Shown here piece after piece: positions 1-39,011 of a stretch of DNA of 39,011 bases. Each line of letters begins with the position of its first letter. The stretch's first letter is position 1. The translations under genes and the position numbers were made by a program. The notes beneath the pieces are model-generated. The model did not search any database. It saw only the letters and a list, made by a program, of their open reading frames with translations, and had not been told where the DNA came from. Source of the DNA: Candidatus Thermokryptus mobilis (GTDB taxonomy: Bacteria; Bacteroidota; Ignavibacteria; Kryptoniales; Kryptoniaceae); the NCBI RefSeq assembly GCF_900070205.1, contig NZ_FAOO01000017.1, positions 1 to 39,011 on the forward strand. The letters run 5' to 3'.

Positions 1-2
1 CA

Positions 3-917
3 TTAAAACATAACAATTGCTAAAGCTATCGCCCCCATAACCCCAGCATCGTAGCCAAGCTCCGCCCTTACAACTTCCAAACCTTCATACACCTCACGCA
101 AAGTATAATATGACAACCTCTCCCTCAACGGCTCAACCAACAAACTCTCCGACACCTCAGCAACTCCACCACCAAGAATCACTTTCCTCGGATTAAATAA
201 ATTTACCGCAGCACCAATCGCAAATGCTAAACTATCAATGACCTCAAAGAGAATTTGCCTAGCTATAGCATTACCCTCTAAAGCAAGCTCAAAAATCTCT
301 TCACTTCTCATCGCCCTTCCAAATCGCTCACTCCCCTCACGCCCAATAGCACTCCCAGAAGCTAACGACTCCAAACAACCCCTCCTCCCGCAACTACAAA
401 CAGGGCCATCCAACTTAACAGTCATATGCCCTATCTCACCAGCCAAATTTCTCCAACCACGAACTAACCTCCCACCACTTATAACCCCACTACCAATGCC
501 CGTCCCAATGTTAACATATATCAAATCATCAATCCCTCTACCAGCACCAAAAACCCACTCCCCAAGCGCTCCAGCATTAGCATCGTTATCAACAACAACA
601 GAAACTCCAAAACGCCTCTCAAGCTCATCCCTTAAAGGAAAATTTTCCCACCCACGAACATGATGCGATAAATAAACAACCCCGCTCTCAAAATCAACCG
701 GCCCACCAAAACCAACACCTATCCTCTCAACACTAAAACCCCGCAACCTCGCCTCGTTAAACAAATCAACCAACATATCACAAATCACCTTAAACCCACC
801 CTCAGCCCCCGCACCACGATCAACTTGAACCCTTAATAACTTAACAATCTCCTCCCTATACAAACCTGCAGTCATCTTCGTCCCACCAACATCTACACCA
901 ATAACACCAACCTCCAT
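3..917 (-). CDS. ROK-family sugar kinase (glucokinase-like)
   Basis: Likely phosphorylates a hexose or amino sugar with ATP in the cytosol. The N-terminal phosphate-binding loop is GVDVGGTKM. The middle holds DNDANAGALGEW with the catalytic Asp, then a NIGTGIGSG loop, then GEIGHMTV and CSCGRRGCLE, the His and Cys set that binds structural zinc in ROK proteins. There is no N-terminal helix-turn-helix, so this is a kinase rather than a NagC/XylR-type repressor. About 304 residues is the usual length. I start it at the ATG at 917; an in-frame TTG at 923 would add two residues, but the AGGG upstream sits better for the ATG. It is complete, with its TAA at the window edge. It is separated from the catabolic island by the symporter remnant and may not belong to it. 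The sugar cannot be read from sequence. Confidence 0.9.
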   Translation of the reverse strand: MEVGVIGVDVGGTKMTAGLYREEIVKLLRVQVDRGAGAEGGFKVICDMLVDLFNEARLRGFSVERIGVGFGGPVDFESGVVYLSHHVRGWENFPLRDELERRFGVSVVVDNDANAGALGEWVFGAGRGIDDLIYVNIGTGIGSGVISGGRLVRGWRNLAGEIGHMTVKLDGPVCSCGRRGCLESLASGSAIGREGSERFGRAMRSEEIFELALEGNAIARQILFEVIDSLAFAIGAAVNLFNPRKVILGGGVAEVSESLLVEPLRERLSYYTLREVYEGLEVVRAELGYDAGVMGAIALAIVMF

Positions 918-940
918 ATCCAATCAATCCCTGTGTTTTT

Positions 941-946
941 ATTATA
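941..946 (-). promoter_or_regulatory. Possible -10 element of the ROK kinase
   Basis: On the minus strand a perfect TATAAT lies about 24 bases before the ATG of the ROK kinase. No good -35 hexamer sits 16-18 bases upstream; the region there is AT-rich, with TTTTGA at 15 bases. A short leader fits. Tentative. Confidence 0.35.
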
Positions 947-1210
947 TCTTAATGCAAGAGCTCAAAATTTTAAAATTTAAAACCAAACCTCATTAAAAAA
1001 ATAACACTACCTCGATCCAAATCACAAAACTCACCTAACCTCCAATCTAAAACCAAATGACACCAGGCTTCTTTTGCTAATAAATTTAATTTGGATAATA
1101 AATTTCCTCTCACCCTTTGAGTTATACGCAACATCAACTCCTCTCGCATTTCTCGTTTAAAGACCCGCAAAATCTCTGCAACCAAGTTTATCTATTTAAT
1201 CTTACATTAC

Positions 1211-1707
1211 ATGGAACTTTATAGAAAGATGAAAAAGTCAGCAACCGAACATGAACTCGTGCTTGTCGGAAGGATAGCGACATCCTTTATTGTAATCTCG
1301 GGTCTTCTATGGATTTTTACAAAGCCTCCAAGCCTATATCTCGCCACCAATAGCCTCACCCATAAGGTAAACGGAGCAGGAGAAATAGCATCCTTCATAA
1401 TCGGTTCTTTACTCGGCTTGCTGCGATTAACCCTTGAACTAATGCATAGCCATAGCGGTCTTTACAAGATCCAACACTTTTATGGATCATCAAGATCAAC
1501 TTCTTGCACTTTGCAATTTTTCCCTTTACCATCTCTTCAATTATATTTTTCACCGTGAGTTTAATGTTTGACAAAAAAGATGAAAAAATAAGCGAGTTCC
1601 TAATATCAAAGGATGTGTTAAAGCAAGCTAAAATAGATGAGTCAAATCTAATTCTATCCATCATACTTGCAATAATAATTGGACTCTTATGGATTATCTT
1701 CGCATAA
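1211..1707 (+). pseudogene. C-terminal remnant of a sodium:solute symporter (SSS), frameshifted
   Basis: Two plus-strand reading frames join into the tail of an SSS-family transporter. Frame one (1211-1492) reads ELYRKMKKSATEHELVLVGR followed by hydrophobic segments, KVNGAGEIASFIIGSLLGLL and YKIQHFYGSS, all typical of the last third of SSS carriers. After YGSS, around 1492, the match continues in another frame as INFLHFAIF and runs to a last hydrophobic helix ending WIIFA at the stop at 1705-1707. Losing one base near 1493 would explain the switch. The first two thirds of the gene are missing: nothing upstream of 1211 in any frame continues the match. It is not a piece of the intact SSS gene at 12320-14230, which has a different C-terminus. 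A non-functional remnant; family assignment is from recalled SSS tail patterns. Confidence 0.75.
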
Positions 1708-1720
1708 ATATTTCGTACCC

Positions 1721-3154
1721 TTATTTCTTCGTATATCCCTTTCTTGCAATCTGAAAAATTTTCGCATAAACCTTATCCCGAGGCACACATCCAGCTGGAA
1801 ATTGACCGAGTTCATTATGTTTTGAACGCATCAAATTTGTGCAATGACTTATCGTAATACAAACTTTTGATGGATTTAATTTCCCATACCTTTTTAGATC
1901 AAGAAAGAAATCGGGATAAGCAAGTGCTCCCCTGCCAACGCCGACTATAGAAACCCTTTGCTCTTTAATGTTCGCTTCCGCTGCGTAGACAAAAAACTCA
2001 CGGAGATAGCTATACCCCGTCCCGACAATTATAACATCACTACCAACAGCATTTTTTACCTCTGAAGTAAGCTTAAAATGCCTCGCTACACCAAAAAGGG
2101 GTTGTTCAGGTTGTTTATATCCATCAATAGGGGGTGTTTCAAACGGTCTTCCTATATGTGGATTATAATAAGGGCTTCCCATTGAAATGTTAATTAACTT
2201 AACACCCATAGAGGCAAGGATTTTGATTAACTCTATCGGCTCTGTTAAATCAGGTTCAAGCGGATTATCTTCCTTCACCCCAAAACCATACAGATAAGGC
2301 ACAGGATAATTAACTGGTTTCCCAATTCCATTTATATCTTTAAGAAAAGGTATGCAATCAAAAACATTTATACGCGACGCGACTTCAATTTTATCGCCAA
2401 GTTCCGATTTTATCTTACGGACGACATTTCTTATAAACCTCGTTCGGCTTAAAAAATCACCTCCATACTTTCCATCCCTTGTCCTCCCTGCAAGAAGCTC
2501 GTTTAAAAGATATGTATGACACTGTTTAATATCCACAAATTGAAACCCCGCCTCAAAAGCAAGCTTAGCACATTTTACAAACTTATCCTCAAGTCGTTCA
2601 AGGTAATCATCAGATACAACAGGATAATTTTTATCAATTGGAATTTTTTTTTCTTTATCAATGTAAGTCAAACTATCTACAACTGGATTATGAAATGCTA
2701 TGATTGGCCTTTTGTAACTCCATCTACCTGAATGTGTTAGTTGAATTCCTATTACAAGGTCTGAGTCATCGCCCCAGATTTCTCTATGGGCTTTCCTTGC
2801 TTTCTGGACAAGAAGTGCAAATTCTTTTAAGTTTTTTTCATTTAAAAGAAGTTGTCTTGGATTTGCCCTCCCCTCTTCAACTACCGCCGTTGCCTCACCC
2901 CATACCAACTTTGCCCCACCACCCCCAAATCTTTCCCACCTTCTAAATGTAAGCTCATCTGGCTTACCATCCAATGTCCCATCACAACCCTCCATCGGAT
3001 GAACGGCAAATCTATTACCTATTACCAACCGACCTACTTTGATCGGCTTAAAAACCTCACTAAGATTTTCATCAAACTTTATGATCTCATCAAGCCCAAG
3101 ATGTTTAACCTCAGATTTAAGTTCATCAATAGTCCTGAACCTAAAGAATCTCAT
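1721..3154 (-). CDS. Old-yellow-enzyme-like NADH:flavin oxidoreductase, TIM-barrel only
   Basis: Predicted cytosolic FMN enzyme that reduces an activated C=C bond or runs the reverse reaction. OYE hallmarks are present: NRFAVHPMEG near the N-terminus, IQLTHSGRW, then NELLAGRTRDGKYGGDF, the family's R-x-D-x-YGG segment. A C-terminal Cys set (VCITISHCT, then AGCVPRD about 15 residues on) resembles the iron-sulfur region of the 2,4-dienoyl-CoA reductase/2-enoate reductase branch, but the FAD/NAD(P) domains of those long enzymes are absent; 477 residues is barrel plus cluster region. Its ATG overlaps the stop of the GH15-like gene by 4 bases (ATGA), so it is translationally coupled as the last gene of the 12-gene operon. 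Substrate unknown; an unsaturated or keto sugar acid is a guess from context. No clear terminator follows. Confidence 0.85.
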   Translation of the reverse strand: MRFFRFRTIDELKSEVKHLGLDEIIKFDENLSEVFKPIKVGRLVIGNRFAVHPMEGCDGTLDGKPDELTFRRWERFGGGGAKLVWGEATAVVEEGRANPRQLLLNEKNLKEFALLVQKARKAHREIWGDDSDLVIGIQLTHSGRWSYKRPIIAFHNPVVDSLTYIDKEKKIPIDKNYPVVSDDYLERLEDKFVKCAKLAFEAGFQFVDIKQCHTYLLNELLAGRTRDGKYGGDFLSRTRFIRNVVRKIKSELGDKIEVASRINVFDCIPFLKDINGIGKPVNYPVPYLYGFGVKEDNPLEPDLTEPIELIKILASMGVKLINISMGSPYYNPHIGRPFETPPIDGYKQPEQPLFGVARHFKLTSEVKNAVGSDVIIVGTGYSYLREFFVYAAEANIKEQRVSIVGVGRGALAYPDFFLDLKRYGKLNPSKVCITISHCTNLMRSKHNELGQFPAGCVPRDKVYAKIFQIARKGYTKK

Positions 3155-5379
3155 ATCACTGATAACTTTATTTTAATTTTGCCCTTGAAATAAGGTAAAA
3201 CCAATGCACCATTTTTCATCTCAACCCTCTTATCATCAACGATTGCAGAAATGTCCTTACCCCTTTCAATCGTTAATTTCATCTCCATCTCTCGGACTTT
3301 AACATTTACATCAACAAAATTTAAATTTTTTAAAAGCGATGGTCTTATGACAAGATTCTCAATTTCAGGTCTAATTCCAACGATATGGTGGATTACAAGA
3401 GCGACGAGCTCAGCCCAAGTCCAACCGACAACGCCAACAGGAGGAAGAGGCGGGGTTAAATGTTCAACAGAATAATATTCAAACCATCCCCCTGATTTCC
3501 CGCCACTTATATTGTGAAGCCAATTAAGAACCCGCCATACCTTATCATATTCTTTCATCTCTATATACGCTCTTGCTACAAGCAATGAAGCAAGAGGCCA
3601 AGGACCTGGTGGTTGCGGTTCGCTTGAACTATCATACCTTTCATAACCCCCATAATTCCAACGCTGATTCCACAAATTCTCAACCCTTTCAAGTGTACCA
3701 ATACAGATATCATCTATAGGTTCAACTAATCCATAGATAATCGGTAAAACCTCAGAGACATCCGGCTCTGAAGACGGATTTGCCTCTGTTGAAATCGGTG
3801 AGTTTGCCGGCATCCTACTTCTATCAGGAGGTATAAAATACCTCTGCCATTCGCCATTGACTTTTCTACGCTTTATAAAAAATCTTTTCCCGCTTTCCTC
3901 ACTAAAAGTTAAAAACTTCAACATTGAATTTTTTATCTCCGTTGATGCTGAAGCCCAACGCCGTGCAAATCCACTCTTACCCAACTTTTTCGCAAGCTCT
4001 GACGCCTTCTCAAGCCCAATTGAAACCCAAAATTGATAAGCAAGTTCATATCCATCCTCAACCCCAAATGCATCAGTTCTCTCCCAAAATTCCCTTTTGT
4101 TTCTCAAAAGTTTGGTCGTTTTGTCCCAAAAAACATCTTTAAGCGGAAATTCCGCAACAAGTTCAACCTTATCCCAATATCTTTTAACAATCTCAAAATC
4201 CCCAGTCCAACACACATACGACCAAAGGGCATATAAAAGTTCTCCATTCTGATCAAGTTCCGTAAGCTCATACCCAAACCATCTACTTGATTCAATCGTT
4301 TGTCCTTCAGGACCAACAAACCTTTCTAACATCTTTATCAACATTATCCTCGCTTCATCAAAAAAACCACACATCAATAAACCGATCAAAAACATTGAAT
4401 CATCCCTAACCCACTCCATATTGTATTGCCAAATTCCAGAATCCCTTCTCCCGCTTTTTGAAACTGTTGATTTCAAACAAACTTTAGACACATTGAACAA
4501 AGAGTTTAACACCTCATTATCGCTTTCCATCTCTGTTTTATCTATCCAAAAATCTCTCGTTTTGTCAATTAATGTTAAGAAATTTCTCCGAGACCTTTTT
4601 ATCTGCACATCTTCTTTATCCCCTAACGAATAAATATAAACCACCTCTTTCTCCGCCCCCCTCAAATCTACCCATAAATCATATCTACCCAATGTCCTGA
4701 CATTTTCCGAAAGAGTTCCAAGTTTCAAAATGGTCCATCCTTTTGCAACCACAACTTTATCTTTATTATCATCCGTGTAAATCTCATCAAACAAGGCGAA
4801 GTTGGGATAAAGTTGAAGCCGAAGTGAAATCGGAATCTCAAAACTCGTTTTATTTGTAACCCTTATATTTCTGAACAAAATTTTCCCCTTGACTGGGACG
4901 AAAAATCTCTCTTCAACATCAAGCTTTTCATTCCCCCAAATTAATCTAACCATTGGAAACCCAGAGTTAAAGTCCCAGGATATTGACTTAAAATTACTTC
5001 TGTCAATAGAAAAGAATTCATCCCCAAACCTAACCACCAGTTTAGTGTTCTCAAAACCACGCTCAGGATGATAAAGAAATGTCCCCCATTTCCTTGTAAA
5101 TCTCTCCGCATCCCATAAGGTTAGACCAAAAAATGAACCCCCAGCATCCGCATCAAAACATAGCTGAACAACAGCAATTATTTCACCATTACCGAGAAAA
5201 AAGTATTCAACCCCGGGCAAAGTGGTGATGTAATCTGGATGAAGTTTCTGGGTATTAAATTTTTCAAATGGCTTACCTGAATTAGATGAATCTCTTACCC
5301 CATATGCAGGATTAAATCTAAAATAAGCCAATTGTGATAAAATAGCTGGAACAGTTGTCAAAAATTCCCTTCTTTTCAT
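3151..5379 (-). CDS. Tat-exported GH15-like six-hairpin glycosidase
   Basis: Probably an exported hydrolase acting on glycan ends. The N-terminus MKRREFLTTVPAILSQ carries a twin-arginine-type motif (RREFL) before a weakly hydrophobic stretch, suggesting Tat export in folded form. A beta-sandwich-like region (about 50-270) precedes an (alpha/alpha)6 barrel (about 285-665), with WVRDD at 323-327 and ELDQNGELLYALW later, as in GH15 glucoamylases and related six-hairpin enzymes. A Pro-rich W/G segment and a short beta tail close it. At 742 residues it is longer than simple GH15 catalytic domains, consistent with the added N-terminal sandwich. It lies 24 bases downstream of the propeller gene and overlaps the flavoprotein gene by 4 bases. 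Family level only; the GH number and substrate are not certain. Confidence 0.7.
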   Translation of the reverse strand: MKRREFLTTVPAILSQLAYFRFNPAYGVRDSSNSGKPFEKFNTQKLHPDYITTLPGVEYFFLGNGEIIAVVQLCFDADAGGSFFGLTLWDAERFTRKWGTFLYHPERGFENTKLVVRFGDEFFSIDRSNFKSISWDFNSGFPMVRLIWGNEKLDVEERFFVPVKGKILFRNIRVTNKTSFEIPISLRLQLYPNFALFDEIYTDDNKDKVVVAKGWTILKLGTLSENVRTLGRYDLWVDLRGAEKEVVYIYSLGDKEDVQIKRSRRNFLTLIDKTRDFWIDKTEMESDNEVLNSLFNVSKVCLKSTVSKSGRRDSGIWQYNMEWVRDDSMFLIGLLMCGFFDEARIMLIKMLERFVGPEGQTIESSRWFGYELTELDQNGELLYALWSYVCWTGDFEIVKRYWDKVELVAEFPLKDVFWDKTTKLLRNKREFWERTDAFGVEDGYELAYQFWVSIGLEKASELAKKLGKSGFARRWASASTEIKNSMLKFLTFSEESGKRFFIKRRKVNGEWQRYFIPPDRSRMPANSPISTEANPSSEPDVSEVLPIIYGLVEPIDDICIGTLERVENLWNQRWNYGGYERYDSSSEPQPPGPWPLASLLVARAYIEMKEYDKVWRVLNWLHNISGGKSGGWFEYYSVEHLTPPLPPVGVVGWTWAELVALVIHHIVGIRPEIENLVIRPSLLKNLNFVDVNVKVREMEMKLTIERGKDISAIVDDKRVEMKNGALVLPYFKGKIKIKLSVI

Positions 5380-5403
5380 AATACTTTTAACACCTTTAAT
5401 TTG

Positions 5404-6423
5404 CTATTCTATATGGACAGTCCAAACAATCGCCCCTTTAAGTCCAGAATGTCTCCAAGTTTTTCCACCGTCCGCACTTATAAAAACACCACCATCAATC
5501 GTTCCAATAACAATGAAATTAGGTTTATCTGGATGAACAGCTATTGAATGTATAGAGTTAAAACCATCAAGACCTTTTTCTGAACATTTCCATGTTTCTC
5601 CACCGTCGTTGGATACACATATCCCCGTTTTAAAGCCGGCTGAATATATAACCTTATCATTTTTCGGATCAAATGCAATCGTGTAAATTGTGAGCGAGGT
5701 CAATCCATCGTTAACTTTTTTCCATGATTTCCCACCATCGCTTGATTTAAAGATACCATCACTCTCCGTTCCAGCAAATAAAACATCCGAATTGTGAGGA
5801 CTCTGAACAAGCACCCTTATGCCGATGCCTTTCAAGGCTAATGCCTTCCATCTTTCGCCTCTATTCAAACTCTCATAAATTCCATCTTCAGTTCCAATTA
5901 AAATTCTGCTCGGATTCCCCCTGTCAATCACAATTGAGCTAACAAATGTTGACGATGTCGTCCCAGTTTCCTCGGGCTTTATACCATCATTTTTCTCCTC
6001 CCAACTCCACCCAGAATCCACCGATTTAAATACACCATAAGGCGTGGCAATGAAAATTTCATTCTTATTCTCTGGATGAATAACGACTCTTAAAACCTCA
6101 GTCACCCTCCAATCAGTCATAATTCTCCATGTTTCACCGCGATCGGTTGATTTAAGAACACCATTTCCAGCCGTCAAATACAGAACTTCACCCTTTGAAT
6201 TTGGTTCAATAGCAATTGAGGTCGCTTTTATATTTCCCCACCCCTTGTGAATCCAAAAATTTCCATCATCTGAAGAGATGAACAATCCAGAAAGCGAATT
6301 ATCCGCACCAACTATCATTTTCCCACTTATCAAAACAACCGCATAAATTTTCCTTTCACTCAACGCAGTGGAATAATTTAATAAGATACAAAACAAAAGA
6401 AATAAAAATTTAAATCCTCTCAT
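5404..6423 (-). CDS. Secreted beta-propeller with seven Asp-box (BNR) repeats
   Basis: The first 20 or so residues (MRGFKFLFLLFCILLNYSTA) are a Sec signal peptide. The mature part has seven Asp-box motifs of the S/T-x-D-x-G-x-T/S-W type at regular spacing: SDDGNFW, STDRGETW, SVDSGWSW, SLNRGERW, SSDGGKSW, SNDGGETW and SADGGKTW. Seven boxes in about 300 residues fit a seven-bladed propeller like the VPS10/sortilin or Ycf48 type. The fourth box has Asn instead of Asp. No sialidase FRIP motif or arginine triad is evident, so I do not call it a sialidase; a carbohydrate-binding or scaffolding role is as likely. No T9SS C-terminal domain is seen. It overlaps the preceding gene by ATGA, so both exported proteins are made together. 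Confidence 0.8.
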   Translation of the reverse strand: MRGFKFLFLLFCILLNYSTALSERKIYAVVLISGKMIVGADNSLSGLFISSDDGNFWIHKGWGNIKATSIAIEPNSKGEVLYLTAGNGVLKSTDRGETWRIMTDWRVTEVLRVVIHPENKNEIFIATPYGVFKSVDSGWSWEEKNDGIKPEETGTTSSTFVSSIVIDRGNPSRILIGTEDGIYESLNRGERWKALALKGIGIRVLVQSPHNSDVLFAGTESDGIFKSSDGGKSWKKVNDGLTSLTIYTIAFDPKNDKVIYSAGFKTGICVSNDGGETWKCSEKGLDGFNSIHSIAVHPDKPNFIVIGTIDGGVFISADGGKTWRHSGLKGAIVWTVHIE

Positions 6424-8186
6424 TGTATCGCTTGCGTTTCTTCTATTGTTAATTTATTAAAGTTGAGCACCCTTTTTTTGCCTTTGTAGTTTATTTCAAT
6501 CACTTTACTTTTTAAATCAGACCTCGCAAATCTCCCGTCAAACAAACCCCAATTAAGCTTATACTCAACCCCATCAACATATCTGCTCCCAAAATAACCA
6601 AACCTCATCTCAAATCCCCTTATCCCTTTATATCTTACCTCAAATATATCAAAGTCAAAATCAACCTCTGAGCTCTTCAAACCCTCCCTGAACCTATCAA
6701 AATCCCCAAACTCATCGCTATCCCCAACCTCAATTATCAAACAAATTTTATCACCATACACCCTAAATCTATAACATGTCTCCTCCAACTTCAGCTCATA
6801 CACCCCCCCTAACACCCTGATCCCAAAGTATCCATTCTCAACTTTACCTATCACCCAACCAACTGTATCTATCTCAAATCTATCAACACCTCTTGGAATG
6901 AAGATATTAACATGTCTATATTTCTCCCCCTCAACCATCTCAAAAAGACCATATAAAACTATTAAACTACCGCGATATTGAAATATACGCTCATACGGTG
7001 AAGACGATGTCCACTTGTCGGGGCTTCTATAAACTTTATGAGCTCTGTCAACAAGCTCAGGTAAAATTTTTACCTCCTCAGGGAAAAACATCCCAAGCTC
7101 AATCTCAGAAAAGTAAGGATGAACCGAAAAAATTGTCAAGCCATTTGAAAATGTTATATCCCAACTGTGTTGTTGAATCGGTTGCAATATTCCCCCCTGC
7201 AAGCTCCCAACACAATAATTCCTTGTCATATATGTATACTTATAAACAGCAGGATTTCTTTCCCTACCATATCTTATAACATTTCTAACCCTTTTCCTTT
7301 CCTTATGCTCATAGGGAAACTGCCTATCTGTAGCTATATAGCGAATCACATCGGGAAGCTTAAATTTGCTCAAAGCACAAAAAATAACGGCATTTTTCCT
7401 CATTGACCTTGGATCAAACTCCGTTTCACCAAAATACAAATAACCTATCGCCTGAGATTGCGCTTGAATCGGATTAACAGCAAGCTCCGGATAATCCCTG
7501 CTATGCGCTCCACAATAGCAACCCTTAAGATATTCAACAGCATAATCAAAAAGTATATATTCAAGCATCATCTGAGCCATCTTTTTCATCAATGTATCTT
7601 GAGCAAAATCATAAAGCAAACAAAGTGGTGGAACAAAAGTAATTATATACGTTGGGGAGTCAAACTCCATCTGACCGAATGAAGTTGTCCCATCAACCCA
7701 ATAATTAATATACTCGCTTGCCTCACGGAAGTTTTCAGATGATGTCTTCAAGTTTGACCAAATCTCATTTTCCCATTCCTGTGAAATCAAATACCAAGCA
7801 ACATAATACATCAGCCAGTGATTTTCCGTATCACCACGATATATCGTCCTCGTCTTGAAAACATTCTTTATCTTATCGCGATACTCAAAAGGAAGATTTT
7901 CCTTACAATGTAAATAAAGCCCTATCAATTGATAAGCAAAAAACATATCACCAATCCCTGGATTTTGAATAAGCGAGTCAAGATAAGGTAATAAAATTTT
8001 AACTTCCTTACTGAATTTTATCTTCGCGGTTAAAATAAAAAAATCAACTTTATCTTTACCCAATTGAACCGAATCAACATAAAACTTCAAAATTTTCTCC
8101 CTGCGCAATTCAAATTCACTTGTGAAACTCTCACTTTGATTTAGCGATTGAATCAAAAAAACAAAGATCAAAAAAACTCTCCTCAT
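6420..8186 (-). CDS. Secreted alpha/alpha-toroid plus beta-sandwich protein, polysaccharide-lyase-like
   Basis: Signal peptide at residues 1-20, then an all-helical half (to about 300) rich in aromatic residues and a beta-rich second half. ENHWLMYY (121-128) resembles the Asn-His helix of (alpha/alpha) polysaccharide lyases, and CGAHSRDY near residue 225 and IQQHSWDITFSNG further on supply more His, Asp and Tyr in likely cleft positions. This two-part build is that of heparinase/alginate-lyase-type enzymes, but I do not recognise the exact family. Periplasmic or extracellular by its signal. It overlaps genes on both sides by 4 bases, between the Gfo/Idh/MocA oxidoreductase and the propeller. 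It could instead be a glycosidase with the same fold. Confidence 0.6.
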   Translation of the reverse strand: MRRVFLIFVFLIQSLNQSESFTSEFELRREKILKFYVDSVQLGKDKVDFFILTAKIKFSKEVKILLPYLDSLIQNPGIGDMFFAYQLIGLYLHCKENLPFEYRDKIKNVFKTRTIYRGDTENHWLMYYVAWYLISQEWENEIWSNLKTSSENFREASEYINYWVDGTTSFGQMEFDSPTYIITFVPPLCLLYDFAQDTLMKKMAQMMLEYILFDYAVEYLKGCYCGAHSRDYPELAVNPIQAQSQAIGYLYFGETEFDPRSMRKNAVIFCALSKFKLPDVIRYIATDRQFPYEHKERKRVRNVIRYGRERNPAVYKYTYMTRNYCVGSLQGGILQPIQQHSWDITFSNGLTIFSVHPYFSEIELGMFFPEEVKILPELVDRAHKVYRSPDKWTSSSPYERIFQYRGSLIVLYGLFEMVEGEKYRHVNIFIPRGVDRFEIDTVGWVIGKVENGYFGIRVLGGVYELKLEETCYRFRVYGDKICLIIEVGDSDEFGDFDRFREGLKSSEVDFDFDIFEVRYKGIRGFEMRFGYFGSRYVDGVEYKLNWGLFDGRFARSDLKSKVIEINYKGKKRVLNFNKLTIEETQAIQ

Positions 8187-9151
8187 ACCCTAACTGCGGT
8201 TTTCTTAGCGATTGATTCAATCATTGCCTCAACAACCTTTAAATTTTTCATACCGATATAACCATCAACTTCAGGGTTTCTTCTGTGGATTACGCACTCA
8301 GCAAACTCACTCACCTCTTCAAGATAACTATCAATATCCTCCACTAAGATGAAAACCTCCGGCTTATCTTTATCCCCTTGCCAAAGTTCAACCCTATCAA
8401 CATAGCAATTCATAAAAGCATCCGTTCCATAAATTTTAAATTCATAGGCGTCCCCCGTAACATAAGAGCTTGAAAGAACACCTATAACACCACTTGAAAG
8501 TTTGAGCGCCGCTATTACCGTATCTTCAACCTTTAAAACCGACTTTCTCCCGTGAGCAAAAACATCGGTTATCTCACCGAGCAAATAATAAATCACATCA
8601 ACGAAATGAATCCCAAGTTGAGTCATGGGCAAAAGTGGACATTTGCTTTTATCCGCTTTCCATCTTGGAAAACGACCAAGCCCAGTTTTCATAGATATAT
8701 TGGCTTCAAAAAAAATAACCTTACCAAGTTTCCCGCTATCCAAAATTTCCTTTGCTTTCCTAAAAACCTTCCGCTTTCTTGTATTGTGCCCAACTTGAAG
8801 GATTAATTTTTCAGACCTTGCTAACCTCACAAGCTTTCTCGCTTCATCAACTTTAACGGTGATCGGTTTTTCAATGAAAACATCCTTACCTTTTTTCAAT
8901 GCCTTATACGCCTGCTCAAAATGTAAGTGATTTGGCGTTGCAATGATAACCGCATTTATATCACGAAGTTCAAGAAGTTCATCATAATTTGAAAATTTTT
9001 CACATCCAAACTCCTTAGATGCTTCCTCAGCTAAACTTTTATTAATATCGTAAACAGCAACAACATTAATTCGGGGACACAATTTAACAGCTTTTCTTAT
9101 CGTCAAGCCATGACCTCCAACTCCAACGAGCGCAACATTAACCTTTTTCAT
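8183..9151 (-). CDS. Gfo/Idh/MocA-family NAD(P)-dependent oxidoreductase
   Basis: Cytosolic dehydrogenase of a sugar, sugar acid or inositol-like substrate. The N-terminal Rossmann motif VALVGVGGHG and the acid ending strand two (VYDINK) suggest NAD preference. ATPNHLHFEQA and the family signature EKPITV follow, with the Lys that lies in the active site. HNTRKRK and GIHFVDVIYYL make up the C-terminal alpha/beta domain, the latter carrying the usual catalytic-region His. 322 residues is near normal. It lies directly downstream of the TIM-barrel isomerase with a 4-base overlap, a pairing common in inositol and rare-sugar catabolism, so the two probably act in sequence. Substrate not determined. 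Confidence 0.92.
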   Translation of the reverse strand: MKKVNVALVGVGGHGLTIRKAVKLCPRINVVAVYDINKSLAEEASKEFGCEKFSNYDELLELRDINAVIIATPNHLHFEQAYKALKKGKDVFIEKPITVKVDEARKLVRLARSEKLILQVGHNTRKRKVFRKAKEILDSGKLGKVIFFEANISMKTGLGRFPRWKADKSKCPLLPMTQLGIHFVDVIYYLLGEITDVFAHGRKSVLKVEDTVIAALKLSSGVIGVLSSSYVTGDAYEFKIYGTDAFMNCYVDRVELWQGDKDKPEVFILVEDIDSYLEEVSEFAECVIHRRNPEVDGYIGMKNLKVVEAMIESIAKKTAVRV

Positions 9152-9954
9152 TCCCCAAGCTCCTCAATTGCTTTTAGAATCGCTCTAACCCTTTTTAAAT
9201 TTTCAATGGTTGATTCTATCAACGGCAAATGATGTGTTTCAATTGTGATATTGTCAAGCACTTTATCGTGTATTATCGCCTTAAGTTGTCCAAACCAATT
9301 AACCGAGCCATCACCCACAAGAAGACATTTAAACTCAGGTTGATTTACCGCATCCTTGACATGAATGTTAAAGATAAAGTTCTTTATCCTTTCATACCCG
9401 ATTGGAAATGCGAATTCTCCAGACCCGACAGCATTAGCAGGATCCCAATTAGCACCAAGATTTACCGCACCCGCCTTCTCCAATATCCTTGCAGTGTTAA
9501 CCCCACTATCACAATAGAAACCAGGTTCATTTTCAATCGCAAGGTTAAATTTCTCCTCATACGCATACCTAGCGACATCTTTAAGTATCTCAACTACAAA
9601 TTCCTCCGGCGTCCCATCTCTGACAAAACCAAAAATAATTATCTTTTCCACACCGAGTTTCCTCGCAAGCTTAAATGTTTCCGGCAAAACTTCACCGATT
9701 TCAAATTTCAATCTTTCAGAATCGCTCGGTTTGATTTTAAATAGCCCTGGTGAAAGTGCCGTTATCCTAATCCTTCCGGATGAAACCCCTCTTAAGATAA
9801 AATCAATATCTTTTTCATCAGCAAATGGAACTCGCTTATCATAACTTCCAATACAACGAAGTTCATAATTTCTGATTCCAAGTTTCAAACCGATCTCAAA
9901 CGCCTCCCTTATATCAAGTGAAATTTCATCGCTGACAATACCGATCTCAAACAT
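9148..9954 (-). CDS. Sugar phosphate isomerase/epimerase (xylose-isomerase-like TIM barrel)
   Basis: AP-endonuclease-family-2 TIM barrel, the family of IolE, IolI, tagatose epimerases and hydroxypyruvate isomerase. The metal-binding acids and histidines lie at the ends of strands: LAIENEPG (Glu), GANWDPANA (Asp), FNIHVKD (His and Asp) and ITIETHH (Glu and His). 268 residues is a normal single domain. An AAGGGAT about 8 bases before the ATG is a fair ribosome site. It lies 19 bases after the GH67-like gene and is coupled to the Gfo/Idh/MocA gene. Likely role: interconverting or dehydrating a keto sugar released by the upstream glycosidases. The exact reaction cannot be assigned. Confidence 0.88.
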   Translation of the reverse strand: MFEIGIVSDEISLDIREAFEIGLKLGIRNYELRCIGSYDKRVPFADEKDIDFILRGVSSGRIRITALSPGLFKIKPSDSERLKFEIGEVLPETFKLARKLGVEKIIIFGFVRDGTPEEFVVEILKDVARYAYEEKFNLAIENEPGFYCDSGVNTARILEKAGAVNLGANWDPANAVGSGEFAFPIGYERIKNFIFNIHVKDAVNQPEFKCLLVGDGSVNWFGQLKAIIHDKVLDNITIETHHLPLIESTIENLKRVRAILKAIEELGE

Positions 9955-9973
9955 TTCTTAATCCCTTTTATTT

Positions 9974-12310
9974 TTAATAAAGCATCATAGCAGATCTTTT
10001 CCACATATAATCTGGATCAATATATGGCTCATCATCCGCATGTTTTTTCATAAGCTCAATCTTATTCTTCAAAAGCTCGCAGAAATTTTCACCATGTATT
10101 AGCGGTGTCTCCCCCATGTCCGTTAAAGCCATAAATTCAACATCGTTGCGATGTTCCCATAAATTGATAAGTTCAAATGTATTCTCAATTTCAAGCTCAA
10201 TCATATCCCTTAACTTTTTCTTGAGATCGCTCCTCTCAACCTCACTTTTACTCTCAATATAACCATGAACACAAACAATCCAAGCAGATACATTCCTTAT
10301 CGTCATAAACCAACATTTCAATGCCTTCAATCTAACCAACTGATCAAACAAAACCTTCAATTTTTGTGAATTTTTATCCTCAACTTTTTCAATTTCAACT
10401 TCAAGCAACTTTATCGCTTCTTTCAATGGTGGAAATAGATACTTATCCATCCTTTCCACCGCAAGCTCACACCTTTCTTTATCAGTTAGCTCAAACAAGA
10501 CATCCCGCATTAAATCAACATTATTTGGGTTATGGGGGGTTGAACACATAAATTCCTCATAATATCTTCGCTCAACCTCTGGAATAGCTTCAATGTTTGG
10601 CACAAGAGGTCTGACCCAAATCCTAAGCCAAGTGAATCCGAATGTTGAATACAATGGGATTGGGTTCGGATAAGAAAGTATCGCTTCCTCTGTTAATTTC
10701 CACACCTTTATTAACACATCGGCACTTCCACCAACCCATGAGTTTGCAATCCTTCCTATTTCTTCATTTATGTCAATGTTCTGATTAAATTGAAAAATTC
10801 TTATGATTTCCTGATTTATGTTATACGGGACAAGATTCGGTGGATTTATACCACCCATATGAGCCACATGATCTACGCCAATTGATTTAAGTGCTTTTAA
10901 TTTTTGATACGTAAGCCAAGGGTAAGGAATCCCAATAAGCGGATCAAAAAATGTATAAGGTCCGGAAACAAAGTAAAAATGAGCATTTGATTTTTTCAAT
11001 TTAAGTTCATGGATAAGATCCCTTTCTTTTTCATCAACCTTGATGTGAAGAGGGGTTCCACCAATCTCTTTAACATCCGAATATTTTGGATGTGAATAAG
11101 GCAAATGCCAGCCTCTTCCAAGAAGTGAATTTGTTTCAATCTCAATTCTATCTTCAATCCCATTCCAGATAATTTCATGCTCTCCGTAAAATGGTTCAAG
11201 TCGTGTTATAACCCTAAAATTAGGATTGATCTCAGAGGCGGAATCTCTCAAAGTCCTAAGAAATCTTAAAACATTTTCTCCAGCAACTTTTGCTATCTCC
11301 TCATCGCTTTTCCACTCACGGATAAGATAAGCCCCTCCATTTCTCCCAACATAAAGTGATTTAGTATGTTCAAATCCAGCACCACTATCATTCGTCCAGA
11401 TTGAAATAAATTCAAGCTCTGGAACCTCTTTTAATAATTTCCTAAGCATCTCAGCATAATGCTCAAGAACTCTTGGATGAGCTATCGTAAGGTTAAATCT
11501 CGGTTTAAAGCTTCTAAATGGATGGTCAACCCGCGCGCCTCTAAGCATTGGATATCTTGCGAAAATTTCCTCTGGGACAGAGCGTGGCTCAAAACAAAGA
11601 AGTCCTGGCACAAGCCCATACTTTAAAGCAAGTTTTGCATTCTTTTTGAGAAAGGCAAGATTTATGCTCAGGTAGTAAAATGGATAAACACCACGATTAA
11701 GCTCGCTGTAGACAAATTGATCAAGCGCTGGTAAATATGTATAAAACATCGGATAAACCTCACCCTTAGGACCGATTTCAATTCCCATGGGAAATCCAAG
11801 CCCATTCACTTCAACATGAGTAAAGCCATATTTTGCGAGCCCGCGAATATAGCCTTCCCTATCAAAATTTCTCTGAATTCTGCCCTGCTGAGTTAAAAAG
11901 AAATCATTAACAGTTCGTATCCACTTGAAAGCGGGAGAAAAAAATTTGCCCCCAAGAAATTCTTCTATATCATCATTTAGCTTATCCTCAATTATGTGTG
12001 AGTAAAAGGAATAAAGAAATTCCATCCTTGATGCACTCATTATGCCAGAGCCGTTTTCATTGATACGAAAATACACAAAATAGTTATTGAAATCATGTAT
12101 CCCCTTATCATATCCTTCATATAGAAATTCATCTGCAGTTGATATATAGAAAACTCCATTTTCAAGGTCTATCTCCTTAACTTCGGCCTCTTCAATTCTC
12201 ACATTACCTATAAAATTTTTAAGCTCAAGAGCAACTGTCCTAACAACCGGCGCGCAACCTTTATGATAACAGATTACGCTAACCTTTTTTAGAGCGTCTT
12301 TAACTTTCAT
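9974..12310 (-). CDS. GH67/GH20-like TIM-barrel glycosidase candidate
   Basis: No signal peptide, so cytosolic. The N-terminal part (about 1-120) reads like the small alpha/beta domain that precedes the barrel in GH67 alpha-glucuronidases and GH20 enzymes. A TIM barrel follows, with FISIWTNDSGAGFE near 302-314; the WTND segment and following Glu lie where strand 4 acids lie in such enzymes. The last 250 residues are helical, with Trp-rich and His-rich segments. The 778-residue length and domain order fit GH67 (about 700-830), but the classic GH67 residues cannot be confirmed by eye. GGGAGA overlapping the stop of the transporter gene gives a strong ribosome site 4 bases from the ATG. It follows the SSS carrier, suggesting it acts on imported oligosaccharides. 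Confidence 0.55.
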   Translation of the reverse strand: MKVKDALKKVSVICYHKGCAPVVRTVALELKNFIGNVRIEEAEVKEIDLENGVFYISTADEFLYEGYDKGIHDFNNYFVYFRINENGSGIMSASRMEFLYSFYSHIIEDKLNDDIEEFLGGKFFSPAFKWIRTVNDFFLTQQGRIQRNFDREGYIRGLAKYGFTHVEVNGLGFPMGIEIGPKGEVYPMFYTYLPALDQFVYSELNRGVYPFYYLSINLAFLKKNAKLALKYGLVPGLLCFEPRSVPEEIFARYPMLRGARVDHPFRSFKPRFNLTIAHPRVLEHYAEMLRKLLKEVPELEFISIWTNDSGAGFEHTKSLYVGRNGGAYLIREWKSDEEIAKVAGENVLRFLRTLRDSASEINPNFRVITRLEPFYGEHEIIWNGIEDRIEIETNSLLGRGWHLPYSHPKYSDVKEIGGTPLHIKVDEKERDLIHELKLKKSNAHFYFVSGPYTFFDPLIGIPYPWLTYQKLKALKSIGVDHVAHMGGINPPNLVPYNINQEIIRIFQFNQNIDINEEIGRIANSWVGGSADVLIKVWKLTEEAILSYPNPIPLYSTFGFTWLRIWVRPLVPNIEAIPEVERRYYEEFMCSTPHNPNNVDLMRDVLFELTDKERCELAVERMDKYLFPPLKEAIKLLEVEIEKVEDKNSQKLKVLFDQLVRLKALKCWFMTIRNVSAWIVCVHGYIESKSEVERSDLKKKLRDMIELEIENTFELINLWEHRNDVEFMALTDMGETPLIHGENFCELLKNKIELMKKHADDEPYIDPDYMWKRSAMMLY

Positions 12311-12319
12311 AAATTCTCC

Positions 12320-14230
12320 CTATTTTTGTTTATTTGCTCTGGCAAATTCAAGATACCGCTTAAACTTTAATTCCGCCTTTCTACCATAATAAACCATCAA
12401 ACCGCCAAAGATGATGTATATTACGCTTACTGCGAAGAATATGAATATATCCCTCTTGGAACCACCAACAAATGAAAGGAAGGGTATCAAGACACCAATC
12501 AAAATAATGATAGCCCCAAGCAATGGAAAGGTTGAAACCTCTTTTTCCCCTTTTCCGTAAACTTCTTCTACAACATCAACAGGTGTTTCAATCCTCTTGA
12601 AGAAATTCTCAATGACATCTCTATCAGTTGGCTCCTCTTTGATGAACCTATTGGAATAAACCAGGCTAAATCCAAGAGCAAAAGACCCAACAATTAAAAT
12701 TATGATTTTAGCTGGGACAACCTCCCCTGTTATATTCAATGCAAAAATTAATAAATAAAAAACGGAAACAATAAAAGAAACAAAATAAAGCGTTTTTCTT
12801 TTTGAAAGGTAAAGTTGTCTTATTTTATAACTTAGCATCAAAACCGCAAAGGTAGAAATCGCAGCTATATAAACCTGTAACCCCATTGACCAACCCGCTA
12901 CGAATCTTGCCATAGCTCCAACTGCAAGACCCCAAATTATACTCAAAAATGCACCCCATCTTGGTATCCTTTTTGAGATCAAGCCAAATGTGAGCGGAAT
13001 TATCACCGGGATATTAAACAAGGTGAAAAATGTAGTCATGATATTGAAAATACCAAATTCGCTATGGATATAAATCAACGCCTCAATGATTACAATTAAA
13101 CCGAGGACAAGCGAAATTATTCTGCCGAATTTGAATTGTTTCGCTTCACTTGCACTGGGATTTAACAAACTCAGATAGATATCGCGCGTAATTATTGAAC
13201 CGACATAATTGTAAACGCTTGAAAGAGTGCTCATAGTCGCAGCAAGCATTGCAGACATAAGAAGACCAATTAAACCAACAGGTAAAAACTTTAAAGCTAC
13301 GGCAAGATAAACTAGATCGTTCGGTTGAAAAAATTTCTTGAAGAAATCAACCTGTGTTAAATCTGGCCAAATTATCCTTGCAACAAGTGGCGGAATGGCA
13401 AAAAGTAAAGGTTGCGCAAAAGATAAAATGGAAGCCAAAATCCCAACTTTCAAAGCCGACTTCTCATCAACAACACTATAAAATCTTTGCGAAGCCCCAG
13501 ATGCAATGCCAAAAATTCCTATTAAGTATATCGCCACGAGGAAATGAAAGTCATAATGGACATTATTATAAATATGTTCAAATACAAGCGCCGGTGATTT
13601 TTCAAGCAAACCTTTAACACCACCAATGAGACTTAAACTCAAAGGTGAAACTATCAAAGTAATACTTAACAAAATTACAAACTGAAGAAAATCCGTAATC
13701 ATAACCCCCCATAAACCTCCAAGGAATGTATAAATTAAAATCACAACTCCTGTTATAATTATCAAAAGGTCAAGATCAATCCCGAAAAGAGGCGCAAGGA
13801 ATTTACAGGTAGCTGAAAGCTGCGCCCCAGCTGAAAGTATGAAATTCAGCGAAATCACCCAGCCGAGCAATTGTTGAGTCTGACGATTGAATCTCGTTTG
13901 AGTGTATTCAATCGGTGATAGAACACGCGACCTACGCCATCTCTTAGCTGTCAGTAGAGCACCGATAAAATAAGTCACTATCCCACTGCTTATGTAGATA
14001 ACCCCATACCAAGAGGAATGGTATATAAAACCAGCAGCTGCTGTAAATGTCCAAGCGCTGAAGTTGGTCATATATAGCGATATACCGCTCACCCACCAAG
14101 GTATCCTATTACCCCCAGCAAAGTAATCCCTAACACTTCTGCTGAACCTTGAAAAATATACCCCAACCCCGATCATCAAAATGAAATAAAATACAAGGAC
14201 AATATAATCAACAGGTTGTGCCAGTCGCAT
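12320..14230 (-). CDS. Sodium:solute symporter family (SSS) sugar or sugar-acid transporter
   Basis: Inner-membrane carrier of the LeuT fold driven by sodium. It opens with DYIVLVFYFILMIGVGVYFS and FAGGNRIPWWVSG, the standard SSS start (helix 1, then the GG-N-R-x-x-WW segment). About 14 hydrophobic helices follow, including FLGGLWGVMITDFLQF (the conserved helix 5 region of SSS) and MLAATMSTLSSVYNY with the Ser/Thr cluster of the second sodium site. The last 80 residues hold a hydrophilic loop and two more helices. At 636 residues it is slightly long. Its ATG shares one base with the stop of the six-hairpin gene upstream (TAATG). Position between two cytosolic glycosidases points to import of a glycan fragment or uronate. 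Confidence 0.92.
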   Translation of the reverse strand: MRLAQPVDYIVLVFYFILMIGVGVYFSRFSRSVRDYFAGGNRIPWWVSGISLYMTNFSAWTFTAAAGFIYHSSWYGVIYISSGIVTYFIGALLTAKRWRRSRVLSPIEYTQTRFNRQTQQLLGWVISLNFILSAGAQLSATCKFLAPLFGIDLDLLIIITGVVILIYTFLGGLWGVMITDFLQFVILLSITLIVSPLSLSLIGGVKGLLEKSPALVFEHIYNNVHYDFHFLVAIYLIGIFGIASGASQRFYSVVDEKSALKVGILASILSFAQPLLFAIPPLVARIIWPDLTQVDFFKKFFQPNDLVYLAVALKFLPVGLIGLLMSAMLAATMSTLSSVYNYVGSIITRDIYLSLLNPSASEAKQFKFGRIISLVLGLIVIIEALIYIHSEFGIFNIMTTFFTLFNIPVIIPLTFGLISKRIPRWGAFLSIIWGLAVGAMARFVAGWSMGLQVYIAAISTFAVLMLSYKIRQLYLSKRKTLYFVSFIVSVFYLLIFALNITGEVVPAKIIILIVGSFALGFSLVYSNRFIKEEPTDRDVIENFFKRIETPVDVVEEVYGKGEKEVSTFPLLGAIIILIGVLIPFLSFVGGSKRDIFIFFAVSVIYIIFGGLMVYYGRKAELKFKRYLEFARANKQK

Positions 14231-15822
14231 TATATATCCTTCTTTGATTTTTTCAAATAAATTTTAACCTTTGCCTCATCTTTAATCAAGCCGGAAAAAT
14301 TCACATAACGGCTCTTCTCAACCTTAACATTTTTAAAATCAACTGACCTTCCGTTAAATATAACCTTATCAGCTAACGCCCCCTCCGGTAAAAGGACATT
14401 AAAATCAACAAAGGAATTTTCAACCGTTACATTAATTGAAATTTTATCACCGTCAAATTCAAACTCATAAAATAAACCCCTACCCGAAGCGTCATAATAA
14501 GCGCTAACCTCCGCTCTGTCCACCTCAGCCGAAAGCCAGCGTGGCGATAATTTAACCTTTTTAAAGAGTTTAAACTTATCCTCAACCCCAGCCAATCCAT
14601 CCATCAAAGCATAAAACATCGCACTTGAACCCCAAACATCTTTTGATGACTCCATCGGGCTCGTCATCTTTTCTTGACTAAGTGGTGTCCCATCAGGAAA
14701 ATACCATAGATAACTTTTCTTTGTCTTAATAGCAAGTTCATAATACCTCCTCAATATGTCAACACCATACCATTCAAATCCATGGTCAAAGGCTGCTTTA
14801 GCTAGCTCCCCACCCACAAGTGGCATAATCCCACCATTACAATATGCACCGCGAATGATTCTCTCATCTCCAAAAATCCCATCTGGAAACGGTGGATCAA
14901 TTGAAAACCATTCAGCAAAAGCTTGCGTTCTTTTTCTTCTCTCCAGGTATTCGTTTATGATTGAAACAGCCATTTTATGAGTAGCAACCCCACGATTAAT
15001 ATCCATCGGATTGCTCAAACTTAACTGCTGAGATTCATCAACACCTTCAATTGTAACAGGCGTTATCTTAACGAAATGGGTGTAAAATTTCCCGTTCCAA
15101 CAAATTTTATTCATCCTTCGCTTTAACCTCTCAGCTCTTTCTCTCCATTTATTTGCTTTTTTCTTATCTTTAAAATAATCGTAGAAAAACGACATTATTA
15201 AAAACGCCTCATAGTATCCGCTATTATCTCCATGCATTATCCCCCAGAAAGTATTTTCATCTATCTGAAACTGCAACCAATTATGCTTACCCGCCGTATA
15301 AGCGAAATCCCAAGTGTCAATTGTATAAGCCCTTTTGACGAGTTTTAATTTTTTATCCCACCTCCACGGATGCGTCAAGATGTAATTGAGTGCCTTTTCC
15401 ATCTTCGGCAACAGTTTGCGAACCCAAAGGTCATCTCCAGTTGATTGCCAAACGAGAAAAATCGCTTTAATAAAACGAAATTCCACATCCGCCTCAACTG
15501 GAACGCGAACATATTTAGCCCAATTTTCCCTCTCACAAGGCAATTTCTCCGGGAAAACAGTGAAATAGTCAAAAATTCTTCCGTTATCAGCCTGGGTCTC
15601 CGCAAAATGTTCAACGACACTTCTTAAATCGTCAAAATATTTTGAAGCCCTAAGATGATCGGCTATCGTCCTTATCCAAAATGAAGGTGCATCCGGATCA
15701 ATATAAGCCCTTATCTTTTTCGCATCAATATAAACATCAACCCTATTTTCATCAAAAAAGTATTTGATAACTGGGATGAACTCATCAAATTCGGGTCTGC
15801 CAGTTTTAATATATGTTTTCAC
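14230..15822 (-). CDS. Cytosolic six-hairpin glycosidase, amylo-alpha-1,6-glucosidase/GH63-like
   Basis: An (alpha/alpha)6 protein without signal peptide. Repeating helix-loop segments carry acids and aromatics: SFWIRTIADH, VEADVEFRFIKA, TIDTWDFAY, MHGDNSGYYEAF, GAYCNGGIMPLVGGE and MESSKDVWGSS. Asp and Glu in TIDTWDF and near the C-terminal end of the barrel are candidates for the catalytic pair, as in glycogen-debranching and GH63/GH37-type enzymes. A small beta-domain (about 430-530) closes the protein. It starts at a GTG (GTGAAAACATAT) just 2 bases after the preceding stop. It probably trims an imported oligosaccharide. The precise family is not assignable by eye. Confidence 0.65.
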   Translation of the reverse strand: MKTYIKTGRPEFDEFIPVIKYFFDENRVDVYIDAKKIRAYIDPDAPSFWIRTIADHLRASKYFDDLRSVVEHFAETQADNGRIFDYFTVFPEKLPCERENWAKYVRVPVEADVEFRFIKAIFLVWQSTGDDLWVRKLLPKMEKALNYILTHPWRWDKKLKLVKRAYTIDTWDFAYTAGKHNWLQFQIDENTFWGIMHGDNSGYYEAFLIMSFFYDYFKDKKKANKWRERAERLKRRMNKICWNGKFYTHFVKITPVTIEGVDESQQLSLSNPMDINRGVATHKMAVSIINEYLERRKRTQAFAEWFSIDPPFPDGIFGDERIIRGAYCNGGIMPLVGGELAKAAFDHGFEWYGVDILRRYYELAIKTKKSYLWYFPDGTPLSQEKMTSPMESSKDVWGSSAMFYALMDGLAGVEDKFKLFKKVKLSPRWLSAEVDRAEVSAYYDASGRGLFYEFEFDGDKISINVTVENSFVDFNVLLPEGALADKVIFNGRSVDFKNVKVEKSRYVNFSGLIKDEAKVKIYLKKSKKDI

Positions 15823-15824
15823 TT

Positions 15825-17858
15825 TTAACCCTTGATATATTTTTTTATCTTACCGAAAATTAAATCCCTATACTCTGACTCAATAACGGAGAGAAAGGCA
15901 TAAATCACCATACCAAGACACCAAGAGTGTGAAAGTGTTAAAATTGTTCCAGACGGTCGCAGCCAATCAACATAATAAAATTGTTCAGGCATCATACCGC
16001 GAAGAGCGTTGAAGTCACCGTCAAATCTCGCTATAAATTGAAGCGAAAAACAAATATTATCAATCGTTCTATCAAGATAATAATCATCACCTGTGAATTT
16101 ATAAAGTTTAAGCATCTCAGGAACACAAATCAATCCGTAATTATGAAGATGCTGATTAACAGGGGATGCGATATCGCCACCAACCGTTTTGAAACCATAG
16201 AGATTTAAAATTGTATTTTCAGGAAATTTCAAATTATGAGCAAATCTGAAGGTCATCATTAAATCAGCGCTTTTCTCTGCAAGTTTAAGCCATTTCTTCT
16301 CACCTGTTATCTCATAAAGAAGCACATAAGAAATAACCGCATTATATGTATCTTCAGATGTAGGAACCATAAAGGCATCTTCCGGCGCTCCATAAATTAG
16401 CTCATCAAGTACAAATTTACTATAAAATTCCCCACCTTTGATTGCTGATGTTTTAAATTTCTCATCCCCATAAATTTTATACCATTCACAAAGAGCTGAT
16501 ATCCACATCAAGCCAGCGCACCCCTCCCAAATCTCAACTTCCCCAGTCTTTGAGTTATAATATGATCCGAAATTCCCATCCTCCCTTTGAATTTCAACAG
16601 CATAATTTAGATTTCTTAAAATGCATCCTTTCCAATCCATGTGTTCATACCCGTTTTTCAACTCAAAATCATAAGCTCTGATCAGAAATAAAATCGCTTC
16701 GCTTAAAGTCCGCGCTTGTGTTAGCCCTGGTTTTGGATTCCAACCATCCGTCCATCCATTTTCAAGCGTCCATTGTGACCATAAAATTCCAGAAGGAGTG
16801 CTTCCCTCACTTACAACTTTATCAATCACAGACCTTCCAGCCTCCAGATAATTCGAATTCCGCTTTATGTAGCCATATTTCATTAAAGCAAAAGCATAAG
16901 GAATACCGCTAACCCAAGATATATGCATATGAGGTCTAATGTCCGCATTGTTAACATTTGAACTCAAAACATTATCAAATCCTCGCGTTTCATATATCAC
17001 TCTATGTTCAGGTATATAATGCCAGCGATAAAGACCAAAAGCAGAAATATCAGCACCGTCATCAAGCAAAAACCAAGGGGATGGTTTGTTATTTTCCCTT
17101 AACTCATAATAAAACTTCCTTATAATCCGATCATAAGCGTGGAGATCCGACTCGGAAAAGAACAATCTGAAAGAAAAATTGATCTCCTCTTCAGGATAAA
17201 TTTCAAGAAAATTCTTGATCGCCCGATTATTAAGATACGGGATGTAAGAAGCGGGCTCCTCAGAAAAGGGGAAAATTAACCCTATCTTTACATCATTTAA
17301 ATCCCCAGAGAAAAATATACCCGATTCACCATGGGAGAAATCAACATCAGTCAAAATAGCGAACATAAAGTTTTCTAACCAACAAAAAACCGCCGGAATA
17401 GAAGCCCTCCGAGATGAGAAGGACCAATAATTTGAAACTAAATTGTCGGCATCAACCTCTACAGGATTATATTTGGGATATCTTCTGATTGACTTACCAA
17501 ATGAATTATCCGCATAAAAAATCCCTGGCACAAGCCATCTTGGTTTTCCGACATCAAGAAAATTAAAAATTATCCTAAATCTGCCCTTTGATATGTCTTT
17601 ACCCCTGAACAAAACTTCATAATTAAACTTAAGACCATCGGATTCCTCAAATACCTTAACAATACAACTAAAATCAGCAACACTACCAAAAATCTTCACC
17701 CATCCTTTACTTGAAACGAAATCTTTTATATTTATTTTTTCAATACAATTTTCACCTTCAAATTCACCAAGTCCATCAATTGAAATTATAATCTTACCCA
17801 TTTTTTCAAACTGTAAAACTCCAGGGGAGTTTCTATCGGCTGTTCTAATTATCATCAT
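15825..17858 (-). CDS. Large cytosolic six-hairpin protein of unknown activity
   Basis: The first 240 residues are beta-rich (sandwich-like); the remainder (about 255-660) is an (alpha/alpha) barrel with regularly spaced aromatic helices, for example GYEHMDWKGCILRNLNYA, EIWEGCAGLMWISALCEW and ASPVNQHLHNYGLICVPEM. HLHNYG and QREDGNFGSYY look like cleft segments. No signal peptide. The build resembles D-glucuronyl C5-epimerase-like and six-hairpin glycosidases, but I do not recognise the family and leave the reaction open. Its ATG overlaps the GH38 stop by 4 bases; an ATG one codon later is an equally good start. The tight coupling to the alpha-mannosidase suggests they share a substrate. Confidence 0.6.
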   Translation of the reverse strand: MMIIRTADRNSPGVLQFEKMGKIIISIDGLGEFEGENCIEKINIKDFVSSKGWVKIFGSVADFSCIVKVFEESDGLKFNYEVLFRGKDISKGRFRIIFNFLDVGKPRWLVPGIFYADNSFGKSIRRYPKYNPVEVDADNLVSNYWSFSSRRASIPAVFCWLENFMFAILTDVDFSHGESGIFFSGDLNDVKIGLIFPFSEEPASYIPYLNNRAIKNFLEIYPEEEINFSFRLFFSESDLHAYDRIIRKFYYELRENNKPSPWFLLDDGADISAFGLYRWHYIPEHRVIYETRGFDNVLSSNVNNADIRPHMHISWVSGIPYAFALMKYGYIKRNSNYLEAGRSVIDKVVSEGSTPSGILWSQWTLENGWTDGWNPKPGLTQARTLSEAILFLIRAYDFELKNGYEHMDWKGCILRNLNYAVEIQREDGNFGSYYNSKTGEVEIWEGCAGLMWISALCEWYKIYGDEKFKTSAIKGGEFYSKFVLDELIYGAPEDAFMVPTSEDTYNAVISYVLLYEITGEKKWLKLAEKSADLMMTFRFAHNLKFPENTILNLYGFKTVGGDIASPVNQHLHNYGLICVPEMLKLYKFTGDDYYLDRTIDNICFSLQFIARFDGDFNALRGMMPEQFYYVDWLRPSGTILTLSHSWCLGMVIYAFLSVIESEYRDLIFGKIKKYIKG

Positions 17859-20542
17859 AACTCAACTTTAATAGTTATAATTTTAAAAGGTTCAACATCA
17901 ACTTTGAAGAATTTATCTTCATCTGGTTCAAGCAAAGCAATCTTTTCCTCGTTTAGCTTTACAATAGAAACACTCGCATAGTCAAAATTTGGTTTAAATC
18001 TGAACCAAGAATCTTTCCAAAACGGGTTATAAAATCTAAAGATAACTCCTTTTTTATCCTCAGATACCTTTAAAGCGCTATAGTTAATCCCGTTCCCTTC
18101 AAAGTTAATAAGTGAAACATCAGAAATTTCTTTCATTTCCTGCTTTCTCTTCACATAGAAATTTGGGCTATGATATAGCTCGGCTTGTTTGCAGACATCT
18201 TCAAATTCATTAGCTTTATAAACAAATATGCTATATTCAAATTCGTAGATGCCTATACATTGTGCATCTGGTGTTTCATTTTTCCAACCGGCATCTCCAC
18301 CAGGTCTTGTTTTTAAATTTGATTCGGAAAGCTGTCCCACTCCTCTCAAAAGTGTTATCGCAAGTCGTCCGGGTTCATCAATAGATAGCTCATACTCATA
18401 TAATCCCTTCGTAAAAATTGCGATACCTTTAATTTCATCTTGAACGCAAACAAATCTTTGCAAAACTTCAAGATTTAATGGCTTCTCATACGGATAATCC
18501 TCCCAGTTGTATTTTTTGTGAATTCTTTTAACGATGCAAAATTGCGAATCCGCGTAACTTGTATTTGTATTAAGCCCCGTGTCAAATATAACCCTCAAAC
18601 GATGATTTTTCGCCTTGTTATTAACTTTCGTCTTCACATCCACCCTTTTTGAGTTATAGTTCAAGTAAATCACCGATGATATCTCCATATCAATTTTTTC
18701 CTTGCTCCTTCCACTTTGCGTCGTATAAGATGGAACTGGGATGTTATAACGAATCTGAACAGCGCATCTCAAAGGTCCTTTCTCAATTATCTCAATACTT
18801 GGTGTGAAATCAGTTGAATAGTATAGTTCATCTTCATCCGGGAAGCAATAGTTATACTCATCCCCAACATCCCCTGATTCTTCAAATATGTTTAAATTAT
18901 CAAACTCAATCCGCTTCTCTTTATCAATTACTTTTATTGAGCCGTTTTTATTGACCTTGATTTTTAAAAAATCATTTTCCATGTAAAAAATTCCAAATTC
19001 ATCAACACCATACTTAACCTTTTCCTCATAAACGACGATTGAACTATCACGAACTATATCAAGCCGTTTCCAACCGAACGAAGGTAAATTTTTAAGATCA
19101 ACCAAAATTTTGAATCTATCAACAAGTATTTGATGTGGATATTCATGATATCCCCAAACGAGAGAATATTTTGTATCTCGGCTTAGGACCTGATATTCAA
19201 CTTCCCCACCATCTGAATCAAAAATCCTAAAACCATCAACACGGCTCAAACTTTGAGATGGTTTGACATCTGGATTTAAACCAACGACGACATCTTGAAG
19301 ATGGAATTCAACTTCACACTCAACAACCTTATCCAATTCAAATGGGGAAAGATTGAAGATGAAAATATGTTTATCGTCCTTGAAAAACTTGCTGTCAAAA
19401 GGTATTATATCGTTTGTAGCTTGAAATGAAAAAGCGTTTGTTATCTCGTCAATTTTAAGATATCTGACAAGGGCTTCATGATAAACCCTATCAACAGCAG
19501 TTCCGTTGATGGTGTCGTGGTCCTGATTTTGTAAACAATAAAGCCAAGCCAGTTTAATTAATTCGCTTCTGTCTTTCTTGGCGAGGATAAATGAAAAAGA
19601 ATTTAACGGCTCAAGAATTCTTTCAAGTTTAATTTGGGCTAAATAATTTCGCTGTTTGATATAAACTCTTGTAGAGGCAGTTCCACCGATGACTGCAAAC
19701 GCATGTCTTAAGCCAAATCTTGTCTCACCGAAATGCTTTGGTAATTTTTCAAGGTCAACCTCAGATCTGACACAATCAGCAAAGTTTTCAAGTGTTGAGT
19801 GAAGGAATTCAAAATCAGAATATTTAGTTTTCAATAATTTCAATGCTTTGGTAAGTTTAATATCAGGCCAGTGATGATCGCCACCATTTAAAATAAGACG
19901 ATGACTCGCCCTCGCCCTTGCATCTATTTCAGACCTTAAACGCTCAAACCTTTTAAAGATCGTATCTTCATCATCCATTGCAAAATATCCAAAACTATAG
20001 CCGTCTTTTGGAAGATGGAACATCAAAACTTTACTTCCATCTGGTGACTCCCATACATACTCAGAGGATTCCTGCCCAGGCTCACCGCCAAAGCCACGAT
20101 ATATCACAGCTGTTTCAATATCAAAACCCCTAAGAATTTGCGGCATTTGTGCTATGTGTCCAAACTGGTCAGGTATATAACCAATCGGCATCGCCCTTCC
20201 AAACTTTTGAGCCATCTCAACCCCGATCAAAAGATTCCTTATATGTGATTCACCACTTGGTATAAACTGATCAATTTGAATATACCATGGTCCAATTGAT
20301 AATCTCCCGCTTTGGACGAGTTCTTTTATCCTTTCAAAATTTTGTGGCTTAACTTCAAGATAATCCATAACCATTTGCATTTGCCCATCCGTCATGAAGT
20401 GTTTAAAGTCAGGGTCGTTCTCAAAAATGTTAAATAAATCATTCCAAAAATCAACTAACATAACTCTATATTCTTCAAACGATAAAACCCATTCTCTATC
20501 CCAATGGGTTTGAGAGACAAAGTGATAAGTTATTTTATTCAC
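17855..20542 (-). CDS. GH38 alpha-mannosidase (MngB-like)
   Basis: Retaining, zinc-dependent exo-alpha-mannosidase. THWDREW at 12-18 supplies the zinc His and Asp. WYIQIDQFIPSGES (86-99) carries the nucleophile Asp91. GYIPDQFGHIAQMPQIL is the conserved strand after it, and LQNQDHDTINGT holds the later zinc His. The C-terminal half is the usual beta-sandwich region. At 895 residues without a signal peptide it matches bacterial cytosolic enzymes such as the mannosylglycerate hydrolase MngB rather than the exported N-glycan enzymes. It begins at a GTG, 18 bases after the MetE-like gene. Substrates could be alpha-mannosides from a heteropolysaccharide or the thermophile solute mannosylglycerate; the context of lyase-like and other GH genes favours the first. 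Confidence 0.93.
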   Translation of the reverse strand: MNKITYHFVSQTHWDREWVLSFEEYRVMLVDFWNDLFNIFENDPDFKHFMTDGQMQMVMDYLEVKPQNFERIKELVQSGRLSIGPWYIQIDQFIPSGESHIRNLLIGVEMAQKFGRAMPIGYIPDQFGHIAQMPQILRGFDIETAVIYRGFGGEPGQESSEYVWESPDGSKVLMFHLPKDGYSFGYFAMDDEDTIFKRFERLRSEIDARARASHRLILNGGDHHWPDIKLTKALKLLKTKYSDFEFLHSTLENFADCVRSEVDLEKLPKHFGETRFGLRHAFAVIGGTASTRVYIKQRNYLAQIKLERILEPLNSFSFILAKKDRSELIKLAWLYCLQNQDHDTINGTAVDRVYHEALVRYLKIDEITNAFSFQATNDIIPFDSKFFKDDKHIFIFNLSPFELDKVVECEVEFHLQDVVVGLNPDVKPSQSLSRVDGFRIFDSDGGEVEYQVLSRDTKYSLVWGYHEYPHQILVDRFKILVDLKNLPSFGWKRLDIVRDSSIVVYEEKVKYGVDEFGIFYMENDFLKIKVNKNGSIKVIDKEKRIEFDNLNIFEESGDVGDEYNYCFPDEDELYYSTDFTPSIEIIEKGPLRCAVQIRYNIPVPSYTTQSGRSKEKIDMEISSVIYLNYNSKRVDVKTKVNNKAKNHRLRVIFDTGLNTNTSYADSQFCIVKRIHKKYNWEDYPYEKPLNLEVLQRFVCVQDEIKGIAIFTKGLYEYELSIDEPGRLAITLLRGVGQLSESNLKTRPGGDAGWKNETPDAQCIGIYEFEYSIFVYKANEFEDVCKQAELYHSPNFYVKRKQEMKEISDVSLINFEGNGINYSALKVSEDKKGVIFRFYNPFWKDSWFRFKPNFDYASVSIVKLNEEKIALLEPDEDKFFKVDVEPFKIITIKVEL

Positions 20543-20560
20543 ACTCAGGAACTTTTAATT

Positions 20561-21577
20561 TTAAAGATCACTACGGACTATTTCAGCCCCTCGAACCATA
20601 GCGCAAAGCTTTCCAAATGCTCTATCTCTTGGCATAAATTTCATACCACAGTCAGGCGAAAGCCAAACTTTTTCGGGTGGGATCACATCAAAAACTCTTT
20701 TAATCCTATTAGCAACAACCTCTGGTGTTTCAACCTTCGGATCCTTAACATCAATTACACCTACAACTATTTCCTTATCGCGCGTCCCATATTTTTTGAA
20801 AAGCTCAAGCGGTTCAGCATCATTGACCGCAAACTCCAAACTCAGCTGATGCGCATTCACATCAAGTAGGGCCGGAAAGAGGTCAGCGTATTGTCCTTTA
20901 AAAAGTCGCTTCAATTGATAATTACCATAACAAATGTGAAGACAAAATTTTGCATCAATACCATCAATCATCCAGTTGAAAATCTCAACCAACCAAGGCA
21001 AATCTTCGGGATAACCAACCCAAACCGGCTCATCAATTTGCACAAGTTTACAACCAGCTTGAACAACTTCAATTATTTCTTCCCTTAAAATTTCAGCGAG
21101 GTCACGGATCAATTCCCTTTCATCACTATAATACTCATTTGTAGCCCTTTTTGCCAACATTTGAGGTCCAGTAATTGTAACCTTTGTATCTTTACTCGTA
21201 TGCTCCTTGAGAAATTTCCAATGCCTTGCAATCCCAATACTTCCAGTTCTTCGCACCTTATCAAAAATTATCGGATCAGGCATCTGGATGGATGGATCAA
21301 GATTTCCGATCGGTTTCATTTTGCCATCATTCTTAAATCCATAAATTCTCTTAGTGAAGAAATAAACCATTGTTTCTCTCCTAAGCTCACCATCTGTTAT
21401 GACATCAATACCTGCCAGCTCTTGATCTTTGATACACGATTTTACCGCATTATCATATGCTTCCTCAAGTTCTTCATCGGTTATTTTACCCTGTTTATGT
21501 AATTCTCTTATAACTTCAAGCCATTTTGGCAGAGAATAACTTCCAACAACAGTCGTGGTTAAAAGTTTTGTCTTCAC
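20561..21577 (-). CDS. MetE C-terminal-domain-like (cobalamin-independent methionine synthase II) protein
   Basis: A single MetE/UROD-type TIM barrel, 338 residues, without the N-terminal half of true MetE. TTTVVGSYSLP opens the family fold, TDGELRRE and QIDEPVW are the family signatures, and HICYG (His214, Cys216), Glu248 and DCGMKF (Cys310) give a plausible zinc thiolate site for methyl or alkyl transfer. I start it at GTG 21577: a longer reading would begin at a GTG inside the terminator hairpin of the upstream gene, which makes no sense. It is the first gene of the 12-gene operon. Short MetE-like proteins include archaeal methionine synthases and coenzyme M transferases, so the methyl donor and acceptor are open. 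Its place ahead of glycosidases is odd. Confidence 0.85.
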   Translation of the reverse strand: MKTKLLTTTVVGSYSLPKWLEVIRELHKQGKITDEELEEAYDNAVKSCIKDQELAGIDVITDGELRRETMVYFFTKRIYGFKNDGKMKPIGNLDPSIQMPDPIIFDKVRRTGSIGIARHWKFLKEHTSKDTKVTITGPQMLAKRATNEYYSDERELIRDLAEILREEIIEVVQAGCKLVQIDEPVWVGYPEDLPWLVEIFNWMIDGIDAKFCLHICYGNYQLKRLFKGQYADLFPALLDVNAHQLSLEFAVNDAEPLELFKKYGTRDKEIVVGVIDVKDPKVETPEVVANRIKRVFDVIPPEKVWLSPDCGMKFMPRDRAFGKLCAMVRGAEIVRSDL

Positions 21578-21615
21578 TTTGTGTTTTATATTTATTTTGG
21601 AGTTAAAATAGATGG

Positions 21616-21640
21616 AAAAAAAACCGCCCACAATGGGCGG
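21616..21640 (-). terminator. Rho-independent terminator after the PorV-like gene
   Basis: On the minus strand a perfect 7-base GC-rich stem (CCGCCCA, loop TTG, TGGGCGG), extendable to 9 pairs with flanking A-T, is followed by eight T. It lies 11 bases after the PorV-like stop and 39 bases before the MetE-like GTG. It should end the outer-membrane cassette transcript and separate it from the 12-gene operon. Confidence 0.92.
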
Positions 21641-21650
21641 TTCGCAAAAA

Positions 21651-22652
21651 TCACTTCAATCCAACACCAACAGTGATCCTATGGACGCTGTCAAGGATTT
21701 TCATCTGCGTAAATGCGTAATCAAAACTAACTTTATAATTCCCAAATTCAATTTTTGCCCCAACACCAGCAGAAAATCCCTCAATGGTTGTCTCTATCGG
21801 ATCACGCCATGATGTCCCTTTATCCTTTGTACCTGAATAATTAAACTTGTATCCAAATCTCGCCGAAATCATACTCCAAGCGTCAAACTCAACACCTGTG
21901 AAGAAAAGTTGTGGTAGGTCTTGAGGTTGAACGACATCTATAAATAATCTACCCGTTAAGCTTCTTTGATAAGTATAATAGAGAGATGTTCCTATTGAGA
22001 AAGAAAGAGGAATTGGTGAGGAAATATCGTAATATCTTATATCTGAGCCGAGGTTTGAAAGCCGTGCCCCAAGACTCCAAAAACTTGTAACTTTATAATT
22101 TGCCCCAAGATCAATCGCAAACGCACTCGCACTTAAATCATCAATACGCTCGTTTAAATATTTCAAATTAACACCAAGTGAAAGTAAATCGGTGACATTT
22201 CTCGCATATGAGAGTATAAAAGCAAAATCACGAAAACTATAAGTAGAGGATGTTTGCTTATCAATTTGTAGATAAGCAAGATCGGGTGGGAGAAGGTCTC
22301 TATCTGCACTTATACCACTTAAACCAAAACTTATTATCCCAACTCCGATCGTTCCAATCCCCTTTAAATTATAAACCGCCCCTATGGCTACCTGATTTAT
22401 ATCTGCGATCCACCTATTATAAGTAAAGGATACCGCTAACTTCTCATCCGATAAAACGATTCCAGCTGGATTCCAAAACATCATATTCGGATCGCCTTTC
22501 AAAGTTGTCGCAGCTGAGCCTATACCAACTTGTCTTGCGCCAACGCCTACTTTAAGAAAGGCAAGTGAATTAATACCGGATTTTCTCACTTGAGATTGAA
22601 GGGTTGAAAAAGCAACTAGAATAACCAAAATAATTATTGTTACCTTCTTCAT
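21651..22652 (-). CDS. PorV/PorQ-family outer-membrane barrel protein
   Basis: Signal peptide MKKVTIIILVILVAFSTLQS, then KSGINSLAFLKVGVGARQVG, the typical opening of PorV/UPF0164-type proteins, and GDPNMMFWNPAGI, the family's NPAG motif. The rest alternates as amphipathic strands (VSFTYNRW, GIGTIGVGIISFG and so on) ending in ITVGVGLK, as in FadL-like barrels. PorV is the outer-membrane shuttle that hands type IX cargo to the surface attachment machinery. This copy follows a gene for a protein with a T9SS-type C-terminal domain, so it may be a dedicated shuttle or partner for it, or a fragment-specific channel. It has a GGGG ribosome site near the ATG and is followed by a strong terminator. 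Confidence 0.85.
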   Translation of the reverse strand: MKKVTIIILVILVAFSTLQSQVRKSGINSLAFLKVGVGARQVGIGSAATTLKGDPNMMFWNPAGIVLSDEKLAVSFTYNRWIADINQVAIGAVYNLKGIGTIGVGIISFGLSGISADRDLLPPDLAYLQIDKQTSSTYSFRDFAFILSYARNVTDLLSLGVNLKYLNERIDDLSASAFAIDLGANYKVTSFWSLGARLSNLGSDIRYYDISSPIPLSFSIGTSLYYTYQRSLTGRLFIDVVQPQDLPQLFFTGVEFDAWSMISARFGYKFNYSGTKDKGTSWRDPIETTIEGFSAGVGAKIEFGNYKVSFDYAFTQMKILDSVHRITVGVGLK

Positions 22653-22675
22653 TTTTAAACCCCATAGTTAATTTT

Positions 22676-25147
22676 TTATCTTAAAATTGCAAAATAACCA
22701 ACCTGTTTACCGCCCTCATATTCAACGACATAAATGTAAAGCCCATTTGCGACCTCAATGCCATCTTTTGAGAACATATCCCAAATATAAGTCCCATCAT
22801 TCGGATTTGGAGCTGTGAAGTTGATTCTATCAATTATCTGACCTGACACATCAAGTATCGTTATGGTGCATTTAGAAGGCAAATTATAGAATAAAAGCTT
22901 ATGCTGAGTTCCAATATCATGAAATGCACCCTTTTTATACGGATTTGGTCTAACGCCAACCTTTTTAGCTCCGGATGAGAGTTCTTCTGGCGTTGTTGTT
23001 CTTGATTTGACAACAACTGTTGCACCAATTTTCTTCTGACCCTCAGCTGTAGTTGGATAAAACGAATTTTGTGTTGCCCAAGGATATGTCCCCTCCCATA
23101 AACCACTTGCTCCGTTGACATTTACCCTACCAGATTCAAGAACATTTGTGCTTCTTCCATTTATGGTTATAGGTGATGGAAGATTTCTATAAGCGGATAC
23201 ATAATACCAATATGAAAATCCAAGCAAAACATCAAGCGCATCATCCTTGAAAGCATAGTCATACCCACCCGACGGACTTGCGTATTGAGAAAGCTGCGAT
23301 TTTGGTATTATTTTCCTGACCTTATACGGACCCCAATGTCCCGCCTGCATCTCCTTTAAAATCCCAAATGCGTCAAACTTTGGATTTATAGGATCTTTAA
23401 AAGCATCCTTTATATCCCCCTCTTCCATTTGCTCTGTATATCTTTGCAAAGTTCTAAAACCAACCTCGGTTGAGCTAAATTTTGGGAATGCACTTGCGCG
23501 ATAAATTTTATAACCACCAAAATTTGGATCATCTTCATCAGGTGACTTCTTCCACCTAATTAAAATCTTATTGTCCTCGGTTATATCAACCCTTATATCT
23601 GGCGCCCCTGGACCAGCTGGAACTTGAAAGTTATTCTCATACGCCCATCTAACTGCTTGTAATGACCTTAACAACCCAGGAAGACGAAAGCCAGCATATT
23701 CAGCAGATATAATCGTAATCGCTTCCCCGACCTCAAGTGAAAATGGTCCACAACCGATAAAAGCATCGCCATCAAAATTATGTTGAGCCGAATATCCTTC
23801 AGTCCATCCATCTTCCCAAACATTCTCAAAAGAATTAGTGGATTTCTTATCCCCATCAGGTTTCCCTCTCTGACCCACTGGCTTTGGAACAAATGAAAGT
23901 GGATCACCAGCTGTTCCAGATTGAAAATAATTTGGGTTTGGACTCAGATCAAGAAGCGCCTTGTTGTTACTCTTACCCCCATCTTTATACCATGTCCCCA
24001 TCAAAATTGTATGTATCAAAGACGCATCACCACGGGCATCTAAACCACCTCTACCAGTCCCAGCGGAAAGATACCATCCACGTTCTGCACCAACTCCAAT
24101 CGGATGACTATCAAAAATTGTCTTTTTGTCCGGAGATGAAGCCAACCCAATTGAATCATTTTTAACAGCTAAAAATGTCCTACCAAACCATACATCCGTA
24201 TACCAACCCAATGGATACGCATTTAACCCCATATCCCTTTTGCCTTGGGGAACAGTATTAGGATCGGGATAAGAAGCGTAATTTGCAGGGTTAACCCCAG
24301 CATAACTTACAAGTGTTGCCCACGGGGAACCCGTTTCATCAGCATCAGCTACATATCCACTATTTCTCCCAGAACCAAACCTATTTGCTGTCCTTCTTCC
24401 AGTTACACCAACCTCAGCGCTGTGCATCACCTCCGAAAACCACCCAACAACAAGAGCATTTATTCTATTGTTTGTCCTCTCCGGAGTTCCATCAGCATTT
24501 ACATCAAGAATTCCATAGTTTTTAAAAGTCATGCCAACCACTATAAAATCGTTAAAATTATTCCAATTTTGGGTAAACTGTAAAATCCTAACAGTGACCC
24601 ATATACCAAGATTGGTTGGAAAACCTGACTCGTAGTAAAGCGCGTGTCTATAATCTCCATTTGGGTCTGGTGTAAGGTCCGGCTTCAACCATATAGGACC
24701 GATAAAATACGGTGACCTTCCAAATAACGCATCAAGTTTATTCGTATAAATCATAAAAGCATAATTTTCGCTTGAGCTTCTAATCTTATTTGGATTTATC
24801 CCCGGGCTATATTCAACTGCTATTATATCTTGAGCCCAGAAGTAACTTATCGGATAACCACCTGGCCATTGAGAGGTAGGAGTTGACCACTGGCGATCAA
24901 AATTTCCAATTCTGATAAGGTCCCAAAGCTGCGTTGGTTCGTTTGCTCTTTCACTGTAATAAACACCTTGACCTATCGGTAAAAATGAATCCCAAAGGTC
25001 CCCTGCAATCATAACAGCCGAGCCGGGGAAAATGTCATTGGGCACAGCTGGTGAAGCACCTTTGTAAAGTTCTAAACCATCAATTTTAACCTGTGAAAAT
25101 GAAATTATCGGGAATAGAATGAACAACAAAATTAAAAACCTTTTCAT
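22676..25147 (-). CDS. Large secreted protein with fibronectin-III-like and T9SS/FlgD-like C-terminal domains
   Basis: Signal peptide (MKRFLILLFILFPIISFS), a long N-terminal region of about 480 residues rich in Trp, Tyr, Gly and Pro, and a fibronectin-III-like segment near 515-555 (ILIRWKKSPDE, GGYKIYRAS). The last 90 residues (PNPYKKGAF, LPSKCTITILDVSG, GTYIWDM, VANGLYIYVVE) match the type A sorting/FlgD-like Ig fold of FCB-group secreted proteins. DVNADGTPE in the N-terminal part resembles a calcium loop. No catalytic motif recognised, so it may be a surface glycan-binding protein filling the role SusD has elsewhere. The ATG has a strong ribosome site (GGGAGG, 5 bases away). It lies between the receptor and PorV-like genes. 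Confidence 0.75.
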   Translation of the reverse strand: MKRFLILLFILFPIISFSQVKIDGLELYKGASPAVPNDIFPGSAVMIAGDLWDSFLPIGQGVYYSERANEPTQLWDLIRIGNFDRQWSTPTSQWPGGYPISYFWAQDIIAVEYSPGINPNKIRSSSENYAFMIYTNKLDALFGRSPYFIGPIWLKPDLTPDPNGDYRHALYYESGFPTNLGIWVTVRILQFTQNWNNFNDFIVVGMTFKNYGILDVNADGTPERTNNRINALVVGWFSEVMHSAEVGVTGRRTANRFGSGRNSGYVADADETGSPWATLVSYAGVNPANYASYPDPNTVPQGKRDMGLNAYPLGWYTDVWFGRTFLAVKNDSIGLASSPDKKTIFDSHPIGVGAERGWYLSAGTGRGGLDARGDASLIHTILMGTWYKDGGKSNNKALLDLSPNPNYFQSGTAGDPLSFVPKPVGQRGKPDGDKKSTNSFENVWEDGWTEGYSAQHNFDGDAFIGCGPFSLEVGEAITIISAEYAGFRLPGLLRSLQAVRWAYENNFQVPAGPGAPDIRVDITEDNKILIRWKKSPDEDDPNFGGYKIYRASAFPKFSSTEVGFRTLQRYTEQMEEGDIKDAFKDPINPKFDAFGILKEMQAGHWGPYKVRKIIPKSQLSQYASPSGGYDYAFKDDALDVLLGFSYWYYVSAYRNLPSPITINGRSTNVLESGRVNVNGASGLWEGTYPWATQNSFYPTTAEGQKKIGATVVVKSRTTTPEELSSGAKKVGVRPNPYKKGAFHDIGTQHKLLFYNLPSKCTITILDVSGQIIDRINFTAPNPNDGTYIWDMFSKDGIEVANGLYIYVVEYEGGKQVGYFAILR

Positions 25148-25175
25148 TTTCGCCTCCCTTTTTAATTTTTAGGAA

Positions 25176-28139
25176 TTAGAAGTTTATGCTAACCCCAAAG
25201 TAAATTTCTCTGGCGATGTCAAAAGCACTTGACCCATCTCTAAACACAGTAAGTCCAAGCGGTCCAGTCGGAATTTTCTTTTGCTCCCAGAGAAGTTGAC
25301 CTTCATCTGTTGTTCTATCATATCCGATTATATTTTCCCTATCAAACAAATTTCTAACCTCAAGATACGGAGATACCCTAATTCTGCCAAGTGTATATCC
25401 TGCCTCAATTTTTAAATCTGTTCTTATATTCCACGGACCTTCACCTAATTTTCTTGATCTCGGATCAGCAAGTAAAAGTGGATATAAGAAACCACTTGCT
25501 GCGGTGGTAAATGTTGAAACTTTGAAATCAACAGGAACACCTTTAAACGGGGCTGGGAAATCAAAGAAAAGATTAAGGTTAATCCTGTGAGGTCTGTCAT
25601 AACCAGTGAAACTTGAAGATAAATTTGAAACAACATTCATTTCATAGCCTGCAAAATATCTTGCATTTTCAAAGGGTAGTTTCCCCCCATACTTGGCACT
25701 GTCGCCACCAAGGGTTGAAAAAGCAGTTACATTTTGACCACGAAGTGCATCAGGTGAGATAACGAGATTCTTTATATAACTATACGCATATGTCAATCTA
25801 CCTGAAAGTTTAAACAAATTACCAACCGGTAAAGACCTGCTGTTTAATGTGAGCTCAATTCCCCTTGAATCAGCATATCCACCATTGAACCTGATAAAGT
25901 AAGTTATAGCAACCCCAGGTCTTGGAGTAACGCCATAGGCAAGAGGAACATAATTTTCAATGGTCTTATAATAAGCGCTCAAGTCAATCCCAAAATAATT
26001 TGAAATAGCATACTGAATTCCCATCTCATAAATTGTTGATCTAAGCGGTTCCTGATCAACAAGAAATATGTTTGGCAATGTCCCATGCATTTCTGCATAG
26101 GAATCGCCAAAAATCGCAGCGTATGGAGGAACCTGCATTGACCTTGAGAATGAATAATACATAGAAGCTCTATCCGATATTGGATGAGATATACCTACCC
26201 TTGGACCTATCAGCCATTTAGTTTTAATCTTGGTATTTCTCCTAATCAAATATCTATTAACATTTAAAACCTCATTTGTTCCCCCGAGTTGTATTTGTTC
26301 AGTTTTAACAGTGTAAGGGGCAAAGTAATTATCTATTTCATACCCCCCTGGGTTAAATGCATCCGCTCTTAAACCTAAGCTTACAATTATTCCAGAATAT
26401 TCAATTTTATCTTGGGCATAAAAGCCAAGCTCGTATGGCTTAACAACATAGTCCTCAACATCAAATCTCCCAACAATTGTATATCTTCTAATCTGTGTAT
26501 ATTTATAAAATTTTAGATCAAAGCCAGCGCTTAAAAGGTGATGGTTTGTAACTTGACTTTTTATGTCACCTTTGATGTTAAATTGACTTAACCTTTGATA
26601 CTCATAATAAGCGCCTGGTCTCGCAAGCGGATATGGACCAGATGATGGGAAAGACGCCTCAGATTCAGATTCATTTCTTGGGGTTGTTGTGAAAAATTTC
26701 GTTTTATCGGTTTTACTGATATACTTTCTTATTTCGTCAGCCGTTGAAAACTTTATAAAGTCACCATCATCCTCATTTAGCTCTATTTTCCCGTCCCCGT
26801 TGCTATCAACAAAACCAACCTCGGTCGGGCTGGTCAAAAAAGAAATCTGGATCTCATAGAAAGTTTTAGATGATAGGGCGTGTGTTACCCTGCCACTTAA
26901 AGCAAAAGTCCCTTTTGTATACTTGGGAACACCCTCAAGGAAAAATTTATAATTCTCGTTAAAGATACGGTTTTTCCAGCCGAAGTAGAAACCCTGATCG
27001 TTTACAAGCCCAATTCCTGTGAGCTTAATTGACGGCGTCAAATTATAAGTCAACTTTCCAACTATGTTCAACTGTCTATTAAACTCGTTCGGGAAACGTC
27101 CATAGGTTTCATAGAATTTTAAATCCGTAAAGAACCCAAGATTTCTAAGTATTCCACCCCCAAGAGAAATTTCAAATTCCGTAGTTGGCTTGTTGCCATA
27201 CCAGTATTTTCCCGGAGTCCAAGTGTAAAGCGCAGCCTTTGCCAAACTTGCCGGGTCACCCTTCGCTATAAGAGCATCCCTTTCACCGAAGTATTTACCA
27301 GCAGCGGTTGAACCATCAGGCAATAAACCAAAATAAAGGTCAGGACCTTTATGTGGAAGTTTTGAAGCGTATCTTACATACGCTTTACCTGAAATTCTAC
27401 CTCTCCCCTCCTTTAAAGTTATACTAACAACACCCCCAGTTGCTTGAGATAATTCTGCGCTTGAAGCACCTGTGTTAATCCCTATCTCTTCTATTGCCCC
27501 AATTCCAACATCGGCAACATTTGAATTTTCTCTGAAAGTCAAACTTAACCCATGATAAGTTGTAGAGAAACCACCCCCATAATTTCCGGTAAAAGCCTCA
27601 TAATACTTATCGCTCACATCAATTCCTTCAATGATATATTTAGTTTCATATCGTCTCGCACCCCTTATGTAACCTGAAAAGTTACCTGGTGATATCCTTA
27701 ACGCTTCCTGAAAATTTGCAACCGGCAAGGCTGAGATGTCATCAGAAGTTATCATCGCCCTTGAGCTCGTCTGAGAGACATCAATCAACGGTCTTTCAGC
27801 TTGAACTACAACCTCGGGCAAACCTATCACTTCTTCTTTCATAGCTACATCAATAAAAGTTGTTTTATCAGCGTTAACAATGACATCCCTCACCCGTGTT
27901 TTAACGAAACCAACAGCTGACACAATGAGATTATACTTACCCGGAGGGATGTTTATTATAGTGTAATTCCCATTGACATCAGCTGCTGCTCCAAGATATG
28001 TCCCCTCAATAATAACATTAGCACCCGGGATTGGCTCACGGGTCGTCTCGTTGTAAACCTTACCTGATATCTTTCCCGTTTGAGACATCAAAATGGAGGG
28101 TAGAATTAGAAGGAATGAAATAAAAATTTTGCGCATCAT
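25176..28139 (-). CDS. TonB-dependent receptor with N-terminal CarboxypepD_reg-like domain (SusC-like)
   Basis: Outer-membrane active transporter, 987 residues. Signal peptide, then a carboxypeptidase-regulatory-like beta domain (GKISGKVYNETTREPIPGAN to FIDVAMKEE), a possible TonB-box/plug start (LPEVVVQAERPL), a plug domain with ALRISPGN and ATGGVVSITLKEG, and a 22-strand-type barrel ending in FGVSINF with the terminal Phe expected of barrel proteins. I start it at ATG 28139 because GGAGGA lies 5 bases upstream; a longer reading would pass through that site. An EF-hand-like DSNGDGKIELNE loop lies in the barrel (26772-26807). It heads the cassette and no SusD gene follows. Likely imports oligosaccharide, though siderophore or peptide uptake cannot be excluded. 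Confidence 0.92.
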   Translation of the reverse strand: MMRKIFISFLLILPSILMSQTGKISGKVYNETTREPIPGANVIIEGTYLGAAADVNGNYTIINIPPGKYNLIVSAVGFVKTRVRDVIVNADKTTFIDVAMKEEVIGLPEVVVQAERPLIDVSQTSSRAMITSDDISALPVANFQEALRISPGNFSGYIRGARRYETKYIIEGIDVSDKYYEAFTGNYGGGFSTTYHGLSLTFRENSNVADVGIGAIEEIGINTGASSAELSQATGGVVSITLKEGRGRISGKAYVRYASKLPHKGPDLYFGLLPDGSTAAGKYFGERDALIAKGDPASLAKAALYTWTPGKYWYGNKPTTEFEISLGGGILRNLGFFTDLKFYETYGRFPNEFNRQLNIVGKLTYNLTPSIKLTGIGLVNDQGFYFGWKNRIFNENYKFFLEGVPKYTKGTFALSGRVTHALSSKTFYEIQISFLTSPTEVGFVDSNGDGKIELNEDDGDFIKFSTADEIRKYISKTDKTKFFTTTPRNESESEASFPSSGPYPLARPGAYYEYQRLSQFNIKGDIKSQVTNHHLLSAGFDLKFYKYTQIRRYTIVGRFDVEDYVVKPYELGFYAQDKIEYSGIIVSLGLRADAFNPGGYEIDNYFAPYTVKTEQIQLGGTNEVLNVNRYLIRRNTKIKTKWLIGPRVGISHPISDRASMYYSFSRSMQVPPYAAIFGDSYAEMHGTLPNIFLVDQEPLRSTIYEMGIQYAISNYFGIDLSAYYKTIENYVPLAYGVTPRPGVAITYFIRFNGGYADSRGIELTLNSRSLPVGNLFKLSGRLTYAYSYIKNLVISPDALRGQNVTAFSTLGGDSAKYGGKLPFENARYFAGYEMNVVSNLSSSFTGYDRPHRINLNLFFDFPAPFKGVPVDFKVSTFTTAASGFLYPLLLADPRSRKLGEGPWNIRTDLKIEAGYTLGRIRVSPYLEVRNLFDRENIIGYDRTTDEGQLLWEQKKIPTGPLGLTVFRDGSSAFDIAREIYFGVSINF

Positions 28140-28144
28140 AACAT

Positions 28145-28150
28145 TCCTCC
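28145..28150 (-). promoter_or_regulatory. Strong ribosome binding site deciding the receptor start
   Basis: GGAGGA on the minus strand, 5 bases before the ATG at 28139. It rules out the longer upstream start, which would translate through the site. Confidence 0.85.
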
Positions 28151-28186
28151 AAATGTGTTTTATAAGATAAAACAAAATTCGTGTAT

Positions 28187-28215
28187 AAAATAAAAATTTT
28201 ATCTCGCTTTGTCAA
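28187..28215 (-). promoter_or_regulatory. Sigma70-like promoter of the receptor cassette
   Basis: On the minus strand a perfect -35 TTGACA (28210-28215), a 17-base spacer and a -10 TATTTT (28187-28192). Predicted start of transcription is near 28180, giving a leader of about 40 bases to the receptor ATG. Confidence 0.7.
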
Positions 28216-28218
28216 GCT

Positions 28219-28257
28219 TTTTTTTATAAACGCAACCTAGTTTCACATATAAAAAAA
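28219..28257 (-). repeat. AT-rich inverted repeat just upstream of the receptor -35
   Basis: A perfect 10-base inverted repeat (TTTTTTTATA and TATAAAAAAA) around a 19-base centre, three bases upstream of the TTGACA. It could serve as an UP element, an operator for an unseen regulator, or a weak terminator for the ferredoxin operon ending at 28286. AT tracts can form such pairs by chance. Confidence 0.4.
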
Positions 28258-28285
28258 CTTTACAAAAAAATGGCACAGATATTGC

Positions 28286-28609
28286 TTAATCACTGAATTC
28301 AAATCCATTCATGCCATACTTTTGCGTCACTGGAGATTGACAACTATTCATATCCGGTATCCAAATTATAGCATCAACTGGACAAGATTCAAAACACAAT
28401 CCGCAACCAGTACAGTTATCCTTGTTTATAACAGCAACCCTATCCCTCATCTTGATAGCGTCAAAGAAACATATATTCGGACATCTTCCACATCCTATGC
28501 ATTTATCTTCAACTACTTCTGCAACAGGTGGATACCTGTCATAAAATTTGGGTGGAAACGGATTTAAACCGATATACTTACCCATTTCTAAATGAATTAA
28601 ATTTACCAT
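28286..28609 (-). CDS. 2[4Fe-4S] ferredoxin-type electron carrier
   Basis: Two complete cluster motifs: CIGCGRCPNIC and CTGCGLCFESCP, in a bacterial-ferredoxin fold with about 35 leading residues. It probably carries electrons to or from the neighbouring PreA/DHOD-like flavoprotein, as the iron-sulfur part of dihydropyrimidine dehydrogenase does in fused or two-gene enzymes. The start overlaps the flavoprotein's stop by 7 bases; a second ATG 8 codons later (at 28585) is also possible. It is the last gene of the operon. A Cys-containing tail (MNSCQSPVTQ) follows the second cluster. Confidence 0.93.
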   Translation of the reverse strand: MVNLIHLEMGKYIGLNPFPPKFYDRYPPVAEVVEDKCIGCGRCPNICFFDAIKMRDRVAVINKDNCTGCGLCFESCPVDAIIWIPDMNSCQSPVTQKYGMNGFEFSD

Positions 28610-29618
28610 TCGTCAAAGACATTTCTCGGACCGCTCTTTTTCTCACCCGACCATCTTATTATCAGCTCCGGATCAACCAAATTCCTTGCAGCAATTCCTC
28701 TTATACTTTCAAGTTTCTCAATTCCCTTTTCAGATAAAAAGTTTAGTATCCCCTCGTTTATATGCTTTATTGTCTCCCAACCGTTGACGATTATAACCGA
28801 TAGGATTTGAACTGTTGTAGCGCCAAGCATAATATATTTGACCGCGTCACCCCAGTCTATGACTCCTCCCGTTGCACTTATCGTTATATCAACCTCATTA
28901 TAAACTTCACAAACATGTTTAAAGACATAGTACTTCGCCCACGGACCGCCAACCCCAGCATAATAGCCGTGCAAAATTGGCTTCCCAGATTCAACATCAA
29001 TATCAAGCCCCCTGAGACGATTACAAAGTGTTACAGCACTCGCACCAAGTTCCTTGCAAACTTTTGCCTGATAAAGAACATCAGGTCCTGGTCCTAACTT
29101 AACAAGAACAGGGATTTTAACATTACCCACAACTGATTTAACCGCCTCAACAAAATGTTTCTCAAACTGCAAAGTCCCCGGCTTATGTGGTGATGATATA
29201 TCAAGCTCAATCGCATCAGCACCCGCCTCTTCTATTCCCTTGGCAAGATAAACCCAATCATCTACTTCATCTGCAAAAGCACTCCCAATTATCATTATGT
29301 TTGAAGTCTTTTTGGAAATCTCAACGAAATCAAAATAATCCTTAACCGTTCCACTATAAGCTTGTTCGTATGAGTATAGCGTAAAATACCTAGACTTTCC
29401 GCCCATCTTCTTGTCCCAATCAATGAGTTTATACCTGGGTCTTGGCCAATATCTCATATAATTAAACTTATCAGGAACAACCGTCTTGAGCACAACACCC
29501 CCAGCCCCATCTGTTCAGCTATCGGGATTTGCTTAACATCATGACTTGCTGGTCCTGAAGCGACAAATATCGGACTTTTTAAACGATAACCGAGAAACTC
29601 AACTTCAAGTGTAGGCAT
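28603..29618 (-). pseudogene. PreA/dihydroorotate-dehydrogenase-like flavoprotein, split by a one-base deletion
   Basis: FMN TIM-barrel enzyme of the DHOD/dihydropyrimidine dehydrogenase type. The true N-terminus starts at ATG 29618 and reads MPTLEVEFLGYRLKSP, then ASGPASHDVKQIPIAEQMG, the family's opening. At 29505-29508 a run of four G (minus strand) should be five: adding one G restores MGAGGVVLKTVVPDKFN and runs into the open frame to 28603. Later parts are intact: IELDISSPHKPGTL, PVLVKLGPG, ISATGGVIDWGDA and GATTVQILSV. Ser stands where many relatives have Cys in the N-x-S-C-P-like segment. The rebuilt gene lies 6 bases after the enolase-superfamily gene and overlaps the ferredoxin gene, so it is clearly an operon member. 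It could be a real mutation, a programmed slip or a sequencing error in the G run. Confidence 0.88.
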
Positions 29619-29624
29619 AAAAAC

Positions 29625-30767
29625 CTAAAAATTTATTTCCAAGCGCTTGACCATATATCTGCTGACCTTTTCAAAATTTAAACCAAAGCTTAAATCCTCT
29701 GTAAAGTTTACATACCCATCCTTGACATCTATCAATGGCTCAATTACATCATCAACATACCATCTACTTGATGACTCAACATCAGTTGGAAACTTGCAGT
29801 TATCAAGAACACACAAGTTAAGAGCATGTGCAGAGCCGATCCCAATCTCAGGCATCGTTCCAATCCAAACAGGTATGCCGTTATTTCTACATATGTCGTG
29901 GAATTTCTTGGAAATAAATATCCCACCAACTCTCTGAATCTTGATATTAACTATTCTACACGCCCCAAGCTTAATAGCAAATTCTAACCTTTCAATAGAA
30001 TCAACACTTTCATCAAGACAGATAGGTGTTGAAATTTTATCCTGTAAAGCAGCATGTCCCTCAAGATCGTCTTTACTTAAAGGTTGTTCAATCATCACAA
30101 GTCCAAAATCATCAAGCTTCCTCAAGTGTTCAATATCATCCCTTAAATATGCACAGTTGGCATCCACCATCAAGGGAACATCACTAAAATTTTTCAGCAT
30201 ATACTTGATCGGAACTATATCCCACCCTTTCTGAATCTTTATCTTGACCCTTTTATAATTTCCACTGTCAAGATGTTTACCAACGATTTTTATCAGATCT
30301 TCAACACTATCACATATTCCAACGGCAAGACCAGATTCTATTTTCCTCATTTCACCACCGATAATTTTAAAAATCGGCTCACCTTTAATCCTTGAAATGC
30401 CATCCCATAACGCCGTCTCTATCCCAGCCCTTGCATAAGAACTTAAACCAAGATTTATCATCTCCCTACTTAAATTTTCAACCCCATCAAAAAAATTATC
30501 AAAATTAAAATCCTTGATAATCCCTGAATATCTAACTAATTCTTCCCAAACACTATCCGGGGTCTCACTTGAATAAAAAGACCCAGCCATAGGTGACGCC
30601 TCACCAAAAGCATATAAAATTTCATCTCCAAACTTTATTTTCAACTCAACTATTATCGCATCTTTAACGAAAACCTCACCACTGCTAATTTTGAATCGCT
30701 CCGTCATTGGAACTTTAATATGGAACAAGTTGAGCCCGATAATCTTTTTCTCCCTACTTTCCGACAT
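29625..30767 (-). CDS. Enolase-superfamily enzyme, OSBS / N-succinylamino acid racemase-like
   Basis: Cytosolic metal-dependent enzyme that takes a proton next to a carboxylate. All expected residues are visible: catalytic pair Lys175-x-Lys177 (VKIKI), metal ligands Asp202 (VDANCAY), Glu227 (MIEQPL) and Asp252 (CLDES), and Lys276 (KIQRVGG) on the opposite side. The KxK/K arrangement is that of the muconate-lactonizing subgroup (o-succinylbenzoate synthase, N-acylamino acid racemase, dipeptide epimerase). I start it at ATG 30767, overlapping the IclR stop by 14 bases; a longer reading adds ten residues of no family value. No menaquinone genes lie nearby, so OSBS is less likely than a racemase or a cycloisomerase on a sugar or amino acid derivative. 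Confidence 0.88.
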   Translation of the reverse strand: MSESREKKIIGLNLFHIKVPMTERFKISSGEVFVKDAIIVELKIKFGDEILYAFGEASPMAGSFYSSETPDSVWEELVRYSGIIKDFNFDNFFDGVENLSREMINLGLSSYARAGIETALWDGISRIKGEPIFKIIGGEMRKIESGLAVGICDSVEDLIKIVGKHLDSGNYKRVKIKIQKGWDIVPIKYMLKNFSDVPLMVDANCAYLRDDIEHLRKLDDFGLVMIEQPLSKDDLEGHAALQDKISTPICLDESVDSIERLEFAIKLGACRIVNIKIQRVGGIFISKKFHDICRNNGIPVWIGTMPEIGIGSAHALNLCVLDNCKFPTDVESSSRWYVDDVIEPLIDVKDGYVNFTEDLSFGLNFEKVSRYMVKRLEINF

Positions 30768-31548
30768 ACCCAAGCCGTCTTGAAATTTTATCGGCATAAA
30801 CCTTCAAATCTTCAGCAAGCTCATAAGCCTTTGCAACCGTCTTGCTTCCTTGATACTGCAAAGTAATAAGCAAAGCTGCTATAATTTTACCCCAAGTATT
30901 TCTTATAGGTGCAGCAACAGCAACAAGTTCTGGATTATACTCCCTATCAACAACGGAAAATCCTTGCTCCCTTACCTTTTTCAACCTCTGTTTTAGCTCA
31001 GAAAATCTCGTTATCGTTTTTTCTGTATATTTTTTTAACCCAACCTTTTTAACAAGCTCCCTAAGTTCATCATCAGAAAACTCAGAGATCAAAACCTGAC
31101 CACTCGCTGTGCAATGAACAGGTGATCGTAATCCAAGTTTTGTTACAAGCGACCACATACTTGGAGAATCAACCCTTTGAATTAAAACGACGCGATAATT
31201 GTTCAACACAGCAAGATATACACTTTCACCTGTCTTCTTTGCAAGCTCCTCCATATATTTGTAGGAATCATAACCGAGGTTCATTTTGTTTAACTTTGAT
31301 ATTCCAAGTTGTGAAAGCCGAATTCCAAGTGAAAATGTGTTATCACCTATATTCCTTTCAACAAAGCCATATTTTTCAAGTGTGACAAGTATTCTAAAAA
31401 TTGAGCTCTTCGGATAATCTACATGGCGTGCTATCTCGCTTAGTCCCATCGGAGCATCAGCTTTCTCAAGAAGGTTAAGTATCTCAATCGCCCTTTTAAC
31501 TGCCGGAACTATGTATTTTTCTGGCTCAGAAAATTCATCCAATTTCAT
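30754..31548 (-). CDS. IclR-family transcriptional regulator
   Basis: N-terminal winged helix-turn-helix (AIEILNLLEKADAPMGLSEI and HVDYPKSSIFRILVTLEKYG), followed by an effector domain with SPVHCTASGQVLI and the tail motif GFSVVDREYNPELVAVAAPI, all typical of IclR proteins such as KdgR. About 264 residues is normal. It binds DNA as a dimer or tetramer and senses a small acid, in KdgR the product of uronate breakdown. It lies inside the operon, 14 bases after the DapA-family gene, so it probably regulates this operon and itself. ATG 31548 is preferred over the GTG at 31554. Its operator cannot be read from one site. Confidence 0.93.
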   Translation of the reverse strand: MKLDEFSEPEKYIVPAVKRAIEILNLLEKADAPMGLSEIARHVDYPKSSIFRILVTLEKYGFVERNIGDNTFSLGIRLSQLGISKLNKMNLGYDSYKYMEELAKKTGESVYLAVLNNYRVVLIQRVDSPSMWSLVTKLGLRSPVHCTASGQVLISEFSDDELRELVKKVGLKKYTEKTITRFSELKQRLKKVREQGFSVVDREYNPELVAVAAPIRNTWGKIIAALLITLQYQGSKTVAKAYELAEDLKVYADKISRRLGYVGK

Positions 31549-31562
31549 ACGCACTCAAAAAG

Positions 31563-32495
31563 TTAATTTTTTAATTTATATCCCAAGTTTTTCAAAGCCA
31601 TTGCTATCCTCCTCTTATCAGCTGCTGAAATCGGAAGAAGCGGTGGGCGAACATAACTTGTCTTCAAAACACCTATCAAACGTAGTGCTTCCTTAACCCT
31701 AGCCCTATAATCCCTAACAGGTGTGGCAAAGATGACCTCTTCAAGTGGTTTAATTTTTGAGTAAATATCAAATGCTCTTTCGTAGTTTCTATCTTTAACG
31801 CATTTAAACATCTCAATTTGCTCAGCTATAGCTATAGTTCCAAAACCAATCAAAGCCCCATCAGCACCAAGTATAAAAGATTCAAGGATAAAATCATCAT
31901 TACCTGTCAAAATTGAAATTTTTCTGCCCGAATTTCTCAACGTGGTCATAGTTTGAACAAACTTTAAAGCATCAGCTGAGGCCTCCTTTATTGCAATGAC
32001 ATTTTTAATTGAAGCAAGTTTAACCAACGTTCTCTCATCATAGAGGACACCCGAAAGAGATGGTTGAAGCTGAAATAAAACAAGGGGTAAATCAACCGCA
32101 TCGCTTATCGCTTTATGATATTGATAAGGGATTTCTAAAGGCAGCGGATTTCCAGCGTAAGCTGGAATGGGAAAAACGACAATCGCATCAGCTCCAACCT
32201 TAGATATCAATTTCGCCTCCTCAACTGCCTCCTTTGTATATCTGGTCGTTAAACCACACAAGACCGGGAACTTGCCATCAATAATTTCAACCCAAGATTC
32301 AAGGATTTTGATCTTTTCCTCTCTGCTCAAATGCACTCCTTCACCTGTATCCATATTCACAGCAACACCACCAAGTCCATCAAAACTTTTAACCCAATTC
32401 GCATATCTTCTCAGTTGGGCAAAATCAACAGAGAAATCACTCTTCATAGGAGTTACCACCGCTGGAATTATTCCCTCAAGTTTCAACTTGCTCAT
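31563..32495 (-). CDS. DapA/NAL-family lyase or dehydratase (KDG-aldolase type)
   Basis: TIM-barrel class I aldolase that forms a Schiff base through Lys170 in VIAIKEAS. The usual GTTGE loop reads NMDTGEG (47-53). The family Tyr of the strand 5 Y-N-x-P motif is Phe141 (VLFQLQPS), so proton shuttling must differ from true dihydrodipicolinate synthase. 310 residues is normal. CAGGGAT close to the ATG is the ribosome site. With an IclR regulator next door and lyase-like genes around, a 2-keto-3-deoxy sugar-acid aldolase or dehydratase is the best guess. It is not expected to be lysine biosynthesis: no dapB or lysine genes are near. Confidence 0.88.
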   Translation of the reverse strand: MSKLKLEGIIPAVVTPMKSDFSVDFAQLRRYANWVKSFDGLGGVAVNMDTGEGVHLSREEKIKILESWVEIIDGKFPVLCGLTTRYTKEAVEEAKLISKVGADAIVVFPIPAYAGNPLPLEIPYQYHKAISDAVDLPLVLFQLQPSLSGVLYDERTLVKLASIKNVIAIKEASADALKFVQTMTTLRNSGRKISILTGNDDFILESFILGADGALIGFGTIAIAEQIEMFKCVKDRNYERAFDIYSKIKPLEEVIFATPVRDYRARVKEALRLIGVLKTSYVRPPLLPISAADKRRIAMALKNLGYKLKN

Positions 32496-32514
32496 ATCCC
32501 TGTTCCTGATTTGT

Positions 32515-34104
32515 TTATATTAAACTCCTCTTAATTATCCTCTCCATGTTCAAAGCCAAAATTTTCCTTTTATCTTCAACTGAAATCCTTGAATAAATAA
32601 CCCAGCCAAGCTGAGGTGCAGGGTCACGCATCGGCTGATCTGTCCCAAAAACTATTTTATCAGAACCAACCTCCTCCACCAGAAACTCAATTAAACCATC
32701 TGGGACATTTGTGAATGTCAACTCAAAAAACACATTCCCTCTCTCCTTGATAATATAAACTAAATCCCTTGCATGCTTAAAACCAATACCAGTATGAGCC
32801 AGCAAAAAATCAAGATCTGGATATAAAGATGAAATTTCATCAACCTCATCAACGAAGTTATCCGAGGGATGCAATAAAGCATAAAGTTTAAACTTATTTC
32901 CAAATTCAAAAAGTTTACGCCACCTCTTATCATTGTAAGAAATCAAAACCTTCGGATAATACGGCTTTATGCCTTTGAACTTTTTAACACAAAACCAATA
33001 ATTTAATTCCTCTTCCCAATCATCAACATAAACCGGATTAAAAGAGGCATAACCGATAAAATGATCGGGATATTTCCTAATCGCCTTCAATGTTATTTCA
33101 TTCCCCAACTTGTGATCAGCCCATATTGAAAGCCACGAGCTAACGCAACACTTTTTTATCCCAAGCGCCTCATTCCGCTTGAAAACAAAATCAATTCCCG
33201 ATTTAATTAAAGGAGTATATCCAGAAACAATTTCATTTTCATCCCCAAGGTGAGCGTGCGCATCAATGATTTGAACTTTTATCCTTTCCCCCCTTTTCGC
33301 ACTTTCAATTAGCTCATCACCTAATGAATCATCCAATCTGTAGAGCTTTATCCCAAGCAATTTAGCAAGATTATCCCCAGCGATTTTAACTTTATCCTCA
33401 TCGCTGATATCAGAATAATCCAAAAAAGCCCTTGCAGCTCCGATACTTTTCAACGGAAACTCACTCCCGAAAAGAATCCTTTCAGCGCCAAAATTTTCAG
33501 CGAGATATTCAATCCCACAGTTCAATTGAAACGAGGAAAAATCAATATACAAATTGCGATGCTTCCTCATCAAAGTAAAAATTCTCCTTGCTTCCTCCCA
33601 TCTCCCACCCTGTAAAACTACATTTAAATTTGGATGATTTGAACAAATCGCGTCAATCTCGGCAAAAGTCGCTTGATTATATCTCTCATCAAAACCCCTT
33701 CCAGCTTCAATGAAAAGTGGTATCTCCCTTTCCTCAAGCAATCTAAAGATTTTTCCACAAGTATATTCATCAAAGAAGTATCTATGAAGTTTAGGATAAA
33801 GTTTTACAGCTCTGATGCTGTTATCGCTCAGATAAGAATCAACATCTGGAAACTCACCTGTAATATCTGGCATCAAAACAAAGCACGGTATAATTTCAGG
33901 ATGAGATTTTATCTCCTCAAGTAAAGTTTTGTTTCCAATAATTGGATCATAATCGCGAGCTAAAGTATGAACAGTAAGAGCGTAAGAAATCCCACACCTT
34001 TTCATTTCAGATAAAAGATGATCAATGCTATATAACTGATTCTCATCTTTAGGCGTAAATTTGCCGATATATGTAAAGCAATCAAAGTAAATTCTCTCGC
34101 GCAT
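32515..34104 (-). CDS. Fused tandem amidohydrolase-2-type protein, first half lacking the metal motif
   Basis: Two TIM-barrel amidohydrolase domains in one chain (about 1-255 and 278-529). The second has the metal set: DAHAHLG (His283, His285), LLHPSD, LAHTGIG and VFGTDQPMRD. The first has the same order of strands and a similar end (ILFGSEFPL, KIAGDNLAKLLG), but its opening reads YFDCFTYIG, with Phe and Tyr where the two His should be, and IEAGRG where a His is usual. The first half may be a structural or regulatory partner. Members of this family are lactonases, decarboxylases and hydratases of small acids. I start at ATG 34104, overlapping the aminotransferase by 23 bases, in place of a TTG three codons earlier. 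Confidence 0.83.
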   Translation of the reverse strand: MRERIYFDCFTYIGKFTPKDENQLYSIDHLLSEMKRCGISYALTVHTLARDYDPIIGNKTLLEEIKSHPEIIPCFVLMPDITGEFPDVDSYLSDNSIRAVKLYPKLHRYFFDEYTCGKIFRLLEEREIPLFIEAGRGFDERYNQATFAEIDAICSNHPNLNVVLQGGRWEEARRIFTLMRKHRNLYIDFSSFQLNCGIEYLAENFGAERILFGSEFPLKSIGAARAFLDYSDISDEDKVKIAGDNLAKLLGIKLYRLDDSLGDELIESAKRGERIKVQIIDAHAHLGDENEIVSGYTPLIKSGIDFVFKRNEALGIKKCCVSSWLSIWADHKLGNEITLKAIRKYPDHFIGYASFNPVYVDDWEEELNYWFCVKKFKGIKPYYPKVLISYNDKRWRKLFEFGNKFKLYALLHPSDNFVDEVDEISSLYPDLDFLLAHTGIGFKHARDLVYIIKERGNVFFELTFTNVPDGLIEFLVEEVGSDKIVFGTDQPMRDPAPQLGWVIYSRISVEDKRKILALNMERIIKRSLI

Positions 34105-35308
34105 AAATATCAAGCGTATTTTTTAAAGCGGATTCAAACTTATCAAGTGTTTCAGATATATCACTCTCACTGTGCGAGAATGAAATGAACCACTTATCAT
34201 AGACAAAAATGCCTTTCTTGAAAAGTTCACGATTCAAGATAAATTGTAGGTCTTTATTTTTCTTTGCATCTGTATAATTGAACAGGAAAAATGGGGCAAC
34301 TGGCAAACCACCTATTTTAGCTTCAACCCCAATGCGAGAAGAGATATCAATAAAACCGCTCATTAACATCCTCCCAATTTTGAAGAGGGTTTCGTGAACA
34401 TTCTCCCGTCTCATAACATCAATCGTTACAATAGCAGCAACTATAGAAAGCGTCTCACCAGCATAAGTTGCCGTTAAGACGAAATCATCAAGCCTCTTCA
34501 TTATGTCTCTCCTCCCACCATAAGCTGAAATAGGATAACCGTTTGCCATAGCCTTTGCAAATGAAGAAAGATCTGGCTTTACTTCAAAGAACCCCTGCGC
34601 TCCTCCAAGCGAAAGGCGAAAACCAGTTAAAACCTCGTCAAAGATTAAAATTACATTGTATTCATCAGCAAGATTTCTCAAACCTCTTGGGAACTCACCG
34701 CTTATATCCTCATTAAAATCATATGGAACCGTTAGAATGCAAGCGATATTATGGGCGTCCCTCTTTAAAATTTTCTCAACTTCATCAAGATCTCCATATC
34801 TAACTTCATAGACATATGAGCTTAAAATTTCTGGAACCCCATTACCTTTGATTCCCGTCATAAACCAGTCGTGATAGCCGTTATATCCACATCTTATAAT
34901 TTTATCTCTTCCTGTAAAAGCCCTCGCCAATCTTATGTTGCAAGCATTTGCATCAACACCATTTTTCATAAATCTCACCATTTCAACAGAAGGAACAGCT
35001 TCAACTATCCTCTTAGCAAGATCAATTTCAAGTGGGCTCGCCATGCTGAATAAAACACCCTTATCAATTTGCCTTTTAACAGCGTTATCAACCTCCTCAT
35101 AACAATACCCAAGTATAACAGGTCCAAGCGCCATCCTATAATCAATGAACTCTCTTCCATCCACATCCCAGAATCTACAACCCTTGGCTTTTTCTATGAA
35201 AAACGGCATAACCCCTGCATAATCCATAATCGGACGCTTCGCGTTCGTCTGCGTCCCCCACGGTATAAATCTAAGTGCCTCACAAAGTAATTCTTCCGAT
35301 TTGGTCAT
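34082..35308 (-). CDS. Class III PLP aminotransferase, glutamate-1-semialdehyde aminomutase-like
   Basis: PLP-dependent aminotransferase of the GSAM/acetylornithine fold. GYHDW (144-148) stacks on the cofactor, FDEV (223-226) holds the Asp that pairs with the pyridine nitrogen, and Lys252 in SSFAKAMANGYPISAYGG is the Schiff base. The N-terminal PFFIEKAKGCRFWDVDGREF is family standard. 408 residues fits. True HemL for heme synthesis is unlikely here, given the catabolic operon and the altered loops; use on an amino sugar acid or a beta-amino acid is more probable. Its start overlaps the heparinase-like stop by 4 bases (ATGA). Confidence 0.9.
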   Translation of the reverse strand: MTKSEELLCEALRFIPWGTQTNAKRPIMDYAGVMPFFIEKAKGCRFWDVDGREFIDYRMALGPVILGYCYEEVDNAVKRQIDKGVLFSMASPLEIDLAKRIVEAVPSVEMVRFMKNGVDANACNIRLARAFTGRDKIIRCGYNGYHDWFMTGIKGNGVPEILSSYVYEVRYGDLDEVEKILKRDAHNIACILTVPYDFNEDISGEFPRGLRNLADEYNVILIFDEVLTGFRLSLGGAQGFFEVKPDLSSFAKAMANGYPISAYGGRRDIMKRLDDFVLTATYAGETLSIVAAIVTIDVMRRENVHETLFKIGRMLMSGFIDISSRIGVEAKIGGLPVAPFFLFNYTDAKKNKDLQFILNRELFKKGIFVYDKWFISFSHSESDISETLDKFESALKNTLDIYARENLL

Positions 35309-37587
35309 TTTATATCTATATTAATTTGATCCTCCCAAAACCTCAATTTCGTATAACCAACCCTATCAGGACCACCATCAAGTTGAAGCGAAAAAGTGTA
35401 GGGTTTCGCTCCCATTAAGATTTTATCATCAAATTTTAAACTAATGAAATTTGAAGCAGTGTAATATAATGACCTCCTAACATTTTCTCTGATGTAAGCA
35501 AAGTATGCATCGGTTTCAACTTTATCATATCTTATCCTTCCCGACTCAAAATTATATCTTGGACGAACATTTTCTCGCAAAATTTCAAAGTCAAGATCAA
35601 GCTTCAAACAAAGATAAATTTTTTTATCTTTGTCTTCTATCCCAAACCCAATACCAAGAGGAAATTTATCAACATCTAAAAGTTTTACCTTATTGATCAA
35701 GCTATCTATATTCTCATCCTTGTGATGCGGGATTAAGAAAGTTATAAAGAATTCAATGTCCCCCGTTTTATAATGCGACGATATCGTCTGATAGATAGCG
35801 AATTCATCTTGAAAATGTCTTATCTCTTGCTCAAAACTATCCTCTTTCGCGTATGACTCAGGGAAGTATATCAAAAGATTATAGTCACCTCCGACCTTAA
35901 AATGACCGATAGAATCAATCCTGGTATCATAAAAACCACGACCGTAGCGCAAAATCCTCTGCGTATGCCATAAAACCGCAAGCGTGTAATAATCCGTCTG
36001 AGTAAATTTCACCGCATCAACAACGACAAACCAGTTCAACTCCTTGAGAAAGACAATTATCCGATCCCAAGAATAACCAATTTTTTCTTCTACTAATCTC
36101 GTGCGCGAGTATTCAACCTCCTTAAAGGTCAAGAAATCAATTTTATATGTTCTGGACTCTCTGTAATTTCCGGAGTTTCTTACAAATTCAAGTAGCGATT
36201 GCTTTCTTTGTTCCTGAATTGGAGACCCAAGATATATCGGTTTCGTTCGCGCTTCCCTTTTATTTTTCCTGACCACTAAACGGTTATGGAAATAATCAGC
36301 CCTAAAAGCTCCGAACATCCCGCTTGGAAGAGCATCCCTATAACCAGCATGATGAAGTAAAATTGAACCATGTGTCATAAGAAATGAAATGGCATTTTCA
36401 TCTGAACTCCCATGGTGCATTTTTTCTTCCTCAACAGGTATTGTATTTCTCAGATAATAGCGAGTCAAATAATTCCCGTCACCTTCATCTCTATAGTTTA
36501 AAAGGAGAAAAGTTGAAAGAGAATCCCAACCCGTTCTGAAGACGATTTTTTTCCCTATGATATCTTCAAGAACCTCGCGACTCTGATCCGTTGGAGTTAT
36601 AGCTTTTATTCTATCATCGCACCATCTATATGCGTCCGATATTATTGATGCTAAACCTGCTGATTCCCTACCATCATAGAGCATTCTTCTAAAAATTTTT
36701 TCAGCAGCATATTTATACCTGCCATCCTTATAAAACGAAGCAGCCTTCTCAAAACAAGCGATAAATCTTTCAAATCCACTATTAAAATTCGCATCCCCAA
36801 CATCAACTATAGTCCCAAACGGAGTGATAAGATTTAAATAGTAGTCAAAGTAATATCTAAAAATATGGCCTTTCAATATATCTTCACTTCCTGTGTTCTC
36901 AATATAAATTAACAAAGCGTGTAACCATACCCCATTATACAAAGTTGCATCTTCCGCTTCCCATTTGCCAAGGTTATCATAAATTAAAACTTCCGCTTGT
37001 TTACGCCACAATGATGCGGATGGATGATCCGGAAAAGCAATTGAACCGAGAAGATACGAAAGAGCACGAAGGACAGTTCTATTATGAGCACCCCATTCAG
37101 GGAAATAAGAAAGATGATCAACGCTACTTATGATACCATCTGTTATTCGTCGTTTCAATTCCTCGTTCAACAACCCAGAATTTTTAACGCTCAGATACGC
37201 TCTTACATAAGGATAAAGGAAGAAGAAATTTGGCAAAGCTGGAATGCCCTCGCTATATTCAACCCTTAACTTTGCAAATTCTTCTGGATAAAACTTTTTT
37301 AATTCCGAATACTCCTCAAGAATTTTAACCACTCTCGCAGCATAACTTTTATCCCCGGTCACTTTATAAAGGAATGCCAAAGCATCAGCAAGATAAACGG
37401 GTTCAGCCGGGGGATTATAACCCCATAGGACATAATGTTTTGTCGTTTCCTTCCACTGTTCAATTGAAGCAGGATAATTTTTCCAAGAATTTTCAACGGC
37501 ACGCTTGATAAAATCAAGATAATCTTTTTTAACCGCAGAAATTGATGTTGAAACCACAAAAAGCAACAAAATTAAGTTTTGTTTCAT
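35305..37587 (-). CDS. Secreted heparinase II/III-like polysaccharide lyase
   Basis: Signal peptide MKQNLILLLFVVSTSISA, then an (alpha/alpha) toroid (about 20-330) with GAHNR (166-170), a likely cleft Asn-His segment, and a heparinase II/III-like beta-sandwich beginning near 345, with HHGSSDENAISFLMTHGS at 391-408 as the conserved central block. Such enzymes cleave uronate-containing polysaccharides by beta-elimination, leaving unsaturated sugar ends. 760 residues matches the family. It is the first gene of the operon, 28 or so bases after the predicted transcription start, and its product would feed the DapA-type lyase pathway. Actual substrate (heparin-like, alginate-like, or bacterial exopolysaccharide) is not known. 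Confidence 0.82.
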   Translation of the reverse strand: MKQNLILLLFVVSTSISAVKKDYLDFIKRAVENSWKNYPASIEQWKETTKHYVLWGYNPPAEPVYLADALAFLYKVTGDKSYAARVVKILEEYSELKKFYPEEFAKLRVEYSEGIPALPNFFFLYPYVRAYLSVKNSGLLNEELKRRITDGIISSVDHLSYFPEWGAHNRTVLRALSYLLGSIAFPDHPSASLWRKQAEVLIYDNLGKWEAEDATLYNGVWLHALLIYIENTGSEDILKGHIFRYYFDYYLNLITPFGTIVDVGDANFNSGFERFIACFEKAASFYKDGRYKYAAEKIFRRMLYDGRESAGLASIISDAYRWCDDRIKAITPTDQSREVLEDIIGKKIVFRTGWDSLSTFLLLNYRDEGDGNYLTRYYLRNTIPVEEEKMHHGSSDENAISFLMTHGSILLHHAGYRDALPSGMFGAFRADYFHNRLVVRKNKREARTKPIYLGSPIQEQRKQSLLEFVRNSGNYRESRTYKIDFLTFKEVEYSRTRLVEEKIGYSWDRIIVFLKELNWFVVVDAVKFTQTDYYTLAVLWHTQRILRYGRGFYDTRIDSIGHFKVGGDYNLLIYFPESYAKEDSFEQEIRHFQDEFAIYQTISSHYKTGDIEFFITFLIPHHKDENIDSLINKVKLLDVDKFPLGIGFGIEDKDKKIYLCLKLDLDFEILRENVRPRYNFESGRIRYDKVETDAYFAYIRENVRRSLYYTASNFISLKFDDKILMGAKPYTFSLQLDGGPDRVGYTKLRFWEDQINIDIK

Positions 37588-37622
37588 AAGTAAAAAATAG
37601 ATTTATTTGTAAAATCAACTGA

Positions 37623-37651
37623 ATTATAAACAAATTGAAATTAAAAAGCAA
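37623..37651 (-). promoter_or_regulatory. Sigma70-like promoter of the lyase/aminotransferase operon
   Basis: On the minus strand TTGCTT (37646-37651), a 17-base spacer and a perfect TATAAT (37623-37628). Transcription would start near 37616, about 28 bases before the lyase ATG. The most convincing promoter in the window apart from the receptor's. Confidence 0.65.
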
Positions 37652-38035
37652 GTAGAATTGATAATAGAGAGGGCGAATGCGACAGCGCTATAAAACTATC
37701 GCAACCTGAGCAACATAATTTTTCAATCGGGTTTAATGAGTTGACGCTTGAAAAAACTATTATTATGTTAGTGCCCTCTGAGGATGTGAAAGTTCATTTT
37801 CTATGTGTTCATTTGTTCAGAAAATGCTCGCAATTTCAAACGAAAATGTTTTTATGTTGAAGTCTCAACTGTTCCCAAATTATCTCCAAACTCACAATGA
37901 GAAAGATAAAGATCTACTCAAGAACTCTATAAGTGTTAAAAATTTGATTTATAACTTTTTCTCTAAAATCAAAAATATCTTTCAAGCGAGACCTTACTAA
38001 AAGCGAATTCGCAATCCTACCGAAAACCCAAAAGG
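37652..38035. other. Gene-poor stretch, probably decayed DNA
   Basis: No convincing gene. A plus-strand frame without a start codon is open from about 37642 to a stop near 37859 and includes GFNELTLEKTIIMLVPSEDV, which I cannot assign; a second short frame (37803-38000) has no recognisable content. Composition is AT-rich with no repeat, tRNA or hairpin-plus-T-run. Best read as remnants between the island and the RadA-like gene. Confidence 0.5.
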
Positions 38036-38182
38036 AACGATGTTTGGCTTAGGCTTGCTGGTTTGTTCCATGGTATAGCTAAACCAAAAACGAAAGCGTT
38101 TAAAGAAGGCATTGGCTGGACATTCTACGAGCACGATATTCTCGGTGCAAAAATGGTTCGGCAAATTTTTAGACGACTGAAT
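38036..38182 (+). pseudogene. Remnant of a CCA-adding-enzyme-type HD domain
   Basis: About 49 codons on the plus strand read NDVWLRLAGLFHG, then IAKPKTKAFKEGIGWTFYEH and LGAKMVRQIFRRLN. This is the pattern of the HD domain of bacterial tRNA nucleotidyltransferases (leaf-like LRxAALxHDIxKPxT, GWTFxxHE, GAxMVxxIFxRL). The defining HD pair is HG here (38069-38074): one base, GAT to GGT, would restore it. No start codon, no head domain and no tail domain flank it; the frame is closed by a stop about 65 bases upstream of the match and again soon after it. Assignment is from remembered family patterns, so moderate confidence. Confidence 0.6.
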
Positions 38183-38267
38183 GTCAATTATGTAAACTTA
38201 AATTCCCACCCCTCTCCCCCCAAATTCAAAATCAAATGATTTTTCACTAAATTTCTAAAAAACTCAA

Positions 38268-39011
38268 ATGACTTATATCTGCTCACGCTGTCAAAAAACT
38301 CAACCCTTCTTCACAATCAAATGCCTAAACTGCTTCGGCTTCCTAACACTTGAAAAAATAGAACAAAAACCCCAAATACTATCACTTGACCAAATAGAAA
38401 TAAAAGAAATAAAACTATTCAAAACACCAATTGAAACATTATCCCTCCCGGAGGGCTCTATGACCATAATGGCAGGTGTCCCAGGGGCTGGAAAATCAAC
38501 CCTCGCACTAAAAATAGCAAACGAAATCCTAAAACAAAATGATATACTAACTCTCTACATCTCATCAGAAGAACCACCAGAACTAATTAAACAAAGAGCC
38601 ATAAGAGTTGCCCCAGAACTAATTCACAACCAAAACTTCAAAATCCTATGCGAGACAATACTTGAAAAAATTAAAGACGCAATATCACAAATCTTAAATC
38701 CCCAGTCCCAAACCCCTAACCCCGAAAATCAAGAACAAACATTCATTATCCTTGACTCAATTAACGCCGTCAAATCAGGAAAAACACTCTCCCCACCAGG
38801 AAGCCCATCAAACATCATCAAAACCCTTAACATGCTCCATAACCTCAGAATTCAACACTCACCAAAACCAACAACCCTAATCATAGCACACGCAAACAAA
38901 CAAAGAGCAATCGCAGGACCACTTACACTCCAACACATGGTAGACATCGTTTTATTTTTCAACATTGAAAAAGACGGCTCAAGAACCATCTCAACCCTCA
39001 AAAACCGCTTT
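38268..39011 (+). CDS. RadA-like ATPase, partial at the window edge
   Basis: Only the first 248 residues are in the window. A four-Cys zinc finger (Cys5, Cys8, Cys19, Cys22), a Walker A GVPGAGKST (70-78), YISSEEPPELIKQRA after it as in RadA, a Walker B FIILDSINAV, and at the very edge KNRF, the start of the RadA signature KNRFG. RadA is a hexameric branch-migration helicase in recombination repair. This copy is divergent: the stretch between finger and Walker A is short, and a Pro/Gln/Asn-rich insert (about residues 145-160) precedes Walker B. It is the only intact gene on the plus strand, and its coding strand is rich in A and C. ATG 38268 has no clear Shine-Dalgarno. Confidence 0.88.
   Translation, partial: MTYICSRCQKTQPFFTIKCLNCFGFLTLEKIEQKPQILSLDQIEIKEIKLFKTPIETLSLPEGSMTIMAGVPGAGKSTLALKIANEILKQNDILTLYISSEEPPELIKQRAIRVAPELIHNQNFKILCETILEKIKDAISQILNPQSQTPNPENQEQTFIILDSINAVKSGKTLSPPGSPSNIIKTLNMLHNLRIQHSPKPTTLIIAHANKQRAIAGPLTLQHMVDIVLFFNIEKDGSRTISTLKNRF

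Follow-up and report, generated by a model that had tools for sequence, protein, structure and literature searches.

Among the described systems closest to the locus reported here, barrels of the PorV/PorQ family keep a partner protein at the cell surface: PorQ holds PorZ and PorV holds PorU (PMC5562754), and the Ig-like C-terminal domain of PorZ, a protein that binds carbohydrate, is uncleaved (PMC8545088). SprF holds SprB (PMC9143113, PMC12618676), and in SprF/PorP systems the barrel gene lies directly 3' of the gene for its type B cargo, with many such pairs per genome. In the xylan locus of Rhodothermus marinus (Rmar_1067-1081), the genes Rmar_1070-1072 were published as a TonB-dependent receptor and two hypothetical proteins, and only the neighboring SusC/SusD pair was recognized in that publication (PMC6987092).

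The stretch of DNA analyzed here (the window, 39,011 nucleotides from Candidatus Thermokryptus mobilis) carries a cassette of three genes on the minus strand, with 23-28 nt between them. From 5' to 3', their open reading frames (ORFs) and profile matches identify a TonB-dependent receptor (TBDR, 25176..28175), a secreted protein of 823 amino acids (MID, 22676..25147), and an outer-membrane barrel of the PorV/PorQ family (PORV, 21651..22652), which we propose to be a dedicated anchor or shuttle for MID. On the same strand, a motif scan finds a promoter-like TTGACA-17-TATTTT site 5' of the TBDR gene (28187..28215), and an intrinsic terminator-like hairpin, GAACCGCCCATTGTGGGCGGTTTTTTTT, with a 10-bp GC-rich stem and a T-run, marks the 3' end of the unit (21621..21643). 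Promoter-like matches are common as isolated sites (28 observed, 20.9 expected). In Ca. Chrysopegis kryptomonas JGI-23 and in a Kryptonia MAG (loci L009 and L010), the receptor gene again has a TTGACA on its 5' side, and the barrel gene is followed by a strong hairpin whose sequence is unrelated.

Downstream of the cassette are minus-strand genes for MetE-like, GH38 (mannosylglycerate hydrolase-like), GH127-like and Trehalase-like (below cut-off) proteins and a Na+:solute symporter (12320..21631), whose order with the cassette is identical in L009 and L010. The upstream minus-strand genes encode a ferredoxin, a dihydroorotate-dehydrogenase-like protein, an enolase-superfamily protein, an IclR regulator and a DHDPS-family protein (28286..32495), and both relatives have counterparts that agree with them in size and order and whose starts are related. 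The preliminary description had drawn three genes in this order, with a TTGACA promoter, a strong terminator and no SusD, between two groups of catabolic genes. It holds on each point: all three ORFs are present, both signals have counterparts at the same places in L009 and L010, the flanking gene order is kept there, and Pfam and NCBIfam profiles find no SusD among the window proteins.

Like SusC-SusD and RagA-RagB systems, the triplet combines a CarboxypepD_reg-like TonB-dependent receptor with a presumed surface partner, adjoins glycan catabolism genes and has many paralogs per genome. It differs in that the partner is a signal-peptide/T9SS protein instead of a SusD-type lipoprotein, and in adding a third gene, for a PorV-family barrel. 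With PorQ-PorZ and PorV-PorU it shares a barrel of this family and what would be a cell-held surface protein, but those pairs act in the processing of other cargo by sortase, and their unit includes no receptor gene. With SprF/PorP systems it shares the gene arrangement and the multiplicity of pairs, but its barrel is of the PorV/PorQ family, its partner's C-terminal domain is not type B, and SprF/PorP systems lack a receptor. In the xylan locus, Rmar_1070-1072 (a receptor, a hypothetical protein with a sorting domain and a further hypothetical protein) occupy the place of the triplet: in a genome sharing the gene order of Rmar_1067-1081, we found TBDR-MID-PORV at that position.

TBDR has a CarboxypepD_reg-like N-terminal domain (CarbopepD_reg_2, 75.9 bits), a plug and a barrel in Pfam and NCBIfam searches, the Plug match (23.6 bits) falling just below its cut-off of 23.9. 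Its family profile matches solved TonB-dependent receptors in the PDB across the plug and barrel parts, and judged by sequence it qualifies as a TonB-dependent receptor with a plug domain and a barrel. The likelier start codon is the ATG at 28139, which is preceded by GGAGGA. The SusC/RagA model TIGR04056 is matched by all nine triplet receptors tested (best E = 1.4e-34), but reaches only the N-terminal part of the window protein (residues 35-282, 84 bits, below the cut-off of 368). An obvious TonB-box-like string was present in only 52 of the 85 triplet receptors in which we sought it.

The genome of Ca. Thermokryptus mobilis contains six triplets, plus one that is cut at a contig end. At the 30 best-scoring MID loci of its class, PORV is always present and TBDR is seen within the fetched flank at 28; one of the two remaining loci is at a contig edge and the other has a competing antisense ORF. 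We found 80 further loci in the phylum, calling partners by profile-led ORF selection, as length-based calling misses them in GC-rich genomes where there are antisense ORFs. Of the 85 complete triplets that we tested, 84 retain the order TBDR-MID-PORV on one strand, and the median gaps between the genes are 15 and 10 nt. The triplet as observed is thus real and beyond chance, recurring over class and phylum. At another place in the same genome (C7), a TBDR gene is followed directly by PORV with no MID, so MID is not invariably part of the module.

The neighbors of the triplets point to catabolism. Among 136 of them there are enzymes and modules of families GH3, GH16, GH130, GH5, GH13 and CBM6/9/20/35, together with 10 SBP_bac_1, 13 BPD_transp_1, 11 LacI and 10 SSF matches, and genes beside triplets also encode dedicated enzymes that carry type A signals. 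The 25 commonest families in random regions (119 proteins) include no glycoside hydrolase, CBM, sugar-binding protein or LacI. The catabolic linkage suggested earlier is therefore supported, triplets adjoining genes for carbohydrate catabolism and uptake far more than random regions do instead of lying mostly apart from catabolic genes, with a possible bias because loci and neighbors were picked via the best-scoring MIDs. Within the Ca. Thermokryptus mobilis genome, one cassette (C19) lies with a LacI gene and a secreted CBM20/CBM48 protein, two of the six are near peptidase genes, and two are near nothing recognizably metabolic; the peptidase genes suggest that substrates are not glycans alone. 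For the window cassette, the adjoining GH38 gene hints at a cargo that is probably a mannose-type oligoside.

The three proteins also vary together. Tree co-variation (Spearman) is 0.86 for TBDR-PORV, 0.74 for TBDR-MID body and 0.65 for MID body-PORV, compared to means of 0.29, 0.19 and 0.17 (maxima 0.53, 0.40 and 0.49) when partners are shuffled within genomes. These data support the triplet as a conserved, co-inherited unit without SusD. They also bear on the possibility that MID is ordinary T9SS cargo, an adhesin or a spacer, with its own PorV-like shuttle, and that the receptor is independent and only co-regulated. Cognate pairs of C-terminal domain and shuttle are known that have no receptor, such as SprB-SprF (PMC12618676), and MID bodies contain no recognized binding domain. 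We nevertheless think this unlikely, as 84 of 85 triplets have TBDR immediately upstream and the TBDR tree tracks those of both partners far above the shuffles; a mere regulatory neighbor would have been lost or swapped over these distances.

MID itself consists of a signal peptide ending in SFSQ, an unnamed body, an fn3-like segment and a C-terminal Ig-like T9SS domain (approximately residues 715-823; 22676..23005, minus strand), which profile matches suggest is a sorting and retention domain of the PorZ/PorU type. Its only Pfam or NCBIfam matches are to FlgD_ig-like/PorZ-like C-termini: the window protein matches the NCBIfam PorZ C-terminus with an E-value of 3.5e-4 and the type A signal TIGR04183 at 17.7 bits, below the cut-off of 23. 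Across 17 MIDs, 10 match the PorZ C-terminus model (best E = 5.8e-10), four match TIGR04183 at E ≤ 0.01, and none matches the type B domain TIGR04131. In the PDB, profile A1 hits the C-terminus of PorU (6za2, E = 7e-4). An AF2 model of the C-terminal domain (pLDDT 53.6) is of low confidence and gives weak Foldseek matches to FlgD, DUF3244, PorZ and PorU, and AF2 modeling of MID and four close relatives gave no usable fold (pLDDT 28).

The MID bodies are long (823-1308 amino acids), conserve Trp, Asp and Gly at several positions and have no recognized fold, features that would fit a divergent surface glycosidase or peptidase in a cassette that both degrades and imports. We consider this improbable: neither Pfam nor NCBIfam has a family that matches the bodies, a PDB profile search with the body found nothing of weight (best E = 0.13), and the neighboring genes already encode dedicated enzymes with type A signals.

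PORV scores 182 bits against the PorV/PorQ family model NF033709 (cut-off 90), but does not reach the cut-offs of the PorV equivalog (71 bits, cut-off 250) or the PorQ equivalog (100 bits, cut-off 220). The PorP/SprF model TIGR03519 matches one of 11 barrels (E = 6e-4). The Ca. Thermokryptus mobilis genome encodes the T9SS components SprA, PorU and PorV, and a likely true PorV adjoins PorU at C3. The PORV family profile also matches FadL channels of the TodX/TbuX type, with E-values of about 1e-5 to 1e-6, and PORV could accordingly be a channel for hydrophobic or small compounds, with MID and TBDR as a separate complex and the three as transport parts for one substrate. This is less probable again, since the match to PorV (6h3i) is far stronger (E = 4e-43) and full-length, the subfamily model is PorV/PorQ, and the neighbors are polysaccharide enzymes, not hydrocarbon genes. 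A chance triplet of unrelated genes is refuted, to near certainty, by its recurrence with order and strand retained in 84 of 85 loci and by the absence of all three partners from 20 random regions.

The preliminary description had also cast the PorV-like protein as a private shuttle. A dedicated barrel partner fits our data, but PORV is probably a lasting anchor of MID rather than a recycled shuttle, because the C-terminal domain of MID appears to be like those of PorZ and PorU, which stay on PorQ and PorV, and is like the cleaved type A signal just weakly, below its cut-off.

Searches of 40 triplet loci, 12.7-19.9 kb in length, gave no SusD match. MID is not SusD-like at the sequence level, with an hhalign probability of 1.4% and no sequence similarity. 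The signal region of the window MID contains no Cys and thus no lipoprotein signal; a lax lipobox pattern matches 18 of 85 MIDs compared to 19 of 23 SusD proteins, and in these MIDs the Cys is mostly within the hydrophobic stretch ahead of an AQ site. One true SusC-SusD pair exists elsewhere in the Ca. Thermokryptus mobilis genome (C22:223-567), and in its class triplets outnumber SusD by a wide margin. Of the proposal that the triplet is an alternative uptake architecture in place of SusD, the SusD-less unit stands, but "replaces SusD" is too strong because the Rhodothermus-type xylan locus holds both a triplet and a SusCD pair. Mutual exclusion of SusD and the triplet is not general, many genomes outside the class having both. 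For Melioribacter roseus, we also considered whether the published "SusCDE" operon (PMC3534657) is a misnamed triplet, and rejected this: in a genome matching it in gene position, a true SusD is at 880 kb and a triplet at 1.10 Mb.

On balance we favor, as rather more probable than its rivals combined, a widespread TonB-dependent uptake module in which a surface binding protein is delivered by the T9SS and held by a dedicated PorV-family barrel, not by lipid. The signal peptide would take MID across the inner membrane, and the T9SS, we infer, across the outer membrane. PORV would take its PorZ/PorU-like C-terminal domain and retain MID uncleaved, as PorQ does PorZ, so that MID would sit on the surface beside or over TBDR, held by PORV in place of the lipid anchor of SusD. 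There it may bind oligomers freed by surface enzymes and pass them to TBDR, which would import them with TonB energy; gene context suggests that the next steps would fall to periplasmic enzymes and to importers of the ABC, SSF or MFS type encoded in linkage. Evenly poised, in our estimate, is the broader proposal that the triplet is a further TonB-dependent capture architecture, a three-protein complex largely in the role in Ignavibacteria/Kryptonia-type Bacteroidota that SusCD has in Bacteroidia.

We found no description of the triplet in the open-access literature, the scope of our search (subscription papers and preprints lay outside it). If the proposal is true, triplet loci would be polysaccharide utilization loci that are currently overlooked, because gene finders look for SusCD, and many unexplained PorV-family paralogs of these lineages would gain a role. 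Protein secretion and nutrient uptake would be joined in one complex, and Rhodothermus, which is cultured and non-pathogenic, would offer a testable case of a triplet uptake module.

The cassette occupies near-contiguous genes on the minus strand of the window: a TonB-dependent receptor (TBDR; 25176-28175) with a CarboxypepD_reg-like domain and a plug (Pfam/NCBIfam), an 823-residue predicted type IX secretion (T9SS) substrate protein (MID; 22676-25147) that starts with a signal peptide and has a C-terminal domain like those of FlgD and PorZ, and a PorV/PorQ-family protein (PORV; 21651-22652). Outside the signal peptide and C-terminal domain, MID has no match in Pfam or NCBIfam. As the preliminary description reported, the triplet lies between a TTGACA promoter-like site and a strong hairpin that carries a T-run. 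The genome belongs to Ca. Kryptonia; among named genomes, Ca. Chrysopegis kryptomonas JGI-23 and several Thermokryptus/Kryptonia MAGs are closest to it. Two of these relatives (JGI-23 locus L009 and Kryptonia MAG locus L010) conserve the order of the triplet and its catabolic neighbors, with TTGACA 5' of the receptor gene and a hairpin, different in sequence, 3' of the barrel gene. Because these bounding elements recur, the triplet is probably its own transcription unit. A nearby dihydroorotate-dehydrogenase-like gene (28603-29625) has a frameshift near its start, with its first residues (MPTLEVEFLGYRLKSPIFVASGPASHDVKQ) in one frame and the remainder in another; its counterparts in both relatives are single 338-residue frames, and the frameshift is either an assembly error or a real mutation.

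The window MID is short and divergent (823 residues versus a median of 1130), and we found its orthologs in Kryptonia only. A search of the Ca. Thermokryptus mobilis genome with this protein gave C-terminal-domain matches only, adjoined by PorV-family genes. TBDR–MID–PORV triplets are present on contigs C19, C16, C12, C22 and C6 (where MID is broken by a run of N) as well as in the window (C17), and contig C13 carries, at one of its ends, the last part of a MID and a PORV. On contig C7, PORV directly follows TBDR without a MID (locus L013, 2100-7599); a lipoprotein-like 555-residue protein (LTGCKQ) lies upstream, and this arrangement is perhaps a variant with the middle part replaced.

A MID profile gave matches in every one of 61 genomes from the class Ignavibacteria, C-terminal-domain-only matches included. 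Among the best 30 MID loci of the class, PORV is directly downstream in all 30 and TBDR is upstream within the 1.5-kb flank in 28; the other two lie at a contig edge or have an antisense ORF called over the stretch. With profiles built here and a sample of Bacteroidota genomes, MID bodies were matched in 140 of 296 genomes at E ≤ 1e-10, and in about 109 at E ≤ 1e-50 among the matches listed. The triplet is present in all 40 long loci examined (12.7 to 19.9 kb, 20 from outside the class) and in all 40 further loci, from genomes with several copies; these loci were picked by MID score, so the counts apply to the partners of good MIDs and not to the number of PorV-family genes that stand without partners. 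In 20 random regions from triplet-bearing kinds of genomes, no TBDR, MID or PORV was found. The order TBDR–MID–PORV on one strand holds in 84 of 85 complete triplets (median gaps 15 and 10 nt), the remaining one being TBDR–PORV–MID (L169, genome G019, contig C27).

We compared tree distances across the 85 triplets, including 13 genomes with at least two, against 200 shuffles of partners among paralogs within the same genome, a control that retains the species signal. Correlations were 0.86 for TBDR–PORV (shuffles: mean 0.29, maximum 0.53), 0.74 for TBDR–MID body (0.19, 0.40), 0.65 for MID body–PORV (0.17, 0.49) and 0.55 for MID C-terminal domain–PORV (0.09, 0.32). All exceed the within-genome shuffles, and therefore the triplet is inherited and duplicated as one unit.

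The triplet had been proposed to stand in place of SusD, the surface lipoprotein paired with SusC. SusD is absent from all 40 long triplet loci. Of 61 class genomes, 18 have SusD, each with a few matches at most; among the 73 class genomes in the larger draw, SusD occurs in 16 and MID in 68 (44 at E ≤ 1e-50). Many genomes outside the class have both SusD and MID, or SusD alone. At the level of sequence, MID itself is not a SusD. The sole SusC–SusD pair found in the Ca. T. mobilis genome is at C22:223-567 (L019). A Rhodothermus-type xylan locus has the triplet beside SusCD. The published R. marinus locus, Rmar_1067-1081, includes a TBDR (1070), the hypothetical proteins 1071 (which has a sorting domain) and 1072, another sorting-domain protein (1073), GH10, a sigma factor, FecR, SusC, SusD, GH67 and two GH3 genes, of which its authors recognized only the SusCD pair (PMC6987092). 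Genome G063 has, in matching order, TBDR–MID–PORV, a 909-residue protein whose tail is of the sorting type, GH10, SusC, SusD, GH67 and GH3 (the last assigned by size and position); it is taken as a relative, not the same strain, because the genes upstream of TBDR differ. Since SusCD stands beside it, the xylan-locus triplet is an addition to SusCD rather than a replacement.

The Ca. T. mobilis genome encodes a T9SS, with SprA and a PorU (match to 6za2, E 1e-115) adjoining the genome's best PorV-family match. The MID profile matched PorZ and PorU in the PDB. Of 17 MIDs compared by their C-terminal domains, 10 matched the PorZ model and 4 matched TIGR04183, the type A sorting-domain model (E ≤ 0.01). 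PorV holds PorU, and PorQ holds PorZ, on the cell surface (PMC5562754); PorZ keeps its domain uncleaved and binds carbohydrate (PMC8545088). Type B cargo is retained by PorP/SprF barrels (PMC9143113, PMC12618676), and the FadL-related BamG has a surface protein, BamH, as its binding partner (PMC12578637). By analogy with these barrels, PORV would most likely collect its MID, as the shuttle role first suggested for it implies, and then keep it rather than pass it on.

The proposed proximity to catabolic genes is supported by the neighbors of further triplets. Same-strand neighbors of 33 triplets (136 proteins) include proteins of the GH3, GH16, GH130, GH5, GH13, glucoamylase-like, malectin and CBM6/9/20/35 kinds, many of which carry type A sorting tails, together with sugar ABC importers (10 SBP_bac_1, 13 BPD_transp_1), 10 SSF symporters and 11 LacI regulators; the 25 commonest families among 119 random-region proteins include none of these kinds, except two MFS_2. 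Downstream of PORV in six loci from different genera (L107, L111, L112, L114, L118, L119), a block of about 505, 435, 286, 270 and 300-480 residues recurs, with sizes that fit a sugar ABC importer; it is probably one orthologous utilization locus. Within Ca. T. mobilis, a LacI regulator and a secreted CBM20/CBM48 protein lie near the C19 triplet, and the window triplet has GH38 and others. Peptides may be further substrates, because a zinc carboxypeptidase and a prolyl oligopeptidase adjoin the C12 and C22 triplets. The presence of a TBDR, the neighboring uptake genes and the joint inheritance of the three parts together point to a receptor complex in which TBDR, MID and PORV would be in contact, with MID, retained by PORV, as the putative surface part that would bind a ligand for transport.
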